Source: Antedon mediterranea
Taxonomy: Eukaryota > Echinodermata > Crinoidea > Comatulida > Antedonidae
Direction of reading: 5' to 3'
DNA length: 64,000 bases
Assembly (NCBI RefSeq): GCF_964355755.1
Contig: NC_092672.1
Coordinates: 10,102,501 to 10,166,500 of the forward strand
Made by a program: the position numbers and the translations under genes. Position 1 is the first letter of the stretch. The number at the start of each line of letters is the position of its first letter. The notes beneath the pieces are model-generated. The model was not told the DNA's origin. It did no database searches and worked only from the letters and a program-made list of their open reading frames with translations. Below are positions 1 through 64,000 of the stretch, one piece after another.

Positions 1-1821
1 TACATCGGCAAATTACATTTTTTGTTTGATAGTGTAGACAGGGCAGGCAGGTTGCCGTCAGACGCGTGCGATACTGATGTTTAACGTTGCAGACGTAATA
101 CCGTACGGATAATCGGCTGTCACTGAGCTGTAGACCTATTTGGCTATGCGCACAGCCGAAGAAAACGATCGAGAAGCGATCAAAGCTACTCAGGACGCGT
201 CGGTGTTATCATTACGGCTAGACAGTATATCTATTTTAAGTAGTAACTATCGATTGCAGATTATATCAGTATATTGAACCCACAATTGACCACATCCACG
301 GGAAGATTAATCGTCTGGATACCAAGTCTACCTTGTTTAATTTAACAAAAGAATCGTACAAAGTCGGATAACCAACAATTTTAGGCTGAATATCAAAATA
401 ATAATGTATTATCTTAAACATATTTGCTAATTAAGAAAGTAGACAAAAAATATAAAATGTAAGTATAAAAACCATTAGTTAATGAATATGAATCGTGAAT
501 GGAGATGGTTTGGTAGGAAGATTCAAAACATATTAAACACAACTGGAAGTTCAACTAAAATGTTACAAAATCGAATCAGTTAATGACGCTATTTCTAACC
601 ATGCTTAGGCCTATACTGATAATTTCAGAATTAAACAAGTAGCAGAAAATTTGAGGGAACAAATGCAATTGTTGAAATTTGTATCTTGTGCGATATAATT
701 ATATCGATTATCATACCTCATTAGGCCTATATGCATCAAAAGCAATAGTGTATTTTCCTTTTGTCTAGTAAAAAAATGTATAGTTGTATTGGCCTACTAT
801 TTCCGAGTAACGGTTTCTAATATACGGCTACGTGGAAATAAAATTATGGTATACAAAATTCTGCAGTAAAAATACAAAATAATATCCTTATCATTACAAA
901 AAAGGTATTTTAAGAGAAAATCATGTCTGCTGGCTTAGAAGACAATGACTATGGCTGAGCCTATTTCCAGATAACACGGATGACAAGCCATACACCTTAG
1001 TACCCCGTCGAGTGTACAAACTTGACCATGAATGTACTCAGTATCCTAAGGTAAAAATTAATAATTCCTAGCCTCTGCCCATCGATAATCGGTGTTTACG
1101 AGAGAGGGAAGACTGTAACAAAACTCATGGGTCTATAGTGTATTATCAATAATAATAATAATAATAATAGAGTGGCCCAATATATTAAATAAGTACATCA
1201 TACACTGTAATATAAATACTAAATAAATAAGGTGGGCTTATTATATTACTACCAACTAAATTTTTCAATTTATTTTCCACATACTACTACATCAACAACT
1301 AAGTACAGGAAGATACATTATTTAAAGATCTGTGCAGAGCACAGATCTTTATCTAATAAGCCACCTTGGAAAATAATAATAATTACAATAAACATAAAAG
1401 CAGAGAAAAAATAAACAAGTAAATAAGGGAGTATACACAAAAAATGTAATATGTATAAATACATATAATTGTATAATATAAGCAGAGTGGGCTTTACACA
1501 TAGGGGCCTATATCGAGATATGAGAGAGTTTAAACGCACGCTTAAAGCTATTTAGATGTAAGTTTAAATTGGAAATAAACAGCCATAATTTGGGGCCAGC
1601 ATAATCAATCATCAATCAATCAATCAAAGTAACATTTATTTCTCTTCTTCTCTTTCATAGAATATAAAAATTAACAGTAAATATAATTAAAATAAGAGGG
1701 GAAAAAATGGAAAGTAGTCTAAGATGGGAATTGCAGGGTGATATTGAATAAAACATGTTAGCAGAAAATCTAGTTGAGTTGTAAACAGAAGAAGTAGAAA
1801 TTAATAAATTGTTTAAATGAG
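1..1821. other. AT-rich intergenic stretch, no gene recognised
   Basis: No reading frame here resembles a known protein. A short (AAT)n microsatellite lies near 1148-1169. Around 1600-1640 a (TCAA)n run followed by a T-rich stretch resembles the reversed 3' tail of the LINE seen at 45.08-45.55 kb, so a LINE remnant on the minus strand is possible. Nothing else is supported. Confidence 0.5.
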
Positions 1822-2090
1822 ACGGCCGCCGTACGGTGGCTGATTTCAGCCAAAGAAAAAAAAATATTTTATAATAAATACGGCGTTATAACGCCGTAAT
1901 GTAATAGGGCGTTATAACGCCTTAATTTAGGGCGTTATAACGCCCTAATACAGCGTATTACGGCCTATTACGGCGTTATAACAACCTAATACGGCGTTAT
2001 TATAACGCCCTAATTACGGCGTTATAACAACGTATTATTATAAAATAATTGTTTTCTTTGGCGGAAATTAGCCACGTACGGCCGGGTTTG
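1822..2090. mobile_element. Inverted-repeat element with internal palindromic repeats
   Basis: The ends form an imperfect inverted repeat: a left end with GGCCGCCGTACGGTGGCTGA, then a CCAAAGAAAA block and TTTATAATAA, mirrored on the right by TTATTATAAAATAATTG, TTTTCTTTGGCGG and CACGTACGGCC. Between them, seven or more copies of a core reading roughly GGCGTTATAACGCC repeat, each itself palindromic. There is no coding capacity. It looks like a non-autonomous foldback or MITE-type element. Confidence 0.6.
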
Positions 2091-5000
2091 ATTGTGTAAT
2101 CTGTACATAAATACCTCTCCTAGAACATCTTTTGGAATAAAAGCATAAATACATTATTTTTTTCCTCGAATAACCGTCCCCGCCACTTGGTTACGTACGG
2201 TACACATAAACACTATATTATAGCAAACTTCTATTTGTAGTAGAATCCATGACTTCCAATGACCTACAATATTTACCAAGCATGTTGAGTATACAATGTA
2301 TACTGTATTTTATCAATTCTTGATATTAGGCCTAATTGTGTCTTAATTGTTCATATCTAGGATGTACCGTATTCATTTTGATTGTACATGTTATCATATT
2401 ACGCCTCCCTCTAGTAAACGCTAACTCTCACGCCCGGGCTTTTATTCGAATAATTGCAGTGGATTTGAACACAGGTACTAGGCCTTTATAGCAACTTGAG
2501 ATCCCGGTAATCAATTAATGAATTTTTCGATTTTTATAATGAGATTTAAATTGTTTTCGAGAAAAGTTTGAAATAAATCAATCATGACTGTAAAAATCCC
2601 AAAGTTTAATCAATACAATATCGTTTAATTTTACACGTTTGATATTTCCATTACGTTGGCACACTGTTTTTATTACTGTTATTGCGCAACCGTATTGGAC
2701 AAAAGGAAATGTTGCTTTTTTTAATTCGTCACTTTTCATATTCATTTTTCAATAAATAAATACCTATATACGCATAATAAGAAAAGATGAATATAAAAAG
2801 TGAATATACGTTGACTGAAACAAAATTACATATATTTGTTTAACCTGGAATTGAAAGTGGTCGGTACCGATTTCCGATTTGCTATTCACCCGTGAATTAT
2901 CAAAACCATTTACTTCCTCTCATTGTGTGGGATTACCGTGACAAGCAAAGATCTGTCTGGTGCAGAGGTACATAACGTTGCTTTAGGCTACTTAATATTA
3001 GTCACACGTTGTTGGTGGAAAGTTGTTTGAATTTTCGATGTAAGTTTTAGCTTACATGATGATATGAGACACTTTGCTGTTGACTGTTTCACTGTTGACT
3101 TTTTTGACCGGAACTGAAATAGGAAATTGCGGACGGAACAAGATTCTGTCCGGACAAAAATGTACGAGGGTTTTCTTTTCTCCATTATAGATTGGATTTC
3201 GATCATCAAACCTTCAACAATAACAGATACAACATAGTATATTTGACAATAATCATATTCTGAGTAAAATCTTATTTTGGGGTAATTCATAAAGTATTAA
3301 CTTATTTCAACGGACGTTGGTAAAAGCCGTTCTGGTGCACACATGTAAATGTCGGCCTCATTAAATAAAAAAAAAAAACACCAAAAAACTACAAACGTTT
3401 TACTATGCCCATCTAGACTCTAAATAAGCAAGCCATACTGGCTAAATGGATAGAGAAATAAACCAATCAGGTATCATAGCGGCCTGGTGCGACTGTAAAT
3501 TAAAAAAAACAAAAAAAAAACATAAACTTCGCGATATCTTTATTCAAGCCAATTCATTATGACATTATTAACGTCGTTTAGATAATCCAATTTAATATTT
3601 AATTACCGTAATTTCAGGTAAATTGGTAATTATGTTTTATCGAGAGGTGAAGTGCTTCATTTTTAAAGTCGTTGCTTATGACAACATAAATTAATATCTT
3701 AACAGCATACGAGTCAACCAATAGCACATACGAGTACTGGTAACGTTTTGCGATACTAAGCATTTTTGTTTTTTTTAGTAATATTAAGATTTGTATCGCA
3801 TTTATGTACAGTTTATCAGGGAATTGTGCCTATGTGTATTACATTACAATGATTGATTCCAGTACCGGTACCGTACGTATAAGCCTATAGCAGTATGTTC
3901 CTGTTTCCTAGGATAGAACCACAGGAAAACAGTTAGGTATACATATATGGTTCGTTATTACTGGGCACTTGGAGCGACATAAATTCCTCTAATAGAAAGG
4001 AAAATATATACAGTATTGTCAATTAAAATATTAAATATGCCATTGAAGATAACATTTTAAGACATTTCATTTTAAAAACCAATACATACACACTCTTTTT
4101 ATGGCATATCGGTGAGCTTGTGTTTATACCTATATACACCGTATGAAAACACCAACACCGGATACCTGTTTATTTTTTTGAAAATCTTAAATAATAATTA
4201 AAGGCCCTGTATAAAGATACCGTACGTGAACATCTAATGTACGCTGAATGCGCATGCGCAAACCCCAAAGCACGCCTTGAACAAGAAAGTCTGTGTGATT
4301 ATGCATAAAAATGTCCCATCCGTATTCATTCAATACATTTTGATAGTAATGTTTTTTTTAATAAAAAAATACAAGTTTTAAAAAACTTGTTTAAATCTAT
4401 TGCAATTTAATATCCGTAGGAGTTGAAAATTAAGATTTATAATTAAGAATTAAATAAAAATTTTAAAGCCATTACTTCAATAAACACAAGTGAGGAAAAA
4501 ACCCCAATCGAAATGTCTCAGAATTAATAATTATGAATTTTGAAATGCAATTATAAAATTAATAAACAATTTTACTTTATGAATAATTGGAGCTTACTTT
4601 GAAAAAAAAAAGTAACTGCAGTATATTTATGAGCAAAAATGAAAAAGGATTTAAATGATATGTCCCGTCCTTAACAAAAATGTCTGTCCTGTTCCTACGA
4701 AAAATGTCATCAATATATTTTTGAATATGATATTTTCACCAAAAGTTTCAAAATATTTGTTTATAGGCCTAATGTATTGCATATAGTTTTAAAAGGAGAA
4801 AAAAACATTTTAAATTGTGGTATCAATACTTTTAACTAAAATGTAAAAAACACCATAAAACTAGTATTAAAATGTCGCAGATGAGACAAATATGAATTTT
4901 GAAAAGTATATATAAAATTTAATAAACAAAATATGTGTTATTAAATGCTTGAATATGTACAATAGGGACATAGAGTAACTATATCTGGCAAAAAAATGTC

Positions 5001-5491
5001 CAAAAGATGCATGGTTTGTGAAATAATTAGGATTTAATGATCTGTCCCGTCCGTAACAAAAATGTCCTGGATCAAAAAAAAATGATACCTGAAAAAAGGT
5101 TACATTTTTTTGTTGGGATTCTTTTCTACATAAGCGAATAATTTTTATTAAAACTGCAAAATGGCCTATTAATAGTCTTACTTATTCATGTTTCATGTTT
5201 TTACATCTTTAAATATAATATCACTAAAAAACCATTATTTAATTTTTTTTTAAAAGAACAATAAATAATAAAATACGTTTTTTTTTGTAAGAACATATTT
5301 CTTGTTTAAAATGGTATACAGAACTAAAACTAAACATCTAGCCAACTAATAATTACAATTTTCTAATAATGTAAATTCATCCAAGATGCCAATTAATGTA
5401 ATTTGTAAACCAATTTGTTCTGATTAAACGTAAATTCCGTCAAGGTTTAGGAATAAAATTTATATTTGAAATATAGCTTTGAGAAAACTAC
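2091..5491. other. Intergenic stretch, no gene recognised
   Basis: Very AT-rich. The open frames are short and unlike known proteins. A TGTCCCGTCC-like motif followed by AACAAAAATGTC recurs loosely near 4310, 4660 and 5040, which hints at an old dispersed or tandem repeat. I see no exon with good splice signals. Confidence 0.4.
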
Positions 5492-5650
5492 AGCTTGGTT
5501 CCCACTAGTATTCAACGCAAGGACGTAAGCCGCAACGCAAGCTAATTGACCAACCCAAGCGATGGATCATTCGAACCGTTCCTTGTGATTGGTCAATTCG
5601 CTGACGTCGCGGCTTACGTCCTTGCGTTGCGTTCTAGTGGGAACCAAGCT
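5492..5650. mobile_element. Palindromic MITE-like element, family 1, copy 1
   Basis: It starts AGCTTGGTTCCCACTAG and ends CTAGTGGGAACCAAGCT. The two arms, about 60 bp each, stay complementary well into the element: a block around ACGCAAGGACGTAAGCCGC is mirrored by GCGGCTTACGTCCTTGCGT. No coding capacity. Related sequences lie at 7558-7691, about 6433-6530 and about 59405-59510, so this is a dispersed family. Confidence 0.8.
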
Positions 5651-6432
5651 TAAACGGTAAATAATCGTACATTAAGAACGGAATTATCAATACATTTTCC
5701 AGATTTTAGGAGGAACAGTTGAGGGTTAGAACATGGAGGAAACAACAACATATAAATAGTAATATACATAATATAAATAAACCATTATTTTTTCTCCATG
5801 GTAGAATAAGGTTATAAGTATAAAGTTATTTCTCCTTGGTTAACCAGAATTATTATAGTTTTTAGTCGTAGTTCAGGAAACCGTAAAAGCTATAAGACAA
5901 ATTTGACATTTCTAAATGATTGGGGAAAAGCGCATGTCATACCCAATAACTATCGCATACATTGTTCAGGCAGGAAATATAGCTCAGCCATGATATATTC
6001 ATACTGAAAATTAGAAATATGTTGTACCTGATTGTACCTTGTTGCGGTAGGCTTACTGTATAAGTAAAAACAATAATGCGGTTTGTACACTTGTATTGGT
6101 TGCGGTACCGGCTAGAAACACTAATTTGTCTTAATAAAGAAATACTTAATACCCCTTTCAAATTGCATTCATAGCAAAACTTCGGAACGTACAAAAAGCA
6201 AGTGTTTTTTTTTTGTCTCATTAATCCGCTCTTGTAAAATTCGTTCTTATAGAACAACTGTGAATGATCTTTAAATCGAATATTATTTAACCACTAAACC
6301 CTGACTCTGACTTATCTTTTGACAGTGTTACACTACGTTTCTTTAGGACACCGGGGGTGGGGACACTTTCCCGTGACACGAACGAGGACAAGTAGTTGTT
6401 ACTGTAAAAACTACCGATCACTATTTAAGCTG

Positions 6433-6530
6433 GGTCCCTTAAGATTGGTTCTCACTAGGACGCAACTCAATAACCTAGGCTAAGCGCAACGCAAATAGTT
6501 TGACCAATCACGACGCGATTGATCACCACC
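6433..6530. mobile_element. Fragment of palindromic family 1
   Basis: One arm only. A TTGGTTCTCACTAGGACGCA start, a GCGCAACGCAAATAG block and a TTGACCAATCACGACGCG block parallel the left arm of the element at 5492-5650. The mirrored right arm is not evident, so it is a truncated or decayed copy. Confidence 0.45.
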
Positions 6531-7065
6531 CACGTTCAGAAAGGGGTTCTATTTTTCAACAAGTGGAAGCAGACATCCCAACAAGAGATGACTGTTTGTT
6601 ATCATAACAGGAATACAACATAAGTGAAATAATAATGTTGTACGATTTTCCCTTTTGCACACCAACTAAAAGGTAAGCAGCTGGAATGTCGTAAAATTAC
6701 CAAATTACATTGGTCAGCTACCGTACTTATTTTGAAAAATGATCTGCTACAAGCAATTGATTTTGGAAGACGAATTTATATCACAAACAACGAGTATAAA
6801 TAAGTATTAACTAGGACTATCTAATTTAGTGTTTAATGCCATCGATCGATGCTTAACCAAACAACTGAAAATAGTTGATTTAAAACAAAATATTATTTAG
6901 ATAAAGGTTTATTTAATTTACAAAAATAATAATACTATAGCAATAAAACAAATTAAGCTTACATTTAATACTATAACAACATACTAAAATAAAACACGTG
7001 TCTCAGACACAATGTTAATGTCTAAAGCAAATGCCAGATGCAATGTGTTTGTTTATTTAATACAG

Positions 7066-7224
7066 GGTCCTACTAAACACCACCAGATACCACTTCAATT
7101 TTATCAGTTTCTGAAAGAATTAATCTTAGAAATACACCATTAATATTCAATTCCAAACAGGTGGCTGCTCTCTGGTGGTAGGATTCATTGCTCTGGTAGG
7201 TATCTGGTGGTGTTTAGTAGGACC
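7066..7224. mobile_element. MITE with perfect 26-bp terminal inverted repeats
   Basis: The left end (7066-7091, beginning GGTCCTACTAAACACCACC) and the right end (7199-7224, ending GGTGTTTAGTAGGACC) are exact reverse complements over 26 bp. The 107-bp interior is non-coding. The perfect TIRs suggest recent activity. No clear target-site duplication was recognised. Confidence 0.8.
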
Positions 7225-7557
7225 GTAAATACACACATTCGTAAAGTTACAGTAAATGTAAACATGAATGTATTTGGGCAATCAAAGCAAATATGCTACT
7301 TTTACACAGTAAACGTGAACTTATATAAGCATTACAAATGACGTTCCATACTATGTACCAACCTGCACATCATCGGATTCATTGAACCAACTTCTATAAA
7401 TAGCAACAAGACTCCCTTGACCAGAGTCAAGCTCAATTCAAATATGTAGCATCCGATATTAAAATATAAAACCATATCCTATCTATAAGCAGAAGGACTC
7501 CCAACTCCCAAACTATGGTATATCATACTGTTCTTGCTGGTTAAAAAACACCGCTTA

Positions 7558-7691
7558 AGCTTGGTTCCCTCCAGTACGCAACGCGAAGACGTAAGCCGCC
7601 ACACAATCAAATTGACCAATCAAAAGCAATGTACTATTGGAACTGTCGCTTTTGATTGGTCCTTTCGTTTTGTCCTAGTGTGAACCAAGCT
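7558..7691. mobile_element. Palindromic MITE-like element, family 1, copy 2
   Basis: Begins AGCTTGGTTCCCTCCAGT and ends CCTAGTGTGAACCAAGCT, matching the 5492-5650 element at both ends. Inner blocks around ATTGACCAATCAAAAGC and GCTTTTGATTGGTCC pair with each other. Shorter and more divergent than copy 1. Confidence 0.75.
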
Positions 7692-10387
7692 TTATATAAA
7701 TAACTATATATCATTCTAAAATTAACTATCAATTATTATTTTTTAGTAGAAACTGGTCTCCCTCTAATTAAGAGTGAATACATAGATAGGTAAGTCATAC
7801 CCAAAAATACTTATGGTGTACACTAGTTTCAGCATGAATGGAGAATATTATTATTATTATTCATGGTTTTGGTTAACATCAGAAGAAACTATCTACTGCT
7901 AAACCCATTCATGCTTAGTTCATCGGAAAACCCATGGGATCATTTATCATTCTACTGCAGTAACTTTTTTTACTGCAAAAATGTAGGATTTTAGTTTCTT
8001 TCAATGACTTTATGATGCAGTCACTTCAATAAAAACTGTGATGTAAAAAAAACCATCCTAAATAATTGCATCTTAAAGATTAATAAAAATTCAGTTACTG
8101 CAGTAAGAAGTAGAATAATGTCGACATTGTCCATTAGAAACCAGTAAACAAAATATGATTTCATTGCAAGCCTCTTTTAGTTAAAAATTAATCAATATTC
8201 AAGTAATACTTTGGTAATTTTAGATTATTCAGAGAAATCATAATCTACTGTACGTCTAATTATGTACGTTAATAGCATTCTAACATAACAATTAAGTATT
8301 AGATTCAAGAGTTATAACTTTCAACTAAAAACAGTAGAATATTTCCAAGAATAAGGAAAATCAATTCTGAATATTTATTATTGATAACACTTCAATATTT
8401 TGTTAAAAACTAAGTACTAGAATATTAATAAAGAAAAGTCAGGAAAATGTCAGTGCCTTTAAAAAGCATGATTTTGTACATTACACTTACAGTGTATACA
8501 TGTAATCAACGAACTTAAAAATTCATATTTGATAATATGCTAAAACATTAAAATTTAAGTGCTAAGTCGGCCGTGAAAAGAAACCAATCATGTTATCAAG
8601 GCTTCTTGATCTTTTCTGCTATATTAATTACATTTGACAAATACTGTACTACTGCTTAACTATCATGAATATAAACAGGAAGAAATCCAAACTTTATCAA
8701 TTTCTCTATGATTTTGACCAAAAAAAAAATCTAGCATGTGATAATTAGCAACACATTAGATGTCCCTCAATTGTGAAATATGTGTTGGCCAAAAATAATA
8801 CAAAAATGTTATTATGGTAGAATTAGAATTTAAAATCCAAAATCTTAATTAATCTTTTTATTTTTTTATTCCATACGCATCTAGTAACTCGCCAATTACA
8901 GGAAGGAAACTATTTTATAATTTATCAAGCTTATAAAAGAAACTTTCTCATTTGAGCCTAAGGGAGTTAAAAGAGTCATTACCTAGCACTGTAGGTAAGA
9001 ATTGAACACTGGACATAAAATTGGAAGGCAAGCATGTTTAGCACCAAACTACTTCTCCAGTCATTTGTTTACTTACTTTTTACTGTTTGTATGATTATTG
9101 TATGATTTATCCAGTGTTACCAGTCCCAAAGAACATTTAATTTATATCAATGAATTTGTAATGTCCAAAACACTTCAGAGGATAACATATCTTTAAGCCA
9201 AAATTACTCGCGTAAATTAAAAGCGCCAAGTTATAGGTATTAATATATAAATCTTGGTATGGTATTCCAAAAAAAAAACATGTGCTACCAGAGTTCAACA
9301 ATTCTGTTTCTTTTTCTTTTTTTAATGGTAATAATAATAAGTTTAATTAAATAGTAAAAATGTGAGTATACGGAATTGATATCATAATTTTAGAATTATT
9401 GCTACTCAGTTTAATAATGGAAATTGTTGCTTATTATGGGAATGTAAAGTTTAGTAAAGTTCAGTTAACTGTGTGATTTAATAATGGTAGAAATTAAACG
9501 TTATAGCATAGCATCGTAAACTTGCAAATTAAAGTACTTATAGAAACATCACAAATTTTGGAGTAAGAACAAAGTAGAGTAGAACAGCTAAATTAAGTAC
9601 AAAACAGCTTTTGAGTTTTTAATTGAAAGTACCTGAAACACCTGAAATAAGCTTTCCTCAACAGGCATGTTTTGCTCACAAACTAACCATTTAGAGAGAT
9701 GAGTTGAGTTAAAATATCATTACTTTACATGTTTTTTAAACTAGTAAAACTGATGGTGCTTCTTCCCTTTCTTAAGTACATTTACTTATTTCATAGATAT
9801 TTTTCACAATAATATCTCCATGTTTATAATATATTAATTGTAAAACTTCAAATGTTGTTAACCATCATGATTCAATTTATTATATTTACAGAAGAAAATA
9901 AAAGTTTACCAATAATTGGGTATATAGTCAACGTTCAATGTTTAGCAATCAGGCTTCAGAATTACCTAAATAGAAAATAATAAAAATAAATATTCCATTT
10001 TTAGAGTTTTAAGGAGTTCTTATGCCAACATGTATCAAGCGCTCCAAGAAACTAAACGCAACTAACCTAAACTGACTGCAACGCAAAGTACATACGCGCA
10101 GTTGAGTTTAACATTTTTTTCCCGAACTGAAAACTTTGAATCACGTCACGAGTGAGATATGGGTAACCGCGATCACTAGTCCAATATACTAGTTCGATAT
10201 TACCCTATAATTATAGCAGCAAAAAGTACATGCCAAGAATATCTAACTTGACGTTTTAAAACCGTTTTACAGGTGAAATAAGTTTGTATACTGTAGCACA
10301 AACATTATGTTATTGTAATGAATTATCACCTACTTCTATGAAAAACAGTTTAAAAAAAAAAGATTTCAGTAGCCCACCTTTGAGTTC
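7692..10387. other. AT-rich stretch beyond the caspase stop codon
   Basis: No coding exon was recognised. The upper part probably includes the 3' UTR of the minus-strand caspase gene, but no polyadenylation signal could be assigned. Near 7975-8100 the motif ACTGCAGTAA and close variants recurs without clear structure. Confidence 0.4.
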
Positions 10388-10507
10388 TTAGGCTTCATAA
10401 TGACCAGGAAAGAAGAACAGTTTTTTGGTAAGCATGGTAACAGGTGCTGGCATCTGTTTGTTACGGCCAGAAGAAGATTCAAATGCACGAGCTACTTTGT
10501 TGTTCAC
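10388..10507 (-). CDS. Caspase coding exon 8 (end of p10)
   Basis: Encodes the last 39 residues, VNNKVARAFESSSGRNKQMP and on to LFFFPGHYEA, then TAA at 10390-10388. It is preceded by the acceptor TTTTTATTTATAG. Frequent p10 features are present: the VN start, the QMP-P loop and the TKKLFF strand. It lies about 6 kb from exon 7 because intron 7 carries the nested transposons. Confidence 0.93.
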   Translation of the reverse strand: MNNKVARAFESSSGRNKQMPAPVTMLTKKLFFFPGHYEA

Positions 10508-13500
10508 CTATAAATAAAAAATCATATAATTTACAATTTAAGAAAACACATGATGGTAAATTGATACAATAATTATGTATCTTGGTACCATGGTTCCAGT
10601 ACAGCATAATATAGAAAATACAGTCATCAAAAAACTGTTTAAACAAGAAATATTTCATACAAAAAACGCTGCTCGACATTTTAAAATTAATCATTGTTCT
10701 TTCTTCAGATATATTTATGATTAATTATTAAAAAGATGACCTTTAATCGCAAAAATACATACAAATCAAAGATACTTCTTTAATTATAAATTACATGCCC
10801 ATTTAAAAATGGTCAATTTTGAACTTTAATGTGCTGTGTGTGTGTGACTTCAACCTGTAGGCATGCAACTGAATATTTCTCTAGAAACGACGTGACTTCA
10901 CGGCGGTACAAGTGAGGAAATTCTTCACACAATCTGTTGATTCGCGTCAATCAATCAAAGGACGAGAATCCAAAATCATTCAACCGTGAGCCCTCACAGA
11001 CTCTCTTTTCCCAGACGTTTTTTTTTGGGTCCAGCAGCTGGGATCTATATTATAGTCGAGTTTACAAAGTCGCAAAACTGGCAGCCTTAGATACTATAAC
11101 TGCTGCTTGCTTTAGCTTCTGAATGAGTAGTCCTCATGGGTTGTAGCTGGCTAGAGCAGCAGCGTGAAAACAGAAGAGTGAAATAATACAGCTGTATTGA
11201 GACTTATCTTTTTAATCGTATCTTAAATATTGTTAGTTTTATTTGATAATCTGCAAGATGGGTTACTCATTTTCTAAAGCTATTTGAAACTGAAAATAAC
11301 ACCAGAAGTAATAAACAACCCAATAAATAATAATTGAACAGTAAGGCATAACCATTACAGAGTAATAAAATTTATGACTTTGCCTAAAGAAAGTTGAAAG
11401 CTTTAAAGACAGTAATTTAAAATCTCATTTCCCTGATGATGTAAAGCCTCCTTCCGTTTTACACACAAACTGATAATTCACGTATCTATTTTGATAAATG
11501 TTTTTCTTTTCAGAACCTAAGAAGCTCTCGTCGTTTCAAGCACAAAGGTCAACCCTGCAAGAAAATATACTCTAAAAGAAGCTTTAAATCACATACAGTA
11601 CTATTTTCTTAAAATGTGAAGAAAATCCTGCCTGTAGGTTTGATTTGATGTGGATATTTCATTACACCTGTTTAGTGCGGTTAACAAAAGAAACCAGACT
11701 TCTTGCGGGGATCGAGGTTCTTATTTATGTAGAGAAAAATTATGGACAAGTGTCCTAATTTATGTACGGAAGCCCGTTCGGGCCACAAGTTAACTGTATT
11801 TTAAAAGCTGTTATCTGGCGGCCGCCACTTAATTATCTGGCGGCCGCCACTTAATTATTAGTACATGTCCCGTCACGTGACATGTACGTGCATTGGATCA
11901 GAGGCGATGTTGCATGCAATAAAAGGCAAGCAATGCAATCATGATTATGTACGGAAGCCCGTTCGGGCCACAAGTTAACTATATTTTAAAAGCTGTTAAT
12001 TAATTGGCGGATAATTAAGTGGCGGCCGGCAGATAATTAAGTGGCGGCCGGCAGATAATTAAGTGGCGGCCGGCAGATAATTAAGTGGCGGCCGGCAGAT
12101 AATTAAGTGGCGGCCGCCAGATAATTAAGTGGCGGCCGCCAGATAACAGCTTTTAAAATATAGTTAACTTGTGGCCGAACAGGCTTCCGTATTTATGCAA
12201 CCTAGTTACAGTAAATATAATTTAATGGTATTGACCATGTTTTAAATGCTGTATAAATTATTAATTGATAAACATGCAAAGTATCAATGTTAGTAGTACA
12301 TTACTGTACTTGAACTAAATTAATGGTATGCAAAACTAATAAATGAAAGTCCTTAAAGACTGATACTGTTAAGTGCTACTAAATTTTTTCATCACTGAAA
12401 ACATTATAAATGGAATATATTGTAATTTAGTAAAATATTCATAAACTTCATAATATACTATACCTCACCTACTGATATGTAATTCATGATTATATAGAAT
12501 TTCTCTAAATTACATTGTATTACACAGTTCCATAAAAAAATTGTAAATTTAGATTTTCAAAACAGAGACTAGGAAAACACAATTGGTCTAATGCAGGCCC
12601 GTAGCCAGGGGGGGTTTTTATGGTTCGGGCGAACCCCCAACCCCCCCCCCCTTTACAGCGAACCCCCCTTAACCGACTGCGAACCCCCATCCCCGACATG
12701 CCCAATACCTCACCCTCATCTCCAAAAATCCTCCAAATACGTGCCCCACAGTACAAAAAGTTGTTTGTAAATTGAAAAATTTGTAAACTTGTTCGTGAAC
12801 CTTCTTCTCTGTATGAGCGTCAACTAGCGATACGTGTCTGTAAATTTCTAAAAGCTGCAAATGAATTGCCGATTTTAACCTGAAAAATAAATGTTTGGTC
12901 CCTGCATGTAACATGATATTGACGCGTCTCATAGCAAACTGGGGCACGAACGATTCGTACAAAGGACTCCGCCAGACAACTACGTACCTATAATTGTTTA
13001 GATCACTGGCAGTCAGGCAGCATGCATAAAGTATATAGCCTTCCGACGTACATCAGTATTTATGTGTGACTATGAAGTATAATGTATCAGGGCCGTAGCC
13101 AGGATCTGTCAAGGGGGGGTTCGGACACTAAATATTTGGGTCAACCCCTGGGGGTGGGGCCTGATGCGAAGCGAATTTTGTTAAATGACACCCCTAGATG
13201 GCCGGAAAAGACACTCTCGTGCAGCATGCTACCGATGAGCAAAAAGATCGTACTTTTTTCCTCCTTCTCAAACACGTCGATAATTTAAAGGACGATAACT
13301 ATTTGTTGGCGTATGTTAGATGCGCGTGCTCTGTGTGCGGAACCGCCGATTGTTTGATCATTTACTCCGTATTTTGTTTTGCGTTCAAGTTCAATGCGAA
13401 CGTACATCTAGGAGCAGCCCCGAAAAAAGCACACTTGTTGAAGGCAAATGCTATTTGCTAGCTCTATCTATAATATTTATTTACAGCAATTTGTTGAGGA

Positions 13501-16500
13501 ATATAAATATGTAAATAGGTGATATTGATACATTTTAGTACGTATCGGCTGGTGGTCTGGAAAAAAATAATCGGATGCCATAATGTGAACTACAGTACTT
13601 GATACCATAGATATTATAGTGTAAAATATTAATATTCACTATAATCCTCTATGATACATTATACTTCATAGTCACACATAAATACTGATGTACGTCGGAA
13701 GGCTATATATTTTATGCATGCTGCCTGACTGCCAGTGATCTAAACAATTATAGGTACGCAGTTGTCTGGCGGTGTCCTTTGTACGAATCGTTCGTGCCCC
13801 AGTTCGCTATGAGACGCGTCAATATCATGTTACATGCAGGAACCAAACATTTATTTTTCAGGTTAAAATCGGCAATTCATTTGCAGCTTTTAGAAATTTA
13901 CAGACACGTATCGCTAGTTGACGCTCATACAGAGAAGAAGGTTCACGAACAAGTTTACGAATTTTTCAATTTACAAACAACTTTTTGTACTGTGGGGCAC
14001 GCATTTGGAGGATTTTTGGAGATGAGGGCGAGGTATTGGGCATGTCGGGGATGGGGGTTCGCAGTCGGTTAAGGGGGGTTCGCTGTAAAGGGGGGATTCG
14101 CCCGAACCATAAAAACCCCCCCTGGCTACGGGCCTGTGTATCATAGAGGATTATAGTGAATATTAATATTTTACACTATAATATCTATGGTATCAAGTAG
14201 GCCTACTGCAGTTCACATTATGGCATCCGATTATTTTTTTCTAGACCACCAGCCGATACGTACTAAAATGTATCAATATCACCTATTTACATATTTATAT
14301 TCCTCAACAAATTGCTGTAAATAAATATTATAGATAGAGCTAGCAAATAGCATTTGCCTTCAACCAGTGTGCTTTTTTCGGGGCTGCTCCTAGATGTACG
14401 TTCGCATTGAACTTGAACGCAAAACAAAATACGGATTAAATGATCAAACAATCGGCGGTTCCGCACAGAGCACGCGCATCTAACATACGGCAACAAATAG
14501 TTATCGTCCTTTAAATTATCGACGTGTTTGAGAAGGAGGAAAAAAGTACGATCTTTTTGCTCATTGGTAGCATGCTGCACGAGAGTGTCTTTTCCGGCCA
14601 TCTAGGGTTGTCATTTAACAAAATTCGCATCGCATCAGGCCCCACCCCCAGGGGGGGGGGGGGTTGACCCAAATATTTAGTGTCCGAACCCCCCTTGACA
14701 GATCCTGGCTACAGCCCTGTAATGGGTCGGATATTGTACGTGGAAAAGTAATCCAAGTACAAGTCTTGGTTGATGTTAATGTTATTTTTTAACTCTCAAA
14801 GATTTCTTCAAATAATTCATTTATAAGTCATATGATCCAAGAAAATAAAGGATATTTTGTCATAAGTAGATTGATAGGAAGTCATCTAACATCTGTGAGG
14901 TTGATGTACAGATAAACTCAGAAGAAGAATTTATAAATCATACCTTAAATGGCAAACTGTATTATTATATAACTGTGTACAATCTCATTTTCAGAAAAAT
15001 AATCTAAGAACTGTGAGGTTGATGAACAGATAAACTCAAATGACAGGTCAAATTTATATCATATCATAAAAGGCAAAACAAACTATAAGTTTGATAAAAA
15101 AAATAATAATTTAAAAACTAAGAATTCTCTAGTAGCAAAACAACTTCTGATTATTTTTTTAATATAATAATCCAGAGGAAATGTTACCTCTGATTTTTAA
15201 ATCTAGTGTCTGAAATTAAACAATACATCATTAAATATATTTTTTTAGACTTAAAGTTGAAATTTGTTTTTTTATTTGTGTTATTGCATCTACTGTATAA
15301 ATTCAAGCTAAACTGTGAGGGGGGGGGGGGGTTGGAGGTTGGCGAGTATAGGGATCGCAAGTGTACTGGGAAGTTTTTAAGCAACACGTCCTAGGGTGCC
15401 GCGGGTATCTTCATCTTTGTTCCACAATCAACAAATTGATTATTACAGAACTAGGAGGTCTAGTAGAAGTTGCTGTGTGAAATAGTACACCGGGGCAACC
15501 CCTACTCGTCTTGAAAGATGTACTATAGGTTCTTTAAAGTGCATATGAGCATTTTGTGTAGACTATATACCTAACTGGCCACCCTACCACATAATGCAGA
15601 GGCTTAGTACAATGAGCTCCTAACAGCTCATTCCCCTACGTTCAGAGAACACGGGACTTACCTTTACCTTTACATACCTACAGTTTATAGTTCTTATCTG
15701 AGAAAACTTGTTCTACCACCAGAACCATGAAGCAAGTGAGGCTTGAAACCTTGCCAATATTATGGCTATGTACGGTTCCACTATCTTAACCGCTAGGCCA
15801 CTTATTCGTAATACTAATAATACTAGAATATAATATATTCTAAAAGCGTGGAATATATTGTAGATTGGGTGGGGAACTAGTGACCTACTTGTGAAATACC
15901 AATAAATAAGTTACTTAAAGGACAACTTGACCGAGGACCATATTTTAACAACATATTAGGGATGTACATATGACTTCAGAACCATCGCGAGATTAAGGAT
16001 AACCCCGCACGCGCTCACCGTACAGCCGTCGCCATAAATTCCTGTGACCTCACAGGTGCATCGCAACATTTACGTCATGAGTTTTCTGGCAAAGTCTGGC
16101 AAATTGCGAACATTTCTAGTAAACACACTTTGTAAAGAACTAGACTCATTAAGTGAATTTTGCAATGTAACTGTGACGTCACTGCAATTGACAGCGACTT
16201 TTGTTTGCAATTCCCAAACCTCTAAAGTCTGAATATTACCAACACTTATTACAACCTTACATCAAGATTGTCCTTTACTGTTACAATTGATATATATAAA
16301 CTATTTTGGTAATGCCAAGTCAAACGTGTCTCTACAAATGCCAGTGCGTTTCATTTATAGTTACTATTATTTTATCAATATCTAAACTTTTTGACAACCT
16401 GGGAATATTTTGCTTGCTACAGTTCGATTATTTGAAATGCTGACAAAGAGATTTCAACAGATCAGCTACAATCAAGTAAATAATCTGTAAAAATATATAA

Positions 16501-19500
16501 AATATATTAAGCTTACCATTGTAAGCATAGAAAGTAGATCCTCTTCACGTGCATGCTGTAGAAATGTTTCAGTAAGAGCTTGCACAAACCATGAACCTCT
16601 CTCTGAATTACGCCATGATACATAACCTAACAAAATAAAAATACAATAAATAATATTATAAATAACATTACCTTACACTCTGGTGTTAGTTCAGGACTTT
16701 ACGCAGGTTGGAAGAAATCAGCCAGAGCTGAAGTTGATATAATTACTTCAAAAATCGTTCTTTCCGAAATGTATAATTTACTTTCAATATCAATATCTAC
16801 TAACAATTATTATTCTTTATGATCAACAATCACTGATATGATAATCAGTCGGTTGAGAGTTCAATGACTTTAAATGATTTGATCACCGATATCTGACACA
16901 GATCGTTTAGTTCGGGTTAATGAATTTACGTTAAAGCTTCTGATACTAAATAAACTTTTTAATAATTCTTTATTTTCAAAAGACATGAGATGAGATATAA
17001 AAATGCTTTGGAAGCACAAATTCAATATTGATGACTATTGCGCAATTTCTTACTTGGGTTAGTATACAAATAATGAATGTTTATGAGTGCAATGGTACAA
17101 ATAATGGCACGAGGTGAATGATGAAAGGTTATATCAACGAGGCAAAGCCGAGTTGATATAACCTTTCATCATTCACCAAGTGCCATTATTTGTACCATTA
17201 CACAAATACAAAACATTCATTATTTGTTTTATATAACATCTAGACGTTTTTTTTTCGTACACAAAAATGTTTCAAAAAGTACTATTTAACGATCGTTGAA
17301 TAGTGCGTACTATTGCACGCCATGTGACCCACATTCGTCCAATCAAATGACAGGAATTTATATAGGTGTTATATAAAACTAAATAATGTCTAGTCAAAAA
17401 TCTATCAGCTTAAGTTTGCTAAAGGTTGAACTAAGCTGGGACAGTTGCATTGGATAAAAGCATGGTTGTTGTGACTTGACAAGATTCTATAGATTAAAAG
17501 TAGCTTAGACAGTGTAGACTGGCACAGCTGCATAGGCGCAGTTAAAGGCATGGTTTCTGTGACTTGGCAGCTTAGACAATATGGAATAGAACAGCCTTCG
17601 GTAAAACAACATTGCAATGTAAACTATCAAATATGATGAAACTGTTGATGTAGTCAAGAGCGAAATACATGTGGTATTATTACACACAGTACCTCTACAA
17701 GATTGAGCGAGTGTTATTTCTATTGTGTAAACAACGTTGTGAAAACGGCCGATATTGAAGTTGAGCGTGAAAACGAGAGCAAGCACAGTTGCATAGGCAC
17801 AGCTAAAAGCATGGTTTACGTGCTTGGTAGTTTCTAAAGAGAGTTCTTACATGGCACAGTTAAAAGCATGTTAATGTGGATTGACAGCTTTAAATGTGTC
17901 ATTACCTGGTAGTTACATGGCTAATAGCATGTTACTGTGGCTTTAAATTACAGCTAAAGTGTGTTCTTACCTGGTACAGTTGCATAGGCTAAAAGCATGT
18001 CACTGTGGCTAGGCAGCTTAGATATTTTGCTACCAATTGCATCTGTTTCATCAAATTCGATTTTCAACATCCTATTAACAAGATTCTCTGGATTATCAAC
18101 ATCTCCATTAATGTTTAGGGAATGAATATCAGGATCTACGGAGGAGCCTTCATTTGCCGATGGTCCATCCGTGGCTTCAACGCCTTGATCAAACATTTCT
18201 TTAAAAAAAATTTATATTTCCAGTGAGAAAATAAAATAAAAAAGACAGCTTTACTTTGAAACATTACACTTTTTGGGAGAAAAGTGATAAAAAGAAGAGT
18301 TCGAAACTCACTAGCACTATGATTCTGGTTGTAGAACATAGTCTTCTCTTTCAAGACGAGTAGGAGTTACCTTGGTGTACTAGTTCACACACAATGCAGT
18401 GAGGACATTATCTTTGAATTTATATAGCAATTGACAATTTCTACGCATGAGAAATGTGATGCATGTAACCATTATAGTTTATGTTATAATTCTATTAAAA
18501 TAACTGGAAATTGGATAATAACAATTGCAAACGTTGATTTCGCATGTTACTGTACATCTTTGTAGAATACTTTTTAAGCAAGACAATTTGCATGTATAGA
18601 ATAATAACAACTCTTTAGTTTCTATCTAATCAAAGCAGAAGCCAAGTAAATCCATTGTCTCTATCAACTACAAGTGTCAAGAATTAATTTTCAGATAAAT
18701 TCTTTATTTTCAGGTTGGTTTATTGAGACAAGCATTTACATCAAAATATATTCTCCTCTATTTTAAATTCAAATCCGTCTAAATTTTTCACAAGTAGTTT
18801 TCATGAGGTGAATCTCTTTGTACAAACATTTATGCAGAAACATTTCACAAAATACAATTAATTTTTCAACTACAAGTGTGAATAACCGAAGTGTAGACGA
18901 TAAATTAGATTTGATTGCATGCTAAAGTTGTTAGCTATTTTTATAAGCGGTCAATAACATTGTTAGATTTTACAGCAAAGAAAAACAAAAAAAAACAAGA
19001 GTAAGTGAGTGAGTAATAAGAATTTGTTTGATAGAAATACGTAAATTCAAAAATACGCTTTACAATAATTGATGGGCTTTATGGATGTAATATGCATATA
19101 ATAATGTATTATTTTCTATCAGCATGGTTGACCATGCATGGAATGTAAAATTTTGTAATACCAAGGTTGACTCTGTACATAGTTCCAAGGTGCCGTTTAA
19201 GACTATAGAATTGAGAGGTACAGTTGATATGCGGATGGAAAACACTGGTTTTCACAAACAAAAAACACTAAAACAAAAATATTTCATAGTCGGTATATAT
19301 CATGTGTATCACATGCAGTGCATGTATTATGCAAGGTCAGGTTAAGGTTTTGGTCTATGATATTGGCTGTATTCACCAACCACACTTGAAGTGAGATATT
19401 TCTCTTAAATATTATTTAAGGTGCAATATCTATACCTGATGTGTCTAAATATGTTTTTAAATAAATAAAAAGTATTTCTCTTAAATTGTATTCACTTCAT

Positions 19501-22500
19501 TCAAGTGTTTCTCTTAGACTAAGTGTGAATGGTGAATACGGCTACAGCTGCACAGTTGACCATGCTGATAGCCTTATGTGTTTTATTACATCCACTCACC
19601 TCCACGGCAGGCTTGGATGAAAAAAAGCTTTGGTTTACCAGTCAGGGATGGGCAACTGTCTCCAGTAAAACAATTCTGAATATCATCTACTTTGATGAGC
19701 CGTTCGTCCACACTGTACAAGGCACCATTCACACCATGAGTGAGCACGGCAATGATGAAGCAATCATACCGAGAATGATTCATTGTGCTGTAATGCCTCA
19801 ATTTTTTATAAAAGTCCTAAAAAATATTAAATTTTGAATTGAATTTTAAAATCAAGTTTTCTTTCCATAAGATTTCAATGTAACTATAAATTTAAATTAG
19901 TTTAAGGATGTGCATTTAACTGTGTTCAACTGTGCATTGGCAAAAGTGTGGATTATCATAATGCATATGAATTGCATAGTGCATTATTAATGCATAATGT
20001 ATGATGTATTATTATAATTAAATACATAATGCATGATAAATAAATTTGTACTGTATAATGTGTACCGGTAATTAATGCATAATTCATGATTTTCAGGAAG
20101 CACACAATTGATTTATATTATTCAGTAGTTCAAAGACATACATTGTACTTGAATTCTAAATCCTTTTTTGTTCAGTTGTCATACGTGTACCTAGCACCCA
20201 GTGAGAGTATGTATTTCAAGTTTACAAATTATAGGTGCTGTATGAGGTAGGAAGTGATGGTGTGTTTCTATGTAGCAGTGGTAATTGGTGTCGATGTGCA
20301 TTACTGGAAATAGAAGAATAATCCAGCAAAATTGCACCATTAAACCATATTTTGTTTCCCTTCTCTAATTCATTCAAATAGTTTGTATATTTCAAGTGGT
20401 CAAAATATAATTCAGGACAAACCAATGTTCATTTTGGTAGCTTTTCAAAACTGATAACAAATTTATATTCAAGAATTGGTTTTAATTTCAAATTTTAAAT
20501 ATTTGAAATAAATAAAAGTGAAGAGGTAAATTATTTATTGTCTTCAAGCTTAACTGGAACCAGATTACAACGAATATTAAATAAAGTAGGTAGGATCACA
20601 GGATCTAGACATAATTTGGATGACATTTGCAACAAAATCATAAGAAATAAGGCTATGAAAATATGCGACGACTCAAACCACCCTTTAAATAAACATTATG
20701 TTAAAATGAGATCAAAAAGACTAAATGTGCTGAGATCGTGCAATAGTAGGGTTATGCGATATTTTAATTCTTTTGTTCCGTATTCTATTAGACTGTTAAA
20801 TGATTTTGCATAATTTTTGAAATTTTTTATGTATTGCAGCTTTTTATTTTTTATTTAGTTAATTGTAGTCTTATGTTCATACTAAGTACATTGTTAAATA
20901 ATATATAGTATTTTTAAATATTGTAATTAATTTTTTTTATATGAAACGTTTTTATATATTTTTGTACAATTTTGTGAAAAGCACTCAAAATATTTTCCTA
21001 TGTGGACGAAATAAAGTTATCAAATTTGTATCAGATCCTCTAGGGTCTCACAGCAGTCGGCAGTGCAACGCCTACCAATATCCGGAGAGATCAGGAAACA
21101 ATATTCTACTCTTTTTGAATAGTGTACAGAGTTCTTCAACATGCCCTATGTGTACACGGGACCAATGGCTTTACGTCCCATCTAAAGGACGAGGCAATGA
21201 CAGTAAAGCATTTTGCCTAAGGATACAATCAGTATGGTACAGATGGACATGGACACATGCTTGTCCGATTGTGTTACTATCATTACACCATCACTCTCCG
21301 AACTATGGTGATCTAACAAGAAGCTGTGTTTCAACCAATATGGCCGTTAAATACTCACACTATATGTTGAATTTGTAAGATTTTCAACCTCAAATGCTAA
21401 TTGAGTAAACAAACATTCAAGCTGTCGAGCATCCACATCGGTTCCTTTTCGTAACGGCATCGATCGGAAATTACGATTGTTGACTATCAGCGCTTTCCCT
21501 CTAGGCTTTGATTTGATTGTGTAGTTCTGATGAAAAAAAAAAATTAAAAAAATCTCAGTAGTAGCATTTATAGTACAACAATTATAGCAGCTTTCTTAAT
21601 AAAGATAGTACGGTTTCTTGGGTATGACCATACTGTAGGGAGCCCTCTATTGTTTGTTGTAAAAAGAGAGAATAACATGGACATCAAACAAGACTGTTGT
21701 AACTGAGCCTACAATGTAGGGTTGTTTAAATAATGATTCAGTTCCAAAATCACGGCTACATAGTGTAGATTATCTTTGAATGTACTGTCCATTTGTAGGC
21801 CTAGCAGAAAATATTTTAAATCCATCAATTTACATTAGAATTTCTATGCTTTCAATTTAATGATATTAATTTATATATGATAAACTTTTCCTTTTCCTGG
21901 ATTTAGAGTATGAACAACTGATCGAAATACTGCAATCTTAAATGATATTGTTCGTAAAGGGCCAAAGGCATTCCGTGCATTAGCAGAGTCGTTGTTTGCT
22001 ACTGAGATGTACCATCTAGCTACACTTTTAATACCAGACCTTACTGAAGATACATTGTACGATTTAAGCTATTATGAATTTGAAAATGATACCAAAGCAC
22101 CTATGCAACCAAGTGTTGGAGACAAGCCACCTGTGCAGCAGAGTGTTGCAGAAGGCAGTGGAGATTTTAATCCCACACGCAAGTTTCCGACTGGATTTAC
22201 ATTTTAATTAATATTTTAATTGTTTATAAACTTTTACAACTACTGTTGAGGGTGCTGCATTCACAGCTGGACTCTATACATAATGTGAACACATCCTTGT
22301 ACAGTATGTATTCTATAATTTCACTGAACCAAATCTAAGAATAGTGTGAACGCAGCTAATACATATACACTACCTGTGGACTATCGGTCATTTCACTTGT
22401 ATAATTTCCTTTACTCATTTTCATTTGTAGAACTTCATCTGCAGTTTTCTGTGGCCAAGCTAAATATAGGGTGAAGAGTAATGGAAATATGTATTACAAA

Positions 22501-24889
22501 AAAGTAATAAATTTGTGTTTTTTGTTTACATGTATAATAAGCAAATTATCAAAAATATGATTTAGTATAATTAAATGAATTGTTATAATTGGAACTTGCA
22601 CTCCTTGACCATGGTCTTGAATGTAAAGTTCTGTCTACACTATACTAACTAGTTTGACAAAAAAAATGTGATGTTCCCAAATGTGGTAATGATATGACAT
22701 TAAATCATGTCCATATATGGGCACATCACATGTTTTTGTCACATAAAGTTCAGGGCCGTAGCCAGGATCTGTCAAGGGGGGGTTCGCACACTAAGTATTT
22801 TGGTCACCCCCACCCCCATACCTACCCCCCCCCCCCTGGGGTGGGGCCTGAGGCGAAGCAAATTTTGTTAAATGACACCCCTAGATGGCCGGAAAATACA
22901 CTCTCATGCAGCATGCTACCAATGAGCAAAACGATCGTACTTGGACTCGTGGACTATTTAAACGATAACATTTGTTGCCGTATGTTAGATGCGCGTGCTC
23001 TGTGCGGAACCGCCGATTTTTTTATCATTTACTCGATATTTTGTTTTGCGTTCAAGTTCAATGATAACGTACGTCTAGGAGAAGCCCCGAAAAAAGCACA
23101 CTGGGTGAAGGCAAATGCAATTCTTATTATAGCTCTATCAATAATATTTATTTACAGCAATTTGTTGAGGAAATTAAATATGCCAATGTAAATAGGTGAT
23201 ATTGATACATTTGAGTACGTATTGGCTGGTGGTCTAGAAAAAAATAATCGGATGCCATAATGTGAACTACAGTACATGATACCATAGATATTATAGTGTA
23301 AAATATTAATATTCACTATAATCCTCTATGATACATTATACTTCATAGCCACACATAAATACTGATGTATGTCGGAAGGCTATATACTTTATGCATGCTG
23401 CCTGACCGCCAGTGATCTAAACAATTGGTACGCAGTTGTCTGGCGGTGTTCTTTGTACGAATCGTTCGTCCCCCAGCTCGCTGTGAGACGCGTCAATATC
23501 ATGTTACATGCAGGGACCAAACATTTATTTTTCAGGTTAAAATCGGCAATTCATTTGCAACTCTTAGAAATTTACAGACTATATCGCTCGAAGTACGCTC
23601 ATACAGGGAAGAAGGTACTGTATGAGTTATTCCGAACGAGTTTACGAATTTTTTAATTTACGAACAACTTTTTGTACTGTGGGGCACGTATTTGGACGAT
23701 TTTCGGAGATGAGGGTGAGGTATTGGGCATGTCGGGGATGGGGGTTCGCAGTCGGTTAAGGGGGGTTCGCTGTAAAGGGGGGGTTCGCCCGAACCATAAA
23801 AACCCCCCCTGGCTACGGGCCTGAAGTTTGATAGTGTAGACAAGGTTTAAGGCAAGTTTTCTATATAGGATGATTTATAAATGCAGGTCCAGTGTACACC
23901 TGTGTACCTTTAGGAAGTAAGGGGTTGCCCTAATGTAGTGATGCTGTCGCAGTAGACAAATGAGCGCTGTTTGAGGCAGCTGAACACAAATTGGACCTTT
24001 TAGCTATAAGATGGCATTTAGTCCAGTTGCACTTTGAGACAGTGTTATCTATCATTTTTATCAATCAATGTTATTATTATCATCTACATTACCCTCTGAG
24101 ACTTGCGTCGGAAACTTGCGTGTGGGATTAAAATCTCCACTGCCTTCTGCAACACTCTGCTGCACAGGTGGCTTGTCTCCAACACTTGGTTGCATAGGTG
24201 CTTTGGTATCATTTTCAAATTCATAATAGCTTAAATCGTACAATGTATCTTCAGTAAGGTCTGGTATTAAAAGTGTAGCTAGATGGTACACCTCAGTAGC
24301 AAATAACGACTCTGCTAATGCACGGAATGCCTTTGGCCCTTTACGAACAATATCATTTAAGATTGCAGTATTTCGATCAGTTGTTCCATTCATACTCTAT
24401 AACAACAAATTATGAGAAAATATTACAATTTGACTTGTTGTTTGTTTGTTTTTATTATATATTTTACATTCAATTATTTTATAAAATATTTTGAAAACAT
24501 AATACTTTTAATAGTCATGCTATGCCTAGTATCCAGATTATTATGTTGGCATAAATGGTTTTTATACAATCAATTTTTCTCATTTGTCCAATTTTAAAGA
24601 TTGTAGAAAAGTAAAAAAAAAGTGTTAATTTTCTAAAACAATATTGTAGTACAGTTTACTGTATGTTTAGTTTCATTATAAGAGTAACCAGTATTATATT
24701 TCAATATAAGAACACGTATCTTTTGTATTATTATTGGGTTATAAAAACAATCCTACAAACCCGGTATTTTTCATCTTCAGATGTATTAAAAATTTGTCTA
24801 GCCACTAATTCGTTCAAGATATCCATGGGCATATCGCTAACTAATGTTATACGATTCGTTCGCAGAATCTTCTTGTGTGCAGCTTCCAT
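10388..24889 (-). CDS. CARD-containing initiator-type caspase, complete, eight coding exons
   Basis: Cysteine-aspartate protease of the caspase family with an N-terminal CARD recruitment domain, expected to act in the cytosol in apoptosis or inflammation. Coding exons, 5' to 3': 24889-24761, 24396-24093, 22459-22374, 21526-21359, 19816-19600, 18198-17971, 16626-16517, 10507-10388. All have GT/AG ends, all phases match, and they sum to 1362 nt (453 residues plus stop). CARD is about residues 1-90. p20 holds PRGKALIVNN, GTDVDA, His256 in LTHG and Cys299 in QACRGE. A DETD site (351-354) in the p20-p10 linker fits autoprocessing. p10 holds DMLLAYATVPGYVSWRNSE and ends MLTKKLFFFPGHYEA. QACRG is the common form (caspase-9 has QACGG), so caspase-2 or an invertebrate CARD caspase is as likely as caspase-9. 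A 5' UTR exon lies near 29194. Introns are transposon-rich. Confidence 0.95.
11763..12194. mobile_element. Palindromic element(s) with tandem GGCGGCCG repeats
   Basis: A full element at about 11945-12194 has long inverted arms: TATGTACGGAAGCCCGTTCG at the left, and TTAACTTGTGGCC then AACAGGCTTCCGTA at the right. Between them about six tandem 21-bp units each contain AGATAATTAAGTGGCGGCCG. A solo left arm with two units in the opposite sense lies at 11763-11860, separated by about 85 bp. All within caspase intron 7. Non-coding. Confidence 0.7.
12594..14719 (-). mobile_element. DNA-transposon-like element (family T5), interrupted by a second copy
   Basis: In minus orientation the element starts at 14719 and ends at 12594. 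Its ends are CAGGGCTGTAGCCAGG and CCTGGCTACGGGCCTG. The flanks carry a 5-bp duplication, TAATG, at 12589-12593 and 14720-14724. It is about 1.07 kb once the inserted copy (13088-14136) and its target duplication are removed. Subterminal poly-G/C stretches flank TTCG. A frame in each half is partly conserved between copies (MAGKDTLVQHAT and MYESFVPQFAMRR starts), but no transposase motif was recognised. Probably non-autonomous, in caspase intron 7. Confidence 0.85.
13088..14136 (+). mobile_element. Family T5 element nested inside another T5 copy
   Basis: Begins CAGGGCCGTAGCCAGGAT and ends CCTGGCTACGGGCCTG. It is flanked by TGTAT at 13083-13087 and 14137-14141. Removing it and one TGTAT restores the continuous middle of the outer element, matching the uninterrupted copy at 22751-23823. 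Its orientation is opposite to the outer copy, so the pair forms a near-palindrome of about 2.1 kb. Confidence 0.88.
14725..15386. other. Intron 7 sequence, nothing recognised
   Basis: Two partly similar stretches (about 14860-14960 and 15000-15070) share CTGTGAGGTTGATG followed by ACAGATAAACTCA, which suggests a small local duplication. A poly-G run is at about 15319-15330. No exon is seen. Confidence 0.4.
15387..15800 (-). mobile_element. Probable tRNA-derived SINE
   Basis: On the minus strand, near 15800-15725, the sequence has an A-box-like TGGCCTAGCGGTTAAG followed about 40 nt later by a B-box-like GGTTTCAAGCC, the spacing of a tRNA-type pol III promoter. About 320 bp of tRNA-unrelated body follows, with short AAAGGT-type repeats near 15660. 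The true right end is uncertain. No second full copy lies in the window, so the SINE call rests on the promoter-like head. Confidence 0.5.
16517..16626 (-). CDS. Caspase coding exon 7 (p10 core)
   Basis: Acceptor TTTTGTTAG, donor GTAAGC. With the last base of exon 6 it encodes GYVSWRNSERGSWFVQALTE and then TFLQHAREEDLLSMLTM. YVSWRN..RGSWFVQAL is the signature substrate-binding strand of caspase p10, including the Trp and Arg that line the S2 and P1 sites in known caspases. It ends in phase 0, matching exon 8. Confidence 0.95.
17066..17227. mobile_element. Palindromic MITE-like element in caspase intron 6
   Basis: A left arm with ACAAATAATGAATG, GGTACAAATAATGGCAC and GATGAAAGGTTATATCAAC is mirrored by GTTGATATAACCTTTCATC, GTGCCATTATTTGTACC and CATTCATTATTTG, with only a short AGGCAAAGCC-type centre. 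An almost full-length hairpin. Non-coding. Confidence 0.8.
17438..17960 (-). repeat. Degenerate copies of the end of caspase exon 6
   Basis: Read on the minus strand, five segments (about 17948-17908, 17895-17856, 17835-17789, 17580-17525, 17490-17438) resemble the last 55 nt of exon 6. The clearest (17580-17525) reads CTAAGCTGCCAAGTCACAG, then CCATGCCTTTA and GCCTATGCAGCTGTGCCAG. Exon 6 itself reads CTAAGCTGCCTAGCCACAG, then ACATGCTTTTA and GCCTATGCAACTGTACCAG. That copy encodes KLPSHRNHAF and AYAAVP against KLPSHSDMLLAYATVP. Donor sites are mostly lost, so these look like micro-duplications rather than working exons. Confidence 0.7.
17971..18198 (-). CDS. Caspase coding exon 6 (p20 end, linker, p10 start)
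   Basis: Acceptor in the run TTTTTTTTAAAG, donor GTAAGA. The first two bases complete the Glu after QACRG. The exon encodes EMFDQGVEATDGPSANEGSS, an acidic linker, then FDETDAIGSKISKLPSHSDM and LLAYATVP. DETD followed by Ala is a plausible internal cleavage site that would release p10. Confidence 0.94.
18199..19599. other. Caspase intron 5
   Basis: No other exon or element could be supported. Near 19440-19520 a TTTCTCTTAA-type motif and a TATTCACC-type motif recur, possibly an old inverted or duplicated repeat. Confidence 0.5.
19600..19816 (-). CDS. Caspase coding exon 5 (catalytic His and Cys)
   Basis: Acceptor AATATTTTTTAG, donor GTGAGT. Encodes DFYKKLRHYSTMNHSRYDCF, then IIAVLTHG with catalytic His256, GALYSVDERLI, and KPKLFFIQACRG with catalytic Cys299. 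Both catalytic residues are present, so the enzyme should be active. It ends in phase 1 and is completed by exon 6. Confidence 0.96.
19817..21358. other. Caspase intron 4 with LINE debris
   Basis: Contains the LINE tail fragment at 20525-20815. At 19975-20095 short TGCATAATG/CATTATGCA motifs repeat. At about 21130-21250 on the plus strand a CGGGACCAATGGCTTTACGT stretch with the following GACGAGGCAATGACAGTAAA looks like a dispersed repeat, but I could not assign it. Confidence 0.4.
20525..20815 (+). mobile_element. LINE reverse-transcriptase ORF, C-terminal fragment
   Basis: An open frame encodes about 90 residues with LQRILNKVGRITG, LDDICNKIIRNKAMKICDD, SNHPLNKHYVKMRSKR and NSFVPYSIRLLND. 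This pattern (kinship to IYN..L..KA..I..D..HPL, then R..R, then NSFIP.A..LLN) is typical of the C-terminal tail of Rex1/CR1-related non-LTR ORF2 proteins. No RT domain is present here, so it is a strongly 5'-truncated copy in caspase intron 4. Confidence 0.65.
21359..21526 (-). CDS. Caspase coding exon 4 (start of p20)
   Basis: Acceptor TTTTTTCATCAG, donor GTGAGT, 56 codons exactly. Encodes NYTIKSKPRGKALIVNNRNF, then RSMPLRKGTDVDARQLECLF and TQLAFEVENLTNSTYS. PRGKALIVNN and R.GTDVDA are the usual opening of caspase p20; the Arg of the substrate pocket is in the R.GTD motif. Confidence 0.95.
21898..22199 (+). repeat. Inverted copy of caspase CARD exon 2, flanked by 9-bp direct repeats
   Basis: On the plus strand, 21907-22190 is nearly identical to coding exon 2 of the caspase, which lies on the minus strand at 24396-24093. 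It still reads NTAILNDIVRKGPKAFRALA and onward, with only small changes (three bases lost near the start, Val to Met in the TEVYHLATLL segment). Homology begins at the exon's 5' edge and stops about 16 nt short of its 3' edge. CTGGATTTA occurs immediately on both sides (21898-21906 and 22191-22199). No flanking intron sequence came along and no poly(A) tract is seen. It sits in caspase intron 3. Confidence 0.85.
22374..22459 (-). CDS. Caspase coding exon 3 (CARD to p20 linker)
   Basis: Acceptor CCCTATATTTAG, donor GTAGTG. The first two bases complete an Ala codon; 28 codons follow, encoding WPQKTADEVLQMKMSKGNYT and then SEMTDSPQ. It has no domain of its own and matches the flexible linker between prodomain and p20. 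The call rests on splice sites and exact phase fit to exons 2 and 4. Confidence 0.85.
22751..23823 (+). mobile_element. Family T5 DNA-transposon-like element, uninterrupted copy
   Basis: Ends CAGGGCCGTAGCCAGGAT and CCTGGCTACGGGCCTG, 1073 bp, flanked by AAGTT at 22746-22750 and 23824-23828. Near its middle an imperfect palindrome runs from about 23278 to 23335 (GATACCATAGATATTATAG mirrored by CACTATAATCCTCTATGATA). Both small frames found in the 13-14 kb copies are recognisable but altered. It lies in caspase intron 2. No transposase was recognised. Confidence 0.88.
24093..24396 (-). CDS. Caspase coding exon 2 (second half of CARD)
   Basis: Acceptor TTTGTTGTTATAG, donor GTAATG, ends in phase 1. 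Encodes SMNGTTDRNTAILNDIVRKG, then PKAFRALAESLFATEVYHLA and TLLIPDL, matching helices 4-6 of caspase-9/2-type CARDs (LI.DL..RG..A...F..CL......LA..L). A Ser/Thr/Gln-rich linker follows. This exon has three relatives in the window: an inverted copy at 21907-22190, the CARD-only gene at 40869-40594, and a relic at about 39300-39168. Confidence 0.95.
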
Positions 24890-24902
24890 GATTCAGTAAA
24901 AT
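24761..24902 (-). CDS. Caspase coding exon 1 (start codon, first half of CARD)
   Basis: Acceptor TTATTCAACAG, then 13 nt of 5' UTR and ATG at 24889. Encodes MEAAHKKILRTNRITLVSDM, then PMDILNELVARQIF and NTSEDEKYR, ending at a GTTTGT donor. Spacing and hydrophobic pattern match CARD helices 1-3. The start is supported by the duplicated copy at 41376-41235, which has the same ATG, acceptor and donor. Confidence 0.93.
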
Positions 24903-25582
24903 CTGTTGAATAAATAATTTAATTCTAATTATTATTAATTCACTGAATATTATAACAAGTTTAGAATGAGAAAACTTTTTGGGAACCTTATTCGATCAAC
25001 ATAATAATAATAACCATAATATACAGTAGTATTAATATAGAATTGATGACTTTAAAAAAAAAATACAATAAAAATAATACTGTATATATATAGATTATTC
25101 ACAATTTGATCACTTAAATTAAAGAAACACAACCATATTTAAACTCTTCTTCCTACACTTACAGTATGTATTGATCAGTAACTATATTCAGTCAGTATAC
25201 AGTACAGTACTTAACATCTATAATGCCTTTCATTAATAATTATTCAAAATGTACTGTAGTGAACGATGTCGTCCGAGCGTCTACAGTGACAGATGAAATC
25301 AGTTGATTGCGTTTTGAACCAGTCACAATAAAATCAATTTTGGATGGAGCACTGCTTTTAGATACTGTAGTGCAGGATTGTTTTTTTTTTATACTTTTCT
25401 TTTAATCTACATTTTTTAAAACCATTTGTTAAACTGAAATCATTCAGTAAATTACTGTAAAACAATATTAGTAACCTCCTATTATGACCAAAATAAATTA
25501 AAATGTTTCCTGGTCGCTGTGTAAGTTTGGAGCAATTTTATGCACTCTGGCCGCAATTCAATTTGGCTTCCTGTGTTGGTCA

Positions 25583-28552
25583 CAGTGCATATCGGCCGCC
25601 AGTCATTTCGGCCGCCGGTTATGGAACGCCTAAAATCATGAAACGCCAAAAAGGACAAAATATGTATTGTTCATTTCGGCCGCCAATCGTCAATATTGTT
25701 AATGTATGGCACGCCTCAATTATAAAAAATGGTGTATACATGTGCCTATCGCCTGAATAGACGTGCGTATTCAAAAAGCAAGCAGCAATCAACAAAAACG
25801 ATCATACTTTTTGATTTGTATAGAGTTGCGCTATTTTACGGTCATTCGCCGGCTTCTTCTCCTGACTGAGCCCTACAACCTCTCAGCACCCCCCCCCCCC
25901 CCCCCACACACACATAACAACCACTGTGAAATAAAATAAGTTGTGTAGAAATACTTTAGTTAAAACTACTAAACTAATGATTTACACGGTCTTTTGATGA
26001 TATCGGTCGCGTTTGAAATCGGTCGCCCTATTTTGTATGGAGCGGGATGCATGCTAGCGGGATATACATTTTCTTCATTTATATAGATTTAATTGATATT
26101 TTTTAGGGGCTAGATTATTTATGTGGATATTTTTTATTTGGTTATCAATCGGAGAAGGACTATGTCTTTCCAAAATAGTCATTTCTAAACACGTTTAAAT
26201 ATTAAATTAGGTAAATATTATATCAGGCATATAATAATTTACCTCCAGTTATGTGTACTGTAATTAATATATTATATAGAGAATATACGTCTGTCCTTTA
26301 TTATGCAAACAATTACGTAAAAGAGAACAATTTATTTAAAAACAATAATTGTTACAATGTATAGCCCGTAAAAAAGCCAGCGTATCCATTGTTATACTTA
26401 TGCATACTGTGGCAGATTATATCATGTCGTTAACAACATACTATTCGATCACCTAATTTTTATTTTTTTATTTTATTTACATCCGTTATGTAGGATAATA
26501 TTAAGTGTATAATAATAATTGTTGAGACAAATCACGTGTATACTTTTATTTCTAGTGTTTAAAATAGTTGTTAGTAAAAATGATCATTATATGCGGATGG
26601 TTAAAAGGCGAGTTACTGAAATAAACCCCCGAATAAGCCATATTGGGGGAGATTCGCCTTCTATGGCGTATATAAGACCTATTTTAGAATATGCTGCCCC
26701 TGTTTGGCATGGCGCTATCACTAAGGACATGTCCAAGTCTATTGAAAAGGTACAAAAGAGAGCATTGCGTATCATGCTAGGTAACAACTATTTGTGCTAT
26801 GATCATGCATTGTCTGTTACTGGTTTACCTACTCTTGTAGAGAGAAGAAACAAACTTGTGTTGTCTTTCGGGGAAGGCTTATTAAAATCCGAGCTGTTTA
26901 GAGAAATACTTCCCCCTCTTCATAAGCCAGCTCGGTCTCTCAGAGTCAACCGCTTTCTAGAAGTACCTCATTGTAAAACCAGCAGACTTAGGTCGTCTCC
27001 AGTTCCCACCATGGTGGATATAATTAATAGGCACCACTAGCTCTTTTTTAGATATGTAATAAGTGAATGTTTTAAGGTTTTTTATTCATGTATGTTTTTA
27101 ATTGTATGGTACGATATCTAATTTTATTAAGATGTTTCTATTTTTATAGCAATTTTAACTAATTTTTAGTCATTTGTAATACATTTCATTTCAGTCCTTG
27201 ACTGTCGTTTTGTAATATATTTTTATATACCGAATAAATAAATAAATAAAAATGATCGTGCAGCTGTTTCCTCTCTAACAATGCGTTATTTTGCTGACTG
27301 GGTTTCCCCTTTTTTAAAAGCACGCACTTGTTAGTGTGTCAAATCATGGACAAAACACGACGTACGATCGTTGTCCATGGCCAGGTAAAGATGACGTCTA
27401 TTACTAATAACCATACTTTTAAAACGTCTATAGGCCTCCTGCACGTGTTTTTGTGAAACGATGTATATAATTTACGTATACTGTACGTCGATACTATAGA
27501 TTTTAATTTGAAAAATATCTTTTATTTCTTTATTTACAATAATCATTTAATGTAATTAAGTAAGTAGTCTCACATAACATCCATACGACGTTCGTAAATC
27601 TAAACGTTTAAATATCAGTACCTCTTTGAGAATCGTGTCCACCTATAATTATCCATACATTATTCTCACATCTATCATTGTACATCATAGACATACTGTA
27701 GGGCTGGTAGATTGATTTATAACGGAATATTATCTATATATTTTATTATTATCCTAAACCATGCTCACGTCAGAGTGGCGGATATCGAATGCAAAAATCA
27801 TCATCATGCATCAAATTCCTGTATTGCATAAACCTCATTGAGCTGGTATCCACTTGCAGGTATAGAACGAGTTTCGTAATTAACTGTGATTAAAAAATAC
27901 GCAATAGGCGCGTCTACTTGTTTAACAATTAAATTATTATTTATTTTCAAAACCTTAAACAACGGCATGCTAAAAGAACACATTACAATTCATTCAAACC
28001 TGTAAGATAAAATGGAAAAACAAATTATTTATAAATAATGAGATAAATATTTATATTTACTGTACTTAAAAAATAACGATCGAGGTTTAAAAAAATGTCA
28101 AACAGTATTATTAGAAATTCCAATATTCAAAATTAACTAAAAACATAATGAAAATGTATCTAATGCGCCATATACAAATTAGTGCGACCAAAATAAAACG
28201 CGACCGATATCGTAACTAATAGGATAAAAAGCGTATCTAGCGGCGCTCCATACAAAATACCGGATGTTTATTTTATCGCGACCGATTTCAAACGCGATCG
28301 ATTTCAAACGCGATCGATTTCAAGCGCGACCGATTTCATCTGACACCATTTACACACGTCTATTCAGGCGATAGGCACATGTATACACCCTTGACAAGTA
28401 AGTAAGTAAAAATACGTTATTAACAATATTGACGATTCTGGCGGCCGAAATGGACAATACATATTTTGTCTTTTTTGGCGTTTCATGATTTTGGGCGTTC
28501 CATAACCGGCGGCCGAAATGACTGGCGGCCGAAATGATCAGACACCCTGTGT
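25583..28552. mobile_element. Large TIR composite element inserted in copy A
   Basis: Long inverted ends of about 170 bp: the left (about 25590-25770) has CATTTCGGCCGCCGGTTATG, TCATGAAACGCCAAAAA and TGCCTATCGCCTGAATAGACG; the right (about 28365-28545) carries their reverse complements. Inside is a second inverted pair, GATATCGGTCGCGTTTGAAA near 26000 and ATTTCAAACGCGATCGATTTC-like sequence near 28200-28330. A LINE tail (26519-27250) sits in the centre. The corresponding position in copy B lacks all of it. No transposase was recognised, so it appears to be a non-autonomous carrier with nested insertions. Confidence 0.75.
26519..27252 (+). mobile_element. 5'-truncated LINE, ORF2 C-terminus and 3' end
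   Basis: An open frame of about 170 codons ends with YIRPILEYAAPVWHGAITKD, then IEKVQKRALRIMLGN, SVTGLPTLVERRNKLVLSF and a basic tail, stop at 27040. RP.LEYA.PVWH followed by IE.VQKRALR and TGLPTL.ERR is typical of the region after RT in jockey/CR1-related LINEs. About 190 bp of 3' UTR ends in AATA repeats (about 27233-27250). RT and endonuclease domains are absent. It lies inside the TIR composite. Confidence 0.8.
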
Positions 28553-29193
28553 TTGGGTAAATGTAAACGACACTTGCTAGCCTATATGTATATTTATGCT
28601 ACCTACCTTTTAAATTAGTATTAGAAGACTAAGAAATTAACTTCCACTTATCAATTCATTGCAATTTTTGTACTACATAATCAGTATCAATAATGTTATA
28701 AAAGTATTGATGATTGTAGGGCCTATTTTCCGTGTTTAGCTTAGGCCTACTTCTACTAGCTTGGTAGGCCTAAATAGGCCTCCTCCTACTGGACTCTAGT
28801 ATAATAGCTAGCCTTAGTAGAGGCCTACCAATTGAATACAATAATAGAATACACTCACTACCAAAACTAGGCTAGCAGTAAATTACTAGGGCCCTAGTGT
28901 CAGGTGGCACAAAAACACATAACAATTTAGTAGTAGTTATGTCATTGGGCTAGGACACATCACCAACAAATGTAGGCCTCTTAGGCATAATTGGTCTAGG
29001 CCTAGCTAGGCCAGCCTACCCAGTCCTACTACTAGGCGGGAGCTAGCCTAGCTAGGCCTAGCCCTACCGGATAAGGGACGGGGATAATCACTCTGAGTCT
29101 CATGGTTAAATAATAATAAGCTACCCTACCTAGCTAGGCTTAGGCCTAGCCCTCCCTAGCTATAGACTAATGTATTGCTAAAACAGCATTTAC

Positions 29194-29330
29194 CTGGAAC
29201 AATTCTTTAAAAATCAAGCCAATTAGATATAAATTAAGATATTTTATAGGATTTTTTCTGGCTTTTTGTTTCTCAGAATCGAATGTCCTCCTTCCTTTTC
29301 TTCACTAACAGCGCCACCAACCATTAAAAT
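29194..29330 (-). promoter_or_regulatory. 5' UTR exon and promoter-proximal region of the caspase gene
   Basis: A CAG/GTAAAT donor at 29194/29193 follows a stretch that is conserved, donor included, in copy B (42180 to about 42310). The upstream part contains GGTTGGTGGCGCTGTTAGTG. The 3' partner would be the acceptor at 24903. The transcription start is not defined by sequence alone. Conservation in both copies supports a shared 5' leader. Confidence 0.6.
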
Positions 29331-30600
29331 TAGTCTTATGGCACGTCAAATAGGACATTATACAGTGATTCAATTGTTACAAGAGTCGATGAATTGATAC
29401 AGTTTTTAGCTTAAACAATTCATTTGTCTATATTCTGTAATGTTCTAATTGTTGTCAAAGATAGTGTAGTTGTTATTATTAGTGTACAAACAATAAGACC
29501 AATACACAAATTCATTCATTTCATGCTGATTACACTTTATTGAACTACAGTATTACAATGTCATCTTCTTAGCCTTTTTTTGATGTATTTTATTTTTTAA
29601 GTTCAGATTTACAGTTAAAAAAGGCAAACGATGGAAAATAAAATCCATGACAAAGTAACATTACAATGAATATATTTATCATTACAATAAATGTCCCTGT
29701 TCTTAGTGTACTACTGCCAAACTGGTCACTTACATATAACATTAACATTAAAAAGGGAAAATTGGCATTAAAGTGTAAAGTGCAAATGAGTAGTGGGTGG
29801 ATCTCAAATACAAATAAAATAATAAATTGCAGTCCTTACTCAGTATGAATGTTTATAATAATATATTGATTTAACACAGCCCACCCCCACCCTTCCCCTT
29901 CCTTTGAGACACTCTGCAAAATATGTCACGTTTTCTACAACCAACCCGTACTCAGGGGACATGTTTGAGTGTGCTAAATGGTTGATTCAGGGGTCACCAA
30001 AAACATCAAAGCATTTTATTTATTTATTTCGTTATCTATTTAATACAAAAATTGATATGATAATTATGAAAATAATTATGATACTTCCTCTGGCTTGACA
30101 ATGACAGTTTTCATGGTGAAACATTCAGAATGAACCCCTTTAAAAATAATTGGGTGCTGCAGGATTTACTGATTTTTAACACAAACCAAAAACCTATTCC
30201 TAATAAAAAATAGTATTTTGGTTTTTCGTTCCATTTGGAGTAATGAAGGCTGTTGAAATTACACTTATTCAAACATATAAAAATATAAACTTTGTATATG
30301 AAGATACACATGACCATTTCTCATCCAATAAAAATATTTTTAAAATTTGCTTCAATAATTATATTATTTATATTATAGTAAAATAATTAATAGTAATTAA
30401 TACTATCTCTAATGTTTTCTTCTTTGCACTATCCTGTGGTGTATGAAATGGCACTGCATTTTGTAAACAAGGCAACATTACCAGAATTACTAAAACTAAT
30501 TACAGAGCTAGACTGGTAGAACAATTTAATTTATCCTAACATGGCAATTGTTTAGCATAGTTCAACCTGTATATAGGGTTAGGGTTAAAACTAACACTGA
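29331..30600. other. Intergenic part of duplicated segment, copy A
   Basis: Matches copy B from about 42.33-42.52 and 44.03-44.30, then 45.75-46.95 kb, with small indels. It contains the empty sites for the copy-B LINE insertions: near 29520 for the CR1-like element and near 29780 for the LINE pair. No gene is recognised. Confidence 0.65.
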
Positions 30601-30615
30601 ATCAATATTGATATA

Positions 30616-31320
30616 TATATATATATATATATCTCTACCAAGCTACCTTCTTTGTTTTCTACTCTTATTCAGACTCCACCCTGGCTCCCTTTGTTATATT
30701 TCTTTTATTCCTGTCCACCCAGGCAGCACTTGCCAGCTTTATACTATGACGTTATCCATATTCCTTCACTTGCACTGATGAAGGGCTAGTGTTGCCTGAA
30801 AGCTCTGCTAACTTTTCTGGCTGTTTTACTTCTCGTTTTGATTTAGCTTTTCGCTTTTATTTTGTATCTCCATTGAGATCCAGCCACTGATACCCACAGC
30901 ATTGTCATTTTTTTCAGTAATTTGCCTTTGGATTTATATATATTTTCTACTGTTTGTATCAATTTTGATCTGATTTTGCTGTAATTATGGAGGGTACTTT
31001 GGATAACTTTACCAAATTACGTCGCCTATACTATGACGTTATCCAAATTCCTTCACTTGCACTGATGAAGGGCTAGTGTTGCCCGAAAGCTCTGCTAACT
31101 TTTCTGGCTGTTTACTTTATCGTTTTGATTTAGCTTTTTGCTTTTTATTTTTGTATCTCCATTGAGATCCAGCCACTGATACCCACAGCATTGTCATTTT
31201 TTTTAGTAATTTGCCTTTGGATTTATATATAATACTGTAAAAGAAATATAACAAAGGGAGCCAGGGTGGAGTCTGAATAAGAGTATAAAACAAAGAAGGT
31301 AGCTTGGTAGAGATATAAAC
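30616..31320 (+). mobile_element. Penelope-like terminal repeat region with two hammerhead-like motifs
   Basis: Two direct repeats of about 200 bp (about 30740-30955 and 31028-31232) each contain a core CTGATGA, then AGGGC, a loop, GCCC or GCCT, then GAAA (30775-30801 and 31062-31088). This is the arrangement of a hammerhead ribozyme core with stem II. GAAA is followed by GC-TCT-GC-TA, which can form a short stem III with A at the cleavage position; stem I is not convincing. An outer inverted pair (30621-30705 and 31237-31317, e.g. TCTCTACCAAGCTACCTTC) bounds the region. Hammerhead motifs in terminal repeats are known for Penelope-like elements. A third partial repeat lies at 62405-62545. Confidence 0.65.
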
Positions 31321-31384
31321 AATTTGGAATGAGACTAAAAAACAGCTTAAATGGTGATTAATATTGAAACTTAAATTTTGGTAG

Positions 31385-31760
31385 TCAATGGAATAATTTT
31401 ACCGATCTGGGAGTATGTTCCTAATGTTAAGTCCAAAAGGTTTTGTGGTTTTAAGTTGTAATTCTCAGTATTTTTCCTTGTCTTTGCGAGTTTTGTCGCT
31501 CCATTTGACATCATGGTCTATTGCAATAACTCTGAAATTTGCAATCGAGTGACCAGCTGAATTAAAATGTTCGGCTACAGGTTGATCAAGCTTTAATGTT
31601 TTGATAGCTGATCTGTGTTGTGTCATTCTCATACGGAGATGTTTTTTGTTTCTCCGACGTACTGTTTGCCACAAATATTACAGTATATGAGATAAATGAC
31701 GTTTTTGGTTAGACAATTAATTGATTGTCTTATCCGAAATATGCGGCCAGTTTGGTTACT
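31385..31760 (-). pseudogene. Penelope-like element ORF, GIY-YIG endonuclease remnant
   Basis: On the minus strand one frame reads NVIYLIYCNICGKQYVGET, the core of the GIY-YIG endonuclease of Penelope-like retroelements. After a frameshift it continues as LRMRMTQHRSAIKTL, PVAEHFNSAGHSIANFRVIA and DKTRKDKEKYWEL-like sequence. H.N..GHS.....V.A is the typical C-terminal pattern. Frameshifts and loss of the RT domain make it non-functional. Its strand is opposite to the hammerhead-like repeats next to it. Confidence 0.85.
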
Positions 31761-31806
31761 CTTAAATTTTTCAGTAGGCAATTAATATTAATTCGAAACC
31801 GCCCGG

Positions 31807-32347
31807 CGTGGTACGGCGGAACAGCACTAGTCCTCAGTTGTACGCACGCGCACCAGAGATCAAATTGATACGCCCTCATCTTTCTATATTTTTATTCACG
31901 AGGCGGGATCTCCGAAGAGATACTTTTATATATATAAACACATTAGGCAATGAACATTAATTCGAAACCGCCCGGTGATATACCTACATTTAATTAATTA
32001 ATTTGAAACAATAAAGATGAGGAAATCTGTGAAAATGAGAAAAAGTCGCCCCAACAGAGACTCGAACTCGGACCGCCTGCTTGATATGCAGATGTCCTAA
32101 CCATTAGACCACTGGGGCTTTCATGGTATTGTTCAAACTCGATTGGATAGCGACTCTTTAACATTCTCGGCATGGTACGGCGGAACAGCACTAGTCCTCA
32201 GTTGTACACACGCGCACCAGAGATCAAATTGATACGCCCTCATCTTTCAGTATTTTTATTCACGAGGCGGGATCTCCGAAGAGATACTTTTATATATATA
32301 AACACATTAGGCAATGAACATTAATTCGAAACCGCCCAGTGATATAC
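31807..32347. repeat. Two direct repeats of about 180 bp flanking a tRNA-like SINE
   Basis: 31807-31985 and 32168-32347 are nearly identical. They start TGGTACGGCGGAACAGCACT, include CACGAGGCGGGATCTCCGAA and end AATTCGAAACCGCCC plus a short tail. The copies sandwich 31986-32167, which carries the tRNA-like sequence. The whole block is missing from copy B. Confidence 0.75.
32012..32135 (-). mobile_element. tRNA-derived SINE with intact tRNA-like head
   Basis: On the minus strand 32118-32047 forms a 72-nt tRNA-like cloverleaf. The acceptor stem GCCCCAG pairs with TTGGGGC. The D region has TGGTCTAATGGTTAGGACA. The anticodon stem TCTGC/GCAGG encloses loop ATATCAA. The T region has GTTCGAGTC. The anticodon would be ATC, unusual for a functional eukaryotic Asp tRNA, so I read it as a SINE head or tRNA pseudogene. 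Downstream on the same strand comes a tail with CATTTTCACAGATTTCCTCA. A diverged partial copy with the same tail lies at about 35050-35115. Confidence 0.65.
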
Positions 32348-32627
32348 TGAAATTTAATTAATTAATTAATTAATTTGAAATGATACAGATGAGGAAATCT
32401 ATATTATATATATATCTTTTGTAACAAATAATGAAAGGTCTGGTTATTTCTTGCATTTTTAATAAAATACAAAAACTATGCAATTTGTTCATGATTAATA
32501 TGAAAAGATATATATTCTATGATTTAAAAGCAGTTGAGTGACACAAGGCAATGCCTGTATAGCACAACTTAAAATTACTACAGCATTGTTCAACACATTT
32601 CACCTTGGTATCACCTTTATCCGATAC

Positions 32628-32799
32628 TTAATGACGAGCGATGGTGATTGTTGTTACTTTATTCTGCTGGTCTGCTGTTATGTTGCACTCGACTGGAAAT
32701 AAACTTCTGAATGCATCGACACCTAGTGACAATGATTTAAACACTTCATGATCACAAATGAGTTGTTTGCATTCCTTTGTTAATAACACCATATGTTCA
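32628..32799 (-). CDS. OB gene exon 7 (C-terminus)
   Basis: Acceptor TTTTCTTCGACAG. Encodes EHMVLLTKECKQLICDHEVF, then KSLSLGVDAFRSLFPVECNI and TADQQNKVTTITIARH, stop TAA at 32630-32628. The paralogous copy at 47596-47455 is about 90% identical but ends 10 residues earlier through an extra base. Confidence 0.85.
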
Positions 32800-35700
32800 C
32801 TGTCGAAGAAAATTCAAAATAGTAAAGTATGAGAACTTTTGAAATAATTTAAACAAGGGTAATGTTTACATTATGAGCGGTCTGAACGGTTTCATTTAAA
32901 AAGTTTAGAAAATTGGTATATTAGAACTCTAGTATTAAAAGTTATCACTAACACCCGTCTGAAACCGCAAAATGGGATGTCACCTAAACCTGCTCAGTAA
33001 AACAATTGGCTACAATCAAATCAATGTTTTCTCTATGTTTATACTATGTCTATGTATGTTGTGAATATGCCCTTTCAAAAGAAAGTGGACAGGTAAATAG
33101 AGAAGGAGCAGGGTGTGGATAAGAAGTTGGTAAGAAGGATAAGAGGTTTATTGAATGATAAACAAATCTGCAATTGTAATATGAATACAGATCATATTTT
33201 TTGTGGTGTTGTTTCAGACTATTTAGTTTACAGAATTAAACTTACACTGTGGGATCAATACCACAGATGATTTGTTTCACAACTTTAATGCTTTTGTCAG
33301 GAGGTTGAGACAGAATCTGTAGCAAAACAAAATTATTATCAATATGTTAAAGCAACATGTACTTCCGGAGCCTGGGTGTAATTACTTTGGGAGACAAGTA
33401 TGTAACTGGAATGTAGCCTAGTTTTAATTATGTTAGTTTAGGTTGTAATTATAATGTAGGTAGTCTAGGATGTACGGTAATTATAATGTAGGTAGTCTAG
33501 GATGTAATTATAATGTAGGTAGTCTAGGATGTACGGTAATTATAATGTAGGTAGTCTAGGATGTAATTATAATGTAGGTAGTCTAGGATGTAATTATAAT
33601 GTAGGTAGTCTAGGATGTAATGTAATTATGTTAGTCTAGGATGTAATTATAATGTAGGTAGTCTAGGATGTAATTATAATGAAGGTAGTCTAGGATGTAA
33701 TGTAATTATGTTAGTCTGGGATGTAATTATAATGTAGGTAGTCTAGGATGTACGGTAATTATAATGTAGGTAGTCTAGGATGTAATTATAATGTAGGTAG
33801 TCTAGGATGTAATGTAATTATGTTAGTCTGGGATGTAATTATAATGTAGGTAGTCTAGGATGTAATGTAATTATGTTAGTCTATTATTAGTTAATTATTA
33901 TAATTAATAAAGAATAGACTAGGTTGTAATTATAATGTAGCCTAGGATCTAATAATATATTATATAGATTAACAAGAACATATTGTAAAGCATCGGGTGA
34001 AATCCTGAATATCAAATAATTAATTTGATACAATAAAGATTACTCTAGTAGCTAGATCAACTATGCACTTTGAGGTCCAGAGAATTTGACTTCAGAAATT
34101 GGTTTAGGATGGTCAAACAATCATTTTTGGCTTGGTTACACAATATTCAGTCTAATGGCACATTTTAGTCAACAATGACTGGAAATGCCATTTCTGACAT
34201 TTGATTCACAACCCAAGGCATGTACAGTATGTATCTCCGTAACTACTGGTCGTAGACACTTCAATTTGCTCTTAAATTGTTTGAAATATACATTTTGTTA
34301 TTTGTTACACATTTTGAAAAATGTTATAAAAGGTCAAAGGGTCAGGGTTATATGAACAAATATAAATAGGTACTTGTATCTTGGCAACCACTGGTCGCAG
34401 CAAGTTAATTTTGGTCTCAAAATGTTCAGAAGGCAGACAATTCAGTCTAATGGGACATTTTAGTCAAAAATAATCAGAAATGCAATTTCTGACCTTTGAC
34501 CCACATACTAGGGCATCTTCATATCTATGTAAGTACTGTTCGTAGAAACTTAAATGTTGTATCAAATTGTTCGAAATATATATATTTAGATTCATTCTAA
34601 TAGAAAATTTGGTTAAATGATGACCAGAAATACTATTAATTACTAATGTTTCAAACAAAAAACATATCTGTATACAACTTATCCTTGGACAGTAATGTTA
34701 TGTAATAACTTATGCTTAAAAATTGTTTCATTATAGGATTTAAAACAAATTTTTGTAATTGTATTTTTGCTTATAATAATGCTAGAAAGTATTGTTGACC
34801 CCCGAGGACGATCAAACATTTTGATAGAAACATCGAGCCCAAGAAGTAACTTACCGAATTCATCCTAATAAACGCCTATTGGTGTTTGGTCTTATAACCT
34901 TTCAACCTGACCTTTTGACCTTTCACCACATTTTCAAAATGTGTAACAAGCCAAAAATGATTGTTTGACCATGCTAAACCAATTTCTGAAGTCAAATTCT
35001 CTTGACCTCAAAGCTCATACAAAAGTTTATCTACAGTAACTACTAGAGTAGATGAGGAAATCTGTGAGAACGAGCAAAAGCCGCCTCAACCAAGATTCAA
35101 ACTTGGAACTTTCTGCTTTAATAATAATTTGAAGAAGTTACCTCTAGGCGTGTAAGATTCGTTGTTTTTAATTCTGGTTTTTGTTTAAACATATCCACTT
35201 CGACATTAGTGAAGAGGAATGTTGCACCATCATGCTCTTCAGTAATTTCATCAGCCTTTTCACCCCAGAGTTTTAATTTAATTGTTGAATTTGTGTTTTT
35301 TAAAACCATATCACGGCGTTGCCAAGGGGTAATTTTTTCTCCAATTTCTTTTTCTCCGATCTGTTTTAAAAAAAAACAAAAAAACATCAGTATAACAGAA
35401 GGTTTGTTAATAGTCTTTTGGAAATATAATATATAGCACCCTCTATAATTTTTCGAAAAATGTTAAGATATTTGCAATTCATTAAAAATATTTTTTAGCA
35501 CAACATGCACCCTCTATGTGTGTTGATATCGTCTTGAAGTTTCAATTTCAACAACCCTGTGAGGAATTAGATATCACATGTTATAATCATTTCGACATTG
35601 TATTATTAGCGATAATGCCGCAAAAACATCCTCCAGTTACCAAATTTTACCCACCCCAATAGGACAATATCGTGTTCATCGTAATATGCAAAAAAAAATT

Positions 35701-38700
35701 CTGAAATAATAAAAAACCCAAAACTTTGATTTATGCGAACTTTTTTATAAACGATAAAATAATTCAAATTGTTTTGCTTTTATTTATTATATATTATTAT
35801 ATATTTACCGTACTGACGCGGGTATAAGCCCATACTCGGGTATAAGCCCACCCCCGACTTTTGACTAATTTTCATGAAAAATGAGGCACTCGGGTATAAG
35901 CCCACCCATTAATTCGAAGATCTACAGTGTGTGTCGTAATACATATTTTTGTATTTGGCGACGTCCATACACCGAATACACCTACCTTTGATCATAACCA
36001 AGCTAGGCTAATATACGCTAGGCCATAAGAGGCCTAGCGGTCCTGTTTTGTTTACACTCCATCGCGGTCGAAGATCGCTTCACACACGACGCTACATACA
36101 AGTCGCCAAAACGGAAAACCACTATTTGGTATCGGCTGCCATAAACAAGCTTATTAAATTTCTTTGGTACATTTCTATTTAACGAACATTGTATACTTGC
36201 TTTTCTGCTTGATAAATTCTTGTTCAATTGATGTTTAAAATAAGATATTCTACGATAAATTACATGAACTATAAGCTTAATTAATAATCGTGTATTTAGA
36301 GGCAACGTCGTACACGTGAGGGCGCTCGCTTGCATGGTGGAAATACACAGTGTACATGTGCAGTTTTTGACGATCTGCATTTTTGGATCCTCGGGTATAA
36401 GCCCACCCCCCAAACTTGACGTGATTTCATGTTCGAGGGGGGTGAGCTTATACCCGCGTCAGTACGGTATATATTCCATAAGAATTTCATATAAGAAAAC
36501 ATAGTTTTAATCATTGAATTGACAAAAAACAGGAATTCCAAAATAGCTGTAATGACGTCACATGACATCATTAATATGCAAATTACCTTTTTTTACTCCC
36601 AACTGTAGACCAACCTTTTGCCCACCACACACCACAAAAATAATTACAAAATTATCTCATTTAGTATCTTTTATGACAGTCAGGGTTCGAAAATCACCCT
36701 AACAATTTGCAAGTATATTTTGTTTTTTTTCTAGTTACAAATTTAATAGTTATAATGTTTGCTGGTTACTATTAATGTATGGTTGGATATTGATATGAAA
36801 TAGTTTGAATGATTTTGGAAAACTGATTGAAAACAAAATAATATTGTAACTTACCATTGTAACTTTTCCTTGGATAGTGACTCGTCTTCTTTTGGGGCTT
36901 CTCACTGCCTCCTCAATGCTCACCTCATCTGGAGTAAAAAATTTGTTCAATTTTTCTTGTGGGATTTCAAAATCATTGTTTCCCCCTTGAAACACCTGTA
37001 AAGTAAAAAAAAGTAGTAATGATTTGAATACAAATTGGTTCAGTAATTTTGGGTGTCTAAATACCAGAGGTAAAGTTCAACTGCACAGTATGTGAATGTG
37101 GAGTTTGACTGCCAGAGGATTTAAGAGAAATCAATAATTAAATGGTAATCATTTACCTTGGATGTTCCTTTTTTAATTATCAATTCCTGTGTGTTTTCTT
37201 TGAAACGTAGTGTTGCATTTGTTACTATTTTGTAGTCATCTTTTGTAATCTTTTTAACAAATGGAACGTTTTTTGCTGATACTATTCCTCGTAAATATTC
37301 TGATTTGTCATTAAAGGCATGAAATTCCCAGTAGGTTCCATGGTCAGCAGGAGGTGTTAAAACATATATGTATATCATTTCCATATACTAAAAGAAAGAA
37401 TTGATCGTTATCAAATCATGTGATCAAATGAACACTGTATCACATTGTACATTGGGTGTGTAGTGTGTAGGAACATTTTTAAGTTAATTTATTTGATCAG
37501 TCACAGAGTCACAGTGCCACATGTTACAGTTACATATTTAAAAAAAAAGTAGAGTGACTCTACAATATGACACGCTCTTCAGGATAGTATTTCATCTGTA
37601 TATTATTATAAGCTGGGTTAAAAACATTCTGTTAGGGTATGTTCAGATCCATGGAGTTATGCTTTCGTATCGCAAGCAATGTCACATTATAATTATCATA
37701 ACTGTAACAGCAAACTAATGCTTTCTTTAGAAACTGAAGAAGTCCAATTTGGGCGAGCATCTGGTATGCAGGTTGGAGGTCAAAATCGTTGATGCATGAC
37801 TTTCATATTGTAAGCATCGTTCGCTAATCTTCTGCCTTGAGATGATGAACGAAAGATCAGTGTTGTAAGAGTAAAGTAATCTTTTCCTGGTTCAAACCTA
37901 TGGAGTTGTACAATATGAAAGCACAACTCCGTAGGTCTCAACAGGCCCTTAGTGTTGGAATCCAGATGAAATTTAAAATTGATCAGATCTCACCCTTGAT
38001 ACATGAATGTGTGTTATGCATTATGAATATTTTGAAGAAAATATAAAAGCCCATGGGCTATTCAAAGGGGGACGTTTGTAACTACAGCAATATGCCCATT
38101 TTTTATAAAAGCCACTAGTACTTAAGGGACACTTTTCCTATACTCACTTTGTCTTGTTGAATTGCAGTGTTTGAAGAAACTAAAGATAAGAGAGAAAAAA
38201 AGTAATGGAAAAATACTGCAATAAAAACATTTTCAAAACAATATCATGAGTAACAATAACAATTTTTAAAATCTGTATGGCCAAACGATAAAAGTATGCA
38301 TTTTGTCAGTTCACCACTGAAGTCCATTTAGAATTAAAGTATGGAGAATACACATTCTTAGCAACTGAAGTTATAGTACTGTACTGTCAAAGACTATCAG
38401 AAAAAAATCGTTGATTGCTTTCTTCTGAACTTATTTCACAGCATACAACAACAACCAAGCCACGGACTGGCCAAACAGCTGAACCAACATAATGAAGCAA
38501 ATATATGAGAGTCTATGGTTGAGGCAGAATTAAGATTTCTTTTTAGGTAAAAATTGTGATAAACCACTGAAATTATCAAGCAAAACTTCATCACAGCATG
38601 GGTCCCTTAATAACGCACATAGCATAATGTCACTGTGTCGTGATCGTATCCATACACAGTACTGTAGGTAGTTTTTAATACAGTATATTTTGATTACATT

Positions 38701-39254
38701 GCATTCACTAAGAGTAACGCATAATTTTGTCTTTTCCCTTAAACAGCAAGTGTGTAGTACACTACATGATCCACTAACTTTTATGTTGGTTCAATAGAGT
38801 TTGCTATGTTTTTCGGAGGTTTGCAGGGTTTAGCAATTAATTTTTAACCAAAAAATGATGTTTTACTCCAAAAATAAGTAGTTAACAAAAACAATTTAAC
38901 ATTAAAAAAAAAATTGAAATATTAGGTGTGTAGTACACTACACGATTCACTAGCTTTTATGTTGGTTCGATGGGGTTTGCTATGTTTTTTCGGAGGTTTG
39001 CTGTGTTTAGCAATACCCCCAGTAAGTTTTGCCAACTTCAAATTATTCTTCAGATTATAGTACAGTTAGAAGTAGTTAACAGGATTACAATGGCAGAAAA
39101 TTCAAAAGAACAACAGTCTTTCTAGATAAATCAAAAAAATTAATAACAGAGCTATGATATACATTACCATCAGCCAAGACTTGTCTTGTGGCATTCCAAT
39201 TTCTACCCCGCTTCTGCAGCACCTTGCTTGTCTCCAACTGGCTGGCTTTCATTA
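32628..39254 (-). CDS. OB-fold (RPA-like) protein of unrecognised family, seven exons
   Basis: Exons: 39254-39168 (ATG at 39252), 38179-38148, 37387-37157, 36995-36855, 35360-35142, 33316-33246, 32799-32628. All have GT/AG ends, phases agree, and the CDS is 951 nt (316 residues). Around residues 39-120 lies FHAFNDKSEYLRGIVSAKNV. Later KRRRVTIQGKVTMIGEKEIG, TPWQRRDMVLKNTNSTIKLK and LWGEKADEI follow the pattern of RPA-type OB folds (V.I.G.V..., RRD..L.D......LWGE.A). Single-strand nucleic-acid binding is therefore plausible but not shown. No zinc site or catalytic motif was seen. The first exon is the least certain; it derives from a CARD-exon copy. The last two exons are duplicated at 49.3-47.5 kb. 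Confidence 0.8.
33246..33316 (-). CDS. OB gene exon 6
   Basis: Acceptor TTTGTTTTGCTACAG, donor GTAAGT. Encodes ILSQPPDKSIKVVKQIICGI then DPT, ending in phase 2, which exon 7 completes. The copy-B version (49326-49256) has the same length and splice sites with seven changed residues. Confidence 0.85.
33420..33960. repeat. Minisatellite, about 27-bp unit, OB gene intron 5, copy A
   Basis: About 18 tandem units of the type GTAATTATAATGTAGGTAGT followed by CTAGGAT, with shorter variants lacking the TAATGTAG part. The same array occurs at 49440-50130 in copy B with more variants, so it predates the segmental duplication. Confidence 0.9.
34045..35055. mobile_element. Element with long (about 100-bp) inverted ends in OB gene intron 5
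   Basis: The left end (about 34045-34145) has GAGAATTTGACTTCAGAAAT, TGGTTTAGGATGGTCAAACA and ATCATTTTTGGCTTG. The right end (about 34945-35055) is the reverse complement with a few changes. The interior has repeated motifs such as AGTCTAATGG and TCAGAAATG but no coding capacity. It is absent from copy B because that region was lost there. Confidence 0.7.
35056..35115 (-). mobile_element. Truncated tRNA-SINE fragment
   Basis: On the plus strand GATGAGGAAATCTGTGAGAA, then GCAAAAGCCGCCTCAAC and ATTCAAACTTGGAAC parallel the SINE at 32012-32135 (GATGAGGAAATCTGTGAAAA, then GTCGCCCCAAC and ACTCGAACTCGGACC). It keeps the tail and B-box side only. Confidence 0.6.
35142..35360 (-). CDS. OB gene exon 5 (OB-fold core)
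   Basis: Acceptor in a T-rich tract ending AAAACAG, donor GTAACT, 73 codons in phase 0. Encodes IGEKEIGEKITPWQRRDMVL, then KNTNSTIKLKLWGEKADEIT, and GATFLFTNVEVDMFKQKPEL before LKTTNLTRLE. W.RRD..L.......KL.LWGE matches the second half of RPA-type OB folds. Confidence 0.88.
35806..36469. mobile_element. TIR element, about 664 bp, in OB gene intron 4
   Basis: The ends TACCGTACTGACGCGGGTAT (35806) and ATACCCGCGTCAGTACGGTA (36469) are perfect inverted repeats that extend into AAGC. Subterminal CTCGGGTATAAGCCCACCC repeats occur near both ends (three left, one or two right). No transposase was recognised. A TA target duplication is possible but ambiguous. Confidence 0.85.
36855..36995 (-). CDS. 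OB gene exon 4
   Basis: Acceptor TTTACAG, donor GTAAGT, 47 codons in phase 0. Encodes VFQGGNNDFEIPQEKLNKFF, then TPDEVSIEEAVRSPKRRRVT and IQGKVTM. It contains a basic KRRR stretch just before the predicted first strand of the OB fold. Confidence 0.87.
37157..37387 (-). CDS. OB gene exon 3
   Basis: Acceptor ending CTTTTAG, donor GTAAAT, 77 codons in phase 0. Encodes YMEMIYIYVLTPPADHGTYW, then EFHAFNDKSEYLRGIVSAKN, ITKDDYKIVTNATLRFKENT and QELIIKKGTSK. It could itself be a first, more divergent OB-like module; that is inference. Confidence 0.86.
38148..38179 (-). CDS. OB gene exon 2 (microexon)
   Basis: Only 32 nt. Acceptor TTATCTTTAG, donor GTGAGT. With the last base of exon 1 it encodes VSSNTAIQQDK. 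Small, but both splice sites are good and its phases (1 in, 0 out) bridge exons 1 and 3 exactly. Confidence 0.6.
38748..39022. repeat. Two direct copies of an AGTACACTAC-type repeat
   Basis: 38748-38850 and 38927-39022 share GTGTAGTACACTAC, CACTA.CTTTTATGTTGGTTC and TTCGGAGGTTTGC followed by GTTTAGCAAT. The end GTTTAGCAATACCCCC resembles the terminus of the element at 48514-49060, so they may be related. Confidence 0.5.
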
Positions 39255-39300
39255 CTGAAATCATAAAAACTTAACATATAATTTATCTTCAGTGAGGTCT
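39168..39300 (-). CDS. OB gene exon 1, built on a relic of the CARD exon
   Basis: On the minus strand 39300-39168 is a degraded copy of the second half of caspase coding exon 2: CCTCACTGAAGATAAATTAT against CCTTACTGAAGATACATTGT, then a GTTGGAGACAAGC block, GCAGAAG, and the same G/GTAATG donor in the same phase. Stops block the CARD frame. A different frame is open from ATG at 39252: MKASQLETSKVLQKRGRNWN then ATRQVLAD. A new acceptor TTTATGATTTCAG precedes it at 39255. Phase fits exon 2. The start is plausible but unproven. A further exon ending ..TSEIDK at a GTAGGT donor near 39383 may be upstream leader. Confidence 0.55.
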
Positions 39301-39383
39301 GATATCTATATAAAGTATGGTTAATTCTGACATAGGCGAGCACAATGCAAAAACCTCGGTACAAATCTGCGCCTTGGATACCT

Positions 39384-40560
39384 ACCTTATCTATCTCAGA
39401 TGTACCGCGAAACGTAGATTTGATAACATTAATTTTCACATCGACGCTATTGTTCCATATTTCTATCTTAGGAAGATATTATAAAGGGTTTTATAGGAAA
39501 TTTTCTGATTTCAATCGGTAAATTTTAACTCTACGCGCAGTAGAAGTAATTTCCGGGTTAACGGTCAGGTGTGTCAATCACCTTGCAAGTTCCCTGCATG
39601 GTTGGTGTCAACCAGGGAGTTGTAAAACAACTCCCTGTTTCAACTAAGTTGGTGCTTGGTGGCGATAGCCATTTTGGTTTTTTGTTTATTTTCGGACCGC
39701 GCGTGTGAAGGTATAGTACTGTAGTACATAAAGATCAAATTAAATATATTCATAAAAAATTGGAGTATTATTGTGGGAAATAATTATATAAAATTACATC
39801 GAGAGAATTGATGATAAGAGCTTTTGTTTAAGATCGAATGAAACCCCGATAGCCGAGTTGTTGAGTAAGCTGCCAGGACTCATGGATGGATACTTCTGCC
39901 CATATTGCAAGCCGTCTAAAAGGTCTTCCTTCTTAGGCCAAAACGACTCACTGTGTTGCGGAATAATATGTATTAACTATACCGATTAGAATGGTATTTA
40001 TTTGAATAAACGCCCGGAACACCTCCCCAATAAAACATCAATTAAAATAATTATCACCACTCTCCTCCCCCCCCCCCCCTCCAATACCATCTAATTAACG
40101 CCCATCCCAATTTATACACACAATATTGTATTATATTTATAACACAATTATACTATTTTTTAGTAGATTTCATCGGACTGTTATCTACAATTTACCAAGC
40201 ATTTGTTATTCTTTTTTACCACTTTTCATATCTACAATAAACACTATACGTAAAACGCTATTAATCATCTAAAACACTGTGAAACAGGTTAGTGAGTAGG
40301 TTTAGTTTTACGAATATCAAAAGCATTTAAATAATGGTAACCGATCGAAATCGTCCAGGCCAGAATGTCCTTCTAAAACTTTTTACCAGAGTCACTATCA
40401 TTCCGAGAACCATGGTCTACACTTCCTAGAGGGGGAGCAAGCGAAGCGAGCTCACCCTCTAGTTAATATAAAGTATAGCTAAATGCTGAGACCCAGTAAA
40501 AACAAATGATTGCCGTTTGGTGGCAGCTAAAGGATTGATGCAACGAAATATAATCCACAG
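39384..40560. other. Region between the OB gene and the CARD-only gene
   Basis: Relatively CpG-rich around 39520-39720 (CTACGCGCAG, GGACCGCGCGTG), which may be the OB gene promoter. At 39842-39960 a plus-strand sequence CCCGATAGCCGAGTTGTTGA has a weak tRNA-like look (possible SINE). A short hairpin, CTAGAGGGGGAGCAAG with GAGCTCACCCTCTAG, lies near 40425-40462. A poly-C run is near 40070. The left junction of the tandem duplication should lie near 40.5 kb. Confidence 0.45.
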
Positions 40561-40575
40561 CGATTTAAGATGGTG

Positions 40576-40581
40576 TTTATT
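40576..40581 (-). terminator. Candidate polyadenylation signal of the CARD-only gene
   Basis: AATAAA on the minus strand, 12 nt past the TAG stop at 40596-40594. In the caspase copy the matching place is intron sequence just after the exon 2 donor. A motif this short occurs often in AT-rich DNA, so it is only suggestive. Confidence 0.35.
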
Positions 40582-40593
40582 ATCTATTATTAT

Positions 40594-41376
40594 CTATAAC
40601 ACCCTGAGACTTCTTGTTGGAAACTTGCCTTCTGCAACACTCTGCTGCACAGGTGGCTTGTCTCCAACACTTGATTGTTTGGTATCATTTTCAAATTCAT
40701 AATAGCTTAAATCGTACAATGTATCTTCAGTAAGGTCTGGTATTAAAATTGTAGCTAAATGGTGCGCCTCTGCAAATAATGACTCAGCTAGTGCACGGAA
40801 TGCCTTTGGCCCTTTATGAATAATATTATTTAAGATTGCTGTATTTCGAGCAGTTGTTCCATTCAGACCCTATAAAAAAAGAAATTATGAGAAAAATATT
40901 ACAATTTGACTTTGGAAATTCATCTGTGCACAAGAGATGATTTCTGTTGTTTTTTTATAACATTTGTTAATATTTTGAAAACATAAAAGACATTCTATGC
41001 CTAGTATCCAGATTAATATGTTGGCATAAATGGTTTTTATAAAATCAATTTTTCTCATTTTTCCAATTTTAAAGATTGTAGCAAAGGAAAAAAAGTGGTA
41101 ATTTCCTAAATTAATTTATAATTTTGTAGTAAAATACTGTATGTTTAGTTTAATTACAAGGTAACCAGTATTATATTTCAATTATTTAAGAACCTGTACA
41201 TCTTTTGTATTATTGGGTTAACAATCCTACAAACCAAGAATTTTTCTTGTTCAGATGGCTTAAAAATTTGTCTGGTCACTAATTCGTTCAAGACATCAAT
41301 GTGCATATCGTTAATTAATGACATACGATTCTTTCGCAGAATCTTCTTGTGTTTAGCTTCCATGATTCAGTAAAAT
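40594..41376 (-). CDS. CARD-only protein, paralogue of the caspase prodomain
   Basis: Two coding exons: 41363-41235 (MEAKHKKILRKNRMSLINDM, then HIDVLNELVTRQIF and KPSEQEKFL) and 40869-40594 (GLNGTTARNTAILNNIIHKG, PKAFRALAESLFAEAHHLAT, then KPPVQQSVAEGKFPTRSLRV and L). The CDS is 405 nt, 134 residues, no internal stop. Acceptors and the exon 1 donor match the caspase copy. The exon 2 donor G/GTAATG of the caspase has become GTGTTA, the frame shifts by one near the end, and TAG follows at once, so the product is a CARD with a short tail and no protease domains. A duplicated 5' UTR exon lies at 42180-42310. It could bind the caspase CARD or an adaptor and compete. Alternatively it is a young pseudogene that happens to be open. 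Confidence 0.8.
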
Positions 41377-42179
41377 CTGTAAATAAATAATTTAATTCTA
41401 ATTATTATTAATTCACTGAATATTTTAACAAGTTTTATTAGAATGAGTTAACTTTTTGGGAACCTTATTCAATCAATATAATAATATTACCATACAGTTA
41501 GTGTTAATATAGTATAATGATGACTTATGACTTAAAAATACAATAAAAATAATACTGTACAGTATGTGTATAGATTATTCACAATTTGATCACTTAAATT
41601 AAAGAAACACAACAATATTTAAACTCTTCTTCCTACACTTACAGTATGTATTGATCAGTAACTATATTCAGTCAGTATACAGTACAGTACCTAACACCTA
41701 TAATGCCTTTCATTAATAATTATTTAAAAAGTACAAGTCAGTCACGATGAAATCAACTTTGGATGGAGCACTGCTTTTAGATACCGCCTAGGCCTAGATA
41801 CTGTAGGCCTAGGCCTAGTACACGATTATTTTTTTTATACTTTTCTTTTAATTTACTTTTTTTTTAAACCATTTGTTGTAACTGGAATCATTTTAAAAGC
41901 ATATTAGTAATTACAGTAAGTACTGCAAATGTAATCTAGGCCTAGGCCTAGTCCTACCGGCCAATCACTCTTCTCGGCTCGGGGTTAAGCTATGCCTACT
42001 AGCCTACACTAACTAAGTACAGAGGCTAGGCCTAGGCCTACTACTACTACCAACAGGGCCCAGCCCAGACAGGGGTGTCACGAAACCTAAGATCACGAAA
42101 GCTAAGACCCAAGAACTAAGATTACAAATAAACACTATAAATCTAGTATAGACTAATGTATTGATAAAACAGCATTTAC

Positions 42180-42310
42180 CTGGACCAATTCTTTAAAAAG
42201 CAAGCAAATTAGATATAAATTCAACTACTGTATTTTAAAGGATATTTTCTGGCGCGGCTTTGTTGCTTTGTTGCTTTTTCCTTTTCTTTACTCCACTAAC
42301 AGCGCCACCA
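42180..42310 (-). promoter_or_regulatory. 5' UTR exon and promoter-proximal region of the CARD-only gene
   Basis: Counterpart of 29194-29330, with the same CAG/GTAAAT donor (exon edge 42180) and the same AGCGCCACCAACCA block on the plus strand upstream. Splicing to the acceptor before 41376 would give the leader. It suggests the CARD-only copy kept the caspase promoter. Confidence 0.55.
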
Positions 42311-42526
42311 ACCACTAACATTAGTCTTTATGGGACGTCAAAAGGGACATTATAATTCAATTGTTACAAGAGTCAAGTGTTGATGGTACTTTATGAATTG
42401 ATACAGTTACTAGCTTAAACAATTCATTTTTGTCTATATTCGTAATGTTCTAATTGTTGTCAAAGATAGTGTAGTTTTTATTATTAGTGTACAAACAATT
42501 TAATAGACAAATTCATTCATTTCATG

Positions 42527-44029
42527 TAGAATTTTGTTGGAGACTGCTAGTGTTATTGCGACTCCTTTAGCCCGTCTATTTCAGAGATGTTTTGACGAAA
42601 ATTATGTTCCTCCTTTATGGAAGAAAGCCAATGTTTCCCCTATTTTTAAAAAAGGATCTAAGAAATCACCGGCAAACTATAGGCCTGTTAGTTTAACTTC
42701 CCATTTTTGTAAATTGATGGAATCTGTCTTGAGGGATGACATTATTGATTATCTTGACTCGTTACATTTACTGAATACATCCCAACATGGGTTCTTGAAA
42801 GGAAGATCTTGTCTGACAAATTTACTAATGTTTCTTGAGAAGGTGACATATGATATTGACCAGGGTTTACCAGTAGATGTAATTTATTTTGATTTCCAAA
42901 AGGCCTTCGACAAAGTTTCTCATGTAAGGTTGATGAATAAAGTTTTGGCTCATGGTATTGAAGGTCCATTTGGCATGTGGATACAAAACTGGCTTAGTGA
43001 TAGATCTCAAAGGGTTGTTGTGAATGGTAGGAAATCTGAGTGGGCCCCTGTTCATAGTGGTGTGCCTCAGGGTTCGGTCCTCGGACCGGTGCTTTTTCTC
43101 ATTTTTATTGATGACATAGATTTTTCCATTGATTCTTCATTGTTGAAATTTGCTGATGACATTAAATTGTTTGGAAGTGTGCGTTCCGAGGTTGATCCTG
43201 AAGTACTACAAAATGATATTGACAAGTTATCACTTTGGTGTCGTGAATCCCTAATGAGCTTTAATAGTAGTAAATGCTATGTCATGCACCTAGGATTTAA
43301 TAATCCGAATCATTCTTATGAACTTGATGGGGTTATCCTAAATGAAGTAACAGAACAAAAAGACTTGGGAGTGATTATTGATAAATCTCTTAAGACTAGT
43401 AAACAATGTGTAGCAGCAGCCAAAACAGCTAATCGAGTTTTAGGTACTATTAAAAGATCCATTAAATATAAATCAGTTGATATGATTAAATCGCTTTATA
43501 TTGGATTAGTCAGGCCTCATCTAGAATTTGCAGTCCAGGCATGGTCTCCTCAACTAAGGAAAGACATTCTTTTATTAGAAAAAGTTCAGAGGAGAGCAAC
43601 TAGGCTACCACCTAGTTTGCATGGCATGCCCTATGCAGATAGGTTAAAAGTTTTTAATTTAACAACCTTAGAAGAAAGACGACACAGAGGGGACATGATT
43701 CAAACATATAATTTTCTTTCTAACAAAGAGGCTATTGATAGTGATTTACTTTTTCAAAAGTCTGAATATACCGCCACTAGGGGTCATAAACATAAATTGA
43801 AAAAGAATAATGCTCGATTAAATTGCCGTAGTCATTTTTTTACCCAACGAGTCGTAAATTCATGGAATGCTCTCCCTGCCACAGTACAGTAGAAGTTGAC
43901 ACAACCATACTATTTAAAAGAAAATTTCAGAAGACGAGGGGGGCTAATAGAGGGCCACGACCGGCCCACCAGCCTCTTGCACCACTCATTTAGAGTGGTG
44001 TACGGTGAGTTACGGTGAGTTACGGTGAG
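42527..44029 (+). mobile_element. CR1-like LINE, 5'-truncated, with intact RT frame
   Basis: The frame is open from the truncation point to a stop at 43890 (about 452 residues). RT motifs in order: NYRPVSLTSHFCKLMESVLR, QHGFLKGRSCLTNL, VIYFDFQKAFDKVSH, NWLSDRSQRVVVNG, HSGVPQGSVLGPVLFLIFID and the catalytic FADD in LLKFADDIKLFG. Then EFAVQAWSPQ, LLEKVQRRATR and a basic tail. The endonuclease and ORF1 are missing. The 3' end carries three copies of a GAGTTACGGT unit (about 44003-44029) rather than poly(A), as CR1/L2-type LINEs do with their own short repeats. Copy A has the empty site near 29520. Confidence 0.92.
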
Positions 44030-44301
44030 ATTACACTTTATTGACTAGAGTATTACATTATACAATATCTTCTTAGCCTTTTTTGATTTATTTTTTTTAT
44101 TTTTAAAAGTTATTCATTATAAAAGTTTTACAGTTAACAAATGCAAACGATGGAAAATAAAATCCATGACAAAGTGACATTACAATGAATATATTTATCA
44201 TTACAATAAACTTCCATGTTCCTAGTTTAGGAACATTGCCAAACTGATCACTTACATAACATTAAAAAAGGAACAGAAAATTGGCATTAAAGTGTAACTC
44301 C

Positions 44302-45080
44302 ATTAATAAATTATACCCATCCATAAAGGTGGTGAGGTCTCAAATATCAATAACTATAGGCCCATCTCCATCTTGCCAACTATTTCAAAACTACTTGAAA
44401 GAATAGTTTATGATCAAACTATTTCATTTCTTACAAAGTTTAACATCCTCAGCAATTCCCAGTTTGGTTTTCGTTCCCAACATATCTACAATACATGCCG
44501 TCCATCATTCAATCCATAATATTTTGTCTGCTATTGATAATAAACAATTTACTGTAGGAGTTTTTATTGACCTGTCAAAGGCTTTTGATTGTATTTCTCA
44601 TAATATTTTAATTAACAAGCTACGTTTCTATGGTATAAGAGGTATACCACTTCAGTGGTTCGAAAATTATTTAAGTAACAGCCAGACATCAATTTACATC
44701 AACAATCAATGATATTGCCTCTGAGCTGCGGCCAGTTTCGTGTGGTGTTCCACAGGGATCCATCCTTGGTCCGCTTTTATTTCTGTTATTTATTAATGAT
44801 TTAAATTGTATTAGTGATTGTGCTGAAATTGTTATGTTTGCAGATGATACAAGTTTATTTATTAATCATAAGGACATCTACCAAGCTATTATTTTAATGA
44901 ATCGTGAACTTACTAAAATTGCAAACTGGTTAAAATCTAATAAGCTTTCGTTAAATATTAAAAAAACCAAATTTATTATTTTTCGTTCAGTAAATAAACT
45001 AATCCCCCCCCAACATTCCTAAATTTATAATTCGGTTACATTTAGGAATATATTTAGTTATTACCATAATAGATTCAATC
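44302..45080 (+). mobile_element. LINE RT fragment, broken, inserted in copy B
   Basis: RT motifs across two frames: INNYRPISILPTISKLLE, VGVFIDLSKAFDCISHN, NKLRFYGIRGIPLQWFENYL, then a stop, then SCGVPQGSILGPLLFLLFIN and VMFADDTSLFINH with NWLKSNKLSLNIKKTKF. A premature stop near 44710 breaks it. Different lineage from the CR1-like copy. No endonuclease or 3' end of its own, since it runs directly into the reversed LINE tail. Confidence 0.85.
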
Positions 45081-45550
45081 AATCAATCAATCAATTCAAT
45101 TTTATTTCTCAAATAAAAACAAAATACAGTTACATTTTCTAGAAATAATAGATAATAAATGAGAAAAAGGGTACCCCACTGGAAGCTTAAGCTTTAAAAT
45201 GTGGGGTCCAGGCAACATATTTAAAATTAAGGTAAGGTAAGAAATATATATAATTATATGATAATGAACAAAAAAGACATTTAACTTAACAAATGCAGTT
45301 ATAATTTAACTTAAGACAGATATATTATTAACTTAAACAAAAATAGTAGAAACAAGGTATTCATGTAATTTGAACTTAAATGAAGATATAAAATTAATAA
45401 TTTTGAGTTCTTCAGGTAAAGAATTCCATATTTGTGGTCCTTGAAAAGATATATCATGCTTGCCAACCTCCGTATTAAAACAATCATAAGCATAATCTAA
45501 TTTATTTCTGGTATTATAAATTATAAATATTTTATTTTATAATCATAAGC
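45080..45550 (-). mobile_element. LINE 3' end with (TTGA)n tail, reversed
   Basis: On the minus strand: RNKLDYAYDCFNTEVGKHDI, then SFQGPQIWNSLPEELKIINF, SSFKFKLHEYL and a stop. FQGP.IWNSLP..L.....F..FK..L..YL is the usual C-terminus of LINE ORF2. About 200 bp of 3' UTR and a run of TTGA units (about 45078-45095) follow. The tail-to-tail arrangement with 44302-45080 may be a twin-priming-type inversion of one insertion, since copy A lacks both. Confidence 0.8.
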
Positions 45551-46274
45551 TTGTTTCAAATCCTATATAAATAATCTCGATTTTCTTTGATGAGTTCAAA
45601 ATACGCGCACACATTTTCGAACGGTATGAAATCATTCGGAAATTAAATGTTCATATAAAAATAATAGTAATATCAAATTATGTAAATAAATGATTCACAT
45701 CTTTGCCTAAAAAAAAAAAATAGTTTAGGCCTACTGTTTTTTATAAATTCAAAAGCAAATGAGTAGTGGAGTGGGTGGATCTCGAATACAAATAAAATAT
45801 ATTGCATGCCAAAAATAATAATAAATTGCAGGCCTTACTCAGTATGAGTGTTTATAATAATACAGTATATATATTTAACACCACCCCAGCCACCCGCTCC
45901 ACTTCTGCAAAATGAGGAAAAAATAATGTTTTCTACACCCAACCTGTACTCAGAAGACACGTTTGAGTGTGCCAAATGGTTGATTCAGAGGTCACCAAAA
46001 ACATCAAAACATTTTTATTTATTTATTTTGTTATCTATTTAATACAAAAATGGATATCATGATAATTATGATAATAATTATGATACTTCCTCTGGCTTGA
46101 CAATGACAGTTTTCATGGTGAAACACTCAGAATGAACCCCTTTAAAAATAATTGGGTGCTGCAGGATTTACTGATTTTCAACAACTTACAAACACAAACC
46201 AAAAACCTATTCCTAATACAAAATAGTATTTTGGTTTTTCGTTCCATTTGGAGTAATGAAGGCTGTTGAAATTA

Positions 46275-46855
46275 TTCAATTAATTAATTAATTTAAAAAA
46301 TAAAATATTTGTATATGAAGAAAAACATCCAATAAAAATGTTTTTAAAATTTTCTTCAATAATTATATTTTACATTATAGTAAAATGATTAATAGTAACT
46401 ATCTCTAATGGTTTGCTTCTTTGCACTATCCTGTGGTGTATGAAATGGCAAAACTGCATTTTGTAAACATGGCAACATCACCAGAATACATTAAGTACAA
46501 AATACTGTACAATAAAACTAATTACAGAGCTATACTGGCAGGATAACTTAATTTTAAAAATATAATATTTGTATCTGAAGATCAACATGAACATTTCTCA
46601 TCCAATAAAAATGTTTTTAAAATTTGCTTCAATAATTATATTATTTACATTATAGTAAAATAATTAATAGTAATTAATACTATCTCAATGGTTTGCTACT
46701 TTAAACTATCCTGTGATGTATGAAATGGCAAAACTGCATTTTGTAAACATGGCAACATCACCAGAATACATTATTGCAGTAAAGTACACTACTGTACAAT
46801 AACATTACTAAACTAATATTACAGAGCTAGACTGGCAGGATAATTTAATTCAACA
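46275..46855. repeat. Tandem duplication of about 280 bp, copy B only
   Basis: 46290-46550 and 46558-46850 are near-identical (both contain ACATCCAATAAAAATG or TCATCCAATAAAAATG, CTTCAATAATTATA and CTGCATTTTGTAAACATGGC). Copy A has one version (about 30300-30545). The duplication happened after the segmental duplication or was lost in copy A. Confidence 0.75.
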
Positions 46856-46974
46856 AAAAACATGGCAATTTTTTAGAATCTTTTCTTTTAAAACATAACC
46901 TGTACATAAAAAAAAACTAAACATAATTAAGCGTTTTCATTACAACACAAGCATCTAGAAACAGCGATAATGTG

Positions 46975-47110
46975 TATCTAGTGCGGCGGCCCATACAAAT
47001 TAGCGCGACTAAAATAAAACATGACTGATATCAACCGTAACTAATATGATAAAAAGCGTATCTAGCTAATGCTGGACTGAAATGTCCTGTATTTGTCTGC
47101 CTCTCCCGGC
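46975..47110. repeat. Remnant related to the inner part of the 25.6-28.5 kb composite
   Basis: CATACAAATTAGCGCGACTA, then AAAATAAAACATGACTGATATC and GATAAAAAGCGTATCTAGC closely match 28165-28245 (CATATACAAATTAGTGCGAC and onward). The flanks differ from that element, so it is a separate insertion of the same family. Confidence 0.65.
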
Positions 47111-47454
47111 CCCACCCTTAGATCTGTTTGTATGTTTCCTACAATGCTTACATACATAAGCACTGAATCAATATTGATATAAATCTTTTGTAAAAATAAT
47201 GAAAGGTTCTATGGTATTTCTTGCATTTTTAATAAAACGAAAAAACTATGCAATTTGTTCATGATTTAGTATGAAAAGATATAATCTATAATTTAAAAGC
47301 AGTTGAACAATACAACACAACTTAAATTGATTACAACATTCCCAGTGTTTTAGTGGATACACGTTCCTATAAGGTATTGTGCTCTTGTTGTTGCCCATAA
47401 CAGGAAAAGCAATCCACTGAAACTTAATGACGAACGATGCTGATTGTTGTTACT

Positions 47455-49326
47455 TTAGTTCTGCTGGTCTGCTGTTACGTTGCACTCGACTGGAAATAAA
47501 CTTCTGAATGAATCGATGCCTAGTGACAATGATTTAAACACTTCATGATCACAAATGAGCTGTTTGCATTCTTTTGTTAATAACACCATATGTTCACTGT
47601 CGAAGAAAATGAAAAATAGTAAAGTATGAGAACTTTTGAAATAATTTAAACACGGGTAATGTTTACAGTATGAGCGGTCTAAAAGTTTCATTTAAAATGT
47701 GTAGAAAATTGGTATATAAGAACTCTAGTATTAAAGATGTATTGTTCCTAAAAACACAGAAAATGAAGATTAATATAAAAACATCTACAAAATTACAAGA
47801 TAAAATTATCTTCTTGACTTCCTGTTGTACTGGATGATACCGGAGGGAATAAAGGATTTAGCAAATCGATTTGTTTTCACACTGAGGAGCCTCAATCTAC
47901 CACTTGGATTAAGTTGGTCTATGATCACTTTGTGCAGAGGATGAGAGGCATGCGTTCAAAATCTTTCTGGAGGCGTTCTATGTGCACATCGGTAAAGAAA
48001 GGCAGTTCCAGACCAATCAAATCCCAATTGGCTGCTGACAGCCAATTTTACCATTTTATGGTTTAAATTACACTTGTTTTTAAGGTAAATATATATTTTT
48101 TTTTCGATCTAATTTTTTGTAAAAGTGAATAACTATTATTATGTAACAATAAAATTGCTTATTCAACAAAAAAAATTTTTTTCAGGGGGACAATACATCT
48201 TTAAAAGTCTATCCACAACACCAATATGAAACTGCAAAATGGGACATCACCTAACCTGCTCAGTAAACTTAGATTTACATAAAGCAATTGGCTACAACCA
48301 GATGGATGCTTTCTATATGCTATTGTGAATATGCCCTTGGAATTCTTGTAAAGTGTAAACACATAAATAGAGGAGCAGGGCATTGATAAGATCATATATG
48401 GCAAACAGGTAGCTGTAGCAATGTTTTAAACACTTTATGAACACAAAGAACTCTAGAATTAAAAATGTATTGTTCCCCAAAAACATGGAAAATAGGCCAT
48501 TTGCAGCTTTAATAGGGTATTGCTAAACTGCGCAAACCTAAAAAAACCTGCGCAAACCTCCTCCAAATCACTTATTATTGGTTCTATCATGACAAGGACT
48601 ATCATAGCAAGTAATTAATGAAAAAAAAAATGAGGAGGAGGTTTGCGCAGGTTTTTTTTCAGGTTTGCGCGATTTACACTGTAAAATCTGACATTTTACC
48701 CAAAAAAATGATGGTTTTCGCCAAAAAAAAAAGCCAACTTACAGCAATTTCATAATTTTGTTTTCATAAATTATTTGCTATGATAATCCTAGTCATGATA
48801 GAACCAATAATAAGTGATTTGGAAGAGGTTTGAGCAGGTTTTTTTTAGGTTTGCGCGATTTACACTGTAATATCTGACATTTTTACCCAAAAAATGATGT
48901 TTTTCGCCCCACTTACAGCAATTTCATAATTTTTTTTTTCATAAATTACCTGCTACGACAGTCCTGGTCATGATAGAACCAATAATAAGCCATTTGGAGG
49001 AGGTTTGCACAGGTTGTTTTTTAGGTTTGCGCTTGGTTTGCGTAGTTTAGCAATACCCCTTTAATAAAATTAATCACTTTAGTTGAAAAAAAACACTTTG
49101 TTTTCAATAATAAAAAGACAAAATAAACAGAAGAGGATTATTGAATGATTATTGAATGAATGATAAATAAATCTGCAATTGTAATATAAATACAGGTCAT
49201 ATTGTTTGTATCATTGTTTCAGACTACAGTATTTAGTTTAGCGAATAAAACTTACACTGTGGGATCAATACCATCGATGTTTTGTTTCATAACTGGAATG
49301 TTTTTGTCGGGTGGTTTAGACAGGTT
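47455..49326 (-). pseudogene. OB gene copy B, last two exons only
   Basis: 49326-49256 (NLSKPPDKNIPVMKQNIDGI) and 47596-47455 (EHMVLLTKECKQLICDHEVF and on to ECNVTADQQN) copy OB gene exons 6 and 7 with the same splice sites. An extra C near 47458 ends the frame at QQN, 10 residues before the copy-A end. Exons 1-5 are not seen upstream; beyond about 50.13 kb the sequence changes to LINE. It is probably a 5'-truncated, non-functional copy. Confidence 0.85.
48514..49060. mobile_element. Inverted-repeat element with GGTTTGCGCAGG-type ends
   Basis: The left end GGGTATTGCTAAACTGCGCA, followed by AACCTAAAAAAACCTGCGC, is mirrored by TTTAGGTTTGCGCTTGG then TTTGCGTAGTTTAGCAATAC. The interior holds two direct copies of a block with AGGTTTGCGCGATTTACACTG and CCAATAATAAG..ATTTGGA. 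Non-coding; copy B only, within the last intron of the OB pseudogene. Confidence 0.75.
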
Positions 49327-49439
49327 CTGTAGTACAGTAATTGCAAGCAAAACAAAATTATTATCAATATGTTAAGGAAACGTGTACTTCGGGAGCCTGG
49401 GATGTAATTACTTCGAGAGAAAAGAATGTAACTGTCTAG

Positions 49440-50130
49440 AATGCAGCCTAGGTTTTAATTATGCTAGTCTAGGATGTAATTATAATGTTAGTCTAACATG
49501 TAATTAAAATGTTAGTCTAAGATGTAAATTATAAAGTTAGTTTAGAATGTTTATAATATATAAGTCTAGGATATAAATATAATGTTGGTCTAGGTTGTAA
49601 TTATAATGTAGGTAGTCTAGAATGTAATTAAAATGTTAGTCTAGGTTGTAATTATAATGTTAGTCTATGTTGTAATTATAATGTAAGTAGTCTAGGATGT
49701 AATTATGTTAGTCTAGGTTGTAATTATAATGTAGGTAGTCTAGGATGTAATTATAATGTAAGTAGTCTAGGATGTAATTATGTTAGTCTAGGATGTAATT
49801 ATAATGTAGGTAGACTAGGATTTAATTATGTTAGTCTAGGATGTAATTATAATGTAGGTAGTCTAGGATGTAATTATGTTAGTCTAGGTTGTAATTATAA
49901 TGTAGGTAGTCTAGGATGTAATTATAATGTAAGTAGTCTAGGATGTAATTATGTTAGTCTAGGTTGTAATTACAATGTAGGTAGACTAGGATTTAATTAT
50001 GTTAGTCTAGGATGTAATTATAATGTAGGTAGTCTAGGATGTAATTATAATGTAGGTAGTCTAGGATGTAATTATAATGTAGGTAGTCTAGGATGAAATT
50101 ATGTTAGTCTAGGTTGTAATTAAAATGTAG
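49440..50130. repeat. Minisatellite, about 27-bp unit, copy B
   Basis: Over 20 imperfect units built from GTAATTATAATGTAGGTAGT plus CTAGGAT and shorter GTAATTATGTTAGTCTAGG forms. Counterpart of 33420-33960. It marks the last sequence shared by the two duplicated segments on this side. Confidence 0.9.
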
Positions 50131-50339
50131 CCCTATGTGTCAACTACAACATATAAAAAAATTGGAGGCTTTTTTTTGTTTGTTTCCATGAAATTACAAT
50201 TTGAAGTTGACATACCTCTTCCTTTTAGTGTATTTTTGGTGTTGTTATACTTATACACAGTGTGAACACTAACTGTTAAGGTGTCTTATTGTTACGCTTT
50301 CTCATCAGGCCCACTTAAACAGTAGATATATTTTTTTAC

Positions 50340-50640
50340 TTAATTTCTTAATACCAATACCATCCTTAGCTGAAGAAACAACAATAGATTTCCAGGATTC
50401 CCACAAGTTATCAACATTATTAAAGCCATCAGCATCCCAGTTGGAAAAGTTGTTTTCAATATTTTCTTGATACTTAATAAAATCCTGAATACCTGCAGTA
50501 TTCCATACATTATTAGCACAAGAATGATGATTGATATGGTAGTATCTAGTTCTAACAAAAGGCTATTGTGATCACTTCCTGTGCCTAGCTTTCTGTCTTC
50601 ATCAACAGATATATTTAAAAGACTCTTGGAAAAAAACGAA
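50340..50640 (-). pseudogene. LINE fragment, end of endonuclease and linker
   Basis: On the minus strand: ISVDEDRKLGTGSDHNSLLL (GSDHN is the catalytic-site motif of AP-type endonuclease), then YYHINHHSCANNVWN-like sequence, KYQENIENNFSNWDADGFNN and ESWKSIVVSSAKDGIGIKKL. It continues the protein that breaks off near 50920, so the two parts are one LINE split by about 280 bp. Confidence 0.7.
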
Positions 50641-50916
50641 CTGAAATTTTAAATAACCCTGCAAATAATGTTTAAATTGGTTTTTTGTTTAACTGTATAT
50701 TAATTGCTTTTAATTTGTACCAACTTTATTATTATATAAGTATAGTAGTTGAGCTACTTATTCAGTGAGACTAGATCTCTTTTTCGTCATGTTATTTTGA
50801 TTTTTGCTTTTTAATTTTGCTTTGGATGCACCGTTAGGTATTGTCTAACGTGTGCCACTGTTACTCAAGTGATTCCATTAAATTGTATTGTTTAACAATG
50901 AACTTTACTACATTAT
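50641..50916. mobile_element. Insertion of about 280 bp inside the LINE endonuclease region
   Basis: It interrupts the frame between ..STIDYIV (about 50945) and ..SVDEDRKLG (about 50625). AT-rich, with CACCGTTAGGTATTGTCTAAC containing a short palindrome. Family not recognised and limits approximate. Confidence 0.4.
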
Positions 50917-52430
50917 TCAACATATTTTTAGAACAAAGTACACTATGTAATCAATGGTGCTTTTCTGATTACCCTTGCACCAAGTAACCACCCCTTCACA
51001 TAAAGGACTACAGTTTAGAATAAACATATTTGAATCATCCTTAAATTGTAGTAAGCGCTTACCATTACTATTAACCTGTGGATCACCATTAGCAATGTCA
51101 TGACCAATTCTACCATTAAAGTCCCCCATTATCAGAATGAGAGGCTCATGATTTTCTGCATTATTTTTTAATTGGATAACTTCTGATAATAATTGATTAG
51201 TCAATTCATATGATTTCTCACTGTCAACTCCATCAAACACACTTTTACCCAAATTCTTGGGCGTCCCTATGCTTGACGATCCTGGGCAGGGCTGTAGTCC
51301 TGTAAGACATGGCTGGCCATAGTCATGTCTGTTGTTGTTGAAACGAGGGTTTCGCTGGTGTTCAAAGTGTCGATGGTGACGAGCATTGTTATGACGTTCA
51401 TAGTGGCCTCGTGACTGTTTGGTATTTGATCTGGCAGACGCTGGTTTTATGATGGGATGGGTTCCGTTCATGTTGCTGAGGAGTAGTCTCGTTCCTGATC
51501 TCGATAGGTGTATTCCACCACCATTTAGGTTCCATTGAGCAGCAGATCCATTTCTCAGCAAGAAGGTCTCATCATTATCAATTACTTGAACATTTGTTTT
51601 CGTTGAAATTTCCTTAATGCTATTGTTCATTCGAACGACTCTCTCCTTGTGTTCCAGTTTATCAGTACGAGGGCATGTGGTGGACAAAATCACATTTGTT
51701 GTTGGTGATTTTGATTTGACGTCATTGATCATCTGTTCATAATCGCTTATCTCTTGGTGTAGATCTTCTTCCGTCGTGCAATTGTTGGTACCAATGTGTA
51801 CAATAATGGTATCAAATAATTCAGGCTTATCAAGATTGCTCTTAATATCACTCACTTTAGCACCCCGACAGCAAGTAACTTGCGTGTTTGCAAGACCTCT
51901 TTCACTAATATCCCGTACCATCGATCAGTCCCCAATTAGAAGGCATTTCTTGTTGACAGCTTTAGTTTCATTAGGTGGTTGAGGTACTTCTTAATTTTCT
52001 TTCCTTTGCAGCCCTGTGATTAATGATTTTTTATCATTTAGTTGTTTTAGAATCACTGTGAAGTCTTCGGCCATCTTAGATAATGTAGCTTGTTGCTGAT
52101 TGTTTTGGCGAGTGAGCTCCTTTACTAATCTTGGTAGGGCCTGGCAGTCAACACAAAACCATACTTTGGGGTTAGACTGGGGCTTCTGGTTTAAGCATAC
52201 TCGATGATACTGTTCATTACATAAACAACATTCCATCGTCTTCCCATTGCTCGCATTAAAGCTAAGTTTACATGATCCTACTATGCACTTAAATGACTTA
52301 ATTGTAGACGTAGTGACATTTTGTGAACTCCTAGTAGAAGACTTATGCGACAACTGATCTTTTCTAGACTTATGTGGCGAGTTCATATCCTTATGTGGGC
52401 TAACTTGGTGAGCCATGGCGGTCTGAGTAA
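50917..52430 (-). pseudogene. LINE ORF1 (PHD finger, SGNH domain) joined to part of endonuclease
   Basis: From ATG at 52416: SPHKDMNSPHKSRKD, then a zinc-finger region with CIVGSC, MECCLCNEQYHRVC and VWFCVDC (PHD-like Cys/His spacing), and a coiled-coil-like Gln/Leu stretch ending LITGLQRKEN and TAA at about 51991. In the same frame the text resumes as EVPQPPNETKAVNKKCLLIG DW-S..., then RGLANTQVTCCRGAKVSDI, IIVHIGTNNCTTEEDL and GGGIHLSRSGTRLL: an SGNH/esterase-like ORF1 domain as in CR1-type LINEs. An Arg/His/Asn-rich linker leads into LILIMGDFNGRIG, an endonuclease strand, with the endonuclease N-terminus missing. A stop and deletions make it dead. Confidence 0.8.
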
Positions 52431-52705
52431 TGTTATAACAAAGGGCTGCAATGTGCAACAAAAGCCTAGCTTGATACGCCCAATCACTGGTGTCAATGAA
52501 TTGTGTTAGCTTAGCTGAGCCTAGCAAAGCACCAAAAACATATCACTGATTAAATAAAATACTACCTAACTTACAAATACTGATTCAGAATCCTTATTAC
52601 CTTCTCTTCATGATGATACAAAATTTGACTATGTAGTATGAAGGTAGGTTGCAAAATCTTTACATTCTGTGCAGGATATTTTTGCACTTGTGTGTGAGTC
52701 AGTAG

Positions 52706-52830
52706 TTCACTATGTCGGTCGGTCGGTCTGTCTGTCGGTCTGTCTGTCTGTCGGTCCGGTATCACTATGCGTTTTATCGCTTTTCTGTACTTTTTGAACT
52801 GTTTTGATGTCAACATGTTGGCATTTACGT
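52706..52830. repeat. GTCGGTC/TGTC tetranucleotide array with downstream unit
   Basis: GTCGGTCGGTCTGTCTGTCG-type array followed by CCGGTATCACTATGCGTTTT, ATCGCTTTTCTGTAC and AACTGTTTTGATGT. The same combination recurs at 53440-53525 and three times at 54276-54690. Arrays of this kind read as DRQTDRPTD in translation, which is an artefact. Confidence 0.85.
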
Positions 52831-53439
52831 GAAATTGTGCACCTCCTATTAATATTGTGAATGACGTTAGAGTTGCGCAACGTGATTTACGCGCGATTTA
52901 ACGATTTTCTCGTATTTAACATACGGTAGGTCAAAAACCAAATAACATTTTAAATTGAAACTTTGCAAAAGTTTAATTTATATCAGGCGCTAACTTTCTG
53001 TTGGAAAAAATGTGTTTTACACAAAGTTACGCGTGCACGCGCATTTAAAATTTTAAAATGCGCAAAATAAATTTTTAATCAACTTTCTACGCGTTTCTTG
53101 TCATTTTGAGCATGTCAAAAATTCCCATACGCGCGCAAATTTTTACGCGCGCGGTGCGCACGTAGCGTTGAATAATACTTTTTTTCGCGATATTTATGTT
53201 TTTGCAGGCTTTTCTAATAGTTTTACCAACTTAATAGGGATTTGGAAGATGTAAACATGAATACGCATGCGTATAAGCTAACGCTTTCGATTCGCGCTAA
53301 CAAATTCGCCTAGTGGAAAATCAGCTTTAAACAATTTCGACTTAAAATTACGTTATACGAGCACGTCGAATTGGAAAATTTGCGCACGTTTTTTTTGAAA
53401 AAGTTCAAAAATTCGTCAAAATTATGCCTTTTTAGTCGC

Positions 53440-53525
53440 GTGGACGCGACTCTATAGTTCACTATTTCGGTCGGTCGGTCTGTCTGTCTGTCGGTCTGTC
53501 TGTCGGTCCGGTATCACTATGCATT
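53440..53525. repeat. GTCGGTC/TGTC array, second locus
   Basis: AGTCGCGTGGACGCGACT (a perfect 8-bp stem with a GG loop, about 53434-53451), then CTATAGTTCACTATTTCGGT, a TCTG array and CCGGTATCACTATGC. Here the downstream part diverges after ATGCATTG. Confidence 0.8.
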
Positions 53526-53727
53526 GTAGCACGCGACGATGGCTGTTGGCCTGATTTTTTTTTATATATTGGAATGGGATTGAAATAACCAGTAAAGTTG
53601 GTGGATTTTTCGTCCAGATGGTTTTCTAATTTTTTATAGCCAGAGGCGTATAAGTTAATTGCCACACGCGACCTCACAGTTAGAATTCGCGGATCTCCCG
53701 GAAAACTTCCCAACGTGGTCCGTGAAA

Positions 53728-54278
53728 GTTATCATTATCATAAAGCAGACGTTGAACATTATCAGAGCATGGAGTAAAGAATAATTATGGATGTCGCCTG
53801 TGGTTTATAGACTTATTCTTGAGAAACGGGCTCTGTTTAAAAAAGCTCGTAGATTAAGCAGTATTTGGCTTGGAATAAATACAACTGTATACGAAATAAA
53901 GTACGCAACGCATCTAAGAAAGCATACAGTGACTCCATTACCAATCTGTTTAGAAAGAAAGATAACCGGAAGTCATTTTGGTCTTTTATAAAAAGCAAGC
54001 GAAATTCATCTCAACTCATACCATAAGACACCCTACTCAAATCGCCAACAAGTTCAACAAGTTGTTTGTGAGTTTTTTACTGGCTCCCCTAATTATGTGA
54101 GCCTCACTTCACCAACTTTGGACATTCCATCTCTTGCCGGTTTTCGTGTTTCACGTTGTCAGGTGGAATCTTTTATCAAAAACTTCGCAGCTAATAAAGC
54201 TTCTGGTCCTGATGGTGTGAGTGTTCGGATGCTTAAACTCGCTTGTCCGGCAATTATTCCGGCTATCACACATTTTTA
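53728..54278 (+). pseudogene. LINE RT N-terminal region, decayed, flanked by satellite
   Basis: Frames with stops give KVRNASKKAYSDSITNLFRK, NRKSFWSFIKSKRN, then FRVSRCQVESFIKNFAANKA and SGPDGVSVRMLKLACP. NKASGPDG.S..MLK is the start of the RT domain in many LINEs. It ends abruptly at a satellite unit (TTAGTAGCGTGGACGCGACT) at 54278, so the satellite cut or inserted into the LINE. Confidence 0.75.
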
Positions 54279-54690
54279 GTAGCGTGGACGCGACTCTATA
54301 GTTCACTATGTCGGTCGGTCTGTCGGTCTGTCTGTCGGTCCAGTATCACTATGCGTTTTATCGCTTTTCTGTACTTTTTGAACTGTTTTGATGTACAGAC
54401 AATTAGTTGCGTGGGTGGACGCGACTCTATAGTTCACTGTCGGTCGGTCGGTCTGTCAGTCTGTCGGTCTGTCTGTCGGTCCAGTATCACTATGCATTTT
54501 ATCGCTTTTCTGTACTTTTTTAACTGTTTTGATGTAGAGACAATTAGTTGCGTGGGTGGACGCGACTCTATAGTTCACTGTCGGTCGGTCTGTCGGTCTG
54601 TCTGTCGGTCCGGTATCACTATGCGTTTTATCGCTTTTCCTGTACTTTTTGAACTGTTTTGATGTACAGACAATTAGTCGCGTGGACGCG
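54276..54690. repeat. Three tandem units of about 125-130 bp with GTCGGTC/TGTC arrays
   Basis: Each unit: GCGTGGACGCGACTCTATAG, TTCACT, a GTCGGTC/TGTC array, then AGTATCACTATGCGTTTTAT or close variant, CGCTTTTCTGTAC, GAACTGTTTTGATGTA and CAGACAATTAGT. The last unit ends with the full hairpin AGTCGCGTGGACGCGACT at about 54677-54694. Confidence 0.85.
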
Positions 54691-54694
54691 ACTT

Positions 54695-55229
54695 ATGGCT
54701 GTTGGCCTTGTTTTAACCAATCGCTGTTTAATATGACAAAATCGAATATCACGTGACGTTTATTAGACGGTTGTAAAACTAAGACTATTTATTTCTTTTT
54801 CTCTTCTTCTTTTATGGAATTCAATAATTGCAATGATCTCCTAGCCGCGCCTGTGTCTTGCATAATAAATTTTTATTTTATTTTATTTTTTTATTTTATT
54901 CAATCGAAACCAACAGCGATAATTACCGCCACTAACAGGTTTGATACAAACAAAGCCAGGACTGTTTAAAGCACCTTGATTGGTCCTGATATTGATCAAG
55001 GGCTTCTCTCGTCCAGTGCCCACCTTGACCAGAGGTCTGAGGCAGATACTAGATGCAGGGGCTGCCATACACACCACGGAGCATTCACAGAGATGTGTAG
55101 CGGTTAAAATAAGTACAGTATGTCAAACACAAAAGAAATCTTAGAGTCGATGGCCTTAGTTTTACAGCCGTCTAATAAACGTCACGTGATATTCGTTTTT
55201 TATCGATAAGTGGCGGTATAATTTACGAA
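54695..55229. other. No gene recognised
   Basis: A TTTTATTTTA run at 54870-54900. TCACGTGACGTTTATTAGACG at about 54753 reappears inverted as CGTCTAATAAACGTCACGTGA near 55170-55190, so the stretch 54750-55190 is probably an inverted-repeat element of about 440 bp. It includes GGTTGTAAAACTAAG mirrored by CTTAGTTTTACAGCC. Confidence 0.6.
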
Positions 55230-55741
55230 ATATTTGACTGCATGACAATTGGTGTGTACTGCATGACGATTGGTGTGTACTGCATGACGATTGGTGTGTA
55301 CTGCATGACCATTGGTGTGTACTGCATGACGATTGGTGTGCACTGCATGATGTTTGGTGTGTACTGCATGATGTTTGGTGTGTACTGCATGATGTTTGGT
55401 GTGTACTGCATGACGATTGGTGTGTACTGCATGATGTTTGGTATGTACTGCATGATGTTTGGTGTGTACTGCATGACCATTGGTGTGTACTGCATGATGT
55501 TTGGTGTGTACTGCATGATCGATGTTTGGTGTGTACTGCATGACGATTGGTGTGTACTGCATGATGTTTGGTGTGTACTGCATGATGTTTGGTGTGTACT
55601 GCATGATGTTTGGTGTGTACTGCATGACGATTGGTGTGTAGGCCTACTGCATGATGTTTGGTGTGTACTGCATGACCATTGGTGTGTACTGCATGACCAT
55701 TGGTGTGTACTGCATGACCATTGGTGTGTACTGCATGATAA
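55230..55741. repeat. Minisatellite, 21-bp unit, about 24 copies
   Basis: Unit TGCATGA, then CGA, TGT or CCA, then TTGGTGTGTAC. Because 21 is a multiple of 3 and the unit lacks stops in several frames of both strands, it creates long overlapping open frames (AVHTKHH-type and CMTIGVY-type repeats). No start context, splice site or conserved flank supports translation. Two units carry small insertions (near 55520 and 55640). Confidence 0.95.
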
Positions 55742-55749
55742 ATGTGAAC

Positions 55750-56690
55750 TGAAGGCAGAGGAGGCGTTCCATATGCCACAAGGGTCTGTTTTGGGTCCGT
55801 TGCTTTTTGTCATGTATGCTAATATGACCTTCATCTATACATTACATCTAGTATTATACAATACGCTGATGATGTGTTCATTTTTCGCAATGTTAGCACT
55901 AGGGATTCAGATCCAAATATTCAAAAAGATTTAACGTCTATTGATTCTTGGGCAAACAAAAAAATTGCCTCAAACTGAATCCCAATAAATGAAAATCTAT
56001 GCGACTTATTTGGAGAAGAGGATATCCCAAACCTATATAGGCTGATACACTTTTAGATTGTAATGATTCATTAAACATTTTAGGCTGCTCAATACAAAGT
56101 AACTTGTCATAGGACAATCAAGTTCAGGATGCAGTACGGTATCAATTTGTAACCGTCTTATTGGTCTTATACGGTTAATCACATCTAATGCCCCTTAGTA
56201 GTGAAGCTTTCCATCTTTATAAGACACTTGTGCTGCCATGCTTATATTATTGTTCCCCAGTGTAGTGGGTGTACCGTAAAAAAACATATAAATATTCTAG
56301 AATCCGTTCAGAGGAGAGCTACCTGCATGATCTTAAAGAAAGGTTATTTAGATCAACATTATATAAATAGAAGAAAGGAGTTAGGTCTAATTTAGTAGAG
56401 AATAGGCGTGATTTCTTAAACATGACATTCATTGCCAATATAATAATTTCTCCACGATCTGATTTTATGAGTGAATATGTTGATTCTTTTTTAGTTAATA
56501 ACCGACACCTAGATATACTCACCTTTCATCATGGTAGAGCTCGTACTGATGCTTTTAAATACTCAGGGAACGGTTTGCTAAAATGTTTTCAGAACTTGGT
56601 GCTACGATCAGAAACAATCTTATTGAAGAGTCGTTTTTTAAGTTTAAACACAGTTTAAAGCAACATTTTATAGATTTTTAACTTTTCATA
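55750..56690 (+). pseudogene. Decayed LINE RT C-terminal half
   Basis: MPQGSVLGPLLFVMYAN just after the minisatellite, then in other frames YADDVFIFRNV (catalytic YADD), SWANKKNCLKLNPNK, LNILGCSIQSNL, ESVQRRATCMILKKGY, and finally RSDFMSEYVDSFLVNNRHLD with HHGRARTDAFKYS. Numerous frameshifts and stops. No upstream RT part, so the 21-bp array marks its 5' truncation point. Confidence 0.8.
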
Positions 56691-56734
56691 TTTTTATTAA
56701 CATGATTTTTTTTAGATTGTACATACTCTGAATT

Positions 56735-56890
56735 TTTAACTTTTTAACTTTTATACAATCAGAAATTTCAACTTTTATACAATCAGAATTTTTAACTTTT
56801 ATACAATCAGAATTTTTAACTTTTAGGCCTATACAATCAGAATTTTTAACTTTTATACAATCAGAATTTTTAACTTTTACACAATCAGAT
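56735..56890. repeat. Short tandem repeat, about 24-bp unit
   Basis: Six to seven units of TTTTTAACTTTTATACAATC plus AGAA, one with an inserted GGCCTA. The open frame across it (SDCIKVKN repeats on the minus strand) is a by-product of the 24-bp period. Confidence 0.9.
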
Positions 56891-59800
56891 TGTTCAGATA
56901 GCAATTGCATTTTTATAACACTTTTGTTAACACTTTATTATAGCATATTTTTCTATGTATTTTTCTAAATTTGTTAATGTCGGTTTTATTGTATCGTCCA
57001 AGTTGACAGGGGCTGGTCAAGCACATCACAAGATGACAGTTTTATTACTTTTGCTTTTCCGCTACTCCCCTGTTATACTTATATGTTTGTTTGTTTCTGC
57101 TATGTAGAAAGATTGAAAATAAAATAAAACGGGCCCATTCGTGTCTTTATATGTACTATAGTCCTGCTGTACGTACATAAATCGTTTTTTTAGACTGAAA
57201 TTACTATGTATTCGAGAACCATTACATGTTAAAATGTTAAAAACTGTAAAAACAATTATTATAGAGAAAATAAAATGTCCAACATGTGGAAATTTTGCTC
57301 AGAAGCGACATTGGAATATATGTTGTCCGAAATAGAGAAATTCAGATTTGTCCATAATTAACGATGAGTGGACAGACCAAAAAAAAGCTGTTGAATATGA
57401 GATGTATCCAAAATGTGGAAATCTTGTCCAGAATAGCGACAGTTATAAAAATGTTTATAATAGGAAAATTACTTTACGAAATGTGGACATTGTATCGTCC
57501 AAAACAGAAACACAGTCAAACGTACAATTTATATTTTGAATTCATTTACAATGAGAGTGTATGTCGAGAGTGAGGATGTACGGTACTATATTAAATTCCA
57601 ATTATTCACACAAATATATCTAATATAGTTTCTCTATTTTGAACACAACATCACCAGTCACTATCGTCTATATACCAAATTTCCACGTTTTGACAAACCA
57701 CTATTTCTCTGTATACTATTAGTCAGCTCTTTTTGGACACAACACTGTCAATATTCTGAACACAATGTCCACATTTTAGGCAAATCAGCATTTATCTATA
57801 TTTTAGTAGACAAAGATAAAACAAATCAACTGGACGAAATTTTTTACTGAATGTCCACTTTTTTAAACACATCAGTATTTGTCTTAAATACAGTTACTCA
57901 ATTTTGCACATGAAATAGCGCCACCAATAATTTATATTCTGGGAAATAAAGAATTTCCTCATTTTGGATAAACAATTTTCTATTTTGGACATAACTCACC
58001 ATTTTCTCCCTCTCTATACATTCCAGTAAACATGTGCTTAAACTCAGGGTTCTAACTGGTTGTTGATTTAATGGGAACAAGCTGGATTTATTTTACTAAA
58101 AATTAACACCAGTTATCACGGTAAACAAGTAACTTAACACCAGTTACCAGTTAATTCCAACTGGTTTAAACTGGAATGTTTAACTGATTTCAACTTGAAT
58201 TTTCTTCTGGGATACTCAATTTCGGATCGACCAATTATGTCCAAAATCATTGTATATTGTATATAATTGTGTACGCCGTACATGCAGAATCGTCGATGTT
58301 TCATCCTAATAAATAAATAAACACAGACAATACGAATATTATACGTCACACATGCAGTAAGGTCTTAGCGAATCATCTGCATGCGGGTATCGCTAATACT
58401 ATTTTTGCGAAACCCGTCACGTTCTATATTGAAAGACTATTGTTGAATAAGAAGTATATTGTTAACCGAATGAAAATAACGTATATTTCATTGGCGAATG
58501 ATGCACGCTCATTTCCAAACTAACAGGATCGAGTCAGAGGCATTGGAACGTTGGCTAGTGATTATCCTGTGACTCATTGAAGGACCTTACGCGATCGCAT
58601 TAGTGACGGCGTGTATTTCACGTCGCTTTTTTTTTCTATAGTTGATTGTTTTTGCGACGACTCAAGATAAGACGCGAAATATGGAGATCATTATTCGTAA
58701 TTAACTAGAATATTGTCAAATGACATGCATGTTTGCATGGTTAATAAGTAATACGAATCTATTACCTGGATGTTGTGACTGCGTGGTTGAGAAAATACTT
58801 TATATACGTACGACTGAGTGACTAATTCGCAGACCTGGAAACAAATCATTAGGCCTCTCGATCGTCTAGGCGCCATCTGTTCTTTTACACAGATGATGTG
58901 CTCAAGTTAGCAAGAATGAGTATTTTATTCTTTCTGTTTGTGTTTTATATTACTGGACTCGATATACTTCAGCCTACTTTCAGTTTGGAATTCTACCCGA
59001 AAAGTAAGTGAGATTCTTCTTATTACTAGTATTAATATTAAGTGTCACGTGACACAGTGTATTATATTTCACACTAATGCTCGACTTTGTATATTTAACA
59101 GAGAATTGTCAATACACTAGTGGGTATGATAACATTATTAATCATTAATAATTCTTAGTATGCCAATTACTAATGTGCTTTTAACACGCAATGATAAAAA
59201 AGTCGAATGGTATAAAATTTAAGAATATATCATTGCATGTAGTGTTCGGATGTACGTGCGCGTGTACGTGTGTAAGTGTGTTTTTTTTTCTTTTTGCGCC
59301 GCGTAAAAGAACATCAGAAAATTGCTGTAGCAAGCACACGTGTAACGGGAAACGAACATGTTGAAATATGTTTGGATATAAGATGACATTACAACCTTTT
59401 TCAGCGCAGTGGAAGAGTGATCGTGCAACGCAAGAAGTGAATTAACCAATCACAAGCGACATTTCAGATTGTCATCAATTACTTGCGTTGCGTTCAAGCG
59501 AGATCCATTAAACATCACTTGCAAGAATGAAAAAGCTTAAATGTTTTTAAATTGTATTCTCCATTTTATATTCCGGCAAAAATCAAATAAAAAAACAAAC
59601 ATATGGGGCACAAATGCTCCATGACACTTAGTGTTCTCTTTTTGTGTACAATCGATAATTGAATAATTATCTATTATGCCTATATTTTAATAAGATCGTT
59701 ACACAAACTGGTTCTTCTAAAGGATACTAATCCACAATAAATAGCGGCATTAAAATGTAATACTATTTCGTTGAACAGAAAGTCTGTAGCAGTTATAATT

Positions 59801-62404
59801 TTGAATAATATTCCTTCGTCATTAACACCAACAGGACAGATTGAGTGCGTGTTTATGTATTAATATTCATAATTAATGTCCTTGACTACCAATAACACAC
59901 GCAATATAATTGGGTCAATATTGACAAAATATTTCTACAACAAATTACAAAATAAAATGAGTCATATGTCGTGATACAGTAGTTGCAATAATAATGTACA
60001 CTTTATATTGTTGTATTCAACCTTCGCATGATTAGAAATAGAGATACTAACATCAGTTTCTTTTACTGTAAAACAAGCGTAAAATAATTGCGACGACTCA
60101 GGTGATCATTGACCACACGTTTTGTGAATTCAATCACAGAATTATGACGAGAATGTTGTTTGCATAAGTAAGACATACTAACGTCATTACCATTTAATGT
60201 AGAGTTGATTATCATGTATTGCCATCCGCACAGCCAGTCAAATATTAATTTCTACACAAATTGATTGATCACGGGTTCTCAACACGAGCTTTCGGTCATT
60301 TGGTAATTATTATTAATATAAAGTGATTAAAATTATGATGACAATAAATGCTGAAAAAATCGCAACAAAAATATTAAATGTCTTATAACATACTAAATGT
60401 TGTCATTTATTTCTTGAAGGCTTCTCACTTTTACTATTTAATGTATAAATTAAACCTTCATCAACGTAGGCCTAATCTTAAACTTACATAGGCTCTGTAA
60501 GATAATTCAGCTGACAATCGGTACGCGCTTAAGTAGGTCTAGGCCTAATGTGATCAAAATCAACTAATTGTCTATCTGCATGTAAAGCCACATTTCCGGA
60601 ATAGTTTAATTTACAACAATATTAAGGTTATGAAATCACTTATGTAGCATTCGTAATTGTCGAATAAAAAAACAAATTCTTCGAGTTCTTGTCGTTTGGC
60701 TATGCATATACTTTGTAATCAGGTCTTGTTTTTCTGTTGCGGAAAGATGGAGACACTAACCAATGTTGTCATACTTTCTGAAATGATTTAACCTAGTGGG
60801 CGTTAACTAATTTAGTGAAAAAATGTGTTCCTACGTACTAATGAGGTGGTCGGCTACCGTAATGCATGTGTTCAATTCTTATCAGGATTGTTTCTACGAC
60901 CAAAAAACAAAACATCTCAACACTATAAGACTTTTTCAAGACTGTTAGTGTGGATTATGTGTTTTTCTTCTGTGAAACGGATGTATCCCTGGAGGGCACA
61001 GTGTCTGTCTGAAAGCCTAGGCAAATTTCAGGAAACATTGACGAGTATTTATGATAATAATGTATACATTTTAATTTTATTGAAACCTAATAGATGTCAT
61101 CGTGTAGACGAAGAAGAGTTTGTTTAATGTTTGCTAGGGGAGTACACACTCTTATTTTATACATCAGTACATTTAATGAGATAAACCATTTTATTTGACA
61201 TAGCCTCCTAAGTTTTCGTAATAGCAATTCTAATTCTGCCACACATGATCAGTGATCATGTTAAATTGGGTAAGTGCTCAGCTGTCATGATTGTTGCTGC
61301 CGCATCAAAGTTGATTGTCTTTTAGTAGGCCTAAACATGTAATGTACATTATGTACATAATGTACATGCCTAGGGTCACAATCCAGTTAAACACACCGTA
61401 GTAAGAAGAATTAGATGTGTTTGGTGTATTCAAGAAAAATATAGTGCATCCAACCATCCTGATCCAACATACATTGTGCGGTACGGTTCTTTAATAGTAA
61501 GATTTACAGTATTTCGACTACTTTTAGAGCATTACATAAATAATACATAGTACATTTTCTACCAATAGAATTATTTCCAAAATATAAGCATGTCAACACT
61601 ATATAGGCCTATGTGTGATTCTCGAGAAATACACACAGGCCGAATCCACTTGTAACCGTATCATATTAATCATCCGTCTGTCATATACATTATTAAATAA
61701 AGTCTGGAACACAATTAATAATTAAATTCATAATAATAAAATATGAATAATCTAGTCGACTATCAAGATTATTATTATTAGTAATAACCAAATTAATAAC
61801 CAAATTAATTCAATGTTCTATGCATTATGTTAATTCCCTTTTAATTAAATTTTAATAAATTACTTATTGGAAAACAATATTGTGATGGTGAGATTTTGTT
61901 GCAGCAGCAGATTGACTGAAAATCCATTAAAGACTCATAACACAAACAAAAATGTAACAGGTCCTTATGCCGTAGCAACAAAGACACTGTTGACGTCACA
62001 AAAGATGATGTGCTTTAGATAAATATTTTTTTTGTGAAAGCGATATAGGCAAACATAATTCAAGTAATGTATACTTGTTCAATGTCTTAATACAAATAAA
62101 ATAATCGTTATACCTTTCTATTTAAATAATGGCATTACCTTTTTTTGGATTCTGATTAAATATTTAACAGTTTTGCTGAAACCGAAGGGAATTATAAATG
62201 AGAAATTAAAACAAGGAAAAATAGATAACAAAAGAACATTTGCAAGAGACTTCCTTTATTGTTTCCATTCCTATTTCTTTCTTTTGGGTCCATTCGTTCT
62301 TTGTCTTAAATAAGAAGTAACCAATCTCATTCTATTGTAGAGACATGCTAACAAAAAACATGTTCATACACCCTAAACTCTAACAAGTGTACAGTCTATA
62401 AATT
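56891..62404. other. AT-rich stretch, no gene recognised
   Basis: 57230-57860 contains repeated AAAATGT.CA...TGTGGAAAT motifs, and later their reverse complement (ATTTCCACGTTTTGACA), suggesting an old inverted-repeat element. 59405-59510 holds a divergent family-1 palindrome (GTGCAACGCAAGAAGTGAAT mirrored by AATTACTTGCGTTGCGTTC). A short palindrome, ATGTACATTATGTACATAAT, lies near 61340. No exon with convincing protein similarity was found. Confidence 0.4.
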
Positions 62405-62545
62405 GTTCTGCCTTGTTTTACTTTATCATTTTTGATTTAGCTTTTTGCTTATTTTATTGTTTGTATCTTCATTGCGATCCAGCCACTGATACCCACAGCA
62501 TTACCATTTTTTCAGTAATTTGTCTTTGGATTTATAATTAATAGC
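62405..62545 (+). repeat. Fragment of the Penelope-like terminal repeat
   Basis: GATTTAGCTTTTTGCTTATT, then TTCATTGCGATCCAGCCACTG, ATACCCACAGCATTACC and TCAGTAATTTGTCTTTGGAT match the downstream half of the repeats at 30740-30955 and 31028-31232. The hammerhead-like part is not included. Confidence 0.8.
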
Positions 62546-62890
62546 TAATATATAAATAAAAAGATATCATAATATTGAAAATTACCAGGAAGCCTCTGGT
62601 CTAAGCATATCAAGCAGAAGTTTGAAGCTTTTCTCATTTTCACAAACTCATCTCTATCAGTTACAACATTTCATTTTCAATATATTTCTTGGTGGTTTAG
62701 AATGTCATCTATACCTATGAATTAAAATGATAATATAATATATAATAATAAACACAAAAGCATAACATAAATAATTGAACTAATTGCTCCAAGTTGACAG
62801 GCCTTTTAATATGCCTCCTAATCTTTGTAACATTGCTGATGTAAGTAAATTATTCATTAGTTTGCTTATATCGATAGATTAGATTATCTA

Positions 62891-63390
62891 TATAAGCAAA
62901 GAACTTATAACACAAGAATCTCCTGTTCTTCAATTTGCATTCAAAACACAGTATCGGAAGTACAGGGTTAAAAGGTCAAACTGGGCGACGCCATTTCACA
63001 CAGCATGAGCAGCGCCCCCTCCAAACTAGGTAGTCAATTACTCTACCCCACCTAGAGTATTAGCAGAACCCCTCTATGATTTTGACTTTCTAATTTGATG
63101 CGGGCGCCCTACTCCTCCGTCAATTACTCTATCCCCCCAAGAGCATTAGCAGATCCCCTCTATGATTTTGACTTTCTAATTTGATGCGGGCGCCCTACTC
63201 CTCAGTCAATTACTCTATCCCCCTAGAGCATTAGCAGATCCCCTCTATGATTTTGACTTTCTAATTTGATGCGGGCGCCCTACTCCATGGTTCACAATGG
63301 CGCCACCCTATTCTATCCCACAATGCCTTTCGAAATTGTTACCCGCTTCGGACGAACAGGAGATTCTTGCGTTATAAGTTCTTTGATATA
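62891..63390. mobile_element. TIR element with three internal tandem repeats
   Basis: The left end AAAGAACTTATAACACAAGA, followed by ATCTCCTGTTC, is mirrored by GAACAGGAGATTCTTGCG then TTATAAGTTCTTT at 63352-63385. Inside, three units of about 82 bp (about 63030-63290) each carry TCAATTACTCTA, CCCTCTATGATTTTGACTTT and GATGCGGGCGCCCTACTCC. Non-coding, locally GC-richer than its surroundings. Confidence 0.8.
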
Positions 63391-64000
63391 AGTCGATTTC
63401 TTACTTTCCTTTGTTTCGTTTAGCTTCCGTATTCATACGGCAACTATATATTAAAAACATAATAAATCTTACAAATAATTGTAAGGAAATTTAATACGGT
63501 AGACCAATCAATAAACAACCTAAGCATACAATCATAATGAACTTGATACAATCTATATCGTGTTTCAGATAATCAGCGAAAGTTCCATTAAAAATAAATC
63601 AATTTTTAATAGATTTTCTCCAGTGGGATTTGAACCTTATTTTGATCATACACAAGAGCAACCGTTTTTTTTAATTGTAAATCTAGAAAATTTCTATTAT
63701 TGCACAAATCATGCAGAAATTAATGGTATGCCTAATGGGTAATGTCACATGTGACGCTGTATTTAATACATAAATAAAATAATTTTATAATCCAGAATTC
63801 ACATGGTATAAAGGTGAGATTTTATATGCATTGTTTGCTATCTCAGTAGGGTTGTTGCATCTCACTAATATTGATAATATATTATGATTTAGATTATCTT
63901 TGATAGCCGTATAGTATAGTGATTCTTTTTGAAATAATGAACATGACGCAATGATGTCACAAGCACCTGTCTTGAACATTTTATAACCTTAGACCTTACC
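63391..64000. other. No gene recognised at the window end
   Basis: A plus-strand frame of about 60 codons (63560-63742) resembles nothing I know. No splice-supported exon or repeat is evident. Confidence 0.4.

Follow-up and report, generated by a model that had tools for sequence, protein, structure and literature searches.

The locus described here raises the question of whether a partial duplicate of a caspase gene, lying beside its parent, encodes a free CARD that regulates the caspase, a CARD spliced to something else, or nothing that still matters. The copy lies at 42.5-40.6 kb on the minus strand of the window, the 64-kb stretch of Antedon mediterranea DNA that was analyzed, and comprises caspase promoter-proximal DNA, a 5' UTR exon and both CARD exons. 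As the best single reading, and a tentative one, we propose that it is a CARD-only competitor of the parent caspase.

The CARD copy, its parent and the duplication that links them

The promoter-proximal DNA and 5' UTR exon of the copy (42143-42526, minus strand) match the caspase promoter/UTR region 29156-29525 with 80.7% identity over 398 aligned columns, and the following DNA matches the caspase CARD region 24141-25254 with 84.5% identity over 1,152 aligned columns, both far above chance. The UTR-exon donor after 42180, CCAG/GTAAAT (the slash marks the exon-intron boundary), is identical in copy and parent. CARD exon 1 (41235-41376, minus strand) has an ACAG acceptor, a GTTTGT donor and an ATG at 41363, giving the coding segment 41363-41235, and CARD exon 2 (40594-40869, minus strand) runs to a stop at 40596-40594, past the old donor position, which reads GTGTTA at 40602. 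A poly(A)-like signal AATAAA follows at 40576-40581 on the same strand, 12 nt past the stop. These splice signals and the frame are directly established: the joins 42180/41376 and 41235/40869 yield exactly 134 codons and then a stop. The sequence-only reading had therefore given correct coordinates and codon count, and its anatomy of the copy and its assignment to a caspase parent are likewise right. The predicted product scores as a CARD (PF00619, 36.7 bits, E 4.3e-9, cut-off 23.9, profile positions 2-82 of 85), compared with 37.7 bits for the parent, and an alignment of the two CARDs over 89 columns shows the same residue in 64; a scan of the copy against NCBIfam gave no match.

The parent gene (10403-29194, minus strand) has a UTR exon ending at 29194, two CARD coding exons (24889-24761 and 24396-24093) and three further exons up to the p20 part (22459-22374, 21526-21359 and 19816-19600, the last with QACRG). 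These first five coding exons join stop-free. The linker and the start of p10 (in 18199-17969), an exon at 16624-16517 and the last exon at 10507-10403 were placed by match to a paralogue, L001; the matches are stop-free, the joins are candidates, and the p10 and last exons are 72% and 80% identical to L001. Pfam finds Peptidase_C14 at 124 bits in the N-terminal part of the parent protein and at 37.6 bits in the p10 exon. The gene thus has an N-terminal CARD in two exons, a p20 with QACxG and a p10, as a caspase-2/9-type initiator does. In oyster caspases and vertebrate caspase-2 and -9 the CARD is reported to be split over two exons, as opposed to one exon in vertebrate caspase-1, -4 and -5 (PMC7836458). 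A profile built from copy, parent and paralogue finds 37 sequences at E <= 1 and ranks the CARDs of caspase-9, Apaf-1, CED-3 and RAIDD ahead of that of caspase-1. Because of the two-exon CARD, the QACRG site and this ranking, the parent looks like a caspase-2/9-type initiator rather than caspase-1. Judged by these features, the copy does not share its descent with human CARD16/17/18.

The introns of the parent hold further rearrangements. A recent inverted copy of its CARD exon 2 (21904-22191, plus strand, 97.6% identity) lies between the exons ending at 22374 and starting at 21526, ~1.9 kb downstream of the exon that it copies and within one primary transcript. The two could therefore pair into a ~290-bp hairpin in the pre-mRNA, with a possible effect on splicing or editing. 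Degenerate repeats of a caspase exon piece encoding KLPSHSDMLLAYATVPG occupy 17418-18022, in the parent's following intron. The first intron contains a ~3 kb insertion at 25588-28536 with terminal inverted repeats (86.7% over 188 columns), not seen in the copy's intron.

Self-comparison of the window directly establishes a segmental duplication of ~10 kb, 50.13-40.56 kb deriving from 33.96-24.02 kb, at one end of which the copy lies. The duplicated unit (unit A, 40560-50130) contains the last two exons of an OB-fold gene (49326-49253 and 47598-47427), intergenic DNA, the caspase promoter-proximal DNA, the UTR exon and CARD exons 1 and 2, in blastn blocks colinear with 33957-24141; the source (unit B, 24025-33957) has the same order and strand and runs on into the caspase protease exons. 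The 3' breakpoint of the alignment falls ~60 bp past CARD exon 2. A tandem duplicate of the caspase 5' end, as first proposed, is thus confirmed, but as part of a far larger duplication that includes two OB-fold exons.

Unit A has since received two insertions within 42527-45754, at 42527-44028 and 44298-45754, with duplicated DNA (44029-44297) between them; the flanking blocks are adjacent in unit B (29525/29528 and 29778/29782). The first insertion carries a 461-codon reverse-transcriptase frame on the plus strand (RVT_1, 8.4e-32), and the second is reverse-transcriptase-like by eye only. Measured from the copy's UTR-exon donor, they start 0.35 and 2.1 kb upstream. The suggestion that the copy inherited the parental promoter consequently holds for the ~345 bp upstream of this donor, which are contiguous with the source (52 differences in the 360 aligned bases of this block), but not for the inserted DNA beyond; another 1.5 kb separates this stretch from the next segment of the source.

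In noncoding DNA, units A and B differ at 193 of 1,692 aligned bases and by 34 indels, seven of which are multiples of 3; these counts leave out the poorly aligned part of the CARD intron (40905-40990, or 40990-40870 in the noncoding total), and the total also leaves out a minisatellite, the blocks of unit A at 46.3-47.2 kb and both blocks that hold OB exons. The noncoding difference amounts to 11.4%, and for this reason we set aside the idea of a haplotype artefact.

A genome-wide search for further copies returned 10 places at E <= 10, comprising five at this locus (two exons each of copy and parent, and the inverted copy), two at paralogue L001 and three others at 27-32% identity; it misses a fossil of CARD exon 2 at 39.2 kb and is therefore not exhaustive. 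Elsewhere in the genome (G000) we observed five CARD-caspase frames that lack introns, span 276-278 codons and have match scores that are equal or nearly so. They are found at C4:16.56-16.58 Mb (L006 780-1613, L008, L009), with like frames at C3:17.09, C3:25.29, C4:16.72 and C9:14.17 Mb. The DNA around the one examined is dense with genes on both strands and includes a frame for an IAP with three BIRs and a RING (BIR 4.7e-47) and a kinase-like frame below cut-off, which has the appearance of a virus-like multicopy element that bears a CARD-caspase as well as an IAP. A CARD gene cluster at C4:0.86-0.88 Mb consists of three tandem CARD frames (L004 2293-2619 and 6467-6802, and L005 1644-2048); the genome-wide caspase-domain search gave no match there, and the frames downstream look coiled-coil by eye, the one scanned matching no family. 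Eight tandem caspase-domain matches lie at C5:22.03-22.14 Mb, with no CARD match nearby among the best candidates listed.

Frame retention, substitution and possible gene conversion

The copy could be a decaying partial duplicate, dead or nearly so, that is still open because it is young and has been converted by the parent's sequence; we hold this to be possible, if on the unlikely side. Substitutions in the 128 codons compared between copy and parent give it some room. CARD exon 1 has 17.5 nonsynonymous and 1.5 synonymous changes (dN/dS 3.05) and CARD exon 2 has 10 and 8 (dN/dS 0.34), which together make 27.5 and 9.5 changes and a dN/dS of 0.77. A codon model of three branches that takes L001 as the outgroup rejects omega = 1 on neither branch, with 2dlnL of 1.47, 0.28 and 0.08 for the copy branch; it is weakly informative, as the outgroup length and some omegas sit at their bounds. 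The sequence-only reading had named a dN/dS near 1 with disabling variants in other individuals as evidence against a functional copy; the first half of this is what we find.

Divergence in exon 2 (18/255) is lower than in noncoding DNA (p 0.04) and its nonsynonymous changes are few for the number of sites (p 0.03), which favours function; divergence in exon 1 (19/129) is no lower than noncoding (p 0.25), which favours decay. The nonsynonymous sites of exon 1 compare with noncoding DNA at p 0.08 (0.02 with a smaller noncoding set). Positive selection in exon 1 is not claimed, given the 1.5 synonymous changes there and probabilities of 0.09 for S <= 1 of 19 and 0.26 for S <= 2. Polarization by L001 assigns four of six residue changes to the parent and two to the copy, and 12 of 19 base changes to the parent and seven to the copy. 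Since the copy has two polarized residue changes and the parent four, the copy does not appear to be evolving faster than its parent, as judged against L001, which speaks against decay.

The coding gaps bear on the same issue. Relative to the parent the copy lacks 3, 9 and 24 nt. Within its last seven codons it is the parent that shows gaps, of 1 and 4 nt, and there the frame changes, a feature that fits decay; the placement of all these gaps is alignment-dependent. The 3-nt gap is a deletion in the copy, because L001 has the parent's length there, as is the 24-nt gap, because the fossil exon holds most of that stretch; the 9-nt gap is unpolarized. Three of the five gaps are multiples of 3 (p 0.063 against the 7/34 in the noncoding DNA of the duplication), as are all three of those before the last eight codons (p 0.009). 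In neutral simulations, the ATG, the 128-codon frame and eight splice bases were all retained in 1.0%, 4.8% and 10.5% of runs with the indel rate set, relative to the pairwise noncoding rate, at 1/2 (the plain expectation), 1/4 and 1/8, respectively; a second calibration gave 0.4-11%. Frame retention, in-frame gaps and the direction of polarized changes thus count against decay, although the locus was chosen for its open frame and the figures therefore overstate that case.

Two further kinds of evidence favour decay. The first is debris: insertions interrupt the copy's upstream region, and other exon 2 fragments at the locus are frameshifted (39.3-39.17 kb) or inverted (21.9-22.2 kb). The second is patchy divergence. 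Copy and parent differ at 1 of 130 aligned bases in the 3' half of exon 2 (40,748-40,619) and at 1 of 122 in the intron before exon 1 (41,690-41,569); when the differences were scattered at random 5,000 times across the 1,110 aligned bases, a run of 130 never arose, although a badly aligned block inflates the difference count. These near-identical stretches suggest gene conversion, a confounder that could keep a dead copy young and account for the low divergence of exon 2; conversion between CASP1 and CARD16/17 has been described (PMC11383037). Overall, frame retention, in-frame gaps and the lack of acceleration appear to lean to function, and the substitutions do not decide.

The end of CARD exon 2 and possible onward splicing

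The parent leaves CARD exon 2 in phase 1 at GTAATG, whereas the copy has GTGTTA at this place and a TAG two codons on, a change with a nearby stop that the earlier reading had reported and that we read directly in both copies. The fossil of exon 2 (39168-39305, minus strand), an older and frameshifted piece with 70.9% blastn identity over 103 columns, retains G/GTAATG; because it does, GTAATG is the ancestral state and the copy the changed side.

The loss of this donor does not lead safely to a CARD-only product. By fusing GCAGAAG to GCAAGT, the 24-nt deletion created a perfect GC-type donor, AAG/GCAAGT (40623-40631, minus strand), which would end the exon at 40629 in the ancestral phase 1, 26 bases before the lost donor. 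The minus strand of the window has no second perfect GC donor, and the plus strand has one. The pattern AAG/GCAAGT occurs 3,814 times genome-wide versus 1,791 for the reversed control, about twice as often, a rough sign that GC donors are in use in this genome. Read straight on, the frame stops after 134 codons and before any protease domain, as the earlier reading expected, but transcripts could instead be spliced onward from 40629.

Under onward splicing, which we consider rather unlikely, the CARD would join either an OB-fold gene or, as an alternative-CARD isoform, the parent's own protease exons. The OB-fold gene lies between copy and parent (32628-38179, minus strand; exons 37387-37157, 36995-36855, 35360-35142, 33316-33245 and 32798-32628), preceded by a candidate mini-exon at 38179-38148 on the same strand that was read from splice signals only. 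Its domain assignment is tentative, as REPA_OB_2 scores only below cut-off (17.9 and 16.3 versus 27 bits). In the self-comparison its 5' exons are found once, between copy and parent, and not in unit A. The duplicated last exon (47427-47598 versus 32631-32801) differs at 8 of 171 aligned bases and by one 1-nt gap near the end, a low divergence that either constraint or gene conversion could explain.

Both the mini-exon and the parent's next exon need phase-1 input, just what the GC donor would supply. In addition, the fossil CARD exon 2 upstream of the OB-fold gene is open in another frame (39270-39085) from an ATG to its phase-1 G/GTAATG donor, and could now serve as the first exon of that gene. 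Against onward splicing, the stop and AATAAA stand 33 and 48 nt past the GC donor, and the mini-exon is a candidate only. GC-AG introns are a small minority of introns. The protease-isoform version would moreover require an intron spanning the whole OB-fold gene. For three of the 28 OB relatives outside the window (L002, L003 and L007), the surrounding ~10 kb was searched with the copy's CARD and gave no match at E <= 1. One of these three is Helitron-like by eye and has no Pfam match.

The specific proposal that the copied CARD is a new N-terminus of the OB-fold gene, with the copied promoter, UTR and CARD exons spliced from 40629 to 38179-38148 and on to the OB exons, is improbable. AIM2 consists of a PYD plus OB folds. 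If the proposal were true, a CARD-OB protein beside a CARD-caspase would amount to a sensor-protease gene pair of independent assembly that brings to mind AIM2 and caspase-1, and the older fossil of CARD exon 2 would represent an earlier round of the same capture.

A proposed CARD-only competitor and its parallels

We return to the CARD-only competitor as the preferred reading. A ~10-kb segmental duplication, truncated ~60 bp past CARD exon 2, left an upstream copy of the promoter-proximal DNA, the UTR exon and both CARD exons, and loss of the old donor would have made exon 2 terminal. We infer that transcription starting at the copied promoter would yield messages that finish with the stop and AATAAA and encode a 134-residue CARD-only protein, which might bind the parent's CARD or its recruiting platform and so compete with, or cap, assembly. 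The likeliest action of such a protein, should it be produced, would be competition between CARDs or the capping of filaments; filament capping has been reported for CARD17 (PMC7555848). The ATG, the splice signals of both introns and the 134-codon frame are intact, the ancestral donor is lost with a stop and AATAAA after it, and a target exists, because the parent keeps its CARD, p20, p10 and last exon. The failure to reject omega = 1, the conversion-like stretches, the GC donor and the inserted DNA 0.35 kb upstream of the UTR-exon donor weigh against this reading.

That the free CARD has another job, such as binding bacteria directly as an antibacterial or seeding the parent caspase and so activating it, is highly improbable. 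In favour of such a job, the net charge of the copy's CARD is +4 and that of the parent's 0, sea cucumber AjCASPX2 has a CARD reported to bind bacteria and to inhibit their growth (PMC11121444), and CARD16 and CARD18 are reported to promote as well as inhibit caspase-1 assembly. Against it, the charge difference is mostly unpolarized, and L001 at +3 suggests that the basic state may be ancestral. On the direction of the effect of CARD16 and CARD18, the reports themselves disagree (PMC7555848, PMC11383037).

Among the closest known parallels are human CARD16, CARD17 and CARD18 (COP, INCA and ICEBERG), whose origin by CASP1 duplication, stated in the earlier reading, agrees with PMC11383037. As described there and in PMC7555848, they are protease-less CARDs duplicated beside the parent caspase, as the copy is predicted to be, with similar upstream DNA, and their locus shows gene conversion and pseudogenes. 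Their parent is caspase-1 with a one-exon CARD, whereas the parent here is an initiator caspase with a two-exon CARD and QACRG; the copy, unlike CARD16-18, also has an alternative GC donor.

C. elegans CSP-3 and the Aedes decoy caspase retain protease parts rather than a CARD. They resemble the copy as invertebrate caspase duplicates proposed to regulate a paralogue: CSP-3 is reported to be without an active site, with an anti-apoptotic effect that was not replicated (PMC3591282), and the Aedes decoy enhances its paralogue, according to a title cited in PMC3141678. Iridovirus GIV-CARD is a stand-alone 91-residue CARD reported as anti-apoptotic (PMC4457926), but it is viral and, unlike the copy, has no adjoining parent caspase. 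Among RIG-like receptors and IPS1, parts of CARDs were reportedly duplicated into new gene contexts in a cluster, as here (PMC4565553); those CARDs became domains of larger proteins, whereas the copy's frame soon ends at a stop if splicing does not take the GC donor. Among the open-access papers listed, we found no report of an invertebrate CARD-only caspase duplicate.

The copy, with its parent alongside, offers a compact test case. If it is spliced onward, the same duplication would show the capture of a CARD by a new gene. If it is expressed as a CARD-only protein, stand-alone CARD regulators would arise by partial duplication from an apoptotic-type initiator too, and not just from caspase-1 in primates.
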